Source: an uncultured Bacteroidales bacterium (GTDB lineage Bacteria > Bacteroidota > Bacteroidia > Bacteroidales > Paludibacteraceae). From it: a stretch of DNA of 64,000 nt. Positions 1 through 64,000 of the stretch are shown one piece after another. A program made the position numbers and the translations under genes. Within the stretch, counting starts at the first letter, position 1, and each line of letters starts with the position of its first letter. The notes below the pieces were generated by a model. The model made no database searches, was not told the origin of the DNA, and saw only the letters and a program-made list of their open reading frames with translations. The stretch spans positions 37,667 to 101,666 of the forward strand of contig ONJT01000003.1 of assembly GCA_900318245.1 (NCBI GenBank). The letters run 5' to 3'.

Positions 1-1254
1 AAACTCTATCTTCGTCAGTTTGACGGTCGCGGCAATCAGGTTGATGTCAATATTCGCAGAACCCTCCACTACATCCAGTTTGGCGTCCAGTGTCAGATAG
101 CTCAGCCGTGCGTCTGCCTTGCCCGTTTTCTTGCCTTTGCCCTTGTAGAGGATAGTTATTGTACCACCGTTACGGTCGCCGTTGATTTTCGTGCCGAACA
201 GACTGGCATCGCTGCCTTCCAGAAGCCAGATAATATCTTCTGTCAGATTCTCGCCGGTGTAGTTGACCGTCACGGATTTGTTCTCGTCCAACTCAACATC
301 GCCGAACGAAATAGGTTCTATCTCCAGTTTGCTCTGTATCTCCTGTGCTTCGCCTGCTTTCTTGTAGAGTTGTATGGTGGAGCCAAGTGGGGATTTGTAG
401 GGCCTGAACCGATTGTCATTGAATTCTACGGGGAATGTCTCGTCGGGTCTGGAGACATAGGCTGTACCGTTGCTGATAGAGATGCCCCATCCTGCCAGAA
501 TCTGGTTCGCCACGGGAGTGGCATAGGTGAATGCACCCTTTCCCGTTACGTCCAGTGACAGTCTGTTGTCTGTTCCTGTTGCGGTCAACTGCCAGTTCCC
601 GCCGTATTGGCTGAGCACAAAGGATTGGGCCGTTTCCGGCACGTCCGCTTTGCCGTTGGCTATCTTCACCCCTTCGGTCACCGACTGAAGGTAGGTGGCG
701 TATAGCGGACCGCTTACTGCTCCCTCACTCTCGCTTACAAACACAATCGTATCGCCGCTCTTCAGCTCGCTTGTGCTGTTGATGCGCTCGTATGGGGTAG
801 TCTTTGCCACGATAGCCTCATCGGTTACAACTACTTTCATCGTCAGGTAAACGCTCTCGCTCTCTACCTCCCAGTTGGCGTCCTCGTAGGTGTAGAAACG
901 CATTTTGCCGGTGTACGTTCCTGCCTGGTCTGCGTAGTAATGAAGCGTCAGACCTTCTCCTTCGGCAGGGGTGGAGGTATCGCCGCCGTAAATCCAGCCG
1001 GCCGTCTTGGTGCCGTCAAGCCAGAAGGAGGCTCCATCTTCCGGCATTTCGGAACTTACATCCTCAAAAGCAACGCCGCAGTACGGCTGTAAACCGGAGA
1101 AACTCACGTGGATGGTTGCGGTGCCTTCAACGCTGGGCTTGCCTTTGATACTCACTTCACCGAAATCGACTGTCGTCGGATTGACGGTGATACTTGCCGC
1201 CCAACTCATCGCACTGATAATCGCCAGAGCCGCTAATGTGAAGATTTTTCTCAT
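1..1254 (-). CDS. Secreted protein, C-terminus beyond the window edge
   Basis: The reading frame is open from an ATG at 1254 to base 1, giving 418 codons without a stop. It begins with a clear signal peptide (MRKIFTLAALAIISAMSWA, cleavage near residue 19). A beta-rich stretch follows that opens ITVNPTTVDFGEVSIKG, the look of choice-of-anchor/Ig-like modules that recur in Bacteroidetes surface proteins. A second such module (SFGDVELDENKSVTV) lies around residue 335. No catalytic motif is visible. It lies downstream of the small P-L-G-D protein on the same strand but has its own promoter. Because the end is missing, I cannot tell whether it carries the C-terminal secretion tag seen on other secreted proteins here. 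Secretion is well supported; function is unknown. Confidence 0.8.
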   Translation of the reverse strand, partial: MRKIFTLAALAIISAMSWAASITVNPTTVDFGEVSIKGKPSVEGTATIHVSFSGLQPYCGVAFEDVSSEMPEDGASFWLDGTKTAGWIYGGDTSTPAEGEGLTLHYYADQAGTYTGKMRFYTYEDANWEVESESVYLTMKVVVTDEAIVAKTTPYERINSTSELKSGDTIVFVSESEGAVSGPLYATYLQSVTEGVKIANGKADVPETAQSFVLSQYGGNWQLTATGTDNRLSLDVTGKGAFTYATPVANQILAGWGISISNGTAYVSRPDETFPVEFNDNRFRPYKSPLGSTIQLYKKAGEAQEIQSKLEIEPISFGDVELDENKSVTVNYTGENLTEDIIWLLEGSDASLFGTKINGDRNGGTITILYKGKGKKTGKADARLSYLTLDAKLDVVEGSANIDINLIAATVKLTKIEF

Positions 1255-1304
1255 GATAATATGTGTTAAATGGTAGTTTTGTTTGTTTCGTTTCATCTTT
1301 GCGG

Positions 1305-1339
1305 CTGCAAAGATACACAAAAAAAATGACACATGCAAA
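1305..1339 (-). promoter_or_regulatory. Bacteroidetes-type promoter for the partial secreted gene
   Basis: On the minus strand a TATCTTTGCAG box (1305-1315) is preceded 20 bases upstream by TTTG (about 1336-1339). This matches the -7/-33 pair of the Bacteroidetes primary sigma factor. It lies 51 bases before the ATG at 1254. Confidence 0.75.
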
Positions 1340-1449
1340 TATTGTGTCATTTTTTCCACATTCTTGTGTATTTTTTGCCGTCCAATCCCCAATCGTTCTC
1401 CACACGCGCATGCGCGCTCCTTAATCTATACACCGTACACTGTACACCC

Positions 1450-1553
1450 TAAACGCCGCAGGCATCTAAACAGCCGTCAGGCTATACACTGCGCTTACGC
1501 CCTAAACGCCGTTAGGCATCTACACGCCGCAGGCTATACACTGCGCTCGCGCT
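1450..1553. repeat. Two tandem copies of a ~52-bp repeat
   Basis: About 52 bases beginning ctaaacgccg and ending near ctatacactgcgc occur twice in a row (about 1450-1501 and 1502-1553), with a few substitutions and one inserted base. The second copy reaches into the 3' end of the small membrane protein gene. The purpose is unknown; a terminator-associated or slippage-derived repeat is possible. Confidence 0.7.
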
Positions 1554-1905
1554 TATACACGCGAAGCAAAGCATACGCCAGCGCGAGCAGCGCCAGCAGC
1601 CATGCCGCGTCGCCAAGCGGCGTAGCCCACGGATCACCGGTATCGCCCCATCCATCATCTTCCCAATCGTCATCTCCTTTTTTCGCACGATGAGGACCAC
1701 TTGCGTTTGCTGGACTATACGTCCCGATAGTCGTGCCTGTCACATACGTTCCATGCACTGCTGCAGATGGCAACTGTGAACCCGAACCCGCCATGATAGA
1801 GGTGGATTGCATTTGTGCTTGCGGCTCTTGGGCGAGCGTCTGAGCACTAATGCTCAGCACGCTCATCAAACCCATTACGATCAATAAATATCTCAATGTC
1901 TTCAT
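1534..1905 (-). CDS. Small secreted protein with C-terminal P-L-G-D membrane anchor
   Basis: This is a 123-aa protein with four visible parts. There is a signal peptide (residues 1-25), then a Ser/Thr/Ala/Gln-rich segment with the motif SGSQLPSAAVHG. A strongly acidic patch follows (DDDWEDDGWGD, near 77-87), and then PLGDAAW leading into a hydrophobic helix and a basic tail (KRERSV). The last part resembles tripartite sorting signals (motif, membrane helix, basic end), but I cannot assign it to a named family. A GGAG ribosome site sits before ATG 1905. It follows the giant protein gene by 35 bases on the same strand, so it is probably cotranscribed. A paralogue occupies the same place after the other giant operon (34422-34835). 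It may anchor, or help export, the giant protein; that is inference. Confidence 0.8.
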   Translation of the reverse strand: MKTLRYLLIVMGLMSVLSISAQTLAQEPQAQMQSTSIMAGSGSQLPSAAVHGTYVTGTTIGTYSPANASGPHRAKKGDDDWEDDGWGDTGDPWATPLGDAAWLLALLALAYALLRVYKRERSV

Positions 1906-1940
1906 AACTTTAATCTCCTTTAAACATTACACATTAAACA

Positions 1941-4900
1941 TTACTTATTGATCTCACGTACTTGTTTGCCCGTCGCGTCGTAGATCTTACCGCCGCGGAG
2001 GATATACATCTTGTCGCGGTAGATAAACTTGTACGGTCGTTCCGGATCTCCGCTCACATCGCCTATGCCTGTTGCCGAGTTATCTTTCTCTTTGATCCGC
2101 AAGCCTATCGAGAAGCGGTTCTCAATCAATCCTGTCTCTTCCAAATCCACCATGTAATCATTGGTTAACAGGTTGGTATTCAGACCCAGTACGGCGTCAT
2201 ACAGGATTACATATTCCAGACGGTCGATATCGGAATTGTCATCCAGACTGAAGATATACTCGCCGGCATTCGGAGCATAGAACTCTACAGGAATCAGTTC
2301 TTCCGTTTCAGCCGGTGTCAGCGTGTTACCTACCAGATAATGTCCGTCCGCAACGGTGTACATCTTCAGATAAGTCAATGCCTCACGGCTCTCGAAGATG
2401 TTCTGGTCCTCACCAAACTTATAGCCGGCTGTCGCATTCTCGTCCACGGTCAGTCCTGCTTGAGCAAATGCCTCTCCGTGCGTCAGGTTGATGTCTGCAT
2501 AGATCGGCTGTGCTTTTTCTACTTGAGCCAGCAGGTGACGCGGAGCGGATGCACGCTTCGACTTGTCGAATGTTACTGAACCGTCTGCAGTTGCTTGGAT
2601 GAAGAAGTTCTTGAAAGGCTCAAATACCGCTTGTGCAGAGTTTGCACGATATTGCGGGAACTCGGTGTACCATTCATTAGGCATCGTCACATAGGCATTA
2701 GTCGTACTCGTCCATTCGTATTTGCCATCCCATGGATCGGTGTCTGTTTTCACGAGTGATCCGACAGTGAAGTCTGCTGCCCAACCTTCGTCTGCACCGT
2801 TATACGAAAGCGTTGCCATGTACGGGTTGGCAATTAAGTTCCAGCCCTTGTCGTTGTCCGGGGTCTTGTCTCCGCCTTCATGAGCTGAGATACTGATTGC
2901 CGACTTGGTTACTTCACCTTCTCCGGTTGCCCAGCCGCTTATGCTGCTGAATGGGAAGCGGATGACTGCGAACGGCTGGCCTTTCGGGCGCTTACCTTGC
3001 AGCACATATCCTTCGCCGGCGTGCAGTACACGTTCCGTGGACGTAATATGTTTCCAACCCTTTCCGGTAGAGGCACGTTGCGCGCCGTCATATTCCATGA
3101 TCATGAACTGTGCATCCAGTGTACCGTTGATCGGTTCGCTCGTCGTGGTATTCAGCGAGTTTGCGAAGTTCACTGTGGATAGTGTCACATCAAACGGCAC
3201 GCTCAGCGCATACGAGTGAGCGGTGTTTACATACATATCGAGGTTCGCGCCGGCAGTACTACTGAAGTTCTTGTCTAACTTCAGGTGAGGTACGCCCTGT
3301 GCCAAATCGCTCTTGTGGTCAATACCCTTGATACCGCCGCGCAACTCTAAATAACGGACACTTAGATTATTGTTGGCCGCGTTCACAAGGGTTGCACCCG
3401 GATAGATATACAAGTTCTGGAACTTGCATGCTCCGCTGGCGATAGCATCCGTGGTCAGCGTCTTGCCGTCCAGTACCACTACATCATAATCTTTTGTGGC
3501 GGCACCCAAGGTCGCAAACGGTTCATTCGTCTTCGTGCTTGCATTTGCATTAACGATGATAGGAATGGTCGTTGTCGCGTAGGTAGGCGTGCCGCTGATG
3601 GTCAACTTCAGTGTCAGCAGTTTGCCGTACTGACTGGTCAGGTCAGGCAGCACAACTTCGTACAGACCGTAACCGCCGGTGGAATGACGGGTATAGGTCG
3701 TGCTTGTCTCACTACCGGTTCCGATCTTGTAACTTACAGCCGTAATCTGGTTATCTGCCGCAACAGAGAATACCAGTCCGTTCGCTTTCCACTCACGCGG
3801 GATAATAGTGATCACCTCACGCTCGGTCAGCGGGAAGAAATGAATCTCGTTCGTCTCGTAAGTGCTGTTGCTTGCCCAAACCAATTTGCCGGCATGAGCG
3901 CCGCTTGACGGACGGTACAGATCCAGATAGTTGGTGCTATACATCGATTTCAACGTATAAGCCTCACGATCTTCGGTCTCTATGATCCACTCGTATGATG
4001 CCGGTGTCTCAGCAGTACTTCCGATAGCGGTGATAGTCGCCCAGTTACGGATGTGGTTATTGGAGTTGGATGCCCATAAACCGGCGTTACTATTGCCGGC
4101 AAAACGAACTTTGTCTCCATTCGCCGCATACTCGTCCGTACCGCCGTTAACCGTTTGTACCGGCCACATCTTGTATCCTACTGTCGCAGGTCCGTAAGCA
4201 ATCTTAGCGCTCTCGTCCACATCAATCAGCACCGGTTCAAATACTCCTTCTGCAGCCATATTTGCCGGTAGCGCGTACCAATTGTCACCCACCTTGGATG
4301 CAATCACGAAGTTCTCCTTCACGGTGCGCAACTCAGCTGTTACTTCGGCATCCTCGGCACCTGTGTAACTTGCCGTAATAGTTGCAGATGTCCATGCATC
4401 TACATTGCTGCTTGGCTTGTAGTGAACATATACCGGTGTAGGAGTTACTATTCCGCTTCCGTTCGCCGTTATGGTAACACTCGGCTTCGGCTGATCAGCT
4501 ACACCTTTGGCAAAGTTCTTGTCAGTACTGAGCGAGAAATAAACATCGCTGTTGTTTGAAGTGATGGTAATCTCTCCTGTGCTCGGTGTCAGGTTGTGTC
4601 CTGAAACAGTCAGTACATTGGTATTACGTACTGCTCCGTTCTGCGAAGCCGTCACTACTACCGTTCCCTTCAAATCAATCTCCGGTATAGTCATAGGATT
4701 GGATGAGAATACACGGTTCGTACAACTACCTAGATATACACGGTGGTACGATGCGGGATCTTTTGTCACATTGGTACGACGGTAGTTCATAATTGTAGCG
4801 CTTGTTCCGCCTCCTTGGGCTATCAATTGACCATAACTGGTTCCTACATGGAAGGCATCAAACTGATTCCCGTTTAGTGTAAGCGTCCATTCAGCGCCTA

Positions 4901-7900
4901 TAGCACTCGCCTGTTGTTTCAAGTCATCATTTTCAATACCGTATAGATACATATGGGTTGTATTATCGTATATTGTCCAGTTCCCGTTCTCCAGTTTGGT
5001 AAACGTAAAGGTTGTGGCTGCAGAACATAAAGCGGTACTGTTATAACGTTTTTTATCGGCATACGTACCCGCATATACGCGTTGTGCAGCACCATATCCA
5101 TCATCGCTGCCTTCATCCAAGAAGTAGATGTAGTAGTCGCCACCGTTAATCTGGTCGAACGGCTGGTTGTCCTCAAAGCGTGTGAATACGGGGTACAAAT
5201 CAATGTTTGCAGAAGTTACTGTAATCGTGTTACCACTGATGCCGTCAGTGCCGCCATAAACACTCGCACTTGCCGGAGCATCTGTGCTCTCCTCATAATC
5301 AGCAGTGCGCCAACCGAGGAACGTCCAGCCGTCAAAGGTTGCCGTCGGGAACGTGCTGATGATTGTTGCATTAGCCAAGTCTTTGTAGGTCGCTTCCGGA
5401 TATCCTGTAGCCCAGTTAATCGTTGTTCCGTTCTCGTGGAAGATAATATCGAAATCATCTTCACAGCTCATCGTACGATAGTAGTACTGACCGTCTGCGG
5501 CTACAAAGGCAATATTTATACCATTCGTGTATCCCTTGAAACCGGTAGAACCATTCGGGTCAAACTGCAGATAGTGTGTGTTTGCATCAGTACTTGTCGT
5601 GGCTTGCACTGCCCATAACGAACCGCTTGCGTTTATACGCCAGAAATACTCGGTTGCACTTAATGCCAAGTCGGTATGAGCACCGCTAGTTGCAGATTTA
5701 CCCTGATACTTGATATACTGACCGTCACTTTGTTGAATGGTGTATTTGCCACCGTCTGCCGCTACATACTTGATATAATATGTTTGTGCGGCACCCGGAG
5801 TTGCAGAATAACGCAGTTTGGCACCATTATAATCTGTTGCATACTGGTCTGTGGCATTATAGGTGGCTTTAATCTTATACGCGCCACTCATACCTGCCAC
5901 GAACGCAGACGATGTGCTGGTCTTGCGGTAGATAGCATAGAGTGTTACATCTTCATCCGGTGTATAGGTGCTTGTCCCGGCTGTAATCTCTAATTCCGGT
6001 AACAACGACATCGGTGCGATAGCTGTTTTGCTCCAACCGGCAAAGGTCCATTCTGCACTACACGGAGTGGTTGCAGCAGGTACGTCTATTGCTGCACCAG
6101 CAGAAGCCTGCGTCACAGGAGTCGGTGTGCCTTGATTATTGAACGTCACCGTGTGTACGCGCTCGTAGCGTGCGTATAATGTAATAGGTGTCTCGCCTAC
6201 GCAGGTTATCACTTCACCCGGATTGTAATGCGTTCCGCTTCCGTTGGCGTTCGTTGCCCAGTAGCTAAACTTGTATCCGTCGCATGTCGGAACGGTAGAA
6301 CAGATGGTATATTCATCGTCATGCTCCGACCACTTATAACCGGTTACACCCGTACAAGGAGTTATCGTCGAACCCGCGAAGTTTGCAGTATTCGCATCGT
6401 AGGTCAAATCAAACTCAGTAACAACACAACCGCAGTCATCCAATGTGTAACCATAAATTGCCGGAGGACCATAGGAGATACTCATGGATAGGATTTGCAT
6501 ATTTTGAGCAGCTACAAGGTATCCTGTTGTCAACTCCGTTTCGCCGAAGGTACAAATGTTTGACGATATTGTACCGGTAGCCTCATTAGAGCCTGTCGGA
6601 CTTGTACGCAAATATACACTACCTGTAGCCAATGCATTGCCACTTGCATTTCTGCAGTCAATTGTCATGGAGCTAATCGGTCCCGGTAAAGTTGGTAACT
6701 TTAACCATGTGGTGTTTGCTGTATTAAATTGTAGATAGGTACTATGCTGATTAGTTGAGTTAATCCACATTTGACGTGTAGTTGTCGTCCACGTATAACC
6801 ATTGGAAGTATATGACCGTTCATTGCCGTATGCAATCGCGCCACTTACTGCTTCGCTTAGTTTCGCTTGGTACAAACCGTCTATAACGGCGGTTGTCAGT
6901 TCAACCGTTCCGCTCGCGCCCGCTCCTGTTTTGGAATAAACCGCATAATAGGTCTTGTCGCTTGTGATAGCACTTGAAGTGGCGCCACCTGCTATATAGC
7001 TTGGCGTAACATCCCATCTACCACTTCCGTTCGGAGCTGTCTCTGTCCAACCCAAGAAGGTCCAACACCATTTAGAATCCGACTTGCCGGTAATTGTTGG
7101 CATCGTGAACGATTGACCGTCACGCACATGATTGCCGGACGGAACACCGCTCGCTGAGCCACCGCCTGCCGGAACATTAAAGGTCAAGTTGCGCCAATTA
7201 TCTGTCCACTGAGCATATAGAGTTACATCTGAAGAGGGCATTGTGAACGTGCCACCGGCATTATAACGGGTGCCTGTACCGCCTTCTTCTGTATCCCAAC
7301 CTGCAAAGATATAACCACTTCTGGTCGGTTCGGTTGTACAAATGGTAAATGTCTGACCTGCAACACCGATCTCGGAACCTCCACAGACTATCGTTCCTCC
7401 CTTTCTATTATAAGTTACCGTAAAATTCTGTGCCCAATGAGCCCAAATAGTAGTGTTCCCGGTTACAGTATAGCTGTCTCCTGCGTCACCTCTCTTATCA
7501 CCACCGCTGGATGCAGACCACCAACCTAAGAATGTGTAACCATCGCGGGCATCAGGTGTAGGCAGAGTAGTTGACGTGCCGTCGCAAGAAGTCGTGAACG
7601 AAGCCGGGGTTCCGGATCCACCATTATAGTTAAAATTAACCGTTCTGGCATCTCCAAACGGCCGGAATTCAATAGCAGAAGAAGTTACCGTACACGTACT
7701 ACTATACGAAACGACCTTATAGTGGTATGTGTTACATTTTGTTAATCCGCTGATACTTCCTGAATTGGTAGCACTGGTGCTGATATTATCCTTTACTACC
7801 GCATTACCATTATCCACATCAATTACTTGGAACTTGGTAATACCGGCTGTAGAGGCAGGTAAAGTCCAGCCCAATGTCACGGAAGTATTGGTCATCGAGT

Positions 7901-10900
7901 TAACCACCACATCCGTTACCGGTTGCAGCGAGCAGCATTCGGTTGTATAATCGATATAATGAGCATCTGGAACATATAGTTTCATGGCGGTGTAGGCATT
8001 GGATTTCAATCCGCTATTATATGTATATAACTTCCATGAGGGTGTTCCGCTTCCGTGCAGTTCCAGACCGCAATTGACATTTCCGGAAGCGTGGATGTAA
8101 TATGTGCCAGATGTATTATGGTTTGTAATCTTGAAAGTGGTATTCGAGGCATTGAATTGCACGGAATTACTACTGTTGTTTCCCGGAATACTGGCTGCGC
8201 CTAACGTATAGGGAGCCCCGTTGGCTTTCACGGTATTGCTCATCGTAAACGTATAGCCGTCGCTGGCGTTTCCGCCCACCAGCCAACGCATCGCTGCTGT
8301 CGGAGTTATCTTGCTGCTCGTCTCGCTTACTGTACTTGAGTTACTTATTTGGTTACTGCTGCAAATCATCGCATAGCCATGATTGTTGCTGACTATCACA
8401 ATACTGTCGCCGGCTACGATATCGCTTAAAGAGGTTACACGTTTGTATTTCCCGAATTCACCGGTGCCATTCGCAAACACCGCATAGTAGTTCACATCGC
8501 TCGTGCTCATCGTTCCGCCCGGAGACATCGTTGTTATCATGCCTGCCGGAGCGTCCGTCGCGTGCGAATAACCCGATGTCGTTGTCCACCCTACGAAATG
8601 CTCTCTGTTGCCGCAATATGCCTCTATTGCGGATGCCGTCTCGGTTGTCTGGTCAGGGATAGCTGCGCCTTCCTGTACGTCACTCTCCTGAATCTTCGTG
8701 CCTGTTGCCCAATAAGTCACCTTGTGCGTAGGAATAGCCTCGAAATTGATTGTAACTGCACAGTTGCTTGTCGGAGTGATTGTAAACGTGCCATCTCCGT
8801 TATTGACAACCGTTGCTGTTCCGGAAGTTACAGTATAGCCGCCGGTAGTTGGAACACGATAATTGGCGTTCGGCGTGGCGGTAACATCTATACTGGTACG
8901 GGTCGTTCCCGATGTAGGAGACACACTTCCGTAAGAGCCGTTGTTGGCGCTGATGCTTACGGAATATTTGACTTCGCCTTCCAGAGCCGCATTTCTCTCT
9001 GTCGCACCGGTGCTGGTTACACGCAAGCCAGAAGCCGCCGCATAGTCGTATGCATTTGCGCTCAGTCCGGCTTTAAGACGGATATACACGGTCTGACTGC
9101 TTACTGTTTCCGTCGAAGGAGTATAGGAAACACTACTTCCCCAATCACTACTACCGTTCTTGCTCACTTCATAAATATTAGAAGGAACCGATACGACAAG
9201 ATCGTTGCTTAAGTTCTTACCACTAACGGTAAATGTCTGTGCCGGCGAACTCGGACCGGAACCGTAAACGTATTCAAATTTGCTTAGACTTGCTGTCAGA
9301 GAAATAGAGGGATCGGAAGACGGTTGATAATAGGCATAAATGGCATATGTATTATAACCGCCCGTAATAGTCGATTCTGAATACGACCTAAATTTCTGCC
9401 CTGATGCACCACCATTATAACCAAGGCAATTAGTAGATTTAATGTTAACATAATTATCTTCCGGGAACATACTGATTGTCCACTGATAGCCGCTCGTAAC
9501 GGGGCTCGGCAAGGCTCCTGTTTTATGAGTATTACCCGAAGAATAATATATGTATTGATTGCCAAGTGTTTTCAACAAGTATGTCCCGTCATCTGATGCA
9601 ACCAAGGTTAAAACTTCTACCTCATTAGTTTCCTCAAGTGCAATAATTGTATTACTCTCTAAAAACTCGAATCCGGTATTAACCTGTTCATGTCCATTAG
9701 TTCCGGAAGTGGTATTCATTACATATCCACGAGTTCTCTCGACTAAAACCAATTTGGCTCCATCACTGAGGTCGGAAATGTTAGATGATGTCAGTAACGT
9801 AAATTTCTCTCTCGGGTCATCCTGTACTAATAGAGTAATCGGTACATCTACCGTAGTGGCGTCTGTGGATGTCAAACGGATATTCCCGTTTCGTGTTGCT
9901 GCCGATGCATATGCTGCTGCTTTTACGCTGATGGTGATAGTACCGCTGGCGGAACCGCTTGTCTGCTCAAAACTACTCTTGTCTATGGAGAAATAATCGC
10001 TACCGCTTGTCAGGGATACTGATATATCTGCTTTCAGGTTCACACCGGTCACGTCTATAGTCTGTGTCGCCGGACTCGGAGCACTGCCTGTCACGGCATT
10101 CCATCCCGTCACACTTGCCGGAGTTGCTATAATCGTTGGCTGGTACACCGTTCCGCTAAGTGCTACTTGGACGGCCGACTCCAATCCACAACCGCTGATA
10201 GATACATTGCCGGAATACTCGCCTGCACTCTTTCCAGAAGCCAAACGTACATATACGGTAGTCGCTGCTAATGTGCCGCTTACATCGGTAAACGTAATAC
10301 TACTTGCCCAACCGGAACCGCTTGCCTTACTTACTTGGAAGTTTGTAGGAGCAGTAACAGTCAGCGTACCGCTTTCCAGATTGCTTCCACTCATGCTGAA
10401 ACTCTTTGCAGCACTCGGACCTGCGCCCACTATATAATCCAACTCTGTCAAACTTGCCGGACTTACCGACAAACTCGGATCAGTCGTCGAACACAATGTA
10501 CGATAGTTGCTATAAGTCTTTGCGCTACGCGTAAAGTTTGCTGTCACGGTAACATTCTTGGTTACGGATGTTAAATTATCCGTAACTGTCCAGTTATTAA
10601 ATGCATAGTTATAAGTAGCATCTTGTGAATGAGGAGTTGCCGTAACTGTTGTTCCTCCAATCGTTACAGTATTACCGCTCTTTGTAATAGCCGTACCGCT
10701 AGCCACACCTGTCAATTGTGATGATGGAGACACTGTTCCATAACCGGCAGGGCTAACTGCAAAATCAACCGTATAACCGGATGCGGCTTTTTTGAATATA
10801 TATATAGATGCCTGACTTGCACTAGAATAACAAGCAAAAATGTGAGAACTATTATTATACTGCATCACTTTACGGGTATTAGTTCCCTGTGCCACAAAGG

Positions 10901-11390
10901 ACCCTTCTCCTGTAGTGGTATTTATGGTAACATCCCATATTCCATTGTTATCATTACTCGATTGTGTTCTCAAATAGTTACCACTACTAGATGCCGCGTA
11001 CAAGTATCCTGGACATCCTGTTCCAGAACCATTGTTAGAATAAAATGTCCAGTAGTCACCTGATTTCCCCACTGTAAGGACATCAACTGTATTTTCCGGA
11101 TTGGTAATCTTATCATTGGAAATGGTTACAGATACAGCCGTTCTATTGTTGTTGTTTTGCTTGGTTCCAAGAGCATATGAGTTGTCGATATTCACTAATA
11201 ACACCTCGTCTCCTACGGATAAGTTGCTTATATTTTTAACCAATACATAATCTGCTCCCCACACCTGCAAACTACCTATCATTAGGGCGCAAAGGAGGAG
11301 TCCTATGCTTTGTAACTTTCTTAATGCACCTAATGCACTGATAGAACGAGAGTTACGAACATTTTTTGCTATATTAAAATTTGCTTTCAT
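1941..11390 (-). CDS. Giant secreted repeat protein (InlB B-type repeats) with C-terminal secretion tag
   Basis: The protein is about 3150 aa from the ATG at 11390. I prefer this over an in-frame ATG at 11429, which would precede a poorer leader. A 31-residue basic N-region precedes a hydrophobic signal ending SLQVWGA. The body is a string of beta modules. These include choice-of-anchor-like units (GAGPSAAKSFSMSGSNL and relatives, at least three) and several InlB B-repeat units (GYTFLGWWS, GYIFAGWDT, LYAQW endings). There are also repeated lectin-like blocks with YxxS/N-YIY-type strands. The last ~700 residues are paralogous to the end of the 1549-aa protein. The protein ends in a Por-type tail (MYILRGGKIYDATGKQV). 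The likely location is the cell surface or outside the cell, via type IX secretion. No enzymatic motif is seen. It is second in a three-gene operon. Confidence 0.9.
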   Translation of the reverse strand: MKANFNIAKNVRNSRSISALGALRKLQSIGLLLCALMIGSLQVWGADYVLVKNISNLSVGDEVLLVNIDNSYALGTKQNNNNRTAVSVTISNDKITNPENTVDVLTVGKSGDYWTFYSNNGSGTGCPGYLYAASSSGNYLRTQSSNDNNGIWDVTINTTTGEGSFVAQGTNTRKVMQYNNSSHIFACYSSASQASIYIFKKAASGYTVDFAVSPAGYGTVSPSSQLTGVASGTAITKSGNTVTIGGTTVTATPHSQDATYNYAFNNWTVTDNLTSVTKNVTVTANFTRSAKTYSNYRTLCSTTDPSLSVSPASLTELDYIVGAGPSAAKSFSMSGSNLESGTLTVTAPTNFQVSKASGSGWASSITFTDVSGTLAATTVYVRLASGKSAGEYSGNVSISGCGLESAVQVALSGTVYQPTIIATPASVTGWNAVTGSAPSPATQTIDVTGVNLKADISVSLTSGSDYFSIDKSSFEQTSGSASGTITISVKAAAYASAATRNGNIRLTSTDATTVDVPITLLVQDDPREKFTLLTSSNISDLSDGAKLVLVERTRGYVMNTTSGTNGHEQVNTGFEFLESNTIIALEETNEVEVLTLVASDDGTYLLKTLGNQYIYYSSGNTHKTGALPSPVTSGYQWTISMFPEDNYVNIKSTNCLGYNGGASGQKFRSYSESTITGGYNTYAIYAYYQPSSDPSISLTASLSKFEYVYGSGPSSPAQTFTVSGKNLSNDLVVSVPSNIYEVSKNGSSDWGSSVSYTPSTETVSSQTVYIRLKAGLSANAYDYAAASGLRVTSTGATERNAALEGEVKYSVSISANNGSYGSVSPTSGTTRTSIDVTATPNANYRVPTTGGYTVTSGTATVVNNGDGTFTITPTSNCAVTINFEAIPTHKVTYWATGTKIQESDVQEGAAIPDQTTETASAIEAYCGNREHFVGWTTTSGYSHATDAPAGMITTMSPGGTMSTSDVNYYAVFANGTGEFGKYKRVTSLSDIVAGDSIVIVSNNHGYAMICSSNQISNSSTVSETSSKITPTAAMRWLVGGNASDGYTFTMSNTVKANGAPYTLGAASIPGNNSSNSVQFNASNTTFKITNHNTSGTYYIHASGNVNCGLELHGSGTPSWKLYTYNSGLKSNAYTAMKLYVPDAHYIDYTTECCSLQPVTDVVVNSMTNTSVTLGWTLPASTAGITKFQVIDVDNGNAVVKDNISTSATNSGSISGLTKCNTYHYKVVSYSSTCTVTSSAIEFRPFGDARTVNFNYNGGSGTPASFTTSCDGTSTTLPTPDARDGYTFLGWWSASSGGDKRGDAGDSYTVTGNTTIWAHWAQNFTVTYNRKGGTIVCGGSEIGVAGQTFTICTTEPTRSGYIFAGWDTEEGGTGTRYNAGGTFTMPSSDVTLYAQWTDNWRNLTFNVPAGGGSASGVPSGNHVRDGQSFTMPTITGKSDSKWCWTFLGWTETAPNGSGRWDVTPSYIAGGATSSAITSDKTYYAVYSKTGAGASGTVELTTAVIDGLYQAKLSEAVSGAIAYGNERSYTSNGYTWTTTTRQMWINSTNQHSTYLQFNTANTTWLKLPTLPGPISSMTIDCRNASGNALATGSVYLRTSPTGSNEATGTISSNICTFGETELTTGYLVAAQNMQILSMSISYGPPAIYGYTLDDCGCVVTEFDLTYDANTANFAGSTITPCTGVTGYKWSEHDDEYTICSTVPTCDGYKFSYWATNANGSGTHYNPGEVITCVGETPITLYARYERVHTVTFNNQGTPTPVTQASAGAAIDVPAATTPCSAEWTFAGWSKTAIAPMSLLPELEITAGTSTYTPDEDVTLYAIYRKTSTSSAFVAGMSGAYKIKATYNATDQYATDYNGAKLRYSATPGAAQTYYIKYVAADGGKYTIQQSDGQYIKYQGKSATSGAHTDLALSATEYFWRINASGSLWAVQATTSTDANTHYLQFDPNGSTGFKGYTNGINIAFVAADGQYYYRTMSCEDDFDIIFHENGTTINWATGYPEATYKDLANATIISTFPTATFDGWTFLGWRTADYEESTDAPASASVYGGTDGISGNTITVTSANIDLYPVFTRFEDNQPFDQINGGDYYIYFLDEGSDDGYGAAQRVYAGTYADKKRYNSTALCSAATTFTFTKLENGNWTIYDNTTHMYLYGIENDDLKQQASAIGAEWTLTLNGNQFDAFHVGTSYGQLIAQGGGTSATIMNYRRTNVTKDPASYHRVYLGSCTNRVFSSNPMTIPEIDLKGTVVVTASQNGAVRNTNVLTVSGHNLTPSTGEITITSNNSDVYFSLSTDKNFAKGVADQPKPSVTITANGSGIVTPTPVYVHYKPSSNVDAWTSATITASYTGAEDAEVTAELRTVKENFVIASKVGDNWYALPANMAAEGVFEPVLIDVDESAKIAYGPATVGYKMWPVQTVNGGTDEYAANGDKVRFAGNSNAGLWASNSNNHIRNWATITAIGSTAETPASYEWIIETEDREAYTLKSMYSTNYLDLYRPSSGAHAGKLVWASNSTYETNEIHFFPLTEREVITIIPREWKANGLVFSVAADNQITAVSYKIGTGSETSTTYTRHSTGGYGLYEVVLPDLTSQYGKLLTLKLTISGTPTYATTTIPIIVNANASTKTNEPFATLGAATKDYDVVVLDGKTLTTDAIASGACKFQNLYIYPGATLVNAANNNLSVRYLELRGGIKGIDHKSDLAQGVPHLKLDKNFSSTAGANLDMYVNTAHSYALSVPFDVTLSTVNFANSLNTTTSEPINGTLDAQFMIMEYDGAQRASTGKGWKHITSTERVLHAGEGYVLQGKRPKGQPFAVIRFPFSSISGWATGEGEVTKSAISISAHEGGDKTPDNDKGWNLIANPYMATLSYNGADEGWAADFTVGSLVKTDTDPWDGKYEWTSTTNAYVTMPNEWYTEFPQYRANSAQAVFEPFKNFFIQATADGSVTFDKSKRASAPRHLLAQVEKAQPIYADINLTHGEAFAQAGLTVDENATAGYKFGEDQNIFESREALTYLKMYTVADGHYLVGNTLTPAETEELIPVEFYAPNAGEYIFSLDDNSDIDRLEYVILYDAVLGLNTNLLTNDYMVDLEETGLIENRFSIGLRIKEKDNSATGIGDVSGDPERPYKFIYRDKMYILRGGKIYDATGKQVREINK

Positions 11391-11432
11391 AATCGTTTCA
11401 ATTTTAATTGTTAAACATCCTTCTCTCATTCA

Positions 11433-13124
11433 TCATTTCTCATCCGCAAATACTGCGTAGAATGTTATATTTCCCGTAATAGTTGGTGAAGTGCCATTGA
11501 ACAAATCTCCCGGCGCACTATCACTTGCCCAACCGGAGTTTGATGTCCATCCCATGAAAGTACTTCCCGTACACTCACCCGGCACACTCGGATTCGCCGG
11601 AGTAGAAGTCGTCGTGTTGTACGACACATTAGAAGTCGTCTGATATGTAGAACCATTCACACTCCAAGTTACGGTACATGGTTTGTAAAACTCCGCAATA
11701 ACAGTAACTGCTGCTGATGGTGTCCCAGTTAGCGAGGTGCTTGCGCTTGTCGCAGATGCAATGCTCGTTCCAGAAGCCGTTCCATATTTCCATGTCTTGA
11801 ATACATAATGTGTACTACCTGCACTGGCAGTTAATGTACGTCCGGAAGCAGAAGCAGTAACTCCTGCATCAGCTATGGTCGTTCCGTCCTCGTCTTTCTT
11901 TTGAACAGTTACAGAATAGGCAGTGACTGTACTAGTAGCAGTTTTGGTTATTCCGCCTTCCGTATAGGATGCCGTGATGGTATTACTACCAGCGACCAAA
12001 ACTGTTGTTGGTGTCCATGAGGTAGAAGCAGAGACATTAGCTGTCGTCGCATCAGAATAGGTAGCTGTTACAACCGCCCCCGTCTTGCTGAATGTTTCAC
12101 CAACAAGATATTTTGTCGTTGTAGGTTGCATTGTAATTGCAATCGAAGACAAGGTCTTCGCTGCCGCACAAGATGGATTGGTTAGATAATAATACGAACC
12201 ACTTGTTTGCCTAAAAACTGCATACAATGTGCCTCCATCACTAGGCATGGCTCCTGCTGTGGAACTATTATAAGTTGTGCCAGGAGAAGCTGCGGGTGTC
12301 TCTAGTGCACCAACACGCCATCCCGAATATGTACCGTCCAAATCGCCGGGACAACTGTGTCCGCTGACTGCCATATCCTCCGTCAGATCAGCTTTTACTT
12401 TATTACTATATGTGACATATCCTCCTTCTCCGTCAGGCACTTTTAAGGTATACTTTGGCTCAGCAACAGTGTAGGTTATTATAATATCATCTATGATACG
12501 ATTAGCCGTAGAACTTCCTCCTCTACTTATTCTAACATATACATTAACATTATTGTTTGTTAAATTCTGCGAAACCTCGGTAAAAGTTCCTTTTGTGGTA
12601 GAAGCGATATTGAACGTATTTACTGTTGTCCAATTAGAGCCATCTGTTGACGTTTGAATATAGACATTAGTGCTTGTTGTATTTGTACTTGCTTTAGTAG
12701 CATAATATTTAATATTTGTTATGGTTCCTGCAATTTTTTCATTGGTCTTAATATAAAAACCTGTTGCGCTAAATTGGCATGACTTTGAACCGGATGCTGT
12801 GTGATTGTAGGTTGTATTCTGCGAACCAGAGTTAACAGTCCATGCAGAATTATTTGGAAACGTTCCACTTCCTTCAAAAGTAAGTTCCATCGTTTCTCCC
12901 CACACATTTCCGCTGCCGAGAGTTAAAAGCATTACGAGCATTGCGGCACATCTCACTACCGAATGCAGTTTTCCACTTGGTTGCCAGCAGGTCCCAAAGG
13001 GTGCTGAATAGGTGCTGAATGGGTGCTCAATGGTTGCTTCACCCGAGATCACTCCAACCTCCTTTCTCTGTGAGTCCGCTACCCGACTCCACAGAGTTTT
13101 CAAATAAGTAATTAAGTTTTTCAT
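11433..13124 (-). CDS. Large secreted repeat protein without C-terminal tag
   Basis: This 563-aa protein begins MKNLITYLKTLW. A ~45-residue spacer containing near-repeats of GTGCTGAAT-type DNA follows, and only then a hydrophobic signal ending GSGNVWGE (near residue 77). A carbohydrate-binding-like beta domain comes next (TSTDGSNWTTV). Then comes a bacterial Ig-like unit (LSSIAITMQPTTTKYLVG) and an InlB-type repeat ending ITFYAVFADEK at the stop. The Ig-like plus repeat part is paralogous to the middle of the 2553-aa protein across the island, and the N-terminal leader is shared with it too. It lacks the secretion tag carried by the next gene, which starts 42 bases downstream. It may be a shortened version of its 2553-aa counterpart. 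Function is unknown; adhesion is a plausible guess. Confidence 0.85.
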   Translation of the reverse strand: MKNLITYLKTLWSRVADSQRKEVGVISGEATIEHPFSTYSAPFGTCWQPSGKLHSVVRCAAMLVMLLTLGSGNVWGETMELTFEGSGTFPNNSAWTVNSGSQNTTYNHTASGSKSCQFSATGFYIKTNEKIAGTITNIKYYATKASTNTTSTNVYIQTSTDGSNWTTVNTFNIASTTKGTFTEVSQNLTNNNVNVYVRISRGGSSTANRIIDDIIITYTVAEPKYTLKVPDGEGGYVTYSNKVKADLTEDMAVSGHSCPGDLDGTYSGWRVGALETPAASPGTTYNSSTAGAMPSDGGTLYAVFRQTSGSYYYLTNPSCAAAKTLSSIAITMQPTTTKYLVGETFSKTGAVVTATYSDATTANVSASTSWTPTTVLVAGSNTITASYTEGGITKTATSTVTAYSVTVQKKDEDGTTIADAGVTASASGRTLTASAGSTHYVFKTWKYGTASGTSIASATSASTSLTGTPSAAVTVIAEFYKPCTVTWSVNGSTYQTTSNVSYNTTTSTPANPSVPGECTGSTFMGWTSNSGWASDSAPGDLFNGTSPTITGNITFYAVFADEK

Positions 13125-13140
13125 AATGTATTTGGTTTTT

Positions 13141-13198
13141 TTATATTATTCCTTATTTATATCTACACACGCGTGTGCGTGTGGTTATATTTTGTGAG
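13141..13198 (-). promoter_or_regulatory. Outer left copy of inverted upstream element
   Basis: Read on the minus strand, 58 bases just upstream of the 13124 gene match 56 bases upstream of the 22096 gene with about two differences. The element has a palindromic alternating purine-pyrimidine block (CACACGCGTGTG), then TAGATATAAATAAGGAATAATAT. No TAnnTTTG box is visible, so either it uses another sigma factor or the promoter is of a different kind. Confidence 0.75.
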
Positions 13199-13297
13199 TA
13201 CAGGGCAACCCAATAGCCTATACCCGTTTTTTTATGTTGACATAATGAAATAACTAAATATTGAAATGACAAACTTGGCAAAGTTGACAAACTTTAC

Positions 13298-13353
13298 TTG
13301 GTCCTTTTTCCAGTCCAGCTTGTTCCTTTTTTTCTCAGCTTGTTCCTTTTTTC
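13298..13353 (-). repeat. Three copies of the 15-bp AAAAAAGGAACARGC repeat, 20-bp period
   Basis: On the minus strand AAAAAAGGAACAAGC occurs at about 13319-13333 and 13339-13353. A degenerate copy starts near 13298, so the spacing is 20-21 bases. It belongs to the same family as the larger cluster at 16136-17160. Apart from this, 13199-13427 holds no gene that I can see. Confidence 0.75.
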
Positions 13354-13427
13354 AACTACTTTTTTAGTTTATTTCAGTATGTCAAAGATCAATCTGTAAT
13401 TTGTTTCAAGTGTCTTACAGTAACACT

Positions 13428-13465
13428 ATTCCTTATTTATCTTGCGCGTATGCGTATACGCGATA
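13428..13465 (-). promoter_or_regulatory. Inner left copy of palindrome + ATAAATA element
   Basis: On the minus strand TATCGCG starts an alternating purine-pyrimidine block with 7-bp arms (CGCGTAT/ATACGCG), and ATAAATAAGGAATA follows. The distance from TATCGCG to ATAAATA is 25 bases, the same as in the copy at 21577. It lies just past the end of the RES-type gene, pointing out of the island. Confidence 0.6.
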
Positions 13466-13466
13466 A

Positions 13467-14555
13467 CTATTCTTTGATTCTTCGATACAAATTGGGATTT
13501 TCGAATCGTTTTTCCATCGCCCAAAATATTGTATTTTCGTAATCTCCATCAGGAAATGGCAGATAACCTCTCAACGAGTCCTTATTATCTTCGTACTCTG
13601 TTGTTGTAGGTTCTGTTAGTTCGAACATGCCACATAGTTTCGAACAATACCCTTCATCCTTAACATCATAGACAGGAATAGCAATGTTTTCAATCCTTCT
13701 GTAATTATTTCCGGTAATTTCCTTAAAATCATCTTCTTGTTGCGTGGTGTCATAAATCACCCCATCCAACTTTCTGTTACAAACATTATCCTTAACTATA
13801 AGGTGCATAACTAATTGCGGAAACACATATTCCGGGATATATACACCAGCCTTACTCGTTGTTTTAAATGAACAAGCAATAATTAATGGAAGTATTTGTA
13901 AATATTTCTTCAAACTATCTTCATTTTCAAATTCTCTTTTCAAGCGTAGATCTAACAGATTCAATGTATGCCCGTCGCATAATTTAAAGGCCGATATCAT
14001 CAAGTTGTTTATACTTGCTCTTCTCATTTCTTCCCAACATACGTATATGGAACATCCCAAATACAAGCAAGGCATACCTATCATACTATATCTGTATGGT
14101 TTTATCAAGTCGCGTCGGTTGAATGGAATATGAAACAACTCCTCCCTTGTAAATGTCTTATGCGTATCATTGCCTTCTACCCGTGAGCGCATGCGGTAGT
14201 ATACATTATTTATCCCACTTGCTGTCTCAGAATGTGTTGACCAATTCTCTTTGTATTGATCCCACCAGTTATTTTCGATGCATTTAGCTATTGTCCCATT
14301 ATTGTAGTCATTATACGTATTAAGAATATTATTACAAAGATTACTAATTTCAGCAATAAAAGTACTATCAATACTGACGTTAAGAGGACGTTCTAACAAA
14401 AGGTCATTGTTTTTGCCCGTGCCATCATATGAAATTCCATTAGAGATATATTCCTGATATTTTTCAAATGCAGTATGCAGACGCGTAGCAAAGGGCTTAC
14501 TTTCAACCTTTGTCCACTCCTCAATTTGTGATATTAAATCTTTATAATTACGCAT
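13467..14555 (-). CDS. RES-domain-like protein
   Basis: This is a 362-aa cytosolic protein with no signal peptide or membrane helix. Residues 119-180 show the hallmarks of the RES fold. There is an early RMRSR (121-125), then FHIPFNRRDL, then PYRYSMIGMPCLYLG and YVCWEE (170-176). RES proteins known as toxins act on NAD+, using conserved Arg, Tyr, Glu and Ser; Arg, Tyr, Ser and Glu are all present here. At 362 aa it is much longer than toxin-only RES proteins (~150-230 aa). It has an N-terminal ~110-residue region of unknown role, and no Xre-type antitoxin gene sits beside it. It is therefore better regarded as a RES-fold effector in an accessory or defence setting than as a classic toxin-antitoxin pair. 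It is last in a minus-strand run and, unlike its two neighbours, lacks the ACACGAT leader. Confidence 0.65.
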   Translation of the reverse strand: MRNYKDLISQIEEWTKVESKPFATRLHTAFEKYQEYISNGISYDGTGKNNDLLLERPLNVSIDSTFIAEISNLCNNILNTYNDYNNGTIAKCIENNWWDQYKENWSTHSETASGINNVYYRMRSRVEGNDTHKTFTREELFHIPFNRRDLIKPYRYSMIGMPCLYLGCSIYVCWEEMRRASINNLMISAFKLCDGHTLNLLDLRLKREFENEDSLKKYLQILPLIIACSFKTTSKAGVYIPEYVFPQLVMHLIVKDNVCNRKLDGVIYDTTQQEDDFKEITGNNYRRIENIAIPVYDVKDEGYCSKLCGMFELTEPTTTEYEDNKDSLRGYLPFPDGDYENTIFWAMEKRFENPNLYRRIKE

Positions 14556-14679
14556 TCCTACTAATTATTCTGTTGTAGTGTTACTATTAGGGTAGAATAC
14601 TAAAAAAACTGTTTGTGTATTTAGTTTATTTTAATTGGTGATTAAAGGATAATTTAATGTCCTTTAACCGTGAATAGCC

Positions 14680-15312
14680 CTACATAATATGCACAGGCCA
14701 TAATTTTTCTACAAATCTATAATTATCCATAATTATGAACTTTTCTACACCAATAGCGTTGATTAGATTTTGAGGGAAACGCGCAACGTCATTATACTCC
14801 TTTACTACAACAAATTCCACATCATCTAATAAGAATGGATAATCATGAGGGACGCGCCATTCTCGCTCATGACTAAAATCAACAGTCGGGAAATATTGCC
14901 CTTTCATGTGATTCGGACGATATTGCGGAGAGAACGGAGTTATAAAAGGCCATACATGCTTATCAAATTGTCTTTTAGACATTTGTTTTTTTAGATGGTC
15001 TGGACGCACATAGTATGCAGGTCCACCATGCTTAACAAAAACAGATTTTTTAGAGAAACCTACACCATATGGAGAGTATTGCTGTGTGTGCGCCAATAAA
15101 CTAGACCATGGACATTCTGTCATACACACAGCATGTGCACCGGTCCATGGCATGGTAGACGCATTAATAATTTGGTTATTCAAGATTGATACCAAACGGT
15201 CAAAAGCACTCATCTGAGCAAAAGGTCTGGCAGGATTATCCTCTGCTGCAGAACATAATGCTCCGTCTTTAGTAAAATGCGCTAAATAATTCGAAAAATC
15301 CGGTCTGTTCAT
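14680..15312 (-). CDS. AbiGi/DUF2971-like accessory protein
   Basis: The protein is 210 aa and cytosolic. The opening YLAHFTKDGAL, the middle AVCMTECPWSSLL, YSPYGVGFSKKSVF and the later SHEREWRVPHDYPFL are the characteristic string of the AbiGi/DUF2971-like families. Those families have a compact fold often found in phage-defence and mobile regions; a relation to ADP-ribosyltransferase folds has been suggested, but I cannot confirm it here. ATG 15312 is preceded by a leader of the ACACGAT type (15322-15345), about 10 bases upstream of the start. The P-loop gene lies upstream on the same strand with a ~65-base gap. The exact family is uncertain. Confidence 0.6.
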   Translation of the reverse strand: MNRPDFSNYLAHFTKDGALCSAAEDNPARPFAQMSAFDRLVSILNNQIINASTMPWTGAHAVCMTECPWSSLLAHTQQYSPYGVGFSKKSVFVKHGGPAYYVRPDHLKKQMSKRQFDKHVWPFITPFSPQYRPNHMKGQYFPTVDFSHEREWRVPHDYPFLLDDVEFVVVKEYNDVARFPQNLINAIGVEKFIIMDNYRFVEKLWPVHIM

Positions 15313-15321
15313 AATCTTTTC

Positions 15322-15345
15322 GTCCTTTTATCGTGTTGACTTCAC
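15322..15345 (-). promoter_or_regulatory. Leader element with ACACGAT core (copy E)
   Basis: On the minus strand GTC-AACACGATAAAAG-GAC can fold as a 3-bp stem, and GAAAAGATT then leads into ATG 15312. Core, position and the AAAAGATT-ATG tail match copy C at 19833. Confidence 0.55.
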
Positions 15346-15378
15346 GTTTAAAGTGTTAATTATGATATTATATTTGAG

Positions 15379-15918
15379 TTAACAATTTTCTTTGATATCT
15401 ATGAATACTTCAATTGCTATTCGTTGTGCATCTTCAACTCGTTCGTCTGCACTTGGTTTCCAGTTCTTACAATACCAACGGTAAGTGTGCATCCGATAGT
15501 TGTCAAGAATATATTTGCGTACACCGCCGGGCGTTCGGTTGTATCTGGAGCAACAAATAACATGGTCTACTTCGTTAAGTTCCGCCCAGTGCATATTGTT
15601 CTTGAATGTAATAAAGTCATCTTCGTTAAATGGGTTTTCTTCGTCAATATCACAGCCCAAAGCGTCTCCTGCACTAAAAATAGCTATCTTCTTCCCTTTA
15701 TATTCAAATAGTGCTCGGAAATCTGAAAATAACATCATTGCCGATGTCGCATGACTTGTTCTAATCTGTTCCAATACTTCAGAGAATGTGGGTCTATTTA
15801 TTAATGACTTCGGCACAAAATCAATCTCTCGTCCCGCATTCTTCAGTAGGTTATACACCAACCAAGCGGTATGTGTCTTCCCGCAATTCTGTACTCCATA
15901 TATTACAAATAATGCCAT
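15379..15918 (-). CDS. Small P-loop NTPase-like protein, accessory
   Basis: I place the start at ATG 15918, giving 179 aa. An in-frame GTG at 15948 would translate the conserved leader itself, so it is unlikely. Near the N-terminus GVQNCGKT (residues 8-15) is a good Walker A loop, in the context LFVIYGVQNCGKTHTAW. Further features are a DFRALFEYKGKKIAIFSAGD segment (a Walker-B-like strand, KIAIFSAGD) and VDHVICCSRYNR. It looks like a minimal nucleotide-binding protein of a type found in defence or mobile islands. I recognise no named family. Leader copy A precedes it, and it is first in the minus-strand run leading to the AbiGi-like and RES-like genes. Confidence 0.65.
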   Translation of the reverse strand: MALFVIYGVQNCGKTHTAWLVYNLLKNAGREIDFVPKSLINRPTFSEVLEQIRTSHATSAMMLFSDFRALFEYKGKKIAIFSAGDALGCDIDEENPFNEDDFITFKNNMHWAELNEVDHVICCSRYNRTPGGVRKYILDNYRMHTYRWYCKNWKPSADERVEDAQRIAIEVFIDIKENC

Positions 15919-15925
15919 ACTCTTT

Positions 15926-15953
15926 TCCCCCTCATCCGTGTCGGGCACAACTA
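15926..15953 (-). promoter_or_regulatory. Leader element with ACACGGAT core (copy A)
   Basis: On the minus strand GTGCCCGACACGGATGAGGG sits 8-30 bases before ATG 15918, with CCC/GGG able to pair. Over more than 30 bases it is almost identical to copy B (18905), although it lies on the opposite strand upstream of an unrelated gene. Confidence 0.75.
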
Positions 15954-16135
15954 TTATTTGTTTTCGTTACAATTAATATACTTCCGTTTTTATTTCGTTT
16001 TCGGTCCATTTAAGGACCAATGTAGGACAATTATAGGACCTATCGCGTATCCTGCACCACCTTATATATAATATGTATATATCCCGTGATTTTCACTCTT
16101 TCATCCTTTCAATCCTTCATCCTGATATTCCTTTA

Positions 16136-16190
16136 CTTGTTCCTTTTTTACTAAGCTTGTTCCTTTTTTACTCAGCCTGTTCCTTTTTTC
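16136..16190 (-). repeat. Three 15-bp repeats at exact 20-bp spacing
   Basis: AAAAAAGGAACARGC on the minus strand occurs at 16136-16150, 16156-16170 and 16176-16190. A 20-bp period, near two helical turns, would put the copies on one face of the DNA, as in iterons or operator arrays. Apart from repeats, 15954-16398 contains no gene that I can see; aggac triplets and a TATCGCGTAT motif lie at 16012-16050. Confidence 0.8.
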
Positions 16191-16213
16191 AACTCTTTCC
16201 CCACACTTTCACT

Positions 16214-16431
16214 CTCCCCGCATAGCCTGTTCCTTTTTTCATTTCATCCCCCCTCATTCTCTAACTCACTCATTCACTAACTCCCTTGTATAGCCTGTTC
16301 CTTTTTTGACCCGCTCACTCTGCCCAACATTCCCTCACCCCGCACAGCCTGTTCCTTTTTTCATTTCATCTCCCCTCATTCTCTAACTCACTCATTCATT
16401 AACTCCCTTGTATAGCCTGTTCCTTTTTTGA
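16214..16431. repeat. 122-bp tandem duplication carrying four more 15-bp repeats
   Basis: A block of about 95 bases at 16214-16309 recurs at 16336-16431, an offset of exactly 122 for both internal landmarks (16226 to 16348, 16294 to 16416). Each block carries two AAAAAAGGAACAGGC copies 68 bases apart. The second block supplies the last ten codons and the stop of the winged-helix gene. Confidence 0.8.
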
Positions 16432-16689
16432 AAGTTCCTCCAAATACTCTAAACCATCTGCCGTCAATCGGTACGTCTGTTCCGGTATACTTGGGTGCCC
16501 GGGGCATTGCATGGTTACCAATCCTCTCGCTCTGGCCGGCTTCATGTAGTTGTCATAGAAGTTTCTCCGCGATTCTTGTCTCAATCCCAAAGCCGCCATC
16601 AACTCACGTCTCGGATGTACTCTTTTCCCCATTACCATCACCAATCTCTGCACCCTCTCCTCTATTTTAACTTTCGTATTCATTCTCAA
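16399..16689 (-). CDS. Stand-alone winged-helix DNA-binding protein (Fic C-terminal type)
   Basis: The protein is 96 aa. RRELMAALGLRQESRRNFYD, then YMKPARARGL, then QTYRLTADGLEYLE (residues ~28-83) is the winged-helix pattern that I know from the C-terminal part of Bacteroidetes Fic-family proteins. Here it stands alone, without the Fic domain. It could be a free DNA-binding protein or a remnant of a longer gene. The protein ends in KKEQAIQGS, which is simply the 15-bp repeat read in frame, and another repeat lies directly upstream of its start (16691-16705). No promoter of the usual type was found. Given its place inside the repeat cluster, it is a natural candidate to bind those repeats; that is inference. 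Confidence 0.6.
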   Translation of the reverse strand: MRMNTKVKIEERVQRLVMVMGKRVHPRRELMAALGLRQESRRNFYDNYMKPARARGLVTMQCPGHPSIPEQTYRLTADGLEYLEELSKKEQAIQGS

Positions 16690-16690
16690 G

Positions 16691-16727
16691 CCTGTTCCTT
16701 TTTTTGCTTTAGCTTGTTCCTTTTCGG
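16691..16727 (-). repeat. Two 15-bp repeats upstream of the winged-helix gene
   Basis: Copies of AAAAAAGGAACARGC lie at 16691-16705 and 16713-16727 (the second ends in CGAAAAGGAACA), with a decayed copy from about 16734. Confidence 0.7.
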
Positions 16728-16734
16728 ACTAAGC

Positions 16735-17746
16735 TTGTGTCTGTTTCCAACTCAACTTCGAGGTTCTTTCCTTCCAATCGTTAGTTATTAGTTATATCTT
16801 CGTTCGTTATTCGTTAGATATTCAGCTACCCACAGACTACTGTCACCTGCCCCATTCAACGCAAAAATTGGCTTTGCACTTTTTGCACTTTCTGCATTTT
16901 TTTGCGAAAAATGTCGTGTCGCTTTGTCGCTTTGTCGCTTTCTTTTTTTTTGTGCGTGAGACTGTTGAAACTTTGAGACTTTCGCACATATCTCTCTCAT
17001 TTACAAGCCCTTACAAAGTCTCATCAAAGTTTCAAAGTTTCAAAGTTCCATCTTTTTTCTTCTTTTCAATAGCGACATAGCGACATTATTTATGTTCGTT
17101 TCTCGGTCTTGTGTCGGTCTTCTCCCGCTCTTCGGTCGGTGGCACCTTGTTCCTTTTTTGACATCATGAATCCATAAATAAAAAAGCGACAATTCACTTT
17201 CGGAATAATCGCTTTCACAATCAGCCAGTTGGTAAATCGCATTTTTCGATTATTCCTTATGGAATCACTATGTCAAAGATCTCTTGCTTATTGGCTATTA
17301 CGGATGATAGTATTTGCATTTGCGGAAATAATGCCCAAAATAAACGGTCTTTTAATTTGAGCCTATCTCTCATCCTTTCGCTCTTGCCCATAAATTATCT
17401 TTTTTTCGCGTATATATGTGCGATTGCGAGATTACAAAACAGCCCATTCGACTGCAAAATTACACAAAAGTTTCGATATATACAAATATATTTTGTATAT
17501 TTCTATCAAAAAAGTGATTTTCATCAATTATTCCACAAAATACACCATATTCGTCAATTTTTCCACATTTGCATGGCTCAAATTAAAGGACCGTTTTGTT
17601 TATACCAGCAATTGGGTATAAATCCGTAGATTAACGTGGGAGGAAGGTAGCCAGCCGACGGTCGTGCATACCAAGGAAAACACAAAAAATGAACGTTAAA
17701 GGAGACGAAACGATCTTTGAAGTATAGATATATGCGAAATTAGCAG
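16735..17746. other. About 1 kb without a convincing gene; microrepeats and one more 15-bp repeat
   Basis: The open frames here have no family resemblance and poor composition. What is visible is short tandem repetition (TTTTTGCAC, TTTGTCGC and AGTTTCAA units between 16870 and 17045), a further AAAAAAGGAACAAGG at 17146-17160 and AT-rich DNA to 17600. A short purine-rich stretch (GTGGGAGGAAGGTAGC near 17636) and a 12-codon frame at 17688 precede the invertase promoter. Confidence 0.5.
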
Positions 17747-17754
17747 TACCTTTG
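17747..17754 (+). promoter_or_regulatory. TACCTTTG -7 box before the invertase
   Basis: TACCTTTG lies 10 bases before ATG 17765, so the transcript would have almost no leader. No TTTG stands at the usual 20-base distance; the nearest is 27 bases upstream at 17716. It is therefore a weaker or regulated promoter call. Confidence 0.5.
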
Positions 17755-17764
17755 CGGAAAAAAT

Positions 17765-18373
17765 ATGAGGAGGTATGGTTATATTCGCGTGAGTAGCGAC
17801 AAACAAACAGTTGAGAACCAGCGGTTTGAGATCAATCAGTTTTGCCAACAGGAAGGATTGACTATTGACGGATGGATTGAAGAGACGGTTTCCGGCACCA
17901 GGACTTACACCCAGCGCCGGCTTGGAGAGTTGATACAACAGACAGGCGAAGGAGATATCATCATCTGCAGCGAGTTAAGCCGGCTGGGGCGCAACCTGTA
18001 TATGATTATGGAGATTCTCAGCAAGTGCATGAGTCGCGGCTGTCACGTATGGACCATCAAAGACGGCTATCGCCTGGGAGATGACATCCAGTCGAAAGTG
18101 CTGGCTTTTGCCTTTGGTCTCTCGGCAGAGATAGAGCGTAACCTCATCAGTCAACGAACCAAAGAGGCGTTAGCCCGCATGAAGGCGGAAGGCAAGCATC
18201 TCGGTCGTCCGGAAGGCAGAAAGACTTGCAAGAAAGCGCTCGCGCTCTATCCGCACGAAGCGTTTATTCTGCAAGAACTGGAACAGGGCACGCCTATACG
18301 GGAGATAGCCCGGAAGCTGCATTGCAGCCGCAACACGGTGAGTAACTACATTCAAGCGTATCTGAAAGAGTGA
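17765..18373 (+). CDS. Serine recombinase, Mpi-like DNA invertase
   Basis: This 202-aa protein has the small-invertase layout. The catalytic domain starts GYIRVSSDKQ with Ser10 as nucleophile. The ICSELSRLGRN block gives Arg73 and Arg76, and the long dimer helix contains FGLSAEIERNLISQRT (117-132). A C-terminal helix-turn-helix follows (TPIREIARKL-SRNTVSNYI, about 176-196). The wording VENQRFEI, MIMEIL, WTIKDGYRLGDDIQSKVLAF is that of the Bacteroides Mpi family. In B. fragilis, Mpi flips the promoters of capsule loci and other regions between inverted repeats. That makes it a candidate to act on the inverted elements bracketing this island, but its target cannot be read from the sequence. The final codons and stop fall at the start of a GTGAAAG microrepeat (18366-18405). 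Confidence 0.9.
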   Translation: MRRYGYIRVSSDKQTVENQRFEINQFCQQEGLTIDGWIEETVSGTRTYTQRRLGELIQQTGEGDIIICSELSRLGRNLYMIMEILSKCMSRGCHVWTIKDGYRLGDDIQSKVLAFAFGLSAEIERNLISQRTKEALARMKAEGKHLGRPEGRKTCKKALALYPHEAFILQELEQGTPIREIARKLHCSRNTVSNYIQAYLKE

Positions 18374-18642
18374 AAGGTGAAAGGGCGAAGGGTGAAAGAG
18401 TGAAAGAGCTCACACAATGATGTGCGAGAAGAGAAAGACGGGAAAAGAGAAGCGAATTGGCAAGGCATTGCCTCTAACTTGCCTCTGAATTGCCTCCGAT
18501 ATCTATTTTGTAAAGAGCATGTATTGAACAAGTTACAAATCATTGGAATTGGGGACATTTGATGGTAAGCAAAAATATTAAAAAGTATAGTTATCTCTCG
18601 AGAATGGACCGAGAATAGATCGGAAAAACATATAACCGTGAT
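18374..18642. other. Gene-free stretch with microrepeats after the invertase
   Basis: This stretch starts with GTGAAAG-like units (18370-18405), then TTGCCTC(T) units about 11 bases apart (18465-18495). No open frame resembles a known protein. With the relic described next it makes a ~570-base gap before the RhuM-like gene. Confidence 0.5.
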
Positions 18643-18782
18643 GCCGACACGATAAAAAAGGGCGAAAGTGCCAAGTAAAAAAATAGTCAAATATATAATA
18701 AGTAAAAGTGCGCACGGAAGAGTGCAAAAAAAAGATGGCAGAAGAAAAGAAAAATGATGATTGCTTAGTGTACTGCGTATAG
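18643..18782 (+). pseudogene. Two decayed leader copies and a 15-codon remnant starting MAEEKKN
   Basis: GCCGACACGATAAAAAAGGGC (bases 18643-18663) repeats the leader core with a possible GCC/GGC stem but has no gene behind it. At 18712-18725 GCAC-GGAAGA-GTGC is a second hairpin, followed by AAAAAAAAG and ATG 18735. The frame reads MAEEKKNDDCLVYCV and stops at 18782. Its first seven residues equal those of the membrane protein at 19862. I read this as remains of earlier genes that used the same leader. Confidence 0.5.
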
Positions 18783-18904
18783 AGATGGTGGTCCAATAGA
18801 GACATTTATAAATAAATTTAACATGACTCATCGAACCAACCATCGACTCAAAAGAGTCCAATCAATCATCTCAAAATGAACAAAAATACCAAAAATATAT
18901 AATA

Positions 18905-18930
18905 GTTGTGCCCTACACAGATGAGGGGGA
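18905..18930 (+). promoter_or_regulatory. Leader element with ACACAGAT core (copy B)
   Basis: GTTGTGCCCTACACAGATGA followed by GGGGG ends 11 bases before ATG 18941, with CCC/GGG able to pair. It matches copy A on the other strand over the whole block, including the preceding AATAGTTGTG. Confidence 0.75.
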
Positions 18931-18940
18931 AAGATAGAAG

Positions 18941-19810
18941 ATGGCAGAAGAGATGCAAACATATGGTCAAACAAACGAATCTGTAGTTATATACCAAAGC
19001 GCGGATAACGCGGTTCGTTTGGATGTGCAACTCGCCGAAGAAACGGTTTGGTTGAGCCAAAAGCAGATGGCACAATTGTTCGACACTACTCCACAGAACA
19101 TCACTCTGCATATAGGTAATGTTTATAAAGAGCAGGAACTAACTCAATCAGCAACATGTAAGGATTTCTTACAAGTTCAAATCGAGGGAGGAAAAGAGAA
19201 ACGTCGTTTAACCAAGTTCTATAACTTGGATGTGATTATCTCTGTAGGCTACCGAGTAAAGAGTAAAAGAGGTACCCAATTCCGCCAATGGGCGACAAAG
19301 GTGCTTAATCAATATATACGCCAGGGCTATGCGGTAAGCAATCGATTCGAGAAATTGGAGCAACGGATGACAAACGTAGAGAATCAAATCGAATCTTTTG
19401 TGCATGCTGCACTTCCTCCCAAAGAGGGAATCTTTGCGGACGGACAAATATATGATGCATATGAGTTTATTGAGCGTTTGATTAAGTCCGCAAAGAAATC
19501 GATTTTGCTGATAGACAATTACGTAGATGAGTCGGTATTGACAATGCTGAGCGGAAAAAACAAAGGAGTACAAGTGGATATTTATACCAAAGAGTTGTCG
19601 AATGCGCTGTTACTGGCACAAGACAAGTTTAACAGCCAATACGGAAACTTATCTCTCCATCAAACGAACCGCGTGCATGATCGGTTTATGATTATTGACA
19701 ACCAAACGATTTATCTCATCGGAGCATCATTAAAAGATGCGGGCAAACGGCTCTTTGCCTTCACCAAGATGAGCGCCACGCATATTGAGGAGCTAAAGAA
19801 ACTATTGTAA
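18941..19810 (+). CDS. RhuM-family protein with C-terminal PLD-like domain
   Basis: The protein is 289 aa. The N-terminal part (about 15-135) is the virulence-RhuM family: SVVIYQSADNAVRLDV, ETVWLSQKQMAQLFDTT, a helix-turn-helix-like segment, and YNLDVIISVGYRVKSKRGT with FRQWATKVL. The C-terminal part (about 165-289) has DAYEFIERLIKSAKKSILLI, DNYVDESVL (192-200) and VHDRFMIID (245-253). This resembles a single phospholipase-D-like half-site in which the usual HxK has become HxR. The family is common in mobile and defence islands and its biochemical role is not established; a DNA-binding regulator with a nuclease-like tail is one reading. It is preceded by leader copy B and is first in the plus-strand run B-C-D. 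Confidence 0.8.
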   Translation: MAEEMQTYGQTNESVVIYQSADNAVRLDVQLAEETVWLSQKQMAQLFDTTPQNITLHIGNVYKEQELTQSATCKDFLQVQIEGGKEKRRLTKFYNLDVIISVGYRVKSKRGTQFRQWATKVLNQYIRQGYAVSNRFEKLEQRMTNVENQIESFVHAALPPKEGIFADGQIYDAYEFIERLIKSAKKSILLIDNYVDESVLTMLSGKNKGVQVDIYTKELSNALLLAQDKFNSQYGNLSLHQTNRVHDRFMIIDNQTIYLIGASLKDAGKRLFAFTKMSATHIEELKKLL

Positions 19811-19832
19811 AAACTAATATCAAAAAAGTTGC

Positions 19833-19851
19833 GCCCGACACGAATGAGGGT
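19833..19851 (+). promoter_or_regulatory. Leader element with ACACGAAT core (copy C)
   Basis: GCCC-GACACGAATGA-GGGT can form a four-pair stem (one G-T). It begins 22 bases after the RhuM gene stop and ends 10 bases before ATG 19862, followed by AAAAAAGATT as in copy E. Confidence 0.7.
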
Positions 19852-19861
19852 AAAAAAGATT

Positions 19862-20515
19862 ATGGCAGAAGAAAAGAAAAATATAAATAATATGGAAAAC
19901 GAAATGACATTTGAAGAGCGGCAGTATCAACGGTTGATCAATGCTAGGAACTTCCACTATGAGAACTTTAATAAGTGGTCGTTGTATTTCTATGCCATTA
20001 TAGCGGCATTGTTCGCAGGTTATTATAGCTTGCGCGGACAAAATCAGCCCATTGATGAAATTATAAAATGGAGCATCCTTATTCTTGGCTATATAGTTAG
20101 CATGTGTTGCTATTTGTCTGGAAAAGGATACTACTACTGGGAAATTAATTGGATTAAGCTCATTATGCATTATGAGAAACAAGTTTTGCCTCTAAAGAAA
20201 GAGGAAAGTGTATATTCGATTTTTGCTAACGAGAAAGGGTTGAGTAACTATTGGCGCATTATAAAAGGAGCTAATATCTCATCCTCAAAATTATCATTAA
20301 TCGTGTCATTCTCTATTACATGCGCGTGGGCAATTATGATTGCTCTGCAATTTGTACCAGAAAAATGTTGTTGCTGCTGTCGTGCTCTCGCTATAATAGG
20401 AGTACTTGTAGCAACTTGGCTTTTATCAGCATTAGTCGGAAAGTGGCTTCATAGTGATTTGAAAAATCATGATGATTTGGAGCTTCCTTTAAAGGAAGAA
20501 AGAAAAAATATTTAA
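19862..20515 (+). CDS. Four-helix membrane protein, RipA-like (tentative)
   Basis: This is a 217-aa protein starting at ATG 19862; an earlier in-frame TTG would translate the leader. The N-terminal ~40 residues are polar and acidic (MAEEKKNINNMENEM), followed by YQRLINARNFHYENFNKWS. Hydrophobic helices lie near 41-56, 70-86, 146-164 and 184-202. An unusual run of five cysteines (169-173) sits in the loop before the last helix, and the C-terminus is charged. The FHYENFNKW segment and overall size recall proteins annotated as RipA-family octameric inner-membrane proteins, but this is from memory and tentative. The setting between a RhuM protein and a PIN nuclease, under the same leader, suggests an accessory or defence role. 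Confidence 0.6.
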   Translation: MAEEKKNINNMENEMTFEERQYQRLINARNFHYENFNKWSLYFYAIIAALFAGYYSLRGQNQPIDEIIKWSILILGYIVSMCCYLSGKGYYYWEINWIKLIMHYEKQVLPLKKEESVYSIFANEKGLSNYWRIIKGANISSSKLSLIVSFSITCAWAIMIALQFVPEKCCCCCRALAIIGVLVATWLLSALVGKWLHSDLKNHDDLELPLKEERKNI

Positions 20516-20533
20516 TTTAACCTTAAAAGTGAG

Positions 20534-20552
20534 GCCTGACACGAATACAGGC
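20534..20552 (+). promoter_or_regulatory. Leader element with ACACGAAT core (copy D), best hairpin
   Basis: GCCT-GACACGAATAC-AGGC forms a perfect four-pair stem. Copies A-C have CCC/GGG at this place, so both sides changed together. It sits 18 bases after the preceding stop and 10 bases before ATG 20563. Confidence 0.7.
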
Positions 20553-20562
20553 GGGATGTGCT

Positions 20563-21522
20563 ATGATTGCAACAATTTTTGACACTAATGCTTACCTGAA
20601 TATGGTAAGCCAAAAAGATTTTGAAGATGTGCGGGTTTTCGTACAACAACTTAAAGATGCTGAGTCAGCGCAGGGATACATGGCATATATATATCCTACT
20701 GTAGCGCAAGAATTACTCTCTCATCTTCTTGATAGACAACCTATTTGTAAACCCCAGTATAGCTATACGAAAGCATGTATGGCAATATATGCTCATTGTT
20801 CCGACAAAAAACAAAACAACTTTCGCATGGCACCTTTACATGAACTACATATTGCTCATGCTTATTGGGGAATAGATGTTAAACCATACATAGAGACTCA
20901 AACATCATTTTGTAATTTGTTGTTTGAAATAGAACAACAACCGAATTGTAGAACAGTTGCTAAATACAAAAAACAACTAAAGCAAATTAAGGATTTTACA
21001 CATGAAGCTGAAAGGGAATATGTTGCTAAAATTGAAGAAATTAAAGAAACAATATTAACGCAACACCCTCAATATAAAGATTGGGCATCTTTCTTGGCTG
21101 ATCCAAAGAATCGGAATAAAGTCACAGGTTATGTCAGTAGCCCACAGTTAAAAAAACTTCTGGCCTCTGCTATGATTTATGCCGTGGCATTAGATTTACA
21201 TAAAAAAGGTTACCCATTACCGAATGAACAGCAAATAGAGCAAGCCGTAAACATATATTTACAGGATTGCGCAGCGTCGCTAGAATTACAGCAGATGCTA
21301 TTTAGTCACTGGGATGATCCGAATTTTGATTTTGGGCGTCCAGATCGAGTAAACACAATTTGGGACTTAAAGATTTTGAGTAGCGTTGGGCATAAGTTAA
21401 ATAATCAGGATGAGATATTATTAGTCACGAGTGATAAAAAGATGATTGAAGCAGCTCAACGTACAATGCCTACAGGTAAAATTTGTACATATACGGATTA
21501 TTTATCAAAGTTAGGACTTTAA
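20563..21522 (+). CDS. PIN-domain nuclease-like protein, long form
   Basis: This 319-aa protein opens MIATIFDTNAYLNMV, the typical first strand of a PIN domain with Asp7. YPTVAQELLSHLLD supplies the next acidic position. The C-terminal DLKILSSVGHKL and ILLVTSDKKMIEAAQRTM give the remaining acidic residues of a metal-dependent RNase site. PIN toxins are usually ~130 aa; here a ~170-residue helical, charged insertion (about 125-270) separates the two halves of the fold, so it is not a standard VapC, and no VapB-type antitoxin is adjacent. It is last in the B-C-D run and is followed by a strong hairpin. The most likely role is RNA cleavage in a defence or stress response; the domain call is good and the role is inferred. 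Confidence 0.75.
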   Translation: MIATIFDTNAYLNMVSQKDFEDVRVFVQQLKDAESAQGYMAYIYPTVAQELLSHLLDRQPICKPQYSYTKACMAIYAHCSDKKQNNFRMAPLHELHIAHAYWGIDVKPYIETQTSFCNLLFEIEQQPNCRTVAKYKKQLKQIKDFTHEAEREYVAKIEEIKETILTQHPQYKDWASFLADPKNRNKVTGYVSSPQLKKLLASAMIYAVALDLHKKGYPLPNEQQIEQAVNIYLQDCAASLELQQMLFSHWDDPNFDFGRPDRVNTIWDLKILSSVGHKLNNQDEILLVTSDKKMIEAAQRTMPTGKICTYTDYLSKLGL

Positions 21523-21538
21523 TAACATCCTTTTCGAT

Positions 21539-21562
21539 CAAGGGATATTGGTTTATCCCTTG
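21539..21562 (+). terminator. Stem-loop after the PIN gene
   Basis: CAAGGGATA-TTGGTT-TATCCCTTG is a perfect 9-bp stem 16 bases after the stop at 21522. No long T-run follows, so it may rather protect the 3' end or terminate weakly. Confidence 0.6.
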
Positions 21563-21576
21563 GTCACAAAATACAA

Positions 21577-21608
21577 TATCGCGCATACACGTGCGTACAT
21601 TATAAATA
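21577..21608 (+). promoter_or_regulatory. Inner right copy of palindrome + ATAAATA element
   Basis: TATCGCGCATACACGTGCGT followed by ATAAATA 25 bases from its start mirrors, in opposite orientation, the element at 13428-13465. The palindromic core is CACGTG. It points out of the island, towards the plus-strand giant operon. Confidence 0.5.
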
Positions 21609-21619
21609 GTATATAATAC

Positions 21620-22026
21620 AAAATACAATGAAAACGAAAACTTAGCACTGTTTCGACCTTGTGGAAAAACGCTAAATGTATTGGGAAGTTGTGCTATCCT
21701 CTAATAAAAAGGGTAATGATTTTAATTATGATGATTATGATAGCAATATACAACATAAATTCTAATCTGAATATGATTAGTGGCAAGATGATAGAAATTA
21801 CGCAAGTGATTAACAAGGGTATTTCAGAGATGAAACCAATATTAACGGAGAATTGGCGTGGCGTGCGTATGGGGAATAACGGCACATTTCGACAATCCAA
21901 TTTAGCGAATACCACTCGGCAAGGTGATATGCACGCTCCCTACAAGGGATGCCAATTCTCCACCATATAGTGCAAGGCGAAACACTATAAAAATCGTCAG
22001 GGTAGAGCGCGGTGAAACGCCATCTG
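21620..22026. other. Gap before the plus-strand giant operon, no convincing gene
   Basis: Frames of 70-100 codons exist on both strands, but their composition is poor and they lack family resemblance. Nothing here matches the corresponding left-side gap at 13199-13427 apart from the bordering elements. Confidence 0.4.
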
Positions 22027-22082
22027 CTCACAAAATATAACAACACACACGCGTGTGTAGATATAAATAAGGAATAATATAA
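22027..22082 (+). promoter_or_regulatory. Outer right copy of inverted upstream element
   Basis: These 56 bases are nearly identical to the reverse complement of 13141-13198. They contain ACACACGCGTGTGT (a 14-bp palindrome) and TAGATATAAATAAGGAATAA. The element ends 13 bases before ATG 22096. No TAnnTTTG box is present. Confidence 0.75.
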
Positions 22083-22095
22083 AAATCAAAATAAC

Positions 22096-25000
22096 ATGAA
22101 AAATTTATTTACTTATTTGAAGACTTTGTGGGGGGCGTGGGGAAACCTACAGAGTAAGGACGTAAGACATGACCGTCGGTTGACCGTCGGCTCACCGTCG
22201 GGATTGGACGCAAAATGGAAGCAAAATCCATTCATGCGTTTTGCAGTAGTGTTAACCTTAATCTTCACCATCGGCATCGGAAATGTGTGGGGAGCAGCGG
22301 ATTACATTATTCCAAAATTATATTTGTCCTCAAAAAACACAGTATCTGGTGGTACGGGATGGAATTTTACAAGTGCGGCGGCAAATAATGCCAAGACTGA
22401 TTATTGGAAAATGGTCAGTAGTAGTTCTGTAGTCACATCTCCGGCTTTTGATATTTCTGGTTACACTAGTGTTACCATATCAATCAAATGGGGAAGTTAT
22501 AACACATTTAATGCAACAAAATGTAATGCAACAGTTAAAATTTCAACCGCAGCGGGTACGTGGACTACCTTAGGGACAACCGGCTTAACGGGTGCTAATA
22601 CGAGCGGCAAAGTATGTACTTTCGAAAATGTAGAAGAGTCATCCTCCTATTCAAGTGCTCAAATCCAGATTTCCACTCCAAGTGCAGGTGATGATGTCGG
22701 AGGTCGGTTGTATTATGTAGAAATCAAAGGAGAAGCCGCCGGTTCTTGTGATGCTTCGCCTACGGTTGGTAATGCTGCCTACAATGGCGCACTTGTATAT
22801 TCCACGACGCCTATGACAGTTCCTATTACTTGTCCATCCATAGGTGCCGGATCAAGTTGCGAAATTAAAGATTACGGTTTTGTGTGGAAAGCAGGTGGTA
22901 ATCCTACTATCTCGAACAACAAGACACAAATAGGTACAGATAACCACTCAACAGCATTTAACGGCAATATTTCCGGTACGTTTGCCGCAGGAACGACTTA
23001 TTATGTCAAAGCATATGCGATAAACAACGGAGACAACACCATACTAAGTTCAAGTGCCTATAGTTTTACACCTCGCAGCATAACTTTTAACTCCAACGGA
23101 GGAAGTTCCGTAAGCACCATTTTGGTTATTAGTGGCAAAGCAGCCAGTCAACCGGCAGATCCGACAAAGGATGGTTACATCTTTGGCGGTTGGTACACAG
23201 ATTCCGGGCTTGGTACTGCAGTTAATTGGTCTTCTACTATAACCTCAAACAAAACATATTATGCTAAATGGATAGCTGAACCAACGATTACAATCAGCGA
23301 AACTTCGCGTGCTTTCGGTGACCGAAAAGTGAATGGTGGACCTTACACAATGACCTTTAATGTCAGCGGTGCTAATTTAACAAATAATATAAGTTTGTCG
23401 ATAAGTGGTACAAATGCAGGAATGTTTTCTGTAACACCAAGTTCGCTTACTCAATCGGCAGGTTCTGTTTCTTCGACCGAGATAACTGTTTCCTACTCGC
23501 CGACAAGTGCAGGTTCACATAGTGCCACAATCAATATAACCAGTAGCGGTGCAACGAGCAAGACGGTTGCTTTGAGCGGTACCGGTAAATGGGAAGTAAC
23601 CTGGAGCAATAACGGTGCAACGTCAACCACGTTGGTGGAGAATAGTACAAAACCGACATTCCCGAGCACGCCGAGCAGTTGCGACGCCACCAGTACAACA
23701 TTCATTGGTTGGGCGACGGCTGAATGGGATGGCAAGATTGCGAGCCTCGCGGGCAAAACGGTTCATACCTCCAACAGTACAATGTCCAACATCACTGCCA
23801 ACGGAACTACATTCTATGCAGTGTTTGCAAAACAAAGTGGAAGCGGGGATCCGACTTGGGTTCAAACTACAAGTGTAGCAGTGGATGATGTGGTTGTGAT
23901 AGCTGAGATTGATCATGTTGCAGATGGTAAAACCGGAAAAGAATTAGCTGGATGGGGAGGTTCAACTTATGGAACAGGAGCTGATTATAAGACCAATCCT
24001 GCTGGTACTATAACATGGACTGTTGTGACTGGTTATAACAGTACTGGTGTTGCTTTCAAAAATAGTAGTAATAAATATTTGTATTGGAGCAGTAGTAATA
24101 GTTTGGATGTCAATAGCACACTTTCCGCAAATAGTTCTTGGAGTGTATCAACAGAAAGTTCCAGAGCTAAAATTCAAAATAATTCTACAACTACTCGCGT
24201 TATATGTTGGAATGAAGCGAATCCCCGATTTGCTGCATATGATAGCAAGAGCCATGGAGATGCAACGTCTTCAGGTGCGTCTACTAAATTCTACTATCCA
24301 GTATTTTATAAGCAGACACCAGGTTATACCTATTCCGATTATTTGACTACTTGCTGCACCGCACTTGGTTCAATTAATGGGTCGATTACGTTGACCAATG
24401 ACGGTTGCGGGGCTGGAGAGTTGAAAGCTACGTGGAAGATGACCGCCACAACGGGTATCGCTTCGCAGACCTTAAAGGTTTATGACGAAAATCTGGATGA
24501 GGTAATAGCAAAACGAATTACCGATATTACTGCTTCAACCTCTAACCAGACAAAGACCATTTCCGGTTTAAATCCCTGTAAAGAATACTATGTTACTATA
24601 GAAAATGTTAGTAGCGGTGGCGAGTATTGTGCACCTGGTGACCCGTGGGAATCTGATGTTGTAACAACTCTTGGCTATACGTTAAGTGTTACAAAATCTA
24701 ATTGTTCGATAACTTCGGGTTCAGAACCTGCACGAATCTGCAATAATGTGTCAGTAACTTATGCGGCAGCGACAGGTTATGCGTTGCCGACTTCCATAAC
24801 TGTTACTAACGCTGGAGCACAGAATACCGGTTGGACATGGAATAGCGGTACAGGCGTATTGACGATTAACAAAGCCAATGTGACCGGTAATGTGGAAGTT
24901 ACAATTACCCCGACTAGTGTACCACCTGTCATTGGCACAAATCCGGCAGATGCGAGTTACTATGTAGGAGACGCTCCTACGGCTTTGTCGGTAACCGCTA

Positions 25001-28000
25001 CATTAGCCTCGGGAACGCTGACTTATCTATGGAAAGTTAGTACGAATGGTGGTAGTACTTGGAGCGATGCAACGGGAACAAATAATACTTTTTCGTATTC
25101 TGGTGCAAGCCTCAGTACAGCTTCTGCCGGAACGCTGAAATTCAAATGTATTGTTGGAAATAGTGAAGGTGGTTGCTCTGTTGAGTCTGGAGTGGCTACA
25201 ATCACTGTTTCCAATGCTTCCTACTTCCCGAACGGAAAGACCATCTTCATCCAAGCGCATAGCACAAGTGCCTGGAGCGATGCTAACTACGATTGTGTAA
25301 AAGCATGGTTCCATACAACCGGAGGTAGCGAAACAGCTCAAACGACCTACTGGCTGTTTGATGCAACAGGTGGGGATTCCGGAAAGAAACTATTTGCAGC
25401 AATTGTTCCTGCTACAGGTGATTTACCCTATTTAGATATTCAGCGTTTTACTCATGATTGTAGCTTATGGAGAAACAAAAACGGTGGTTGTTCCTATTCC
25501 GATGCAAATGGTAGCAATACAATCCGTTCAACCGGAAATACAGACACCTATGACGCCAAAGATGATTATATTCGTTGGAATGCTATGGGTGTAACAATGA
25601 ATCTGATGAGTAGTGATGCATGGCTAACTCCTGTAGCAAGTATGACCGACCAAGGTTCAGGTATCTGGAGTGGTTCGTATGAATATACACCGAGCAACAC
25701 TTCCACAGAATATGTTATTGCAACAAATTATAATGGTAATATAGGAAATACGGGCAGCAACAATAATGCCACATTAAGCGGCATGGTTGTTGGTTCGACC
25801 TATGATGTGACGGCTACCTTGGACATCAAGGATCACTCGCTTGAGATGAGCAAGACGTTTGTTAAGGGAACGGTTCATTTCAATTTGCAAGGTCATGGTC
25901 TTGCTATCTCAGATTTGACGAATGTAACAGCTGGCAGTAAGATTAGTGCACCGAGTCCGGCTCCGAGTGCTACGGGTTATACCTTCGGAGGATGGTTCAC
26001 CGATGCCGAATGTACAGACGAATGGACTTTCGCGAGCGATGAGGTTAACGAGACGATGACGTTGTACGCTAAATGGACGGCAAATGTTTACACGATAACC
26101 AAGACACTGACCAACGTTTCCAACACCGGTCTGCCTGCATCGTTCACGTACACAGGTGCCACCACTACAGCGCTGAACAGTACGTTTACGGTAGATGCGA
26201 CGAACTTCTTCCTGCCGAGCAGTATTGCTGTGATGATGGGCGGTACGCCGCTGACAGCCGGAACGGATTATACCTATAATAATAGTACGGGTGCGTTTAC
26301 GTTCAGCGCAGTCATCACCGGAAACATCGTGATTATAGCCACGGCGACAGCCAAACTGAAGAGTATTGCTATCACCACGCAGCCGACGACACGCAAGTAT
26401 TTCGAAGGCGAGAGTTTCAGCAACGCAGGAGCGGTTGTGACAGCAACGATGGGTGACGGTAGTACAAAAACAGTGTCTGCTACGTGGACTCCTTCGGGTG
26501 CGCTGAGTGCCGGAACCAGTCAGACGGTAACCGCCAGCTATTCCGAAGGCGGCATCGATCAGACGGCTACGACGACGATAGATGTCTATAGCGTGACTGT
26601 GAACAAGAAAAACGAAGACGGCGATGCGATTGACGTTGCCGGCGTGACGGCTACATGGACAGTTGGTACCAAGGCGCTGGCTGCCGGCATAGGTTCCACC
26701 AAATATGTGTTCAAGCAATGGGATGTAACGGGTGCTACTGCGGCAAGCACAAGTAGCGCCAGCACGACTTTGAGCAATCCGACGGCTAACGTTGTAGTCA
26801 ATGCTATATTCTACAAGCCACGCGTGGTTAAATGGAGCGTGAACGGCAACGACAGTTATGCTAGTAGCGAGACCGTGGCCTATAACGGGACGATAAGTAC
26901 GGTACCGAGCAACCCGAGTGGATTGGCTTGCGCAAGTACGTTTATCGCCTGGACAGATGCTGCGCATAACAACGGACAAACAGCCAAACCGAGTGCTTCT
27001 TATTACGGCGCTGCTCTGTACTCCGCAGCGGGTGATTTCCCAAATATCACAGCTGAGACAACAACATTCTATGCGGTGTTTGCAGAAGGCACAGGCGCAG
27101 CCGTGAATACGGTGATGTGGAGTGAGGATTGGACAGGTGCTACAAGTTCTTCTGGTAACGGTACACCAAGTCCATCCGATGCCAGACCAAGTGCCCAAGG
27201 CGACCACTCTGGTAAGACCGTTTATGGCGGAGCAACAATAATATATACGGATGGAACAGGTACATATGTGCGTACGAATGAAAATAATGCCGGAGGTACT
27301 GCGCCTGAGTTGCTCATAAAAAGTAACGAAAATTGGACTATCTCTGGTATCCCGACAGGCGGTGCGGCTACATTGACACTGGAATATAGAACAAACGGTA
27401 CGTTGACAGTAAGCACTTCAACGGATAATGTATCAATCGGTACCAAATCAGGCAGTAACCCCTATACCAATACCATTACGGTGGGTTCCGGCGTAACATC
27501 ATTTAACTTGTCATTCACACAAACATCCAACCGTCGTATTGATAATGTATCTGTAAAAGTAGCATCGGTTAGCTTGACGAACTACGTCACCGAATGTGAT
27601 GCGAATATAGTAAAAGTGACGTATGACGCGAATGGGGGTGCTACGAGTTGTACGAATACTACGACGGATAAGACAGAGGACTTTACCGTTTGTTCGTCTG
27701 CGCCGACAAAAGACTATTATTCCTTCGCTGGTTGGTTGTGCAGCGCAGATGGAGAGACTTATAATGCAGGCGCAACGATTTCTGCTGCCGCTATCGACGG
27801 CGATTTCACGCTGACTGCTCAATGGACGCCGGAAACGTATAATATTTCGTATGAGTTGGATGGTGGAACGAACAATGTAGGTAACCCTGCGACGTACAAT
27901 GTAACAACAGCGACGATTACTTTGCAGGATCCGACCAAGGGACAGGATCGTTTTGATGGTTGGTATGATAACGGCTCGTTCACCGGTGACCCCATCACCT

Positions 28001-29757
28001 CTATTCCTTTAGGTTCACACGGCAACATCACTTTGTACGCACAATGGGTTACACGTCATGAGATTATTTTTGATGCAGATGGCGTGACCACTACTATTTA
28101 CCGTGCAGACGATGAAGACTTAAGTGCTTCTGTTGCCGGTCAAGGTTCAGTACCGAGTGACCCGAGTGCACCTACGGCTTGTAGTAGTAAGGTATTTGTA
28201 GGTTGGTCTGAAAGTACTATTGACGGCGAAGCAGATGATGAGCCTGGCGACCTGATGAAACCTGCTGCCGGAACGGTAAATGCAGATAAACACTACTATG
28301 CCGTTTGGGCAACGCAAGCAAGCACTTCCGGTCCTGTGACGGTATTTGAAGATGCATTATATGGCAAAGCGGCAAATAATACCACATTTGACACATATGG
28401 AGATTGGGATAGCTTTGGCTATGTATATGGTTGTGGCACTTCTACAGAAGGTGTGCGCGTTTCCAGTGCAGACAATGCCGGACACCTCCAACTGAAAGCA
28501 AATATCGGTTTAGCAAGTGTTGATACGATCAAATTTAAGATAAAAAGTTACGGAGACACAAACGGTGGTAAGATTACGTTAAGTTCGTATAGTGGCGCGG
28601 GTACATATGATAATTCAACAAGTGCTGAATTTACGACTACCAATACTTCTTCGTGGGAAGAAAAGACATGCATATTACGCAGTGCGGATAACACTACTGA
28701 TATCCGCTTCGAAGGAGAAGGGAGCAAGTATCGTATATATCTAAAGGATATTAAAATCACGAAAGCAGGTACAGTTTATACCTATTCCGCTTACTCGACG
28801 AGTTGCTGCGCAACGAATGTAACGCTGAGTCACAATAGTCCGGAGAACGGAACAATTGTATTCGGTAAGACGAAAGTGCCGACTTGCGGCGATAAAGAAG
28901 TTTCGCTGACGATCACTCCGGCTACGGGTTATCAATTACATTCGTATGAGGTCGCAACCGGAAGCGGTAAGGTAGCGACGAAGAGTGTCAGTCCGGCTAT
29001 TTTGTTGGATAACAACAGCAGTGCGGCGCAAAACATCACACTGACCTTCGCCGATGAGGCTAACGGTGCTTACGATGTGACGGCAAGCTTTAGCAAAATG
29101 GCACCGACTGCATGGGCTTGGACCTACAAGAGTGAAGCAATACCGAATCCGATTAACTTGTATGTAGGACAAACAGCTACATTAAATGCGACCTACACAC
29201 CAAGTGGTTTGCTGAATTCGGAACAAAATTACAATGTAACTAAATCGGCTAACTTAACGCAGACCTCCAAGACCTATGCGACACCGGATATCCACTACAC
29301 GTTCCGGGCTGATGCGACAATGGATGATGGAACAGTAACGTTAACGAACCTGATTAATTCTTCGTTAACAATTACCGTTCATGTACATGTTGATCCTTTA
29401 CCGCTGACGCATTTCGAGGATTTGGTTCACGGCAAAGCGTTTGCGGACGTAGAAGCAACGCTTGTGGACAATGCATTAAGTGCGACGAAGACCACGCCGA
29501 CGAGCGACGATTGGGCAACGCCTAATGCGAACACGTGTGAGGAGAACCACCTGCACTTGGTTGGCTGGATACGCAAAGACTGGCCGGCATTGGTAGCTTA
29601 TCTGGCCGGCACAGGCGATGCTCCGACTACGACGGCGATTGTCGGCGCGGGCAATGATGGCTCGGGTAACGCGTACTTCCTCTCGCCGGGCGCAAGTATC
29701 AATGTACAGACGTTCAATGACGTGACATTCTACGCCGTTTGGGCAGAAATCAAATAA
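22096..29757 (+). CDS. Giant secreted repeat protein without C-terminal tag
   Basis: The protein is 2553 aa. The leader MKNLFTYLKTLW is shared with the 563-aa protein at 11433. A spacer with three GACCGTCGG-like repeats follows, then a hydrophobic signal ending GIGNVWGA near residue 69. The body alternates beta modules: InlB B-repeats (GYIFGGWYTD, GYTFGGWFTD, YYSFAGWLC), choice-of-anchor-like units and fibronectin-like units. It also has a bacterial Ig unit (LKSIAITTQPTTRKYFEG), paralogous to the 563-aa protein. The end is DVTFYAVWAEIK, a truncated-looking repeat with no Por-type tail. Two large modules resemble ligand-binding jelly rolls (near 1700 and 2080). Extracellular placement is likely, and adhesion or glycan binding is a guess. 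It is first in the plus-strand giant operon; the next gene starts 18 bases on. Confidence 0.9.
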   Translation: MKNLFTYLKTLWGAWGNLQSKDVRHDRRLTVGSPSGLDAKWKQNPFMRFAVVLTLIFTIGIGNVWGAADYIIPKLYLSSKNTVSGGTGWNFTSAAANNAKTDYWKMVSSSSVVTSPAFDISGYTSVTISIKWGSYNTFNATKCNATVKISTAAGTWTTLGTTGLTGANTSGKVCTFENVEESSSYSSAQIQISTPSAGDDVGGRLYYVEIKGEAAGSCDASPTVGNAAYNGALVYSTTPMTVPITCPSIGAGSSCEIKDYGFVWKAGGNPTISNNKTQIGTDNHSTAFNGNISGTFAAGTTYYVKAYAINNGDNTILSSSAYSFTPRSITFNSNGGSSVSTILVISGKAASQPADPTKDGYIFGGWYTDSGLGTAVNWSSTITSNKTYYAKWIAEPTITISETSRAFGDRKVNGGPYTMTFNVSGANLTNNISLSISGTNAGMFSVTPSSLTQSAGSVSSTEITVSYSPTSAGSHSATINITSSGATSKTVALSGTGKWEVTWSNNGATSTTLVENSTKPTFPSTPSSCDATSTTFIGWATAEWDGKIASLAGKTVHTSNSTMSNITANGTTFYAVFAKQSGSGDPTWVQTTSVAVDDVVVIAEIDHVADGKTGKELAGWGGSTYGTGADYKTNPAGTITWTVVTGYNSTGVAFKNSSNKYLYWSSSNSLDVNSTLSANSSWSVSTESSRAKIQNNSTTTRVICWNEANPRFAAYDSKSHGDATSSGASTKFYYPVFYKQTPGYTYSDYLTTCCTALGSINGSITLTNDGCGAGELKATWKMTATTGIASQTLKVYDENLDEVIAKRITDITASTSNQTKTISGLNPCKEYYVTIENVSSGGEYCAPGDPWESDVVTTLGYTLSVTKSNCSITSGSEPARICNNVSVTYAAATGYALPTSITVTNAGAQNTGWTWNSGTGVLTINKANVTGNVEVTITPTSVPPVIGTNPADASYYVGDAPTALSVTATLASGTLTYLWKVSTNGGSTWSDATGTNNTFSYSGASLSTASAGTLKFKCIVGNSEGGCSVESGVATITVSNASYFPNGKTIFIQAHSTSAWSDANYDCVKAWFHTTGGSETAQTTYWLFDATGGDSGKKLFAAIVPATGDLPYLDIQRFTHDCSLWRNKNGGCSYSDANGSNTIRSTGNTDTYDAKDDYIRWNAMGVTMNLMSSDAWLTPVASMTDQGSGIWSGSYEYTPSNTSTEYVIATNYNGNIGNTGSNNNATLSGMVVGSTYDVTATLDIKDHSLEMSKTFVKGTVHFNLQGHGLAISDLTNVTAGSKISAPSPAPSATGYTFGGWFTDAECTDEWTFASDEVNETMTLYAKWTANVYTITKTLTNVSNTGLPASFTYTGATTTALNSTFTVDATNFFLPSSIAVMMGGTPLTAGTDYTYNNSTGAFTFSAVITGNIVIIATATAKLKSIAITTQPTTRKYFEGESFSNAGAVVTATMGDGSTKTVSATWTPSGALSAGTSQTVTASYSEGGIDQTATTTIDVYSVTVNKKNEDGDAIDVAGVTATWTVGTKALAAGIGSTKYVFKQWDVTGATAASTSSASTTLSNPTANVVVNAIFYKPRVVKWSVNGNDSYASSETVAYNGTISTVPSNPSGLACASTFIAWTDAAHNNGQTAKPSASYYGAALYSAAGDFPNITAETTTFYAVFAEGTGAAVNTVMWSEDWTGATSSSGNGTPSPSDARPSAQGDHSGKTVYGGATIIYTDGTGTYVRTNENNAGGTAPELLIKSNENWTISGIPTGGAATLTLEYRTNGTLTVSTSTDNVSIGTKSGSNPYTNTITVGSGVTSFNLSFTQTSNRRIDNVSVKVASVSLTNYVTECDANIVKVTYDANGGATSCTNTTTDKTEDFTVCSSAPTKDYYSFAGWLCSADGETYNAGATISAAAIDGDFTLTAQWTPETYNISYELDGGTNNVGNPATYNVTTATITLQDPTKGQDRFDGWYDNGSFTGDPITSIPLGSHGNITLYAQWVTRHEIIFDADGVTTTIYRADDEDLSASVAGQGSVPSDPSAPTACSSKVFVGWSESTIDGEADDEPGDLMKPAAGTVNADKHYYAVWATQASTSGPVTVFEDALYGKAANNTTFDTYGDWDSFGYVYGCGTSTEGVRVSSADNAGHLQLKANIGLASVDTIKFKIKSYGDTNGGKITLSSYSGAGTYDNSTSAEFTTTNTSSWEEKTCILRSADNTTDIRFEGEGSKYRIYLKDIKITKAGTVYTYSAYSTSCCATNVTLSHNSPENGTIVFGKTKVPTCGDKEVSLTITPATGYQLHSYEVATGSGKVATKSVSPAILLDNNSSAAQNITLTFADEANGAYDVTASFSKMAPTAWAWTYKSEAIPNPINLYVGQTATLNATYTPSGLLNSEQNYNVTKSANLTQTSKTYATPDIHYTFRADATMDDGTVTLTNLINSSLTITVHVHVDPLPLTHFEDLVHGKAFADVEATLVDNALSATKTTPTSDDWATPNANTCEENHLHLVGWIRKDWPALVAYLAGTGDAPTTTAIVGAGNDGSGNAYFLSPGASINVQTFNDVTFYAVWAEIK

Positions 29758-29775
29758 CAGAAAGGAAACGAGATT

Positions 29776-32700
29776 ATGAAGACAGTTTTTAATACGAAAA
29801 TCAATCAAGTTATGAAAAACTATATGAAATTTATCTGCGCTATCCTGATGTTATTAGGAACGAGTGCGCACGCGTGGGGAGCACTAACGTTTACAGCAAC
29901 ACCAAGTAGTAAAAATATTGAGATTTCAGAGGCAACGGATAGTTATTTTGATGTTGAAATATCTGTGTCCGGAACGCTTCAGCAACTAACAGATGATGAA
30001 GGCAATAAGTATTATATTAATGCCATATTAGATAATTGGGGCGATGATGAGAATTATACTTTAGAGTGTTCCTTTGATACGGAAAGAGTTACGTACATTA
30101 AAGACGACGATAGTGGTACATTGCGTGTCTGGTATACTATTATGTCGCAAGGGACCTATTCGTTTAACATATACATATATGCGAAAGAAAAAGGGGAGGC
30201 GATGACATATACTACAGTTCCCGTTACGATTACATGGGACTGCAATGAGCCGACGTTGACGCTTGGTTCCAGCTCTACAACCATGAATTTTGGCGACAAC
30301 AGCAATACGTTTACTGTCACCAAGACGACAAACAGTACAGGAACAATTACGTGGTCGAGTACGGATGAAAGTGTAGCTACGGTTGCCCAAAACGGTTTCG
30401 GCAATGGTGTTGTGACGGTAGTTGGCGCAGGTACTGCTACAATTCAGTGTAAAGTGGATGCCGCAGGAGGAAAGTGTGCAAAGACAGTAGGACATTCTCT
30501 GACGGTTAATGCAGTAGCGCCGGTTCTTGCGACGAATGTGTCCGGTAAAGAGTTTGCGGTGAGTGCAGAAACGGCACATGGAGCTACTTTCTCAGGCGGT
30601 GTGGTAACCAGCAAAGGTAACGCTTCTATTACGCGCTACGGCTTTGTAATCGGAACGAGTTCAACGGTAGTGGTAGGAGGAACCGGAGCGAACAAACCTG
30701 TTATAGGAACCTATTGGTCGGATGATATTGCTTTGAATACCGCGTTTGGTTCCAAAACGGCTACTACCGGATTGACCGCAGGGACAACCTATTATGCTCG
30801 GCCGTGGGCATATAACGGAGAACTATACGGTTATGGAACAGCAGTGTCGTTTACTACGCTGAATGAATATGACATTGATTTGGATAAGAATAACAGCGAT
30901 GATGGTTCTACAGATGGTTTGGCAACCGTTGCGGAAAACGCGACCTCAATAGAGATAGAAGCTCCGACGCGTACGGGATACCATGTAGAGGGTTATTATA
31001 CGACGGACGCATGTGCGACGAAGGTGGCCACAGATGCCGGCGCATTGCAGGCAAATATTACCGTCAGCGCTACCAACTGGACAAACGGAAGCAGCCAATG
31101 GGTAAAAGGCGGTGGCGCTACGTTCTATACCAATTGGGCGGCGAACACTTATACCGTTACGTTTGACAAGAACGGAGGTAGCGGTGGTTCCGACAATGTG
31201 ACTGCTACGTACAATGCGGATATGCCTTCGGCAACGATGCCGACGACGCCTCCTGCAGAAGGAAAAGTATTTGACGGTTATTGGTACAATAGTGTGCAAT
31301 ACTATGACAAGGACGGAAAGAGTGCGCATGTATGGGACGTTGCGGGCGCTGCGACATTGACGGCAGCCTGGACAACTTCTTCACCGACCCTGACGATTGC
31401 AAGCGTAGATGCGATTGTTATCAGTTCTACGACGCCGAGTCTGTCTGAGGCTGGAAGTGCTCCGGTTACGTATAACTCGACGGTAACGCTTAGTCACGGA
31501 GATCCGGAGTCCGGATATTACTGGTTGGATTGGAACGTCTATGAAACCGGAAATAAAGGCAACACGTTGACGGTAACGAACAACCAGTTCACGATGCCGA
31601 ATTACGATGTAACGGTTAGTGCAAATTTATACACCGACTTGGTATTCAGTTGCTCGGAGTTGACATTGACACCGCATTTGGTAACTGCCAGCACGCCGAT
31701 CTTCATTACTTCTGTGGCTAACAAGAAAGTGCGCTCGCAGGACTACATCACTATTACCGGTAGTGGTTTGACTCCGAACACAGCATTGACATTCCCCAGT
31801 TTGGATATGGATAGCAAGTTTGAGGTTCTGACCGGTACCGGAGGAACCATCTCCACAGATCCCAATGGAGAGATAAACGTGAATGCGTATATCTTCTATA
31901 CACCGGCTGCAGATGCCACGACAGATGGTATAGATGAGATGAGCGGTTTGACGGTCAGCGTAGGCGGCGCGAAACCGAAACAAGTAAGTCTCACGCAGTC
32001 GATTATTGGTCGTCACCTGCCTACTGCGGGTTACGTCATCGCCGGAAAGAAGAACAATAAATGGTACGCACTGCCATCTACGATGAGTTCGACGAGTACG
32101 CCGGATCCATCGGAGATAGCGGTAAATGACATCGACAATCCAAGCATTGCTTATACTGCTGCAAGCAATATCTATGGATTAGTAGGGCCGACCAATACGA
32201 ATATCTCCAATGGAAACGGCCAGTATGTTCGTTTGACGATGAGCATCAACGACGGTAATGAACCGGCAGGCCCCGCTCCACTGTTTGGAGCAGGAGATGC
32301 TAAAATAGGAAAGAGCGGCAATTCCAAGGCGACGAGTGATCTAAGTGCCGGTTGGTGGTGGACATTGACGCAAACGAATACCAGCATTACCAATCCGCAA
32401 GATGCTAAATATTCTATCAAGTGTGCAAACAGTAGTAATACACTGAGCATCAAGAATAGCCCGTTCCAATGGGGACAATATGCAAGCGGTGTAGAAGAGT
32501 TGCGACTCATTCCTGCAAGTGACATTCCGTTTACGGAAGCAGAGGTTGTTGAATGGGGACAGCATGCTGCAATCATTGAAGTAGATGCTACGGAGGCTAC
32601 CGGTATTGACGCTACATCGGTAATTGCACACTTGAATGGAGCAAGTAGTGATGCTATTACACTCGTTCAAACAAAGGCGAGCGATACGAAGAATAGATCT

Positions 32701-34425
32701 TCGAAATACAACTATACGGTGAATTTCGAAGATGGAATTGACTTTGCTGCGGCTGCAAGCAACGGCGCGATGCTGAGGTTGGAGTGGAAGAAAGACGCTA
32801 CGGTTAAAGCGATGAGTAATATCGTAGTTCCGAAGATTGTGGCTACGAGTGCAACGATGTCTTCGCTGATGGCAACCGACGATCCATGGAATACAGCTGA
32901 TGTACATGTGTTGCCGGGCGTGACGCTGACAGCTAACGCAGGAGACTTTTCCAGCAAGGATGTGGTTATCGACCGACTGGAGATCTATCCGGGGGCAACC
33001 GTCAAAGTGACGAAAGGTTCGCAAGATGTAGGTACGTTGAAGGTGCGTACGCTTGTGCTGCGTAATGGTTGGACACGTGTCGGCAGTAAGAACTATGATG
33101 TGGCTCGTCTGTATGTATCGACGGATGCCAATTTGGCGAAGAGTGCCAATGAGAACGTTTGGTATAGCGATTGGTACATCGACTATGACCAGTACTACCC
33201 GATTGCCGTTCCGTTCCCGGTAGCAACCAATCGTATTACGTACAAGAATACCAAGAGTTCGGCAACTGGCGGTGTCACCATCCGCTACTACGACGGTGCG
33301 CGTCGTGCGGAACATGAGCAACAGGATCAGGACGACAACTGGGTAGCATACACATGGGGCGGCACGATGCCGGCTAATTTGGAGCCGAGTAAGGGTTACG
33401 CGATGACGGCGAAACGTCCGAGCGGCAAGGCGTTCTCGATCGTACGCATGCCGATGACGTTTAGCAATCCGTGGACGGCATTGGGCGAACACGGTTACGT
33501 CGATGAAACGCATAAAGATCAGGTTACGGTAACCGGTTATGGCAAAGGTACGGCTTCGTGGTATGCGATGGGCTGGAATTTCGTCGGTAACCCGTACATG
33601 TGTACCTTCAACGGCAATGACGACGGTATCAGCGGCAAGATAGAAATGCAGAACGGCGGAAGCGTCAAGTACGCGACGATACCGGATCTGGAGTTCCAGA
33701 ACTACTATCAAGTACCGATTGCAGAGGCAAACCTGAAACCAGCAAGCGGATTCTTCATTCAGGCAAATAATGCAGACCCGCAGACAATCACTTTCAATGC
33801 CGACAAGATTGTACCGCCGTCGGCTCCAGTACGCTACACCGTACAGCAAGAGCGCATTCCGGAACAAGAGGCATACATTCGTCTGAGTTACGAGGGTGGC
33901 AAAGACCTGATGGGTCTGATCATCGGCGAGGACTACACCGAAGCCTACGAGCCGAATGCCGACTTGGCGAAAGTGTTAGGCGGAGCCAATGCCGTCAAGA
34001 CCTACATGCATTATGCCGATATGGATATGGCGTATGTGGCTATCAACGAGACGCTTGCGAAAGAATGGATACCGGTTACGGTAAATATTCCGGCAGACGG
34101 CGAGTACACCTATTCGCTCACATCCTATAGCGAAGTGAATGATCTGGAAGGCGTTTACCTGATTGACTATATGAACAGCAACCAAGTAACCAACCTGATA
34201 GAGGAAGACTACACCTTTGTGGCTGAGGCCGGAACAAGCGCTAACCGTTTCTCGATTAATGCGAAAGTCGGGGCACGAGACGTACCGACTGATATCGATG
34301 TCACCGATGCAGAAAAGAACAGCGGCAAGGCGGTGAAGTTCCTCTACCGAGAGAAACTGTATATCATGCGGAGCGGTCGTATCTACGACGCAACGGGTAA
34401 GCAAGTGAAAGGAGGCGCACAATGA
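29776..34425 (+). CDS. Giant secreted repeat protein with C-terminal secretion tag
   Basis: The protein is 1549 aa. AAAGGAAACGAG precedes ATG 29776; a second ATG at 29812 (MKNYMKF) would give a tighter signal peptide. The signal ends SAHAWGA. Then follow Ig-like units (ITWSSTDESVATV), InlB-like repeats (YTVTFDKNGGSGGS) and beta domains. The last ~700 residues share their order with the 3150-aa protein. This shared part has a LEIYPGATVKV strand, a block with YDGARRAEHEQ, MTAKRPSGKAFSIVRMP, GWNFVGNPYMCTF and FFIQANN. The tail MRSGRIYDATGKQVKGGAQ is the Por-type tag. Four bases (ATGA) overlap the next gene, so they are translationally coupled. It is likely exported by type IX secretion; no catalytic motif is recognised. 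Confidence 0.9.
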   Translation: MKTVFNTKINQVMKNYMKFICAILMLLGTSAHAWGALTFTATPSSKNIEISEATDSYFDVEISVSGTLQQLTDDEGNKYYINAILDNWGDDENYTLECSFDTERVTYIKDDDSGTLRVWYTIMSQGTYSFNIYIYAKEKGEAMTYTTVPVTITWDCNEPTLTLGSSSTTMNFGDNSNTFTVTKTTNSTGTITWSSTDESVATVAQNGFGNGVVTVVGAGTATIQCKVDAAGGKCAKTVGHSLTVNAVAPVLATNVSGKEFAVSAETAHGATFSGGVVTSKGNASITRYGFVIGTSSTVVVGGTGANKPVIGTYWSDDIALNTAFGSKTATTGLTAGTTYYARPWAYNGELYGYGTAVSFTTLNEYDIDLDKNNSDDGSTDGLATVAENATSIEIEAPTRTGYHVEGYYTTDACATKVATDAGALQANITVSATNWTNGSSQWVKGGGATFYTNWAANTYTVTFDKNGGSGGSDNVTATYNADMPSATMPTTPPAEGKVFDGYWYNSVQYYDKDGKSAHVWDVAGAATLTAAWTTSSPTLTIASVDAIVISSTTPSLSEAGSAPVTYNSTVTLSHGDPESGYYWLDWNVYETGNKGNTLTVTNNQFTMPNYDVTVSANLYTDLVFSCSELTLTPHLVTASTPIFITSVANKKVRSQDYITITGSGLTPNTALTFPSLDMDSKFEVLTGTGGTISTDPNGEINVNAYIFYTPAADATTDGIDEMSGLTVSVGGAKPKQVSLTQSIIGRHLPTAGYVIAGKKNNKWYALPSTMSSTSTPDPSEIAVNDIDNPSIAYTAASNIYGLVGPTNTNISNGNGQYVRLTMSINDGNEPAGPAPLFGAGDAKIGKSGNSKATSDLSAGWWWTLTQTNTSITNPQDAKYSIKCANSSNTLSIKNSPFQWGQYASGVEELRLIPASDIPFTEAEVVEWGQHAAIIEVDATEATGIDATSVIAHLNGASSDAITLVQTKASDTKNRSSKYNYTVNFEDGIDFAAAASNGAMLRLEWKKDATVKAMSNIVVPKIVATSATMSSLMATDDPWNTADVHVLPGVTLTANAGDFSSKDVVIDRLEIYPGATVKVTKGSQDVGTLKVRTLVLRNGWTRVGSKNYDVARLYVSTDANLAKSANENVWYSDWYIDYDQYYPIAVPFPVATNRITYKNTKSSATGGVTIRYYDGARRAEHEQQDQDDNWVAYTWGGTMPANLEPSKGYAMTAKRPSGKAFSIVRMPMTFSNPWTALGEHGYVDETHKDQVTVTGYGKGTASWYAMGWNFVGNPYMCTFNGNDDGISGKIEMQNGGSVKYATIPDLEFQNYYQVPIAEANLKPASGFFIQANNADPQTITFNADKIVPPSAPVRYTVQQERIPEQEAYIRLSYEGGKDLMGLIIGEDYTEAYEPNADLAKVLGGANAVKTYMHYADMDMAYVAINETLAKEWIPVTVNIPADGEYTYSLTSYSEVNDLEGVYLIDYMNSNQVTNLIEEDYTFVAEAGTSANRFSINAKVGARDVPTDIDVTDAEKNSGKAVKFLYREKLYIMRSGRIYDATGKQVKGGAQ

Positions 34426-34835
34426 AAACGATGAGATATATACTGAGCTTGATTGCCGTATTGAGCGTGCTTAGCCTCTCTGCTGCTACGTTCGGAACGC
34501 CGTACCAAGCGCCCAAGCGCCGTCCGGTGTACATTACCCAAACAGGCACGCCGATGCCGACGGCTACGATGAGTTCGATGGATGCCGCGATGATGAGTTC
34601 GGGTTCGACACTTCCGATGGCGGCTGTGAGCGGTATCACGACGGCAAATGACTATGCGCCGGCTGGTCCTAATCGCGCGAAGATGGTAGGAGAAGATGAA
34701 GGATTCGAAGAAGGCGATTCGAATCCGGATAACCCGGGTAACCCGTTCCCGCTGGGCGATGCGGCACTGCCGCTGTTCTTGCTCGCTTGCGTGTATATGT
34801 GCGCTCGCGCGTTCCTAAGAAGAAAACGTGCGTAA
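34422..34835 (+). CDS. Small secreted protein with C-terminal P-L-G-D membrane anchor
   Basis: At 137 aa, this is the paralogue of the protein at 1534-1905. Both begin MKT(M/L)RY with a signal peptide. Both carry SGSTLP/SGSQLP followed by (M/S)AAV(S/H)G, a PNRAK/PHRAK step and an acidic stretch (here EDEGFEEGDSNPDNPGNP). Both then carry PLGDAA with a hydrophobic helix and a basic end (RRKRA). Its start overlaps the stop of the giant gene by four bases, after a GGAGG ribosome site. Being in the same place after both tagged giant genes argues for a shared job such as anchoring or export. The family name is not known to me. Confidence 0.85.
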   Translation: MKTMRYILSLIAVLSVLSLSAATFGTPYQAPKRRPVYITQTGTPMPTATMSSMDAAMMSSGSTLPMAAVSGITTANDYAPAGPNRAKMVGEDEGFEEGDSNPDNPGNPFPLGDAALPLFLLACVYMCARAFLRRKRA

Positions 34836-34866
34836 AGGGCGGTCGCAAGAATGCCCGAGGTGCAAA

Positions 34867-36840
34867 TTAAAACGTAGCACGGAGAAGGAGATGGAGGTCT
34901 GTGCGGGTTTGTGGGCGGCTGTGTGAGGCCGCCCATGATTTTGCATAGAGGGTCTCTGAGGCACGGAAATAGAGCGTGAGCTGCGGGAGAATCTGCCAAC
35001 GAAGGCAAAGGAACGCGCGGCCTCCAAGACCATAGACCGCAGGGATCGAATAGGCATAGAGGACGTCGTACTCGTAGCAATAGATGCGGTTGTCCCAGTT
35101 TTGGGCGTCGAAGAATTGGAGGCGGAGACGGAGACTTAGTGGATGGTGTATAGTGTACGGTGTAAAGTCGTAGGCGATGTCTTGGAAGACGGAGACGCCG
35201 TATTGGGGAATGATGGGCTGAGCCGCTTCGCTGAATGATGGAATGATGTTGGCTTCGGCGGTAGTGCGGAGGGACCAGCCGTTATATTGGCAATCGAACC
35301 AGGCGCGGGTGGAGTAGGTGGAATTGGCACCTTTCTTTCTCGCACGGGCGCGAAAAGCAAGTTGCCATTGGTGATTGGTAAATGGTGAATGGTATTGCGT
35401 TTCAAACAGCGCATCGTAGCCGAGGGAAGGGGATTGCGGGATGCCGTATTTGGGTCCGGAGAAATAGAAGAGATCGCCGTAACCCCAGAAGCGCCAGTTT
35501 TTCAGACGCGAGATCTCGAAACCAAGATAACCGCCGTTCTCATCGCCCAGGCGGGAAGTCTCGGAGAAAGCATAGCCGAGGGCGTTATCGAAATATGGCG
35601 AGTAATAGCGATAGAGGGCGATAAATGTAACGCCAGTCGTAGGATAAAACCTACTACCCGCAATAACACCAATACCCCATTTATCGCGAGTTGAAAGTTG
35701 AAAGTTTAAAGTTGAAAGATTTTCTTTATTTTGCGCAGTGGCCACTTCTCCAAACACATCGAACCAGCCGTGGTTGTAACGGGCGGAGGCGCCAAGGACG
35801 GCTTGGTTGTAGCCGCGGAAATAGTGCTGGTTATACGCCGCATTGCGGTAGGGATGAATGCTGTCGGACCAGATATTCTCGATAGCCGTCAGTTGGACCT
35901 GTAAGCGCTTATGACGCACGGTGAGGTTGGCGCCGACGAGATGATGCCAAGTGGAGTCATTCGCGCGTTGGAGGCTGTATAAGGCACTGACGTCTAAGCG
36001 CGTGGATTGGTTCCATTCCCAGCGAAGGGTCGCCCCTGCGCCGTGCAAGCCTGCGCCATCCACAGAAGAGTAGTAGCGGAGTCCTTCGGTAGTCTGTCCG
36101 ACGGAAGTGACGTAGGCCGATTTGCCGGAACGAAAGACCGGCGCGAGCACGAGTCCTTGCCCGAAAGAGGCCTGGAAATTGCCGGCTACGAGCGTATGAA
36201 GATGACCTATGTCGCGGAGTTGGAGGTACGCGCCGTATTGAAGACTCTGCGCATCACCTCCGGCGGGGCGGCGGAGCTGAAGACCGAAGATCACACGGCG
36301 CTGGTAGTCAAACCGATAGCGCGTCTGAACGTACATCGGATCGGTGCCTTCGAAATCTTCGATATTGCGGGCATCAATGCGGGTTAGCACTTCGTGCTTG
36401 GCGTAGCGAAAGACGTCTTTGGCATTTAGCGCATTGGCGGTTTGTGATTGGTCATTGGTGATTTGGACGAAAGGCAGGAGGTCGCGAATCTCGTAGTCGG
36501 CGAGGCTCTGAATCATACGGAGTTCGTAGAGCGACTCGAAGGGATGTTTGTCGGCGTAGAGAAGGATGTCGTCGATCTGGCGGGGCGAGAGAAAATGGAG
36601 TTGGGAGAGTTCTTCTTCGGACGTGTGATTCAGGTCGATGGGCGATTCGTGGAGGGTGTAGAGGTCCGATTGCAGTTGCTCGTAGTCGATTTCGCCGAGT
36701 TCGGTGACGGCGTTATAGATGTCCAATACGACTTCGTCTAAGTTGAAAGTGGAAAGTTGAAAGTTGAAAGACTCTTCTGCGGCAATAATCTGCCCCAGGA
36801 ACAGAACCCATATGAGTAGAAATCTTCTTTTCTTAACCAT
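34867..36840 (-). CDS. Helix-hairpin-helix outer-membrane-type protein
   Basis: The protein is 657 aa from ATG 36840. That start fits the promoter box at 36872-36879; an ATG at 36867 would leave almost no leader. A signal peptide is followed by a region with two ComEA-like helix-hairpin-helix units (DLNHTSEEELSQLHFLSPRQ, then LYELRMIQSLADYEIRDL). After about residue 120 comes a long run of alternating polar and aromatic strands ending in LLRATF, consistent with a beta-barrel. Bacteroidetes genomes often hold such HHH-plus-barrel proteins, of unknown role. The oddity is in-frame insertions of short-period repeats at four or five places: SFNFQLSTFN after the signal, ITNDQSQTAN near 140, LSTLNFQLST, SPFTNHQWQ and YTIHHPLS. 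Confidence 0.8.
   Translation of the reverse strand: MVKKRRFLLIWVLFLGQIIAAEESFNFQLSTFNLDEVVLDIYNAVTELGEIDYEQLQSDLYTLHESPIDLNHTSEEELSQLHFLSPRQIDDILLYADKHPFESLYELRMIQSLADYEIRDLLPFVQITNDQSQTANALNAKDVFRYAKHEVLTRIDARNIEDFEGTDPMYVQTRYRFDYQRRVIFGLQLRRPAGGDAQSLQYGAYLQLRDIGHLHTLVAGNFQASFGQGLVLAPVFRSGKSAYVTSVGQTTEGLRYYSSVDGAGLHGAGATLRWEWNQSTRLDVSALYSLQRANDSTWHHLVGANLTVRHKRLQVQLTAIENIWSDSIHPYRNAAYNQHYFRGYNQAVLGASARYNHGWFDVFGEVATAQNKENLSTLNFQLSTRDKWGIGVIAGSRFYPTTGVTFIALYRYYSPYFDNALGYAFSETSRLGDENGGYLGFEISRLKNWRFWGYGDLFYFSGPKYGIPQSPSLGYDALFETQYHSPFTNHQWQLAFRARARKKGANSTYSTRAWFDCQYNGWSLRTTAEANIIPSFSEAAQPIIPQYGVSVFQDIAYDFTPYTIHHPLSLRLRLQFFDAQNWDNRIYCYEYDVLYAYSIPAVYGLGGRAFLCLRWQILPQLTLYFRASETLYAKSWAASHSRPQTRTDLHLLLRATF
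35690..35718. repeat. GTTGAAA heptamer x4, in frame inside the HHH gene
   Basis: Four units (the third is GTTTAAA) are read on the minus strand as LSTLNFQLST, in a predicted loop between strands. Confidence 0.8.
36742..36770. repeat. GTTGAAA heptamer x4, in frame near the HHH signal peptide
   Basis: Four units (the second is GTGGAAA) are read on the minus strand as FNFQLSTFN, immediately after the signal peptide region. Confidence 0.8.
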
Positions 36841-36871
36841 AAAGGTACGATTAACTTCGTTTTTCACTCTG

Positions 36872-36901
36872 CAAAAATACTACTTTTTTTGTACATGTCA
36901 A
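36872..36901 (-). promoter_or_regulatory. Promoter of the HHH gene
   Basis: On the minus strand TATTTTTG (36872-36879) has TTG at about 36899-36901, 19 bases upstream. It overlaps the divergent plus-strand promoter. Confidence 0.65.
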
Positions 36902-36919
36902 AATTTTTTTGTATCTTTG
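36888..36919 (+). promoter_or_regulatory. Promoter of the leader and flippase-like gene
   Basis: TTTG (36888-36891) and TATCTTTG (36912-36919) are 20 bases apart. Transcription would start near 36927, leaving a ~340-base leader before ATG 37268. Confidence 0.7.
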
Positions 36920-36959
36920 CAGCGAAATTGCGTAAAAAGAGTAAATCGAAAACATCGCT

Positions 36960-37046
36960 ATGCTCCAAGAAAACGAAGAAGAAAACGAACCGAAAACATA
37001 TATAGATAGAGAAAAATATAGAAAAAATACCTTCCGAGAGCTATAA
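36960..37046 (+). CDS. Possible 28-codon leader peptide
   Basis: ATG 36960 opens a charged 28-residue frame (MLQENEEENEPKTY, ending KNTFREL). It ends at a TAA that overlaps the 5' arm of the large stem at 37030-37044. There is no clear ribosome site. It could be a leader peptide whose translation affects folding, or chance. Confidence 0.3.
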   Translation: MLQENEEENEPKTYIDREKYRKNTFREL

Positions 37047-37157
37047 CGCTTGGCAGCGTCCCCGAAGTATCGCCCCGCCAGCCTACTTATAAGTAAACTT
37101 AATGTAGCCCGTCATGACGATTCTTCACCGCCAACGGCGGTAATAGCTCTCCGAAGG
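37030..37157 (+). ncRNA. Candidate structured leader RNA
   Basis: Bases 37030-37044 (CCTTCCGAGAGCTAT) pair with 37143-37157, giving 14 of 15 pairs. Inside lie ACGCT-TGGC-AGCGT (37046-37059) and CCGCC-AAC-GGCGG (37128-37140). This makes a closed multi-branch element within the 5' leader. Further downstream, GGAGAT/ATCTCC forms another small hairpin. I cannot assign it to a known riboswitch or RNA family. Confidence 0.45.
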
Positions 37158-37267
37158 AGAAAAATATCAAAAATAAATTTTGCTTCAAGCACCTCGCTGG
37201 GTAAGACTGAGAGGAGCGCCCCGCGGCAAGGAGATACATCTCCGACGAGCGGGAGAGAAAAAGAAAA

Positions 37268-38233
37268 ATGGATAAAAGGCGGTTGATATATATTATCGAA
37301 TGGGTTATTGCGCTGGCGGCGTGCGGGTGGTTGGTGTGGAAACTCGCGACGTATGAGGACTATGCCGCCCTCGTCGAATGCCTGCGGAGCATGAGTTGGC
37401 CGCAGTGGCTCGCTATCGCTGCATGTGTGGCGCTGATGCCCGTTAACATGGCGCTGGAGGCATGGAGGTGGCGCACTTTGTGGAATGATGAAATGAGCCG
37501 CGATCAAGGCTCGCTTAATGAGCCGCTTACGCTCAACGATGCACAACGGCAGGTGTATTACTCGAAGTTGGCGGGGGTAATAACGCCTTGGCGGCTTGGC
37601 GAATATCCGGCGAGAGGACTGTTGATGAATGATGAAATGAGCGCGGCTGAGCCGCTCAATGAGCGCCAGCAAGGCGAGCTCAATGGTGCCCTTTGGGCAA
37701 AAGTGCTGGCGATGGGGGCGGTAGGAAGTGCGACGATGACGATTGCGATCGTGATAGCAGGAATTGTGGGGATTGCTTGTTCGCCTTCGGTGTTTGAATG
37801 GCTGGGCGGCAGTTATCTGTATTCGTTATTGGCGGCTATCGTCGTACTGGCAGTGCTATTCGCCTTAGCGCCCCAGCTTTTGCGGAAATGGGCACAAGTC
37901 AATCATGACCTGATGTTGCGAAGTATTGGCCAGAGTTTGGTGCGGCTGTTGTGCTGGTGCGTGCAGTTAGTGCTGGTGTTGTATGCGCTAGGGGCCCTAG
38001 GGGAACTAGGCGTCCTAGGAGGATTGGGGAAGAGCGCGATATACTACCTCTTGGTGACGGTGACGCCGAACGTGCCGATCGTGGAGGCAGGAGCCCGCGG
38101 GGCATGGGCGATCGCAGTGTTCGGAACAGTGAATGCCGCCTTGGCGGGAGTGCTTCTATGGGCCATAAATACATTGCTACCATGCTTACTTTGGCCCTTC
38201 CTTAAAAAAAATATTAAAAATACTGCTGATTGA
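37268..38233 (+). CDS. Flippase-like membrane protein (lysylphosphatidylglycerol synthase TM-region family)
   Basis: This 321-aa membrane protein has about eight hydrophobic helices. The family signature is visible: ALEAWRWRTLW near 60, and AGVITPWRLGEYPARGLL near 98-115, the usual GxxTPxRxGE loop. VTPNVPIVEAGARG is near the end. Members relate to the flippase half of MprF and to YbhN-type proteins, and are thought to move lipids or glycolipids across the inner membrane; the substrate here is unknown. Odd features are two similar charged inserts (NDEMSRDQGSLNEPL near 76 and NDEMSAAEPLNERQQG near 120), made of a repeated CT(T/C)AATGAGC unit. There is also a CTAGG-repeat stretch read as LGALGELGVLGGLG. 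A long structured leader precedes it. Confidence 0.75.
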   Translation: MDKRRLIYIIEWVIALAACGWLVWKLATYEDYAALVECLRSMSWPQWLAIAACVALMPVNMALEAWRWRTLWNDEMSRDQGSLNEPLTLNDAQRQVYYSKLAGVITPWRLGEYPARGLLMNDEMSAAEPLNERQQGELNGALWAKVLAMGAVGSATMTIAIVIAGIVGIACSPSVFEWLGGSYLYSLLAAIVVLAVLFALAPQLLRKWAQVNHDLMLRSIGQSLVRLLCWCVQLVLVLYALGALGELGVLGGLGKSAIYYLLVTVTPNVPIVEAGARGAWAIAVFGTVNAALAGVLLWAINTLLPCLLWPFLKKNIKNTAD

Positions 38234-38381
38234 TTGTATCACTTTGTGCTGACGAATCTTTATTCCGATAACCTGTTTACAAATAAATTTGACACATTTT
38301 ATCCGAATAAACCTTCTAATTCTCCGAATTACAATCAATCGCCAGCAAAAATATCAAAAATATCCAAAATTTTATTAAAAA

Positions 38382-38413
38382 TTTGTGTAATTGAAAAAAA
38401 TGTTGTAACTTTG
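38382..38413 (+). promoter_or_regulatory. Promoter of malQ
   Basis: TTTG (38382-38385), 20 bases, TAACTTTG (38406-38413), then 37 bases to ATG 38451. The stretch 38234-38381 holds nothing else recognisable. Confidence 0.8.
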
Positions 38414-38450
38414 CAGTCGCAAAGAGAAAAAACATATAAACGTATATGCC

Positions 38451-41054
38451 ATGAACATTAATTTTCAGATTCATTATCGTGCCGAGTTCGGGCAGAGTCT
38501 TTGCGTGATTGAGACGCAAGAATCGATTTTGGGATGGACCAGAAAAGATCCGCTGGTATTGACGTGCCAGGGAACGGATTTCTGGCAAGCGAATGTGCCC
38601 ATCAGTGATTTCGCGGGCAGCATCCAGTATAAGTATGCCATCCGCGTTGGTGAGGGACAGTATATCTTCGAGGCCGGAGAACCGCGTATGTTGACGCTCA
38701 AGGCAAGCGACAAGCGCATCGTCGTTCGCGACGCATGGCAAGCCAGTACGTATGAGGACAGTTTCCATACGACGGCGTTCGTGAAGGCTCTCTTCCATCG
38801 TCTGAGTCCTGCGAAGCCGAAAGCGCCGAAGGGAAGTATCCGTTTCTCCATCGACCTGCCGCAGATCCTGCCGACGCAAGGCGTAGCGATCATCGGTAAC
38901 TGCGATGCGCTCGGTAACTGGGATCCCGCCGGTAAGCTGATCATGAGCGACGCAGAGTTCCCGCTCTGGCGCGCCGACATCGACGTGAAGGGTCAGAATA
39001 TCGTAGAATACAAATACGTCGTATATGACCTCAAGAGTGGCGCGGTAGTCGATACCGAATGGGGTGAGAACCGCCAGATCTGGGGCGTGGAGAAAGGTCT
39101 GGTTATTTATCAGAACGATCGCTGCTTCCGCCGTACCCAACCGCGTTGGAAGGGCGCCGGTGTAGCAGTACCGGTGTTCTCGCTGCGTAGCGACGAAGGA
39201 TTCGGTATCGGTGAGTTCCAGGACCTCAAGAAACTGGCCGATTGGGCGGCCTCGACGGGTCAGCAGATGATTCAGACCCTGCCGATCAATGATACGACGC
39301 TGCGTCATAATAACCTCGATAGCTATCCGTACAATGCCGTTTCGGTCTTTGCGCTTCACCCGATATACATCAATATCGAGAAGATGGGTCGCCTGACACT
39401 GGCGCAGAAGAAGAAATACGATGCGCAGAAGGCAGCGTTTGATGCGCTGACTTTCGCGGACTATCAGAACGTGTATGACGCGAAGATGGTGTTCTTCAAG
39501 GCGCTGTACAAGCAAGACAAAGAGGCGCTGTTCGGAAGCGAGGAATACAAGGCGTTTATCGCGAAGAACGACAGTTGGCTCGAGCCGTATGCTGCGTTCC
39601 TGGCAAAGCGCGACAAACAACCGAAAGACTTCTATAAGTTCCTGCAATTCCATGCTGACAAGCAGTTGTCGGAGGCAGTGGCTTACGCGCACTCGATTGG
39701 TGTGGCGATGAAGGGCGATATACCTATCGGTATCAGTCCGGACTCCGTGGATGCCGCTGTTTATCCGGAGCTGTTTAACCTTGATGCCAGTGCCGGCGCA
39801 CCGCCCGATGACTTCTCGATCAGTGGTCAGAACTGGGGCTTCCCGACGTATAACTGGGATAAGATGGCGGAGGATAACTTCGGCTGGTGGCAGCGCCGCT
39901 TCCAGAAGATGCAGGATTATTTCGATGCCTACCGTGTCGATCATATCCTCGGATTCTTCCGTATCTGGCAAATGCGCAAGAGCGATGTATGGGGACTCTG
40001 CGGACATTTCGTTCCGGCGCTCCCGTACAGCTATGACGATCTCTGCGCGCAAGGCATATGCCTCGATTGGGACCGAATGACCAAACCGTATATCCGCTCG
40101 AACTTCCTCGGCGATGTGTTAGGTTATGATACCGAATGGGCCAAGGCGCATGCGTTGAATACGCGCGACGGCTATGTCTATTGGTTCAAACCGGAGTTTG
40201 ATACCCAACTGAAAGTACAGGAATGGGCGGATCGTCTGTTGGGCGACGAGAAACAGCTGAAGGCTTCGGGCCTGAGTGCTGAGGCGGTGAAGAATATCTG
40301 CAACGGCCTGATTTACCTGCATTGCGAAGTGCTGATGGTAGAAGATCAGCGCCGTCCGGGATGGTTGCACCCGCGTATCTCGATCTATCAGAGCCACTCG
40401 TTCAACGAGCTCTATAGCGATCAGAAAGAAGTGCTGATGCGCATCTATAATGACTATTTCTTCCGCCGTCACACGCAGTTCTGGCGCGACTCGGCGATGC
40501 GTAAGTTGCCGACGCTGATTGGCGCTACGCATATGCTCTGCTGCGGCGAGGACCTCGGTATGGTTCCGGCTTGTGTGCCCGATGTGATGCATGAGTTGCA
40601 GATCCTGAGTCTCGAGATTCAGCGTATGCCGAAAGACCCGACGGTGAAATTTGCTCACCCGGCGGATGCACCGTATCAGAGTGTTTGTACGACCGGCACG
40701 CACGATATGAATCCGCTCCGCGCTTGGTGGGAAGAGGACCGCGCAGTGACGCAGCGCTTCTACAACGAGCAGATGGGCTGGTGGGGCGATGCTCCGAAAG
40801 AGATGACGCCAGAGATCGCGGAGTTCATCATCAATCAGCATATGTACAGTCCTGCGATGTGGACCATCCTGCCGCTGCAAGACTGGTTGGCTATCGACGG
40901 CGATGTACGCATCAAAGACCAGTTCGCTGATCGTATCAACGTACCGGCAAATCCGCGGCATTTCTGGAATTACCGCATGCATCTGAAGTTAGAAGAACTG
41001 ATGAAGTGCAAGAATCTGAACGCGAAGATCAAAAAGCTGACAAGCGTTCGCTAA
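38451..41054 (+). CDS. malQ: 4-alpha-glucanotransferase (GH77) with two N-terminal CBM20 domains
   Basis: This is an 867-aa cytosolic enzyme that transfers alpha-1,4-glucan segments between maltodextrins and releases glucose. Two starch-binding CBM20-like domains come first (about 1-105 and 125-235; the second has GNCDALGNWDP). The GH77 barrel then begins VPVFSLRSDEGFGIGEFQDL. The catalytic residues fit Asp497 in AYRVDHILGF (nucleophile), Glu700 in CCGEDLGMVP (acid/base) and Asp752 in TGTHDMNPLRAWWE. Two CBM20 domains and ~870 aa are normal for Bacteroidetes and plant DPE2-like forms. It has its own promoter, and its 3' end overlaps the end of ispH by 26 bases on the opposite strand. It would handle maltodextrins imported after the secreted amylases act. 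Confidence 0.95.
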   Translation: MNINFQIHYRAEFGQSLCVIETQESILGWTRKDPLVLTCQGTDFWQANVPISDFAGSIQYKYAIRVGEGQYIFEAGEPRMLTLKASDKRIVVRDAWQASTYEDSFHTTAFVKALFHRLSPAKPKAPKGSIRFSIDLPQILPTQGVAIIGNCDALGNWDPAGKLIMSDAEFPLWRADIDVKGQNIVEYKYVVYDLKSGAVVDTEWGENRQIWGVEKGLVIYQNDRCFRRTQPRWKGAGVAVPVFSLRSDEGFGIGEFQDLKKLADWAASTGQQMIQTLPINDTTLRHNNLDSYPYNAVSVFALHPIYINIEKMGRLTLAQKKKYDAQKAAFDALTFADYQNVYDAKMVFFKALYKQDKEALFGSEEYKAFIAKNDSWLEPYAAFLAKRDKQPKDFYKFLQFHADKQLSEAVAYAHSIGVAMKGDIPIGISPDSVDAAVYPELFNLDASAGAPPDDFSISGQNWGFPTYNWDKMAEDNFGWWQRRFQKMQDYFDAYRVDHILGFFRIWQMRKSDVWGLCGHFVPALPYSYDDLCAQGICLDWDRMTKPYIRSNFLGDVLGYDTEWAKAHALNTRDGYVYWFKPEFDTQLKVQEWADRLLGDEKQLKASGLSAEAVKNICNGLIYLHCEVLMVEDQRRPGWLHPRISIYQSHSFNELYSDQKEVLMRIYNDYFFRRHTQFWRDSAMRKLPTLIGATHMLCCGEDLGMVPACVPDVMHELQILSLEIQRMPKDPTVKFAHPADAPYQSVCTTGTHDMNPLRAWWEEDRAVTQRFYNEQMGWWGDAPKEMTPEIAEFIINQHMYSPAMWTILPLQDWLAIDGDVRIKDQFADRINVPANPRHFWNYRMHLKLEELMKCKNLNAKIKKLTSVR

Positions 41055-41889
41055 CGGCTTCCATAAGCCATTGCGGCGTGCTGGTAGCACCACAGATCCC
41101 GACCCGAGTGTCGGGATTTGTGATTTTAGATAGATCGACTTCGTCGGGAGAAGAGATGAAATACGTATTTTCGTTCGCCTCTTTACAATGATTAAAGAGT
41201 ACTTTGGCGTTACTGCTCTTTGTACCACCGACAAAGAAGACGATGTCATTCGCTCTCGCAAAATCCTGCAATTCTTTCACCCGATTTGCCACACTCCTGC
41301 ATATCGTATCATGATATTCGAAATTAGAAGATTTTTCATGAATCGCTTTGACGAGGTTTTGGAAACCTTCGACGGACTTCGTCGTTTGCGAGAAGAGGTA
41401 GATGGGGCGGGAGAAGTCGATGCGGTCGAGTTGGTCGACGGACTCAATGACGATGGCGGTGTTGTTCGTTTGGCCTTGAAGACCGATAACTTCCGCATGT
41501 CCGGGTTGGCCGTAGATGATGATCTGCGGCGGAAGGGACTCATCGTTTCGGTGGGTTTCGTAGCACGCGCGAATACGGTCTTGGAGTTTCTTAACGACCG
41601 GACAGGTGGCATCGATAATCTCTATGCCGCGTTGCTGCGCAATCCAATAGGTAGCAGGTGGTTCGCCGTGTGCCCGCAATAGTACGCGCGAATGCGAAGG
41701 GAGTGTGCGCAGGTCGTCGTAGTCGATGGTTTGCAAGCCTTGGAGTTCGAGACGCGCTACTTCCTGTCCGTTATGCACGATGTCGCCCAGACAACAGAGC
41801 GCACCTTTCTGCAATTCGCTCTCTGCTGCTTGGATGGCACGGGTGACACCGAAGCAAAATCCGCTATGTTGGTCGATCGTGATCGACAT
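41029..41889 (-). CDS. ispH: 4-hydroxy-3-methylbut-2-enyl diphosphate reductase
   Basis: This 286-aa iron-sulfur enzyme carries out the last step of the MEP isoprenoid pathway, HMBPP to IPP and DMAPP. The three cluster cysteines are in place: Cys12 (HSGFCFGVTRA), Cys96 (DATCPVVKKL) and Cys197 (DTICRSVANR). Other motifs are GQPGHAEVIGL, QTT and the SSNAKVLF / GICGATSTPQWLMEAV ending. The start is MSITIDQHSG. It follows cmk by ~31 bases, a gap filled with TTTAGAG microrepeats, in the porQ-cmk-ispH group. Confidence 0.95.
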   Translation of the reverse strand: MSITIDQHSGFCFGVTRAIQAAESELQKGALCCLGDIVHNGQEVARLELQGLQTIDYDDLRTLPSHSRVLLRAHGEPPATYWIAQQRGIEIIDATCPVVKKLQDRIRACYETHRNDESLPPQIIIYGQPGHAEVIGLQGQTNNTAIVIESVDQLDRIDFSRPIYLFSQTTKSVEGFQNLVKAIHEKSSNFEYHDTICRSVANRVKELQDFARANDIVFFVGGTKSSNAKVLFNHCKEANENTYFISSPDEVDLSKITNPDTRVGICGATSTPQWLMEAVSERLSAF

Positions 41890-41920
41890 AGTTGAGTGTT
41901 TAGAGTTGGGCGTTTAGAGT

Positions 41921-42583
41921 TTAGAGTTTAGAGGTAAAGAGGTCGATGACGACCTTCATCTGCTCGTCGGGCGTGAGATTGCTGTTATCCACGACGATGG
42001 CATCTTCGGCTTGTTTGAGCGGGGATTCGGCTCGATGCGTGTCGCGATAGTCGCGATCGTTGACATCGGCGAGCACGGCTTGGAAATCCGGTTTCTCACC
42101 TTTGGCTACCAACTCGTCGAAGCGGCGTTGTGCACGTACTTCGGGTGACGCGGTGAGGAAGAGTTTGAGTTCCGCCTTCGGGAAGACGACTGTACCGATA
42201 TCGCGACCATCCATGACGATGCCTTTGGCTTTACCCATTGCCTGTTGTTGGGCCACCAGGAAGGCGCGTACCTCTTTGATCTGCGAGATTTGGCTGGCGC
42301 GATTTCCTACTTCGAGCGTGCGGATGAAGCGTTCTACATCTTCGCCGTTGAGCGTCGCGTGTTGCGCGCCATCGACCAGCGTAAAGCCGACTTGCACGGC
42401 AGGCAATGCCGCAATGATATCCGCGTCCGAGACGATGTTATGACGAAGCATATACAGGGCGATAGTGCGGTACATAGCGCCGGTGTCCACATAGGTATAA
42501 CCGGCATAACGCGCGAGGGCTTTGGCAATCGTCGATTTGCCGCAGGAAGAGAAGCCGTCAATGGCTACAATGATTTTTTCCAT
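41921..42583 (-). CDS. cmk: (d)CMP kinase
   Basis: This 220-aa enzyme phosphorylates CMP and dCMP in pyrimidine nucleotide synthesis. GFSSCGKST (residues 9-17) is the P-loop, and YVDTGAMYRTIAL, MDGRDIGTVVFP and DRDYRDTHRAESPL are the CMP-site motifs of the family. Its ATG (42581-42583) overlaps the last base of the porQ stop, indicating coupling. The final two codons (KL) and the stop are made by the TTTAGAG microrepeat at 41895-41932. Confidence 0.95.
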   Translation of the reverse strand: MEKIIVAIDGFSSCGKSTIAKALARYAGYTYVDTGAMYRTIALYMLRHNIVSDADIIAALPAVQVGFTLVDGAQHATLNGEDVERFIRTLEVGNRASQISQIKEVRAFLVAQQQAMGKAKGIVMDGRDIGTVVFPKAELKLFLTASPEVRAQRRFDELVAKGEKPDFQAVLADVNDRDYRDTHRAESPLKQAEDAIVVDNSNLTPDEQMKVVIDLFTSKL

Positions 42584-43713
42584 TATTTGAGTAAAGCGTT
42601 AATATCAAGGGTTAGTCCTACCTGGTAGGAGAAATTCGACTTGGTCATCTGGCTGATGGCGAAGTCGATATGCGCCTGTTTGATGCGCACACCTGCACCG
42701 AGCGCAAAGCCTGCGAGTGACTTCTGGTCAATGAGGTTGAGTTCCGCACGCCGACGGTGGTTATAGCTGAACGCGATATAGAACCGCTCGCTCTTCGGCA
42801 CTACCTCGATGGCGAAGATCGTGTGGCGGAACATCATGTCGTACCAAGGGATGTTATGCGGGATGATGTCGCCGGTGGTGGGACTCTTGTCGAGACTCGT
42901 CCATTCGTAGTTGAGGTACCAGGTCTGCATGTTATGGATCTGCATGTGGAAGCGCAGCGGGGCATGCTTGACGCGGTAGGTGAGTCCGAGTTGCAGGTTG
43001 AGCGGTAACATCTCGTGGTTCGAACCGCCTTCGTCGGAATAGAAGCCTTTGATCTGCCAACCGATGTTCTGGAGCACGAGACCCATCTGGAAAGTGGAGT
43101 CGCGCGTTTGGAAATGGGCACCGACGTCGGCGCCGAGGGCGAAGGATGAGTAGGCTTCGTAGATGGAATAGACGGGTTTGATCGTCACACCGACTTTGAA
43201 TAGCGGGCTGAGTTGGCGCGCGTACATCACGTCAATAAGGATATCGCGTGCGCCGAAGGTACCACCGGAAAGGTTGCCGTTCTCGTCCGCATAGCGCATC
43301 CGCCCGTAGTCGAGATAGTGGAGGCCGACGGCGAAATAATTGGGTTTGTCAGGTTCTCCTTCTCCGGCGTAGGGTTTCTCGATTGGTGAGCGGCCGAAGT
43401 TATGGCCGTAGAGCACGGAGCCGAACATCGTGCCGGGCAGGTAATAGGAGAAATTGAGTTCCAGTTTCTGATGCGAGTTCGCGTGCAGCAGAGCGGGGTT
43501 GCACATGCCGAGCGCGATGTCTCCGTCGCTGAGCGAAGCACTGGAACCGCCGAGGGCGTTGATGCGCGAAGAGACGGGCAAAGCCATGAAAGAGAACACC
43601 GAACGACCGGCATTCGACACCTGCGCATGGCAAGTTGAAAGTTGAAAGTTGAAAGTTGAAAGGAGAATCAGCAGCCCCAACAACCCATTTCTATGTATTC
43701 TTTCGTCTTTCAT
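42583..43713 (-). CDS. porQ: Type IX secretion system protein PorQ
   Basis: The protein is 376 aa. The signal peptide is followed by NAGRSVFSFMALPVSSRINALGG, the typical beginning of the PorV/PorQ FadL-like barrel family. GARDILIDVMYARQLSP, RRRAELNLIDQKSLAGFALG and a terminal strand come later. PorQ is an outer-membrane component of the type IX export machine that delivers tagged proteins to the surface. The porQ-cmk-ispH order is, as I recall, the one in Porphyromonas. Much of the signal peptide (STFNFQLSTCHA) is encoded by four GTTGAAA repeats (43634-43662), so the h/c region seems to have been rebuilt by the repeat. It has a promoter at 43754-43785. Confidence 0.9.
   Translation of the reverse strand: MKDERIHRNGLLGLLILLSTFNFQLSTCHAQVSNAGRSVFSFMALPVSSRINALGGSSASLSDGDIALGMCNPALLHANSHQKLELNFSYYLPGTMFGSVLYGHNFGRSPIEKPYAGEGEPDKPNYFAVGLHYLDYGRMRYADENGNLSGGTFGARDILIDVMYARQLSPLFKVGVTIKPVYSIYEAYSSFALGADVGAHFQTRDSTFQMGLVLQNIGWQIKGFYSDEGGSNHEMLPLNLQLGLTYRVKHAPLRFHMQIHNMQTWYLNYEWTSLDKSPTTGDIIPHNIPWYDMMFRHTIFAIEVVPKSERFYIAFSYNHRRRAELNLIDQKSLAGFALGAGVRIKQAHIDFAISQMTKSNFSYQVGLTLDINALLK
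43634..43662. repeat. GTTGAAA heptamer x4, inside the porQ signal peptide
   Basis: Four perfect units are read on the minus strand as STFNFQLST. They are the same unit, and the same copy number, as at 35690 and 36742. Confidence 0.85.
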
Positions 43714-43753
43714 TTTCTATAAGTCCATACTTCCGCATGTTAATTTCGGCTGC

Positions 43754-43785
43754 AAAGGTACGACTTTTTTTGCATATATGCAAAT
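43754..43785 (-). promoter_or_regulatory. Promoter of porQ-cmk-ispH
   Basis: On the minus strand TACCTTTG (43754-43761) is preceded 20 bases upstream by TTTG (43782-43785). Confidence 0.8.
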
Positions 43786-43795
43786 ATAAAAAAAG

Positions 43796-43820
43796 AAAAA
43801 CGGCCTTGAGGTCGTTTTTC
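43796..43820 (-). terminator. Terminator after tRNA-Phe
   Basis: GAAAACGGCC-TTGAG-GTCGTTTTT makes a ~9-bp stem with T/A-rich flanks directly after the tRNA 3' end on the minus strand. Confidence 0.75.
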
Positions 43821-43823
43821 TTG

Positions 43824-43896
43824 TGGTGCCAACGGGAATCGAACCAGTGACACAAGGATTTTCAGTCCTTTGCTCTACCAACTGAGCTATGGCACC
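43824..43896 (-). tRNA. tRNA-Phe (GAA)
   Basis: On the minus strand GGTGCC opens and GGCACC closes the acceptor stem, followed by A as discriminator. A D-arm AGCTCAGTTGGTAGAGC, an anticodon loop CTGAAAA with GAA and a T-arm GGTTCGATTCC are present. CCA is not encoded. A TACTTTTTG-like box lies about 23 bases upstream. Confidence 0.95.
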
Positions 43897-43976
43897 GCGC
43901 TTCTGACGAAAGCGGGTGCAAAAGTACTGCTTTTTTTTGAATTGACCAAATTTTTTCGTATTTTTTTTGCAAAAAC

Positions 43977-44007
43977 TTGTATTTTCGGTATATTTTTTGT
44001 ACTTTTG
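43977..44007 (+). promoter_or_regulatory. Promoter of trmO
   Basis: TTG at 43977-43979, 20 bases, TACTTTTG at 44000-44007, then 20 bases to ATG 44028. This also argues against a start upstream of 44028. Confidence 0.7.
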
Positions 44008-44027
44008 TCGTCAAATTAGGAGCTGTT

Positions 44028-44732
44028 ATGGAGCTAAAAGTGATTGCATACGCCCGGAACGGGCATACAGATAAGTTCGGTATTCCGCGTCAGAGTAGGG
44101 AAGAAAGTCCGATTATGACCCGCATCGTTTTTGAGCCGGAGTTCCGAATTCCGGAAGCGCTTCGCGGGATCGAAGGGTATAGCCACTTGTGGTTGTTGTG
44201 GGGTTTTAGCGAGGTTCCAAATGATCCGGAACAAAGAGCCAAGGACGGTCTGTCTTGGAGTCCGACGGTGCGTCCTCCGAGGCTGGGCGGAAACAAGCGA
44301 ATGGGTGTGTTTGCAACACGGAGTCCGTTCCGACCTAATCCTATGGGATTAAGTAGCGTGAAACTGGTGGGGATAGAGAACGGCGATTTGATTGTGAGTG
44401 GAGCGGATGTGTTGGACGGAACGCCGATATACGATATCAAGCCGTATCTGAGTTTTAGTGACAGTCATCCGGAGGCCAAAAACGGCTTTGCGGAGGAGAC
44501 GAAAAATAGAACATTAGAGGTAGAGGTTTTACCAGCACTTGACCAGCACTTAACCAGCACAAAACCAGCACAACACCTCGTGTCGGAAATTTGCTACATT
44601 TTGAGTCAAGATCCTCGGCCAGCGTATCAAGATGATCCGGAGCGGGAGTATAAGATGGATTATGCAGGTTATCGGGTGACGTTTGTAGTAGCAGACGGGA
44701 AGGTTGTCGTGAAAAAGATAGAAAAAATATAA
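44028..44732 (+). CDS. trmO: tRNA (N6-threonylcarbamoyladenosine-37) methyltransferase TrmO
   Basis: The protein is 234 aa from ATG 44028, behind AGGAGCTGTT. TrmO (TsaA/YaeB) uses SAM to methylate t6A37 in some tRNAs. Family motifs are visible: GIPRQSREE early, RGIEGYSHLWLLWGF, then GGNKRMGVFATRSPFRPNPMGLS and VLDGTPIYDIKPY. The C-terminal YKMDYAGYRVTF is also present. A short insert LPALDQHLTSTKPAQHL (about 167-183) between domains is encoded by an ACCAGCACTT-type repeat of about four units (44541-44575). The reading frame is kept. The gene stands alone with its own promoter. Confidence 0.9.
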   Translation: MELKVIAYARNGHTDKFGIPRQSREESPIMTRIVFEPEFRIPEALRGIEGYSHLWLLWGFSEVPNDPEQRAKDGLSWSPTVRPPRLGGNKRMGVFATRSPFRPNPMGLSSVKLVGIENGDLIVSGADVLDGTPIYDIKPYLSFSDSHPEAKNGFAEETKNRTLEVEVLPALDQHLTSTKPAQHLVSEICYILSQDPRPAYQDDPEREYKMDYAGYRVTFVVADGKVVVKKIEKI

Positions 44733-44747
44733 TTTTTCCCTAAAAGA

Positions 44748-44779
44748 TTTGCATATGTCCAAGATTTTTTGTACTTTTG
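44748..44779 (+). promoter_or_regulatory. Promoter of the secreted amylase cluster
   Basis: TTTG (44748-44751), 20 bases, TACTTTTG (44772-44779). It is the only such pair that I see before the five-gene run, whose gaps are 5-24 bases, so the run is probably one transcript. Confidence 0.8.
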
Positions 44780-44838
44780 CAGTCGCTTAAGTTACAAACT
44801 TAAAAATAAAGAGTATGCATCCAACAAATAGGAAAACC

Positions 44839-46305
44839 ATGAAAAAGTTCATTCTACATATCCTCCTTTTAGTGTTTATCGCGAGCGCGAGCGAGTTGCG
44901 CGCGGAGAATGTTGGTGTGCCGGCGGAGTGCGAGGACGTGATGTTACAGGCATTCTACTGGGATAGTTATAAGACGCAGACGAGTACCGATTCGAAGTTC
45001 GGCCGTACCAAGTGGATTGATTTGCTGAAAGATACCGCGGCGATTAACGCCAATTTTGATTTGGTATGGTTTCCGCCGAGTTCGGGTCCTACCGGTTGCG
45101 GCGTGGGTTATTCCGCCCGTCAGTACAGTAGTCAGGACAGCGATTGGGGAACCAAGACCGGGTTGAGCAATTTGATCAAGGCTTTGCATAGAGGCAATAC
45201 GAAAGTGCTGGCGGATGTAGTCGTGAACCATCGCGGCAACTACAACTCGTGGTGCAATTTCTATACGGATTATTTCGGCAGTTATGGCACTTTTACGCTG
45301 ACTCAAAAGCATATTGTCAGTAACGATGAGTGTTTTTCGGATTCGAAATCATCTTGTTACGGTGCGTCCTCTTCGGATCGCGGGTCGTACGATACAGGCG
45401 ACAATTTCAACGGAGCGCGTGACTTAGATCATAAGAGCGAGTATGTTCAGAACTGGGCGAAGGCTTATACCCAGTGGTTGCTGAATACCATCAATTATGA
45501 CGGATTCCGTTATGACATGACATTGGGTTTTCACGGTCGTTATCTGAAGATGTACAACGAGGCGGCTAATCCGTATATCTCGATTTCGGAGTTATGGTCG
45601 GGTATCGACCGCCAGAAGCAGCACTTGCAGGAATGCGAATATAACACAATGGTTTTCGATTTTCAGACCAAGTACTCGTTGAAGGGGATTGTGGACGGAT
45701 CGTACGGTAAGCTGAACAAGAATAAGACGTTCGAAGGACTGCGCAAGCACGGTCTGGAGCGCTATGCGGTGACGTTTATCGACAACCACGATACTTTCAA
45801 TCGCGGGACTGCATATGGCGATAACCAGTATACTAAGACTACAGATCTATCGACTGCTACGAATAAGGATCATGTGCTGCAGGCCAGTGCGTATATCCTG
45901 ATGATGCCGGGTATTCCGTGTGTATTCTATCCGCATTGGAAGAGTTACCAAACTGAGATCAATGAGTTGATCGCGATCCGTAAGCGCGCCGGTATCCATA
46001 GTGAGTCGGAAGTGTTGGAGGAGTCCAGCGGACAATACCAGTACAGCGCGACGGTGCAGGGACATCGTGGCAAGGTGATTGTGCGCGTAGGAAAATACCG
46101 CAGCAAGGTGCAGCCGGAAGGTTATGAATTGGCTGTGGACGGCGGAGATGGCGGCGCATACACGGTGTATATCGCGATGAACCCGCAGGGCGTGGAGAAT
46201 ATAGAAGACGGCACGGTGAAGAGCGAGAAGTTCATCGAGGACGGGCGGTTGTTGATTCGTCGCGGCGAACAGGTGTATGATGTATTAGGAAGAATCATTA
46301 AATAA
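44839..46305 (+). CDS. Secreted GH13 alpha-amylase with C-terminal tag
   Basis: I use ATG 44839 (MKKFILHILLLVFIASASEL), which gives a clean signal peptide; an in-frame ATG lies 24 bases earlier at 44815. Numbered from that earlier start, the alpha-amylase sites are DVVVNH (134-139), FRYDM with Asp234 as nucleophile, ISELW with Glu259 as acid/base and FIDNHD with Asp326. It should hydrolyse internal alpha-1,4 links of starch. It lacks the extra N-terminal module of its two paralogues downstream. The tail FIEDGRLLIRRGEQVYDVLG is the Por-type tag, so surface or extracellular placement through type IX export is expected. It is first of the cluster. Confidence 0.9.
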   Translation: MKKFILHILLLVFIASASELRAENVGVPAECEDVMLQAFYWDSYKTQTSTDSKFGRTKWIDLLKDTAAINANFDLVWFPPSSGPTGCGVGYSARQYSSQDSDWGTKTGLSNLIKALHRGNTKVLADVVVNHRGNYNSWCNFYTDYFGSYGTFTLTQKHIVSNDECFSDSKSSCYGASSSDRGSYDTGDNFNGARDLDHKSEYVQNWAKAYTQWLLNTINYDGFRYDMTLGFHGRYLKMYNEAANPYISISELWSGIDRQKQHLQECEYNTMVFDFQTKYSLKGIVDGSYGKLNKNKTFEGLRKHGLERYAVTFIDNHDTFNRGTAYGDNQYTKTTDLSTATNKDHVLQASAYILMMPGIPCVFYPHWKSYQTEINELIAIRKRAGIHSESEVLEESSGQYQYSATVQGHRGKVIVRVGKYRSKVQPEGYELAVDGGDGGAYTVYIAMNPQGVENIEDGTVKSEKFIEDGRLLIRRGEQVYDVLGRIIK

Positions 46306-46310
46306 ACGAA

Positions 46311-48512
46311 ATGATGAAAAAAGTTGTAGCATTTTTATGTGTAGCGCTGTGTGCGATGATGTCGTACGCGGCAGATTGTGCGGATGGCCCTTATGGCCTG
46401 CAAATCACCAGAGGTAAAGAAGTTTCTGTAGTGGATGCCCCCAAGTTCGGTGATCCGGACAGCGAGGGACGTGTTCAGTACAAAGCCGGGTGCGTAGCTC
46501 TGAAGAACGGCGACAAGATCAAGTTGATTAACAAGAGCTGCGATGCCACTTGGATGATTGACATCGATCCGTATGGCGAGTACCAGAAGTTCACGGGCGG
46601 TAAGGTGGCCGGTGAGTTGACTTGTACCACCGACGGCGATTATGATTTCTACATCAAGTTAAGTGCCGATAAAGGCGATGTGCTGTATATCGGTCCCGGC
46701 TCCGGCTGCGGCGGTGGAGGCGAATGCCAAGACGGCCCTTACGGATTGCAGATCAATGGTTCGACGGTAGTGGATGCGCCGTTGTACGGCGACCCGGATT
46801 ATGATGGACGTAAGCAGTATATGGCTTCGTGCGTAGAGTTGGAAGTTGGTGATGTGATTCAGTTGATCAACCAGAGTTGCGGCGCGACGTGGATGGTGGA
46901 CCTGGATCAGTATGGTTACTATGAGAACTTCTCGGGCGGCAAAGCGGCTAACCAGTTGACCTGTAATGTAGCCGGTAAGTATGATTTCTATATCAAGTTG
47001 AGTGTGCAGGCCGGCGACCTGATCTATGTAGAGAGCAGTCAGACTTGTGGCGGCGAGGGACCGACTCCTGAGCCGGGTTATACCACTTCTGCTCCGGCGC
47101 AGTGTCCGGACGTGATGATCCAGGCTTTCTATTGGAACAGCTATCAAGACAAGGGTTATGGTCGTACCAAGTGGATCGATCATCTGAACGGCAACAGCGG
47201 TTCGACCGCAGAGGAGTTGGGTAAATGGTTCGACCTGATCTGGTTGCCGCCTATGTCGAAGTCTACCGGCGGAACGGGTTATATCCCGACGAACTACAGC
47301 GACCTGAACGGCGATTGGGGCACGAAGAAGAAACTGGAGGAGATGGTTAAGACCTTCCATGAGAACGGCGCACGTGTGGTTGCGGATATCGTGATTAACC
47401 ACGCTGCAGCCATCAGCGGCTGGTGCGAATTCGCGCAGTTGAATTTCGGCGCGTATGGTTCGTTCAAACCGGATGCTTCGTGGATCTGCAGCACGGACGA
47501 GATGAACACAGATCCCAAGGCCGGTGCATGCAAGGGCAAGGCGACCGGTAACCCGGATGACGGTTACTATGGCGATGACGACAAAGATTATCGTGCTGCA
47601 CGCGATTGGGATCATACCCAGCAGAAAGTGCGTGACATGTTCAAGGCTTATCTGAAATGGCTACGTTATGACATCAAGATAGACGGTTTCCGCTATGACT
47701 ATTGCAAGGGATTCCACAACAGTCATATCAATGACTATAACACGGATGCGAAGGCTTATTTCTCGGTGATGGAGATGTGGGACGGCAATCCGGACGTGCT
47801 GCAAAAGCACTTGAACGATGCGGGTTGGAACACCCTGACCTTTGACTTCGCGATGAAGTACACGGCGTTCAATAACGGTATCGCCGCTGATAACTACGGT
47901 GCGTTGAAGGGCGCAGGTCTGCCGGGTGTAGGCAAATCGCGTTATGCGGTTACGTTCCTGGATAGCCACGACTCGTTCCAGCGCGACGGAAATGAGTTCT
48001 GCGGCGAAGGTAACTCGATGACGGTATGCAAGGATAAGATTCTGCAATGCTATGCATACTTGCTCTCGATGCCGGGCGTGCCTTGCGTGTTCTGGCCGCA
48101 CTGGGTAGAATTCAAGGATCCGATCAAGGCGATGATCAATGCGCGTTATAAGACAGGTGTGCACAGCGAGAGTGCTGTCTCGGATGAGGCCGGCAACGGA
48201 TTCTATAAAGCTACCATCACCGGAACAAATGGTCAGATTCGTCTGTTGGTAGGTCCGAACTCGGGATATAACACCAAGCCGGAAGGATTCACGCTGGCTT
48301 CGAAAGGTGTGAACTACGGTGTTTATTACAAGATGACTACGCCGCGCGGTGACAAGGATACAGAGCGTCATGATCCGACACAAGCTATCGAGACGGTGAA
48401 TGCGGATGGCGAGCGCGCACTGATGGGGGGCGAGAAATTTATGGAGAACGGTAAGCTGTATATCCGCTGCGGCGAGCAGGTGTTCGACGTGATGGGAAGC
48501 AGAGTGAAGTAA
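46311..48512 (+). CDS. Secreted GH13 alpha-amylase with two N-terminal modules and C-terminal tag
   Basis: The protein is 733 aa with a signal peptide (1-20). Two tandem modules of ~100 aa (25-128 and 141-242) share GPYGLQI, VVDAP-GDPD--GR-QY, D-ID/LINxSC-ATWMxD and YDFYIKLS. A PTPEPG linker leads to the GH13 barrel. Catalytic residues fit Asp463 (FRYD), Glu488 (VMEMW) and Asp554 (LDSHD); the NHD of classic amylases is SHD here. The modules are probably starch-binding by position, but I cannot place them in a numbered CBM family. The tail FMENGKLYIRCGEQVFDVMG is the secretion tag. It starts 5 bases after its paralogue. Confidence 0.9.
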   Translation: MMKKVVAFLCVALCAMMSYAADCADGPYGLQITRGKEVSVVDAPKFGDPDSEGRVQYKAGCVALKNGDKIKLINKSCDATWMIDIDPYGEYQKFTGGKVAGELTCTTDGDYDFYIKLSADKGDVLYIGPGSGCGGGGECQDGPYGLQINGSTVVDAPLYGDPDYDGRKQYMASCVELEVGDVIQLINQSCGATWMVDLDQYGYYENFSGGKAANQLTCNVAGKYDFYIKLSVQAGDLIYVESSQTCGGEGPTPEPGYTTSAPAQCPDVMIQAFYWNSYQDKGYGRTKWIDHLNGNSGSTAEELGKWFDLIWLPPMSKSTGGTGYIPTNYSDLNGDWGTKKKLEEMVKTFHENGARVVADIVINHAAAISGWCEFAQLNFGAYGSFKPDASWICSTDEMNTDPKAGACKGKATGNPDDGYYGDDDKDYRAARDWDHTQQKVRDMFKAYLKWLRYDIKIDGFRYDYCKGFHNSHINDYNTDAKAYFSVMEMWDGNPDVLQKHLNDAGWNTLTFDFAMKYTAFNNGIAADNYGALKGAGLPGVGKSRYAVTFLDSHDSFQRDGNEFCGEGNSMTVCKDKILQCYAYLLSMPGVPCVFWPHWVEFKDPIKAMINARYKTGVHSESAVSDEAGNGFYKATITGTNGQIRLLVGPNSGYNTKPEGFTLASKGVNYGVYYKMTTPRGDKDTERHDPTQAIETVNADGERALMGGEKFMENGKLYIRCGEQVFDVMGSRVK

Positions 48513-48536
48513 GAAGTTTAACATTTAAATGATGAT

Positions 48537-49463
48537 ATGATGAAAAAGATTTATGCACTTTTTGCTGCGGCTTTGATGACAGTGAGTTTGTCCGCAGCAA
48601 CAATCTATTGCAAGATGACTCAAGAGTGGTGGACCAAAGACGGTGCAGCAGTGGGAATCTATTTCTGGGGAGTCAACGGTGCTCCCGAGTGGCCGGGTTA
48701 TCGAATGACTTCTGTAGGTGACGGCGTTTGGTCATACGACCTGCCGGCGGATGTAAAGGTTGTTATTTTCTCCCGCGTTAATGGCAGCGGAGATGTAGCA
48801 GACTGGGGTGCCCAGACGAAAAATTTAGACGTACCAGCCGATGGCAAGAATCTGTTTACTATCACGACATCTTCGCCGACATGGGGCGGAAATCCCGGTT
48901 GTGATGGCGAATGGTCGGTATATGACGGTCAAGGTGGAGGTCAAGGCGGAGGCCAAGGCGGCGGTGATACCCCCGGTGGTCAAGGCGGCGGTTCCACAGT
49001 AGAAGGCAATCCGCGTTATTACTACAAAGGCTATATTGACGGCGCAGACGTAGAACCGGGTGAAGAAACTCTCTTTGACCATGGATTGGCAGAGCTGGAG
49101 GTAGCACAAAACGCGTATATCTTTGTACTTTATCAGGTTGATGGTCAGCCCGGCGTACAATACATGACCGCGAGCTATGTAGATGGTCCGACTCATGCTA
49201 CATTGATTAAAACTGACGGAGGAGATAAGATTCATATTGGCGCAGGCAGTTACACACTCTATCTGTATGACAATGAGGATGGTACGCTTGAACTATCTAC
49301 GCAACCTATGCCGGGTAAGAAATTGGCCGATCCGCAACCTGTTCACCAGGGCATCGAGGAGACAGGGGTAGCACCGAAGGCACGCAAAGTGATAATCGAC
49401 GGTCAGTTACGTATTGTCCGTGGAGACAAGATGTTTGACGCCACCGGTCGTCAGATTGAATAG
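48537..49463 (+). CDS. Secreted starch-binding-type protein with Gly linker and C-terminal tag
   Basis: The protein is 308 aa with a signal peptide (1-20). Residues 21-125 (VGIYFWGVNGAPEWPGYRM, DLPADVKVVIFSRVNG) look like the CBM25/26 fold found on amylases, where aromatic residues bind starch. A Gly/Gln linker (QGGGQGGGQGGG, near 135-155) follows. A second beta domain comes after it (about 160-270), and then the tag IDGQLRIVRGDKMFDATG. No catalytic residues are evident. In this operon it probably holds starch at the cell surface, a role played elsewhere by SusE/F-like lipoproteins; that is inference. Confidence 0.75.
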   Translation: MMKKIYALFAAALMTVSLSAATIYCKMTQEWWTKDGAAVGIYFWGVNGAPEWPGYRMTSVGDGVWSYDLPADVKVVIFSRVNGSGDVADWGAQTKNLDVPADGKNLFTITTSSPTWGGNPGCDGEWSVYDGQGGGQGGGQGGGDTPGGQGGGSTVEGNPRYYYKGYIDGADVEPGEETLFDHGLAELEVAQNAYIFVLYQVDGQPGVQYMTASYVDGPTHATLIKTDGGDKIHIGAGSYTLYLYDNEDGTLELSTQPMPGKKLADPQPVHQGIEETGVAPKARKVIIDGQLRIVRGDKMFDATGRQIE

Positions 49464-49483
49464 GAATAGAAAAACAAGCTACT

Positions 49484-51262
49484 ATGCGAAAACTATTATC
49501 TATATTGTTCGTTTCGCTCTTTGCGATCAGTACGTTTGCGGATAACTACGGTATCCTTGTAAACGGCAAGACTTATTTTGCAGGCGAACCCGCGGGCGAG
49601 TATGAGGGATTCAACCAATACCTGGCGCATGTGAGTGTTAAAGCCGGCGATTACTGCCAGTTATATGACGCGGACTTTAAGTCCAGGTGGGCAGTAGATT
49701 TGAATTCCTATTCGGTATCCGGTTTTAAACGCGAAGGCAACAAATATGTTGTCAGCGTAACGGGTTGCTATGACTTCTATATCAAGTTGAAGTACGAGCA
49801 GGACGAGTTGTATATCGGAAACGGGTCGAATTGCGGTGCAGGCGAAGATGTAGATAAGATATATACGGGCGCTGTACCTCGTCAATGCGAGGCGGTTTTG
49901 ATGCAGGCGTTCTATAACGAGTCGTATGATCCCAAGTCTCCCGGAGTGAGCGAATACGGCGATACCAAATGGACGACATTGACGGCTCAGGCGAGCGAGT
50001 TGGGACAGTATTTCGATTATCTGTGGCTGCCGCCAAGTGCCTACGGCGATGGAGCGGGGTACCATCCGAAACAATATAGCAATCAGAACTCCAACTGGGG
50101 AACACGCGCGGAACTGGAGGCGCTGATCAGTGCGCTTCATAACGCGGGCGCCAAAGTGATAGCAGACATCGTGATCAACCACTGCGCGGGCTGGACCAGT
50201 TGGTGCGATTTCCCCGAGATGGATTTCGGCGAATACGGTGTCTTCCATCCGGACGAGACGTATATATGCAAGGATGACGAAGTGAACAAGAACCCGGACG
50301 CAGGCACTTGTTACGGCAAAGCGACAGGCAGTTATGACGATGGAGAGAACTGGGATGGGGCGCGCGACTGGAGTCATGACAATGTGTATGTGCAGAAGAT
50401 GTTCATCGCGTACCTTCAGTGGATGCGGAATGTGATGAAATACGACGGTTTCCGTTATGACAAAGGCGACGGATTCAATAACTGGCATCACTATAACTAC
50501 AATAAACATGCCCGTCCTGAGATAGCGTTTATGGAGTGCTATAAGGGGACGGATGATATCCAGTGGCGTATCAACGGCGCTAACGGCGACCTGATGGCGC
50601 TGGATTTTGACTTGAAATGGCATGTGTTCAATTCGATAGCCGGTTGGGACTACAGTCGCGGCCGCGGCGACTGTATCATGAGTCGCGGAGACGGCAAACA
50701 CTCGGTGACGTTCATCGAGAGTCATGACTGGTTCCTGCGTCCGGATAACGAGAACGAGTTCGGCGGTCGCGGCAACTCGATGAAGCCGGCGTTGAAGGCC
50801 CGCTTGATGCAGGCGAATGCGTTGCTTCTATCGATGCCCGGAATACCATGCGTGTTCTATCCGCATTGGAAGAAATACAAGGCAGACCTGAAACCGATGA
50901 TCATCGCCCGTAAGTGGGCAGGTGTGCACAACGAGAGCGAGGTCAAAGACGAGTATGCCTCGCCAACGGGTTATCAGGCTACCATCGTGGGCCACAACGG
51001 CTGGCTGATTCTCTGCCTGGGCGACAAGGCGAACAAACAGGGCTTTGAGGGCTATACCTTGGCTGCAAGTAACTATAGCACGATGGAAGGCCACAACGAG
51101 AGCTTTGAGATGTGGGTGAACAGTTCCAAACCGAGGCCGCAAGATGTGGAGGAAGTGGAGAGTGAAGAGAAGCCGGTAAAGGCGGAGAAATTTATCCAAG
51201 ACGGAAAGTTGTTTATTCGTCTGAACAATCAGGTGTACGATATATTAGGACGTAAATTGTAA
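49484..51262 (+). CDS. Secreted GH13 alpha-amylase with one N-terminal module and C-terminal tag
   Basis: The protein is 592 aa with a signal peptide (1-19) and one copy of the ~95-aa module (20-115: YGILVNGKTYF, CYDFYIKLKYEQDELYIG). The GH13 barrel follows, with IADIVINH, Asp326 in FRYDKGDG, Glu351 in FMECYKG and Asp415 in IESHD. The barrel resembles those of the two other paralogues in the cluster, but the sequence has drifted (QAFYNESY instead of QAFYW). The tail FIQDGKLFIRLNNQVYDILG is the tag. It starts 20 bases after the binding protein gene. The expected role is starch or maltodextrin hydrolysis outside the cell; exact product specificity cannot be read. Confidence 0.9.
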   Translation: MRKLLSILFVSLFAISTFADNYGILVNGKTYFAGEPAGEYEGFNQYLAHVSVKAGDYCQLYDADFKSRWAVDLNSYSVSGFKREGNKYVVSVTGCYDFYIKLKYEQDELYIGNGSNCGAGEDVDKIYTGAVPRQCEAVLMQAFYNESYDPKSPGVSEYGDTKWTTLTAQASELGQYFDYLWLPPSAYGDGAGYHPKQYSNQNSNWGTRAELEALISALHNAGAKVIADIVINHCAGWTSWCDFPEMDFGEYGVFHPDETYICKDDEVNKNPDAGTCYGKATGSYDDGENWDGARDWSHDNVYVQKMFIAYLQWMRNVMKYDGFRYDKGDGFNNWHHYNYNKHARPEIAFMECYKGTDDIQWRINGANGDLMALDFDLKWHVFNSIAGWDYSRGRGDCIMSRGDGKHSVTFIESHDWFLRPDNENEFGGRGNSMKPALKARLMQANALLLSMPGIPCVFYPHWKKYKADLKPMIIARKWAGVHNESEVKDEYASPTGYQATIVGHNGWLILCLGDKANKQGFEGYTLAASNYSTMEGHNESFEMWVNSSKPRPQDVEEVESEEKPVKAEKFIQDGKLFIRLNNQVYDILGRKL

Positions 51263-51278
51263 TCAATAGAGAAATTTT

Positions 51279-53303
51279 ATGCGCAAGTTGTTTTTTAGTT
51301 TGATAGGTCTTTGTGTACTGGCCTTGAGCACGTATGCAGCCAATTGGAATGATGTGGCCGGTGTGACACCGATAGAGAAACCCCGTCCGGCAGGCGTGAG
51401 CAATGGTATCTACTACGGCGAAGATGGTACGTCTGTCACGCTGTGTACCTATGCGGCCAGTAAGACGCAGTCTGCCAAGCGCGTGTTCCTGTTGGGCGAT
51501 ATGACGAATTGGAAACTCAGTGCGGATTATCAGTTGTATAAAGACGGTAACTATTTCTGGATTACGCTTACAGGATTGGAGTCGGGCAAGGAATATCGCT
51601 TCCAGTATGCCGTAGAGCGTGCGGATGGCGTGAAGAAGCAGATCTCTGATCTGTATTCGGAGAAAGTGCTGCACCCTGATGATCAGTATGAACCGAAGAA
51701 AGTGGATCCGGACTTGCTGGATTATCCGACGGGTAAAGGCGCAGACGGCTATGTGACGGTGATTCAACCCGGTAAGCCGCAGTTCCAATGGTCCGATGCG
51801 ACACTGAACTTCAAGCGTCCAAACAAGAACAACTTGGTGATTTACGAGTTGTGGATATACGACTATACCGAAGGCCGTTCGCTCAAAGGTCTGATGAAGC
51901 GTCTGGATTATATCCAGAACTTAGGCGTGAATGCGGTAGAGTTGATGCCGATATGTGAGTTTGACGGAAACTATAACTGGGGCTATTCGCCGAACCACTA
52001 TTTTGCGCCGGATCGGGCATACGGCTCGGAAGAAATGTATAAGACCTTTATTGACGAGTGCCACAAGCGCGGTATCGCCGTGATTCTCGATATGGTGTTC
52101 AACCATGCGACGGGTCTCAATCCGATGAACAAACTCTATCCGTACGGAACGGACTTGGCCAGCAACCCTTGGTTTAATGTCAACGCGCCGCACTCCGACA
52201 ATGTCTATGAGGATTGGAATCACGGTTTTGCACCCGCGCACGAAATGTTTATCCGTGCCCTCCAATACTGGCTGAAGGAGTACAAAGTGGACGGGTACCG
52301 TCTTGACCTGAGTCACGGTCTTTGTTCGGATAAACCGAATACCGCAGTAGGCAATCTAAAGGACTATTACAACAAGGGTGTTAAAGCCGTTTCGTCGGAT
52401 GCATATATGATTCTTGAGCATTGGGGCAGTAACATGGGTTCGGAGCGTCCTGAGTTGATTAGTTACGGCATGCAATGTTGGTCCAACACCACTAACGCGT
52501 ATTGCCAGACGGCGATGGGTTGGCTCAAAGACGGAGACGGTTTTGGCGAAGCCAATAAAGACGGTTTTGTGTCCTATTGCGAATCTCACGACGAGGAGCG
52601 CATGCAGTACAAAGCAAAGAAATACGGCAATGGTGATTTGCAGACCAATACCGCAGCCCGCTTGGGACGTGTGGCGGAGAACGTAGCATTCAATGTGCTG
52701 CTGAACGGATCGCACATGCTTTGGATGTGGGAAGAGATTGGCTATGACTTCTCTATCAACAGTGATCTCGATCATCCGAATGCAGAAAACAGCAGCTATC
52801 GTTGCAACAAGAAACCCCGTCCGGAGATCCGAAGTTATTTCACGAACTCGAATCGCGTAGCGGCATTCACGAAATGTGCCCAAGTTATCACGTTGCGTAC
52901 GCAACTGATGCCGGAAGTGTTTGAAGGAAATCCGACCCTCGTGAGCGTCAGTTCGGGTTCTAAACTGCGTAAGATCCGTTGGGGCAATAATCTGTACGCC
53001 GTTGCGAATTTTGACGTGAGCAGCAGTCAGGGTGCTACGTTGCCTTCGGGCACATGGTACGACTATCTGAATGGGGCTACTCCTGCCTCTGGAACTTATA
53101 CGCTCGCGCCGGGCGAGTTGAAGGTGTTTACCGGCACACAGATAGCGCCGCCGACATTCTCGGATATCAGCAAACGTGATCACACACCGATAGGCAATGT
53201 GGAGACGGATGCGCCGAAAGCCTATAAGATGATTCGTGACGGGCAAGTGCTGATTGTTCGCGGAGACAAGACATACACCATAACAGGTTCGCTCGTACAA
53301 TAA
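51279..53303 (+). CDS. Secreted GH13 enzyme, branching-enzyme/pullulanase-like architecture
   Basis: The protein is 674 aa with a signal peptide (1-20). An N-terminal early-set domain (about 45-135: VFLLGDMTNWKLSADYQL, YRFQYAVE) is of the CBM48 kind. The GH13 barrel then has YELWIYDYT, LGVNAVELMPICEF, ILDMVFNH, Asp343 in GYRLDLSHG, Glu380 in MILEHWG and Asp438 in YCESHDEER. This arrangement resembles branching enzymes and pullulanases rather than the three simple amylases before it. Debranching of starch outside the cell would complement them, but specificity is uncertain. A C-terminal beta domain and the tag MIRDGQVLIVRGDKTYTITG end it. The next gene's ATG overlaps its stop by one base. Confidence 0.85.
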   Translation: MRKLFFSLIGLCVLALSTYAANWNDVAGVTPIEKPRPAGVSNGIYYGEDGTSVTLCTYAASKTQSAKRVFLLGDMTNWKLSADYQLYKDGNYFWITLTGLESGKEYRFQYAVERADGVKKQISDLYSEKVLHPDDQYEPKKVDPDLLDYPTGKGADGYVTVIQPGKPQFQWSDATLNFKRPNKNNLVIYELWIYDYTEGRSLKGLMKRLDYIQNLGVNAVELMPICEFDGNYNWGYSPNHYFAPDRAYGSEEMYKTFIDECHKRGIAVILDMVFNHATGLNPMNKLYPYGTDLASNPWFNVNAPHSDNVYEDWNHGFAPAHEMFIRALQYWLKEYKVDGYRLDLSHGLCSDKPNTAVGNLKDYYNKGVKAVSSDAYMILEHWGSNMGSERPELISYGMQCWSNTTNAYCQTAMGWLKDGDGFGEANKDGFVSYCESHDEERMQYKAKKYGNGDLQTNTAARLGRVAENVAFNVLLNGSHMLWMWEEIGYDFSINSDLDHPNAENSSYRCNKKPRPEIRSYFTNSNRVAAFTKCAQVITLRTQLMPEVFEGNPTLVSVSSGSKLRKIRWGNNLYAVANFDVSSSQGATLPSGTWYDYLNGATPASGTYTLAPGELKVFTGTQIAPPTFSDISKRDHTPIGNVETDAPKAYKMIRDGQVLIVRGDKTYTITGSLVQ

Positions 53304-53938
53304 TGTACATCGCTATCGCAGGAAATATCGGAGCAGGCAAGACGACGCTGACCAAGATGTTAGCGAAGTACTACGGTTGGGAACCGCGCTTTGAGAGCGT
53401 GAGTTTTAATCCGTATCTGGAGGATTACTACGGCGATATAAAGCGCTGGGCATTCTGCTTGGAGACATATTTCTTGAAGGAACGCTTCAAGGACATGATG
53501 GCGGTGCAAAAGGCCAGCCATACCATTGTGCAGGACCGTAGTATCTTTGAGGGCGTGTATGTGTTCGTGCGCAATAATTACGAGCGCGGTGATTTGAGCG
53601 AACGCGATTTTACGACCTTCATGGAGTTGTTCGATCTGATGAAGTCGCAAATGAAGATGCCCGATATGATGATTTACTTGCGTAAGTCTGTGCCGGCACT
53701 TATCGCGCAGATCCAGAAGCGTGGACGCGATTATGAGCAGACGATGCAGATTGATTATTTAAAGGACCTGAATGAGAAATACGAAGATTTTATCTTCCAT
53801 AAGTACGAAGGTCGCATGCTGGTGATCGATTCGGACGGAATGGATTTTGAGAACAACCCTGCGGACTTCCGTAAGGTGGTAGATAAGGTGGATGCCGAGT
53901 TGTTCGGTTTATTCAGCGAAAATAACTGGTCGAAATAA
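53303..53938 (+). CDS. Deoxynucleoside kinase
   Basis: This 211-aa cytosolic enzyme phosphorylates deoxynucleosides in salvage. Motifs are GNIGAGKTTLTKML (7-20, P-loop), FESVSFNPYLEDYY, VQDRSIFEGVYVF (the DRS motif) and KRGRDYE. The family includes bacterial dAdo/dGuo and dCyd kinases; substrate preference cannot be read. The start codon overlaps the stop of the GH13 gene, though no functional tie to starch is obvious. A paralogue follows after 11 bases. Confidence 0.9.
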   Translation: MYIAIAGNIGAGKTTLTKMLAKYYGWEPRFESVSFNPYLEDYYGDIKRWAFCLETYFLKERFKDMMAVQKASHTIVQDRSIFEGVYVFVRNNYERGDLSERDFTTFMELFDLMKSQMKMPDMMIYLRKSVPALIAQIQKRGRDYEQTMQIDYLKDLNEKYEDFIFHKYEGRMLVIDSDGMDFENNPADFRKVVDKVDAELFGLFSENNWSK

Positions 53939-53949
53939 ATTATACGATT

Positions 53950-54597
53950 ATGCATATAGCAGTAGCAGGAAACATCGGGTGCGGTAAGACCACCCTGACA
54001 AACATGTTAGCCAAACATTATGGCTGGGAACCGCGCTTTGAGAGCGTAGAGTACAATCCGTATCTGTCGGATTTCTATGCCGATATGGCACGCTGGTCGT
54101 TTAATCTTCAGGTCTATTTCCTCAACAAGCGTTTCAAAGACGTAGTGGAGATCGGTAAGGAGAGCAAGTATATCATCCAGGATCGTACGATCTATGAGGA
54201 CGCGCGTATCTTTGCGCCGAACTTACATGAGCAGGGCTTTATGTCCGACCGCGATTTCGATAACTACCGCGATCTATTTGACCTGATGATGTCGCTGGTT
54301 AAGATGCCGGATCTATTGATCTACGTGCGTGCCTCTCTTCCGACGCTGGTGGCGCAGATCCAGAAACGCGGACGCGGGTACGAGCAGTCCATCCGCATGG
54401 ACTATCTGCAGGGTCTGAATGATAAATATGAGAACTGGATCAAAGACTACAAAGGCAAACTGCTGATCGTAGAAGGCGATAAGATCAAGTTCGGTGAGAA
54501 TCCGGAGGATTTCCGCTGGGTCACCGATCGTATCGATGCCGAGTTGTTCGGTCTCTTCCCCTTCGAAACGAAGGAGCAGACGGGTAAGGAGATCTAA
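53950..54597 (+). CDS. Deoxynucleoside kinase, second copy
   Basis: The protein is 215 aa, with the same layout as its neighbour: GNIGCGKTTLTNML P-loop, FESVEYNPYLSDFY, IQDRTIYEDARIF (DRT in place of DRS) and KRGRGYEQSI. The pair probably divides substrates, as paired deoxynucleoside kinases do elsewhere. The terminal residues (FETKEQTGKEI) extend past the usual end. The 3' end overlaps that of the convergent OmpA-like gene by four bases. Confidence 0.9.
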   Translation: MHIAVAGNIGCGKTTLTNMLAKHYGWEPRFESVEYNPYLSDFYADMARWSFNLQVYFLNKRFKDVVEIGKESKYIIQDRTIYEDARIFAPNLHEQGFMSDRDFDNYRDLFDLMMSLVKMPDLLIYVRASLPTLVAQIQKRGRGYEQSIRMDYLQGLNDKYENWIKDYKGKLLIVEGDKIKFGENPEDFRWVTDRIDAELFGLFPFETKEQTGKEI

Positions 54598-55655
54598 ATC
54601 AAGACAATCTCCACTCTTCGGTTCATTTGCCGATTATCTTCTGAGGTATTAGGCACAATAGGGTCGCGCTCTCCGCGGCCCTCTATTTCTATACGCTCGG
54701 GACGTATGCCTCGCTCTATCATCGCTTTCCGCACCTCTTTGCACCGTCCTTCCGAGAGAATCTGGTTAGAGCGGTCGGAACCGATATTATCTGTATGCCC
54801 AACGATACGGATGCGCTGCGTCGGACGGATAGAGAGGAATCGGAACAAGTCGTTAAGCGCCGGTTCGGACGAACTCAAGATATGCGTCTTTCCTGTGGCA
54901 AAATAGATATTATGCAGCACGAAAGACTTGATCTCCTTCGGGTTCATCCGTACGCCGGTAAAGAGCGCCGGGTTGGAGATCGTGTCGTGGAACGGGAAAT
55001 AGTCGACGGCGGTAGCGTCGATCGTATAGAACGGGATGCGGTCGTCCAAGAGCACGGCGATGGTGGCATGCAGCGAGTCGGACGTGGTCTGCATGATTTT
55101 CCGTCCGGCGGGATTGCGCACGATGATATTGGCTACTACCGGTCGCTCGGTTAAACTGTCCGTCACGGTGAACGTGAGTCGCGTCTCCGGATAGAGGTAT
55201 AGCTGCACTGCATCTTCGTCTTCTTTATGACGGAAAAAGACGGTGTCGGAGGTGAAGAAACCCGTCTTGGCTGCGCTTGCCCAATACTGTCCTTCCGGTA
55301 AACCCTTGGATACGCGGGAGCGCTTGTTGTCGGAGGCTTTGCTGATTTTTGGTTTCCTGTTCGGCCGTGCGTTGAGTTCCTGCACGGTGACGAACGCAGC
55401 GGGGAGCGGTTCCTGTGTCTTTAAGTTATACGTGTAGACATACAGCAGCGGTTTCCCATCTTTGATACGTTGCCGCTTCGCCGCTTTGGCTTTTGCCGCT
55501 TTTTTCTTCTCCGCCTTACGTTTAGCTGCTTCGCGCTTGCGCATCTGTATCTCTTTGGCCCTCGCGCGCTTCTGCGCGGGCGTAGCCGCATACGCGCACG
55601 CGTCTCCTATAAATAAGGAGAGAAGCAGAAGAAATATGGTGGTGAAACGTCTCAT
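54594..55655 (-). CDS. OmpA-family peptidoglycan-associated protein
   Basis: The protein is 353 aa with a signal peptide (1-23) and a Lys/Ala/Arg-rich helical stretch (27-62: KRKAEKKKAAKAKAAKRQR). Two beta segments (about 70-235) follow. The C-terminal OmpA domain (about 245-353) has IYFATGKTHIL, the peptidoglycan-binding VGHTDNIGSDRSNQILSEGR and the closing QMNRRVEIVLI. It would tether the outer membrane or a secretion apparatus to the wall. The basic stretch after the signal is unusual. A 13-bp hairpin lies 17 bases before its ATG. Confidence 0.85.
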   Translation of the reverse strand: MRRFTTIFLLLLSLFIGDACAYAATPAQKRARAKEIQMRKREAAKRKAEKKKAAKAKAAKRQRIKDGKPLLYVYTYNLKTQEPLPAAFVTVQELNARPNRKPKISKASDNKRSRVSKGLPEGQYWASAAKTGFFTSDTVFFRHKEDEDAVQLYLYPETRLTFTVTDSLTERPVVANIIVRNPAGRKIMQTTSDSLHATIAVLLDDRIPFYTIDATAVDYFPFHDTISNPALFTGVRMNPKEIKSFVLHNIYFATGKTHILSSSEPALNDLFRFLSIRPTQRIRIVGHTDNIGSDRSNQILSEGRCKEVRKAMIERGIRPERIEIEGRGERDPIVPNTSEDNRQMNRRVEIVLI

Positions 55656-55671
55656 GTCTTTTTTTATAGAA

Positions 55672-55702
55672 CAGGAGGATAGTCGATGGGACTATCCTCC
55701 TG
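55672..55702 (-). terminator. Perfect 13-bp hairpin between the CAT tRNA and the OmpA-like gene
   Basis: CAGGAGGATAGTC-5 nt-GACTATCCTCCTG pairs without mismatch, immediately 3' of the tRNA. It is not followed by a T-run on the minus strand, so it may mark the tRNA 3' end or sit as a leader hairpin of the OmpA-like gene. Confidence 0.6.
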
Positions 55703-55705
55703 CTG

Positions 55706-55780
55706 TGGTCCCACTTGGGCTTGAACCAAGGACCCCCTGATTATGAGTCAGGTGCTACTAACCAACTGAGCTATGGGACC
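55706..55780 (-). tRNA. tRNA with CAT anticodon (Met or lysidine-modified Ile)
   Basis: On the minus strand GGTCCC/GGGACC close the acceptor stem. CCTGA-CTCATAA-TCAGG forms the anticodon arm with CAT, and TTGGTTCAAGCCCAA is the T-arm. Discriminator A; CCA not encoded. The sequence alone does not let me choose elongator Met or Ile2. Confidence 0.9.
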
Positions 55781-55806
55781 CCGCGCAAGCGTCGCGTGCG
55801 CGATTG

Positions 55807-57615
55807 TTATCTACCCAGACGAGTGTTGTTGTACAATACCAGACTCTCGTCTTTGGTGATATCCATTTCTTGCTGGGTCAACTCAGGAATGGTCAGTTCG
55901 GTTCCCGGGGTCAACTTATTCGGGTTAGCAATCTGATCTTTATTAGCGATATAGATGTATACCCAGCAGTAGGTGTTGTCGTAGTACTGGCGAGCCAGTT
56001 TGGAGAGCGTAGTAGTAGGTTCGGTCACTACTTTCTCGTTCTCACGCTGCGTGTACTCGTTCACTTTCTCTTTGCGCGAACTCTCTGCCAGCGGAATGGT
56101 CTTCACCGGTGCGGGAGCAGATGCAGCTTTCGGTTCCGGCTTCGACATTACCTCCTCTTCGAGGACTGTATGCTGCTCGTCGAGGTTCGCTTTCATACGA
56201 TCGAAGGTCTCTTTGTCAACGAGGCGGATAGAAGCACGACGGTTAGGACTGTAAGCGGCTTGGCTGCGGCGACCGATGATCTTACCCATACCGCGTCCAT
56301 GCAAGTGTGTCGAATCAATACCGTGCTCAGCTTCTAACTCATCCACTACGTTTGCTGCACGCTTGTCACCCAAAGCGAAATTGAGTTTGTTCGAGCCCGT
56401 ATTGTCGCAATAACCGGTAACAACAGCATAGAGTGTAGAGTCTTCCTCTAAGCGATCAGCCACTTGTTGAATGGTGATAAGCGCTTTGGTATCCAGATTA
56501 GACTTGTTGTTGTCGAAATATACGTAATATACAGTCTCTTGTTCTTTTTCAAAGTGCTCATACGTCTCACGAACGATAATCGAGTCATGACGGATGATAA
56601 CCGTATCGTGGCACGGCTGCATAGCCATCTTCTTCTCCCAGGTCTCAAAGCTGGAGATGTTACGAACGTGGGTCTTCTTAACGGCCTCAAACTTAATACG
56701 CAGGTTCAACGTAACATCGAAGACTCCGTCGTTGTTCTTGGACGCGTAGGACGATGCGCTCTGCTTGTGGTATCCACGACCGTCAATATAGTCACGCGTG
56801 AAATACGAGTAGTCTGCGCGTACGCCCAGCGCGAGCGTACGGTTGAGGTTAAACTCGACGTTCACACCGGCTTGGAGATAACCGAGTACGTTATAGTCCG
56901 TATCATAGTCTCCGGCGAACTCTCCATCCGAGTTGATATAACCGGTAGTCTCACCACGGCCGTGCGTCGGGTTAATCCACTTTCCTTTCGAAGCGTCAAA
57001 ATACTTGTCGTCCTTGTAGTAGCAAGCGCGTCTGTACCATGCGGCACCACCTCCCACGTACGGAATGATCGATACGATCTTCTTCTCTGCTCTCGGGAAG
57101 ATCAGGTTCACGAAGTCCATTGCCAAGTAACCACCGGCTTTGTGCATGTGTCCGTGAAGCAAGGTGTCAGCATTCAGCTTGTTACCTCCGGCATCTACCT
57201 GGTTTGGATTACCGGTAATGGTATACATGTCATACATGTACTCGATACCGACACTCCACACCGGAGTAAAGTTATACTCCAGCGCAACGCCGGCAGCCGG
57301 CACGGCTACATTGTGCTTCATCTCCGACGTAAAGTCACCGTCAAAGGCATTGAAACCTGCGTGCGGAATCAAAGACCAGTGTGCGTACTCTTCGGAAACC
57401 ACTTGGTTCTCCTCCACCTTGTAAGGATGAACACCCTTAACCTCTTTCGGCTGCTGTGGCTGCTGCGGCTCCAGCTGTTCTTGTGGTTGCTCCTCCGGCT
57501 GCTGCTCTGCCAGTTGCTGTTGCTCCTGTTGCTGCTCCTCCGGCTGCTGTGCCTCCTGCGCAAACATTGCTACAGAAAAGCATAAAAACGAAATGAATAG
57601 TATACGTTTCTTCAT
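55807..57615 (-). CDS. OmpA-family porin-like protein with LysM-like C-terminal domain
   Basis: The protein is 602 aa with a signal peptide (1-19) and a Gln/Glu/Pro-rich stretch (20-65). An eight-strand-type barrel (about 75-320) follows, with PHAGFNAFDGDF, WSVGIEYMYD and YVGGGAAWY. The OmpA domain (about 365-475) has YVYFDNNKSNLDTKALI, VVTGYCDNTGSNKLNFALG and PNRRASIRLV. A linker leads to a LysM-like region (about 535-585: TTLSKLARQYYDNTYCWVYI, LTPGTELTIP). It should be an abundant outer-membrane protein linked to peptidoglycan. The gene is monocistronic, with its own promoter. The glutamine stretch is coded by CTGCTG-type repeats and may vary in length. Confidence 0.9.
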   Translation of the reverse strand: MKKRILFISFLCFSVAMFAQEAQQPEEQQQEQQQLAEQQPEEQPQEQLEPQQPQQPKEVKGVHPYKVEENQVVSEEYAHWSLIPHAGFNAFDGDFTSEMKHNVAVPAAGVALEYNFTPVWSVGIEYMYDMYTITGNPNQVDAGGNKLNADTLLHGHMHKAGGYLAMDFVNLIFPRAEKKIVSIIPYVGGGAAWYRRACYYKDDKYFDASKGKWINPTHGRGETTGYINSDGEFAGDYDTDYNVLGYLQAGVNVEFNLNRTLALGVRADYSYFTRDYIDGRGYHKQSASSYASKNNDGVFDVTLNLRIKFEAVKKTHVRNISSFETWEKKMAMQPCHDTVIIRHDSIIVRETYEHFEKEQETVYYVYFDNNKSNLDTKALITIQQVADRLEEDSTLYAVVTGYCDNTGSNKLNFALGDKRAANVVDELEAEHGIDSTHLHGRGMGKIIGRRSQAAYSPNRRASIRLVDKETFDRMKANLDEQHTVLEEEVMSKPEPKAASAPAPVKTIPLAESSRKEKVNEYTQRENEKVVTEPTTTLSKLARQYYDNTYCWVYIYIANKDQIANPNKLTPGTELTIPELTQQEMDITKDESLVLYNNTRLGR

Positions 57616-57659
57616 AATGAGAAGAGATTGATGTTACAATATAATCACAATTCAGGGCG

Positions 57660-57691
57660 CAAAGGTACAACTTTTTTTTGACATAACCAAA
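57660..57691 (-). promoter_or_regulatory. Promoter of the OmpA/LysM gene
   Basis: On the minus strand TACCTTTG (57660-57667) has TTTG at 57688-57691, 20 bases upstream. Confidence 0.8.
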
Positions 57692-57728
57692 TATTTTTTG
57701 AAAAAAATATATTTTTTACCTTAAAGTA

Positions 57729-57759
57729 TTGCGCATATGAGAATTTTTTTGTACATTTG
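57729..57759 (+). promoter_or_regulatory. Promoter of pta-ackA-GH13-ubiA
   Basis: TTG (57729-57731), 20 bases, TACATTTG (57752-57759), then 38 bases to ATG 57798. It runs back to back with the OmpA/LysM promoter. Confidence 0.7.
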
Positions 57760-57797
57760 CAGTCGATTTCAACGCAAATACTTAATCACGTTATATT

Positions 57798-58796
57798 ATG
57801 GATATTTTAGAACAAATGATTGCGCGTGCGAAAGCGAATCCGCAGCGCATCGTGTTGCCGGAAGGCGACGAACCGCGTACGTTAGAGGCTGCCAATATCT
57901 TGTTGCGAGACAAGATCGCGCAGCTTATTTTGATCGGCGACCCCGAGAAGATCAAATCGATGGCTGCCGAGAAGGGTTTTGAGCATATCAAGGAGGCTAA
58001 GATCGTGGACCCGATTCATGATCCGAAGATGCCGGAGTATGCGAATCTTCTCTTCGAGCTTCGCAAGGCGAAAGGTATGACCGAGGAAGAGGCTGCGAAG
58101 AAAGCGCAAGACCCCTTGTATCTGGGTTGCCTCATGATTAAAGCCGGCGATGCAGACGGCGAGTTGGCCGGTGCGCGTGGTACTACGGCCGATACGATCC
58201 GCCCGGCCTTCCAGATCCTCAAGACCAAACCCGGTTGCTCTATCGTGAGCGGCGCGTTCCTCATGTTCACGCCGGCGAAACATCTTGGAGAGAACGGTTT
58301 CCTGCTCTTTGCCGACTGCGCGGTGAACCCGAATCCGGATGCGAAGCAGCTGGCGGAGATCGCTATCTCCACGGCTGAGACGGCACGCGCTATCGCAGGT
58401 GTTGAGCCGCGCGTAGCGATGTTGTCCTTCAGTACGAAGGGTAGTGCAAAACACGAGTTGGTAGATAAGGTGGCGGAGGCTACGAAACTGGCGAAAGAGA
58501 TGGCTCCTGAGCTCCAGTTGGACGGTGAGTTACAAGCCGATGCAGCGCTCGTAGAGAGCGTAGCGAAGACCAAAGCGCCGGGTAGTCCGGTAGCCGGCAA
58601 AGCGAACGTACTCGTCTTCCCGGATCTGCAAGCCGGCAATATCGGTTACAAACTCGTTGAGCGCTTCTCGGGCGCAGACGCCGTAGGTCCGATCCTCCAA
58701 GGTATCGCAGCGCCGGTAAACGACCTGAGCCGTGGATGCAAAGTACAGGATATCGTTCAGATGGTAGTCATCACTGCCAATCAAGCAATTAAGTAA
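57798..58796 (+). CDS. pta: Phosphate acetyltransferase
   Basis: This 332-aa enzyme, the short single-domain form, converts acetyl-CoA plus phosphate to acetyl phosphate. It opens DILEQMIARAKANPQRIVLPEG. Family motifs include GCLMIKAGDADGELAGA near 112-128, GAFLMFTP and CAVNPNPDAKQLAEIAI. The C-terminal NVLVFPDLQAGNIGYKLVERF and GPILQGIAAPVNDLSRGC are also present. It is paired with ackA 24 bases downstream, giving the usual route from acetyl-CoA to acetate and ATP in fermenting Bacteroidales. Confidence 0.95.
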   Translation: MDILEQMIARAKANPQRIVLPEGDEPRTLEAANILLRDKIAQLILIGDPEKIKSMAAEKGFEHIKEAKIVDPIHDPKMPEYANLLFELRKAKGMTEEEAAKKAQDPLYLGCLMIKAGDADGELAGARGTTADTIRPAFQILKTKPGCSIVSGAFLMFTPAKHLGENGFLLFADCAVNPNPDAKQLAEIAISTAETARAIAGVEPRVAMLSFSTKGSAKHELVDKVAEATKLAKEMAPELQLDGELQADAALVESVAKTKAPGSPVAGKANVLVFPDLQAGNIGYKLVERFSGADAVGPILQGIAAPVNDLSRGCKVQDIVQMVVITANQAIK

Positions 58797-58820
58797 ATAA
58801 CCTTATTAAATATAATACAC

Positions 58821-60011
58821 ATGAAGATTCTAGTTCTCAACTGCGGTAGCAGTAGTATCAAGTACAAGCTCTTCGACATGGAGAGCAAGCGCGTGATGGC
58901 GCAAGGCGGTATCGAGAAAATCGGTTTGCCGGATTCGTTCCTGTTAGTCAAACTGCCTAATGGCGAGAAGGTGAAATTTGAGAAATCGATGCCGGAGCAT
59001 ACCGTAGGTATTGAGTTGATTCTCGAGAAACTGGTGGATCCGCAGATCGGGTGCATCAAGGACCTCAAGGAGATCAACGCGGTGGGTCACCGCGTAGTCC
59101 ATGGAGGCGAGAAATTCAATAAGTCCGTGCTCATCACGCCGGAAGTGAAGGCGCAGATCATTGAGTGCGTGGACCTCGCTCCGCTGCATAACCCCGCTAA
59201 CCTGAAGGGTATTGACGCGATAGAGAAGAGTCTGCCGGGCGTGCCGCAAGTGGCAGTTTTTGATACGGCTTTCCACCAGACTATGCCGGATTATGCATAC
59301 ATGTACGCATTGCCCTACGAGTTGTACGAGAAATATGCGATTCGTCGTTACGGTTTCCACGGCACGAGTCATCGTTACGTGAGCGCACGCGTATGCGAAT
59401 TCTTAGGTGTGGACCCGAAGGGTAAGAAGATCGTTACTGCGCATATCGGCGGTGGCGGCAGCTGCACGGCGGTCATGGACGGCAAGAGCGTGGATACCTC
59501 GATGGGCCTGACGCCGGTAGAGGGACTCATGATGGGTACCCGTGCGGGTGACCTGGACCTTGGCGCAGCTACCTTTATCATGGATAAAGAGCACCTGTCC
59601 ACGACGGAGTTTAACAATCTTGTCAATAAGAAATCGGGTCTGCTCGGTGTGAGCGGCGTGTCGAGTGACTGCCGTGATATCGAGGCAGCTATCAACGAGG
59701 GCAACAAGCGTGCGGACTTGGCGCGTAAGATGTTCATCTACCGCGTGAAGAAATATATCGGCGCGTATGCTGCGGCGATGAACGGTATCGATATCCTGGT
59801 CTTCACGGCCGGCATCGGCGAGAACGACCCGTATATCCGCGCAGAGATCATGAAGGGCCTCAGTTTCCTCGGTATCGAACTGGACGAAGAGGCTAACAAA
59901 GTGCGCGGCGAGGAGCGTATCATCTCCAAGAAAGGCTCGAAAGTAACGGTCTGCCTCATCCCGACGGACGAAGAGTTAATGATTGCAAGTGACACGGCTG
60001 CGCTGGTATGA
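58821..60011 (+). CDS. ackA: Acetate kinase
   Basis: This 396-aa enzyme makes acetate and ATP from acetyl phosphate and ADP. Motifs are LNCGSSSIKYKLFD at the start, GHRVVHGG, FDTAFHQTMP, RRYGFHGTSHRYV, AHIGGGGSCTAVMDGKSVDTSMGLTP and FTAGIGENDPYIR. Its last four bases (ATGA) overlap the start of the following GH13 gene, so the two are probably translated together. Confidence 0.95.
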   Translation: MKILVLNCGSSSIKYKLFDMESKRVMAQGGIEKIGLPDSFLLVKLPNGEKVKFEKSMPEHTVGIELILEKLVDPQIGCIKDLKEINAVGHRVVHGGEKFNKSVLITPEVKAQIIECVDLAPLHNPANLKGIDAIEKSLPGVPQVAVFDTAFHQTMPDYAYMYALPYELYEKYAIRRYGFHGTSHRYVSARVCEFLGVDPKGKKIVTAHIGGGGSCTAVMDGKSVDTSMGLTPVEGLMMGTRAGDLDLGAATFIMDKEHLSTTEFNNLVNKKSGLLGVSGVSSDCRDIEAAINEGNKRADLARKMFIYRVKKYIGAYAAAMNGIDILVFTAGIGENDPYIRAEIMKGLSFLGIELDEEANKVRGEERIISKKGSKVTVCLIPTDEELMIASDTAALV

Positions 60012-61648
60012 GTAAACCGATCATTTACCAACTCTTTCCGCGCTGGTTTACGAACTATAATGAGACGCGTAAGCATAACGGCACGAAAGAGGAGAACGGC
60101 TGCGGACGATTTGTCGATATCAACGAGCGGGCACTCAAGGCCATAGTGGATTTGGGTGTTACGCACGTGTGGTATACCGGCGTCATACGTCACGCTACGG
60201 CGCAGTATAACAACCCGGCTATTACCAAAGGTAAAGCCGGTTCTCCGTACGCCATCACCGACTACTACGACGTCGATCCGGATCTGGCGAAGAACGAATC
60301 CAAACGCATGGAGGAGTTCGAAGCGCTCGTGAAGCGCACCCATGAAGCCGGCTTGGGCGTCATCATCGATTTTGTGCCGAACCATGTCAGCCGTGAATAC
60401 AAGAGTGTCTGCAAACCCGCTTCCGTCAAGGACCTGGGCGAAGGAGATCATCCCGAGTGGGCTTTCTCCCCGCTCAATGACTTCTACTACCTCCCCGGTG
60501 AACACTTCACCATGGATAAGGACTTGCAGGGCTACGACGAGTATCCTGCGAAGGTTACCGGTAATGACTGTTTCACGAGCCATCCGTCGGAGAACGACTG
60601 GTACGAGACCGTGAAACTGAACTACGGCGTCTTCTACCAGGGCGGTATGGAGAAGCAGTTCAATCCGATTCCTTCGGTATGGCCTAAGATGCTGAATATC
60701 TTGCTTTTCTGGGCAAGCAAAGGCATCGACGGCGTGCGTGTGGATATGGCCGAGATGGTGCCGGTGGAGTTCTTCGCATGGGCCATCGCGCAGGTGAAGA
60801 AGAAATACAAGAAGTTCGTCTTCATCGGCGAATGCTACGACCCGTATAAGTACGATGCGTACCTGGCTGCAGGCTTCGACTATCTGTACGACAAAGTGGG
60901 TATGTACGAGTACCTGCGCGGCGTGACCAGTAAGGGCTGGGCGGCGGATGGTATCACCCGCCAGTGGATGCAGCACGGCGACGCGCGTATCCACCATATG
61001 CTCTATTTCCTCGAGAACCATGACGAGCAGCGTCTGGCCAGCGGATTCTTCTGCGGCGACGGCCGATGTGCCGAACCCGCGATGATCGTGGCCGCGACGC
61101 TCAACCAGTGTCCGCTCATGATCTATTCCGGTCAGGAAGTAGGCGAACGCGGCATGGATATGGAGGGCTTCAGCGGTATCGACGGTCGCACAACCATCTT
61201 CGACTACTGGGGTGTAAAGAGTATCCAGGCTTGGGCGAACAAAGGTAAGTTCGACGGCGCGAAGCTGTCGCCGGAGCAGAAAGACCTGCGGGCTTTCTAC
61301 CAGTCCCTGTTGACCATCGCCCGCGATGACAAAGCCATTCAGAAGGGCAAGATGTACGATATCACCTACGCGCAGAGCGTAGGTTTTGACCGTCAGCAAC
61401 ATTTCGCTTTCCTTCGTCACGTGAAGGGCGAGACGCTGTTGGTACTGGTGAATTTCCACGACCGCGAACAGAGTATCAATGTCCGTATCCCGAATGACGC
61501 TTTTGTGTACTTGGGCTTGGACGGCAAGGCTGGCGCGATAGGAACTGATCTGCTGCGCGGCGGTAGGTATGATGTGAACTTTGTGCCCGATGGCGAGTCG
61601 CAGATCACCCTGCCCGCTTGGACCGGAGTAATCCTAAAAATCAAATAA
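60008..61648 (+). CDS. Intracellular GH13 alpha-amylase-family enzyme
   Basis: The protein is 546 aa with no signal peptide or tag, so cytosolic. It starts IIYQLFPRWFTNYNETRK. Sites are IIDFVPNHVS (119-128), DGVRVDM with Asp246 as nucleophile, FIGEC with Glu275 and LENHDEQR with Asp339. YSGQEVGERGMDMEGFSGID and a C-terminal beta domain follow. It probably acts on maltodextrins or short alpha-glucans after import, together with MalQ. The four-base overlap with ackA couples polysaccharide breakdown with acetate production. Specificity cannot be assigned. Confidence 0.85.
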   Translation: MSKPIIYQLFPRWFTNYNETRKHNGTKEENGCGRFVDINERALKAIVDLGVTHVWYTGVIRHATAQYNNPAITKGKAGSPYAITDYYDVDPDLAKNESKRMEEFEALVKRTHEAGLGVIIDFVPNHVSREYKSVCKPASVKDLGEGDHPEWAFSPLNDFYYLPGEHFTMDKDLQGYDEYPAKVTGNDCFTSHPSENDWYETVKLNYGVFYQGGMEKQFNPIPSVWPKMLNILLFWASKGIDGVRVDMAEMVPVEFFAWAIAQVKKKYKKFVFIGECYDPYKYDAYLAAGFDYLYDKVGMYEYLRGVTSKGWAADGITRQWMQHGDARIHHMLYFLENHDEQRLASGFFCGDGRCAEPAMIVAATLNQCPLMIYSGQEVGERGMDMEGFSGIDGRTTIFDYWGVKSIQAWANKGKFDGAKLSPEQKDLRAFYQSLLTIARDDKAIQKGKMYDITYAQSVGFDRQQHFAFLRHVKGETLLVLVNFHDREQSINVRIPNDAFVYLGLDGKAGAIGTDLLRGGRYDVNFVPDGESQITLPAWTGVILKIK

Positions 61649-61667
61649 GCTGAATACTGACAACTGA

Positions 61668-62630
61668 ATGCTGAATACTTTCACAGACATACTGCGTTTG
61701 GTAAGGTGGGGCAATCTGCTCTTCCTTGCCGCGCTGGTATGGCTGATGGAGAAGTGGGTAGCTGTGCCGCTGTTGAACCAACTCGCCTTCGGCGAGCAAC
61801 TCACGTGGTACGTGCTTTTGTTGCTCACCTTGGCCATCGTCCTGATAGCGGCCGGAGGGTATGTCATCAACGATTATTTCGATGTCAAGATAGACCGTAT
61901 CAACCGCTCGGACGAAGTCATCGTGACGCGCACGGTTAGCAAACCCGCCGCCATGCATCTGAGTGTCGCTTTGAGCGGTATCGGCGTGCTCTGCGGCTTG
62001 ACGGTCGCAGTACTGCTTCGCAGTTGGACCATCGGTTCTATCTTCGTCCTCGTGCCCGGACTCCTCTGGTTCTATTCCTCCAGTTACAAACGCCTCTTCA
62101 TGATCGGAAACCTGACCATCGCCCTCTTGGCAGCGATGACTCCGATGATGGTGGCCCTGGCGAATGTGGCGCAGCTCCAACTGCTGTATGCGACGATCTT
62201 GCCTTATACCAACCTCGTGCATGATCTCTATGCCGGGCTCGGCGGGTTCGCCCTCTTCGCTTTCCTGCTGACCTGGATTCGCGAGATCGTGAAGGACATG
62301 CAGGATCAGATGGGCGACCGCGAACTGGAGTGCCATTCACTGCCGGTGGTATGGGGAGAACTATGGACGAAGATCTTCGTCACCGCCCTCATCGTCCTCA
62401 CCTTGGCTATCATTGGTCATCTCTGGTATCGCGTCCTGCCTTTCCCGATAGGTTGGAGTAGTCTCAGCACGCGTTATATCCTCTTCGGCATCGTCATCCC
62501 GCTCCTTGGCTCACTCGGTCTCCTCTGGCCCGCCAAGATCCCGAGCGACTACAAGACCTGCCAGCAACTGCTCAAATTCACCATGCTCTTAGGCATGCTC
62601 TATAGCTTCTGCATCGTCCGCATGCTATAG
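61668..62630 (+). CDS. UbiA-family prenyltransferase
   Basis: The protein is 320 aa with about eight or nine membrane helices. The first Asp-rich site is INDYFDVKIDRINRSDE (Asn68, Asp69, Asp72, Asp76) and the second is EIVKDMQDQMGDRELE (about 204-219). YSSSYKRLFMIGNL lies between them. This form resembles Bacteroidetes proteins annotated as geranylgeranylglycerol-phosphate geranylgeranyltransferase; menaquinone-type transfer is an alternative. The ATG falls inside a CTGAATAC-type microrepeat (61651-61678) that fills the gap after the GH13 gene. Confidence 0.85.
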   Translation: MLNTFTDILRLVRWGNLLFLAALVWLMEKWVAVPLLNQLAFGEQLTWYVLLLLTLAIVLIAAGGYVINDYFDVKIDRINRSDEVIVTRTVSKPAAMHLSVALSGIGVLCGLTVAVLLRSWTIGSIFVLVPGLLWFYSSSYKRLFMIGNLTIALLAAMTPMMVALANVAQLQLLYATILPYTNLVHDLYAGLGGFALFAFLLTWIREIVKDMQDQMGDRELECHSLPVVWGELWTKIFVTALIVLTLAIIGHLWYRVLPFPIGWSSLSTRYILFGIVIPLLGSLGLLWPAKIPSDYKTCQQLLKFTMLLGMLYSFCIVRML

Positions 62631-62680
62631 GAGTCTTTTGCACACTTCTGCCGGTGTTGCCGTTAAAAAAATCAGAACAA

Positions 62681-63604
62681 TTACTGTTGCTTTCTAAAAG
62701 CAGCAGGGCTCATTCCTTCGTGGCGTTTGAAGAATGTGCCGAAATGAGACTGGTTCTGGAAACCGAGCTGGTCGGCTATTTCCTGAATGGATTTAGTTGT
62801 GGTAAAGAGCAAAGTTTTTGCCCGTTGGACAAGGACATGTTCAATACAAGCGCTGGCAGTTATGCCGAGTGTCTGTTTGACTGTGTTTGCCACATAACGC
62901 GTGGTAAGACATAGTTGGTCGGCATACCAGTCAAGGGAGTGCTGCTTTTCGCAATTCGCGTCCACAAGGTGCATGAAACGGCCCGTAATCTCTTCGTTGC
63001 GTGTCATTGCTGTGGAAGTTTGCTGCGGGAAATGATTGGCTTCTTGCTCCGCCAGATAATAGAAAAACGACCTTATAAGATGGATTGCCGCTTTGCGGTC
63101 TTTTTCTGCTATTACCTCACGCATCAGGTCAAAATATTGTATCAAGCGCTGCATCTTCTTAGGACTAATATTCCAAACCGGATGTACATAAATATAGGCA
63201 GTTGCTGACAGCGGGAAATCCAAATTGAGTTCCTGCATAAACTCGCGGGACATAGATAACACCAGCAACTCCACATAATTATCCATCTTATCCGGTTTCT
63301 GAATCAGCAGTTCGGGGGAAATAAGGCATCCTTGGTTGGTGGTCATCTCATACTCCTTATTATTAATAGAAATTCTCAAACAGCCGCTTTTCACAATCTG
63401 AATACAATAGGTGGGCGTGAAATAGTGATCCGGAAGAATCAGCGTACTGAATCGCGCCTGTGTACTATTGATTTCCATGACGGAGACATCTTCTATGGAT
63501 GTTTTACCGGGAATAAAACTCATCCATTTAAAGCCCGAGAAATCCTTTAGAATAGTGTTCTCATTTTCACACTTTTCTACTTCTACATGTGTTTTTTGTT
63601 CCAT
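62681..63604 (-). CDS. AraC-family transcriptional regulator
   Basis: The protein is 307 aa. The N-terminal ~190 residues look like a cupin-type sensor (LILPDHYFTPTYCIQIVKSGCLRI). The C-terminal ~100 are the double helix-turn-helix: LDWYADQLCLTTRYVANTVKQ, then SIQEIADQLGFQNQSHFGTFFKRHEG and MSPAAFRKQQ. The effector is unknown. It is divergent from a glycosyltransferase gene 186 bases away, which is a plausible target, and has its own promoter. Confidence 0.9.
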   Translation of the reverse strand: MEQKTHVEVEKCENENTILKDFSGFKWMSFIPGKTSIEDVSVMEINSTQARFSTLILPDHYFTPTYCIQIVKSGCLRISINNKEYEMTTNQGCLISPELLIQKPDKMDNYVELLVLSMSREFMQELNLDFPLSATAYIYVHPVWNISPKKMQRLIQYFDLMREVIAEKDRKAAIHLIRSFFYYLAEQEANHFPQQTSTAMTRNEEITGRFMHLVDANCEKQHSLDWYADQLCLTTRYVANTVKQTLGITASACIEHVLVQRAKTLLFTTTKSIQEIADQLGFQNQSHFGTFFKRHEGMSPAAFRKQQ

Positions 63605-63645
63605 AATGTTCGGTTTTAGATGTACGAATTAAAACAATTTGTGTG

Positions 63646-63676
63646 CAAAGGTAAAACAATTTTTTGACATGTGCAA
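63646..63676 (-). promoter_or_regulatory. Promoter of the AraC-type gene
   Basis: On the minus strand TACCTTTG (63646-63653) has TTG at 63674-63676, 20 bases upstream, and lies 41 bases before ATG 63604. Confidence 0.75.
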
Positions 63677-63741
63677 GCATAATAGTAGATTTAGAACAAT
63701 CTTTGCATGAATTAGAAGAATGCTAATTGCTTGTAAAGCAG

Positions 63742-63749
63742 TACTTTTG
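63742..63749 (+). promoter_or_regulatory. TACTTTTG -7 box before the glycosyltransferase
   Basis: TACTTTTG lies 41 bases before ATG 63791. No TTTG sits exactly 20 bases upstream, so it may need an activator such as the neighbouring AraC-type protein (inference). Confidence 0.5.
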
Positions 63750-63790
63750 CCGCCGATTTTGAAGAATAACTCACAAAAACAATTAAATTT

Positions 63791-64000
63791 ATGAAAATTT
63801 TATTCGTAATAGACAGCTTTTACACCACGAACAACGGAACCTCTATCTCCGCCCAGCGTTTTGCAGGGGAGTTGCGCAAAAGAGGTCATGAGGTGAAAGT
63901 TCTCTGTTGGGACACTCCAGAGTACATTGAGAACAATTTGACAGATGGTGATTTCACCACAAAAAAGTTCAATATTCCGGTATTCCAACCGCTATGCGAC
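63791..64000 (+). CDS. Glycosyltransferase, GT4-like (N-terminus only)
   Basis: Seventy codons are present before the window ends. MKILFVIDSFYTTNNGTSIS followed by AQRFAGELRKRGHEVKVLCW is the classic first Rossmann motif of GT-B family 4 enzymes, with the Gly-rich loop and the RGHEV helix. Donor, acceptor and pathway (glycolipid, capsule or LPS) cannot be judged from the fragment. Confidence 0.75.
   Translation, partial: MKILFVIDSFYTTNNGTSISAQRFAGELRKRGHEVKVLCWDTPEYIENNLTDGDFTTKKFNIPVFQPLCD

Follow-up and report, generated by a model that had tools for sequence, protein, structure and literature searches.

Why should genes that share no sequence be preceded, immediately before their start codons, by the same short element? 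The question is raised by an island of accessory genes in an uncultured Bacteroidales bacterium, of which we analyzed a stretch of 64,000 nucleotides of contig ONJT01000003.1 (the window). A preliminary description had noted five copies (A to E) of a leader whose core can lie in the loop of a hairpin, each before a different gene, and had proposed either a common translational switch or a cassette boundary at which genes are exchanged while the leader is kept. Bacteroidales are dominant gut bacteria, and in this order more than 100 unrelated clusters of accessory genes are apparently preceded by one portable element. Should the element have a control function, a single factor could govern the output of much of the accessory gene pool.

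Leaders and genes in the window

Each of the five copies was recovered at its stated place or a few bases from it. The observation is confirmed, with a division into two classes: A to D form one family of 30 bases, TTARAA-GTTGYG-CCC-GACACGNATNA-GGG (class I), recognized by a covariance model, R1, whereas E belongs to a second, weaker class (class II) together with an additional copy, F1. R1, whose training set held A, C and D among its copies and left out B, detected A to D in the window at E values of 6e-11 to 3e-6; the next match had an E value of 0.45.

The leaders are arranged in two arrays that diverge from a central region with a serine recombinase and an invertible promoter. In the left array, on the minus strand, leader A (15928-15957; 43.3 bits, E = 2.8e-10, in the training set) precedes gene A (15379-15918; 179 aa, starting MALFVIYGVQNCGKT), which appears P-loop-like by eye. 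Leader E (15322-15346; CGTGAAGTCAACACGATAAAAGGAC, the source of the class II pattern) precedes the AbiGi-like gene E (PF10899; 14680-15312), and the last gene of this array, with 362 codons (13467-14555), has no Pfam family and lies inside a block that is 95% identical in genome G564. In the right array, on the plus strand, leader B (18899-18928; 29.3 bits, E = 2.8e-6, outside the training set) precedes gene B, a RhuM family member with a weak PLD domain (18941-19810). Leader C (19822-19851; 45.6 bits, E = 6.1e-11, in the training set) precedes gene C (19862-20515), assigned by Pfam to 8xMP (PF24838), and leader D (20523-20552; stem GCCT/AGGC, 33.8 bits, E = 1.5e-7, in the training set) precedes gene D (20563-21522; 319 aa), which has only weak Pfam matches (DUF6038, iHKD). 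Thus, the earlier names AbiGi and RhuM were borne out by Pfam, with the PLD match of gene B below the cut-off, and the labels P-loop for gene A and PIN for gene D found no Pfam confirmation.

The likeness of leaders A and B on opposite strands was confirmed as a 46-nt inverted pair, 87% complementary. The plus-strand leaders had been said to begin close behind the preceding stop codon; this is true of C and D, whose GTTG/GTG lies at 17 and 13 nt, but not of B, which has no intact gene close upstream. Two further copies had escaped the preliminary description. F1 (18637-18661, plus strand; three mismatches to the class II pattern) matches leader E at 84% over 25 nt and lacks an intact gene, and the leader-like F2 (18700-18725, plus strand), read and aligned from the sequence, is followed by a decayed ORF from 18735 that opens ATGGCAGAAGAAAAGAAAAAT, like gene C. 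Leaders E, F1 and F2 gave no match to R1 in the window scan.

A first joint pattern of E and F1 found nothing in the bacterium's own genome. An improved class II pattern gave 15 matches in 13 of 178 genus genomes at up to three mismatches, and its reversed control gave 10; we therefore trust only the five matches with no more than one mismatch, i.e., window E, G564 (where the exact leader E string recurs, at G564:C15), G538, G455 and G516. All five are on contigs that also carry class I leaders.

Distribution and downstream genes

The bare core ACACGAAT was discarded as a signal, with 42 genome-wide matches against 37 for the reversed pattern, as was a loose window scan at two mismatches, which gave 258 matches, fewer than shuffled sequences (283.6). 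Since these counts are at background, the short core alone is not significant and only the longer element is: a 23-base form, at up to three mismatches, occurs 39 times, in 25 of the 150 family genomes, and its reversed control has no match. Within the genus, the family's model gave 67 matches at E ≤ 1e-3 in 30 of 41 genomes; this search scored 150 candidates per genome under stricter filters and may overlook weak leaders. The family is widely distributed in Bacteroidales, in at least 118 stretches, and 101 of the 122 sequences with a match (pieces of up to 8 kb, with few exceptions) hold a single copy.

The downstream genes are highly diverse. Among the matches listed, 153 leader copies were followed by 144 ORFs that fall into 110 clusters, a few of these ORFs being the same gene retrieved a second time under another locus id. 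The nine copies without an ORF of 25 codons comprise two that run off the contig end, one with a short ORF and six with none. The 127 of the 144 ORFs submitted to Pfam (near-repeats, very short and cut ORFs being left out) match 47 families, none of which occurs in more than three genes and which, among those listed, are mostly not immunity families. On the point raised earlier, whether the motif also precedes ordinary housekeeping genes, the outcome favored the preliminary reading: the model matches in the bacterium's own genome were the four island copies A to D (quick search, 150 of 757 candidates scored), and order-wide only the MreB/FtsA type looks housekeeping among 25 of the 47 families listed. 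The leader also offers a way to locate, by sequence, accessory and defence genes that belong to no known family.

Hairpin structure and position of the start codon

The leader consists of a flank, GTTGYG, followed by a stem of 3-4 bp that closes a loop of 11-12 nt (GACACGNATNA). When the flank was left free, all 52 matches still read GTTG. When the stem was left unspecified (108 of 110 pattern matches entered, two present in both lists being dropped), 102 of 106 distinct matches paired at three of three positions, with a loop of 11 or 12 and G-U allowed. All four incompletely paired matches are counted here; three are chance-like and one, in G445, resembles a real leader with a broken pair. 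The 5' stem differs from CCC in 14 fully paired matches, including CAC/GTG, CTC/GAG and TCC/GGA, although one type, CAC/GTG, accounts for 11 of them and one pairs only by G-U.

A second, stem-aware alignment comprised 53 of 156 leaders and two window copies, in a selection restricted to four 5' and four 3' stems, which could be combined freely; leaders with a loop of 12 were left out because they were misaligned. Compensated changes occurred at all three pairs, and none of 500 shuffles scored as high. The claim that the stem differs between copies and keeps pairing was therefore upheld, and the compensated changes expected of a cis-regulatory RNA element are present in the leader. Compensated pairing with varied stems points to an RNA hairpin and not to a DNA motif alone. 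Taken by itself the hairpin is weak (z-scores of -0.45 to +0.43 in six folded examples).

Since the stem-free patterns require an ATG at a distance of 5-10 nt from the stem (with a loop of 11), spacing was taken from searches without that constraint. Of 127 exact copies, 119 have an ATG 7-10 nt past the stem, and 100 have it at 8 or 9 nt; counting first ATGs only, 96 of the 127 are at 7-10 nt. The window copies, at 9 (E), 10 (A), 13 (B), 11 (C) and 11 nt (D), are looser than the order-wide mode. Upstream of the leaders, promoter-like TAnnTTTG boxes occur 40 times versus 11 in reversed sequence, 12 of them at 31-40 nt before GTTG. Such a box is found within 150 nt in only 37 of 159 upstream regions, and transcription through the leader is therefore an assumption for most copies.

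Gene exchange at leaders

Five other genomes carry the RhuM unit at 87-98% identity, and the homologous stretch stops inside leaders B and C or no more than about 30 bp away from them. The gene B protein itself is 98.9-100% identical in L083, L109 and L111, which appear to be assemblies G487, G539 and G538. Homology blocks of other genomes also end at leader A, and in G541 a ParE-like toxin pair behind this leader replaces three genes. By eye, the pair seemingly has its own promoter, which a purely translational role of the leader does not explain. A half-leader scar, GTTGTGCYCG joined to GGAGAGAG, follows RhuM in L111 and L172.

We entered by hand 23 blocks with an identity of at least about 85% and a length of at least about 250 bp; shorter blocks, e.g., in G590 and G580, were left out. 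Among the blocks listed, 16 of 46 ends lie within 30 bp of a leader versus 3.2 expected. Because several blocks share history, we rely on the collapsed count, in which 9 of 30 distinct ends, again among the blocks listed, fall within that distance (leader territory 6.5%, p about 8e-5). Comparison of related strains therefore favored the cassette-boundary reading, with swaps at leaders A, B and C. That the leader is kept when genes are exchanged does not hold throughout, as G564 keeps gene A under a leader of another type, similar to F2. In the genus studied, the leader is in addition a marker of the joints of accessory-gene swaps between strains. As the same header precedes unrelated genes, it could serve as a short stretch of homology for exchange by homologous recombination, and the moving unit in the genus would be the end of a leader, a gene and the start of the next leader.

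The serine recombinase and the invertible promoter

The region between the arrays has features beyond the preliminary account. A serine recombinase (PF00239; 17765-18373, plus strand) adjoins an invertible segment (17337-17601) bounded by 27-nt inverted repeats (17337-17363 and 17575-17601), and inside the segment a promoter-like TTTG-N20-TAATTTTG (17455-17490, minus strand) points at the left array. In two relatives the promoter points toward the recombinase, and in G564 the segment has the opposite orientation. Mpi-type invertible promoters are known in Bacteroidales. The segment has the same hallmarks, i.e., inverted repeats with a promoter between them, both orientations across genomes and an adjacent serine recombinase, and is distinguished by its place between two divergent leader-gene arrays. 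It should drive transcription of one array or the other, depending on its orientation, so that inversion would switch expression.

In ten stretches chosen for matching the window (L245-L254), the recombinase is 86.5-99.5% identical in four and absent in five (L245, L250, L251, L252 and L254), four of which have multiple leaders at E ≤ 1e-5. L249 has the recombinase and lacks R1 leaders.

Proposed function

The leader is probably a structured 5' UTR element of accessory-gene mRNAs that governs access of the ribosome, most likely through a trans-acting factor that binds to it, and that also provides homology for exchange. Translational control would be exerted by the hairpin on ribosome entry at the start codon, mostly 8-9 nt downstream, and the putative factor would most likely be common to Bacteroidales. 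CsrA/RsmE-type hairpin operators have a conserved loop, a stem conserved as pairing and a position near the start codon. The leader resembles them in all three respects; it differs in loop sequence, in that its factor is putative, and in being largely confined to Bacteroidales and to accessory genes. According to one report (PMC3155529), Bacteroidetes generally lack Shine-Dalgarno sequences, and the leader may give a handle on how mRNAs recruit ribosomes in such bacteria.

A more ambitious version, to which we would give a small chance, is that Bacteroidales have a gene-capture system built on a single hairpin, which acts in DNA as the exchange site and in RNA as the translation start element, and that the invertible promoter picks which divergent array is transcribed. 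A captured gene would then be readable at once.

It is also conceivable, if unlikely, that the leader recruits or pairs with a constant RNA (rRNA or a small RNA) as an alternative to Shine-Dalgarno pairing, with no regulatory protein. Near-invariant single-stranded parts and near-fixed spacing would fit such pairing, as would phage contig L144, where a leader lies inside an operon-like run directly before a gene; however, few genes per genome carry the leader, and the stem would compete with the pairing. A specific candidate, pairing of GTTGYGC to 16S rRNA, was dropped, because chance alone should supply a 7-base match in 1.5 kb.

We think it rather improbable that the leader is primarily a DNA recombination site, with a recombinase moving single genes and the RNA features secondary, in a role like that of integron attC. 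Integron cassettes are accessory genes exchanged by IntI at a repeated hairpin, attC, with R'' and R' boxes of consensus GTTRRRY. The leaders are likewise repeated hairpins with exchanged accessory genes, including one toxin-antitoxin-like unit; homology blocks end in them, the half-leader scar would be accounted for, and a site folded as a single strand would also show a covarying hairpin. However, the leader's GTTGYGC breaks the box consensus, leaders C and D follow the preceding gene by only 13-17 nt, which would leave no room for attC, and throughout the order the start codon stands at a near-fixed distance from the leader. Most copies, moreover, are single, and the serine recombinase adjoins its own inverted repeats, which by eye do not resemble the leader. 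A crude motif scan of 160 loci found no IntI-like recombinase and no convincing tyrosine recombinase, with one doubtful match; its sensitivity is low, as it missed the serine recombinase of L109 that tblastn shows. The rAID loci are described (PMC12247911) as co-oriented arrays of accessory genes separated by a conserved intergenic sequence, as in the leader arrays, and have a tyrosine recombinase and orphan immunity genes. The leader loci appear to differ from that description, with listed families mostly other than immunity and no convincing recombinase in the crude scan.

We consider it very improbable that the leader acts as DNA, as a promoter element or a transcription-factor site: its invariant blocks, its position upstream of genes and the 122 of 159 copies without a recognized promoter box upstream would agree with this, but the stem changes are compensated, the boxes that were found stand upstream of the leader, and leaders C and D and that of phage contig L144 lie only 13-24 nt behind the previous stop.

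Relation to known RNA elements

A literature search by leader sequence and topic found no description of such a leader, and no Rfam family covers it in the stretches scanned. In the window (13000-23000, E up to 5), Rfam gave no match over leaders A, C, D or E, and at leader B a weak opposite-strand GHRLOS match, far below the cut-off, with a 15-base overlap. DUF805 RNAs were probably described in an earlier survey. Like the leader, the cis-regulatory RNAs of Bacteroidetes in Rfam, e.g., DUF805b RNA (RF02914), are short structured elements upstream of Bacteroidales genes; the leader differs in lying outside the Rfam families in the scanned stretches and in preceding 110 ORF clusters. DUF805b RNA lies directly 5' of the leader in 5 of a set of 18 loci that had been chosen because strings recur upstream of them.

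Leader copies and sequence classes

The window comes from a draft genome of 2.26 Mb (G000:C16:37667-101666). The preliminary description had placed a common leader, a hairpin element of about 30 bases, before the start codons of five genes; all five copies (A and E on the minus strand; B, C and D on the plus strand) are present in the sequence, together with two more, F1 (~18637-18661) and F2 (~18700-18725). Leaders A, B, C and D form class I, whose common form is TTARAA-GTTGYG-CCC-GACACGNATNA-GGG, and E and F1 form class II, with the approximate form CGTGNNGYCNACACGATAAAAGG. Intermediates between the classes, e.g., GTTGTGCCCGACACGGTAAAAGGG, are present in loci L083 and L111. No Rfam family was found over leaders A, C, D or E, and the leader letters were absent from the literature text searched (open-licence papers only).

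Because the bare short core occurs at background frequency, the short motif alone is no proof. The long form gave 39 matches in 25 of 150 family genomes and its reversed pattern none, and an exact 23-base form was found in at least 118 stretches in a contig search. The labels of the listed exact-form stretches read Bacteroidales, member genera, or just Bacteroidetes or Bacteroidia, except for four contigs (two Lachnospiraceae, one Erysipelotrichaceae and one Flavobacteriaceae) that may be misbinned. R1, a covariance model of the class I leader, was run with quick filters on 41 genus genomes and had 67 matches at E<=1e-3, spread over 30 of them; its four matches in the window's own genome, likewise with quick filters, are A, B, C and D. 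The exact form also occurs on three viral contigs. On viral contigs L143 and L144, a start codon lies 8 and 12 nt after the leader, respectively.

The leader as an RNA element

An ATG follows the GGG by 7-10 nt in 119 of 127 exact copies and by 8 or 9 nt in 100 of them. The stem had been described as variable between copies but still paired, and its covariation is borne out. The fairer test is provided by searches that left the stem unspecified, rather than by a stem-aware sample; these searches (17 of 294 order genomes and 72 of 358 family genomes) yielded 106 distinct matches, 102 of which keep all three pairs, with the stems CCC/GGG (88), CAC/GTG (11), CTC/GAG (1), TCC/GGA (1) and TCC/GGG (1, with one G-U). 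Two further variants, judged by eye, are the stems of window leaders D (CCT/AGG) and E (GTC/GAC). In the stem-aware sample of 55 copies, compensated changes occur at every pair and 100% of cells pair; its covariation score was reached by 0 of 500 shuffles, and slid versions were only 7-62% paired. When flank and loop start were left free, GTTG was found in 52 of 52 matches and GAC in 46 of 52, so the unpaired parts are strongly constrained. The leader is thus an RNA element and not only a DNA motif: a hairpin whose stem covaries and whose loop and flank are constrained, in a near-fixed place before the start codons of unrelated genes. The stability of the hairpin folded alone is not unusual, which would be compatible with a site needing a partner. 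Judging from the sequence, the hairpin would set translation of the downstream gene and be bound by a trans-acting factor.

Within 150 nt upstream of the leader, 40 TAnnTTTG boxes were counted versus 11 in reversed sequence, 12 of the 40 lying 31-40 nt ahead of GTTG; only 37 of 159 upstream regions contain any such box. DUF805b RNA (RF02914) directly precedes the leader in 5 of 18 loci chosen for recurring upstream strings (L042, L051, L070, L076 and L108), and the two may be separate RNA elements in one 5' UTR.

Genes behind the leader

Downstream ORFs of at least 25 codons, lacking at 9 of 153 leader copies, number 144 and fall into 110 clusters (BLAST E<=1e-4). When 127 ORFs were scanned against Pfam, 47 families were matched at E<=0.001, each in at most three ORFs, including WG repeats, DUF6567, T9SS sorting domains, lipocalin-like, RhuM and GmrSD families. 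As to whether the motif also precedes ordinary housekeeping genes, a question raised in the preliminary description, an MreB/FtsA-type family is the sole housekeeping-looking one among the 25 of 47 listed by name. The PADLOC scan matched 55 families, each of the 25 shown having a single member, and the NCBIfam scan 43; a crude count gave lipoprotein-like starts in 61 of 144 ORFs. Four leaders without an attached gene (L247 1050, L245 5598, L246 17154 and L109 6754) are followed by GATAGTGCAGATGCGGCAC, a common string that resembles a hairpin; they may represent units that are empty.

Among published array systems, rAID is the closest to the leader-gene arrays (PMC12247911). Its intergenic motif and the leader may be identical. 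A crude, insensitive scan gave no convincing tyrosine recombinase near leaders, and immunity families are rare among the NCBIfam families listed (two BSAP5i-type members); both points argue mildly against identity.

Gene exchange at leaders

The leader had also been read as a possible cassette boundary, and gene swaps with ends at leaders are indeed seen between genomes. The RhuM unit (gene B) is nearly unchanged in three loci, one labelled Paludibacteraceae and two uncultured Bacteroidales. In these loci, L083, L109 and L111, its DNA is 97-98% identical, and the matching stretch begins between 18890 and 18920 and stops between 19837 and 19860, so that its limits fall inside leaders B and C or no more than 10 bp from them. 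Genomes G479 and G560 carry the unit at 87-90% identity from 18874 to 19812-19837, with both limits about 30 bp or less from the leaders. A different gene follows RhuM in L083, where the match to the window passes through GTTGYGCCCGACACG and then ends, and only half a leader remains after the RhuM gene in L111 and L172. Some relatives have RhuM copies that are decayed or split and yet adjoin leaders (L250 2451-4593; L253 8763-9337).

In the left array, the P-loop-like gene A is part of a block that G564 shares at 95% identity, behind another leader, and G510 at 93%, where the leader is almost unchanged and the DNA before it differs. G541 retains both the sequence preceding leader A (90-94%) and the distant flank at 13202-13390 (97%); in place of the window's three left-array genes it has an ORF of 71 codons and a ParE-like toxin of 100 codons (Pfam E 6e-4, under the family cut-off).

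Among the matches listed, 16 of 46 homology-block ends (23 blocks) are no further than 30 bp from a leader versus 3.2 expected; with shared ends merged, 9 of 30 do so, leader territory being 6.5% (p ~8e-5, among the matches listed). The remaining 30 of 46 lie away from leaders, some of them at the edges of the recombinase and of the repeat-rich stretch 16292-17112. Exchange may proceed by homologous recombination between leader headers. Headers of 48-52 nt in Prevotella pectinovora (L094) and of 104 nt in L111 each occur in three copies before different genes.

Recombinase and invertible promoter

Between the divergent arrays lie a serine recombinase (17765-18373) and a 265-bp segment (17337-17601) with 27-nt inverted repeats, inside which is a promoter-like TTTG-N20-TAATTTTG. 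In the window, G588 and G559 this promoter faces away from the recombinase, and in G564 it faces the recombinase; G516 has a different segment with similar repeats, in which a box likewise faces the recombinase. The promoter segment occurs in two orientations, in different strains. From this arrangement we suggest that the invertible promoter may choose which array is transcribed.

Recombinase relatives are 86.5-99.5% identical in G564, G588, G516 and G559 and 75% in G545, and none was found in the five others among the ten stretches fetched; the genus has many more distant copies (~70-75% DNA identity). R1 leaders lie near the recombinase in G564, G588, G516 and G545, and none was found near that of G559 at E<=0.5 within the fetched stretch. 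L245 3962-9129 carries two divergent sets of leaders, three in each, with a ParE-like toxin (below the Pfam cut-off) among them and no match to the window's recombinase. Between leader A and the recombinase (16100-17160), CTGTTCCTTTTTT (read as AAAAAAGGAACAG on the minus strand) is repeated many times; this repeat also comes after gene-less leaders in L102 and L111. Very long ORFs flank the island (1941-11429, 3162 codons; 22096-29757, 2553 codons), and the islands in L246, L247, L248, L249 and L252 have ORFs nearby that begin with MKNLxTYLKxLW or MKKLNELQSYLTRLRG.
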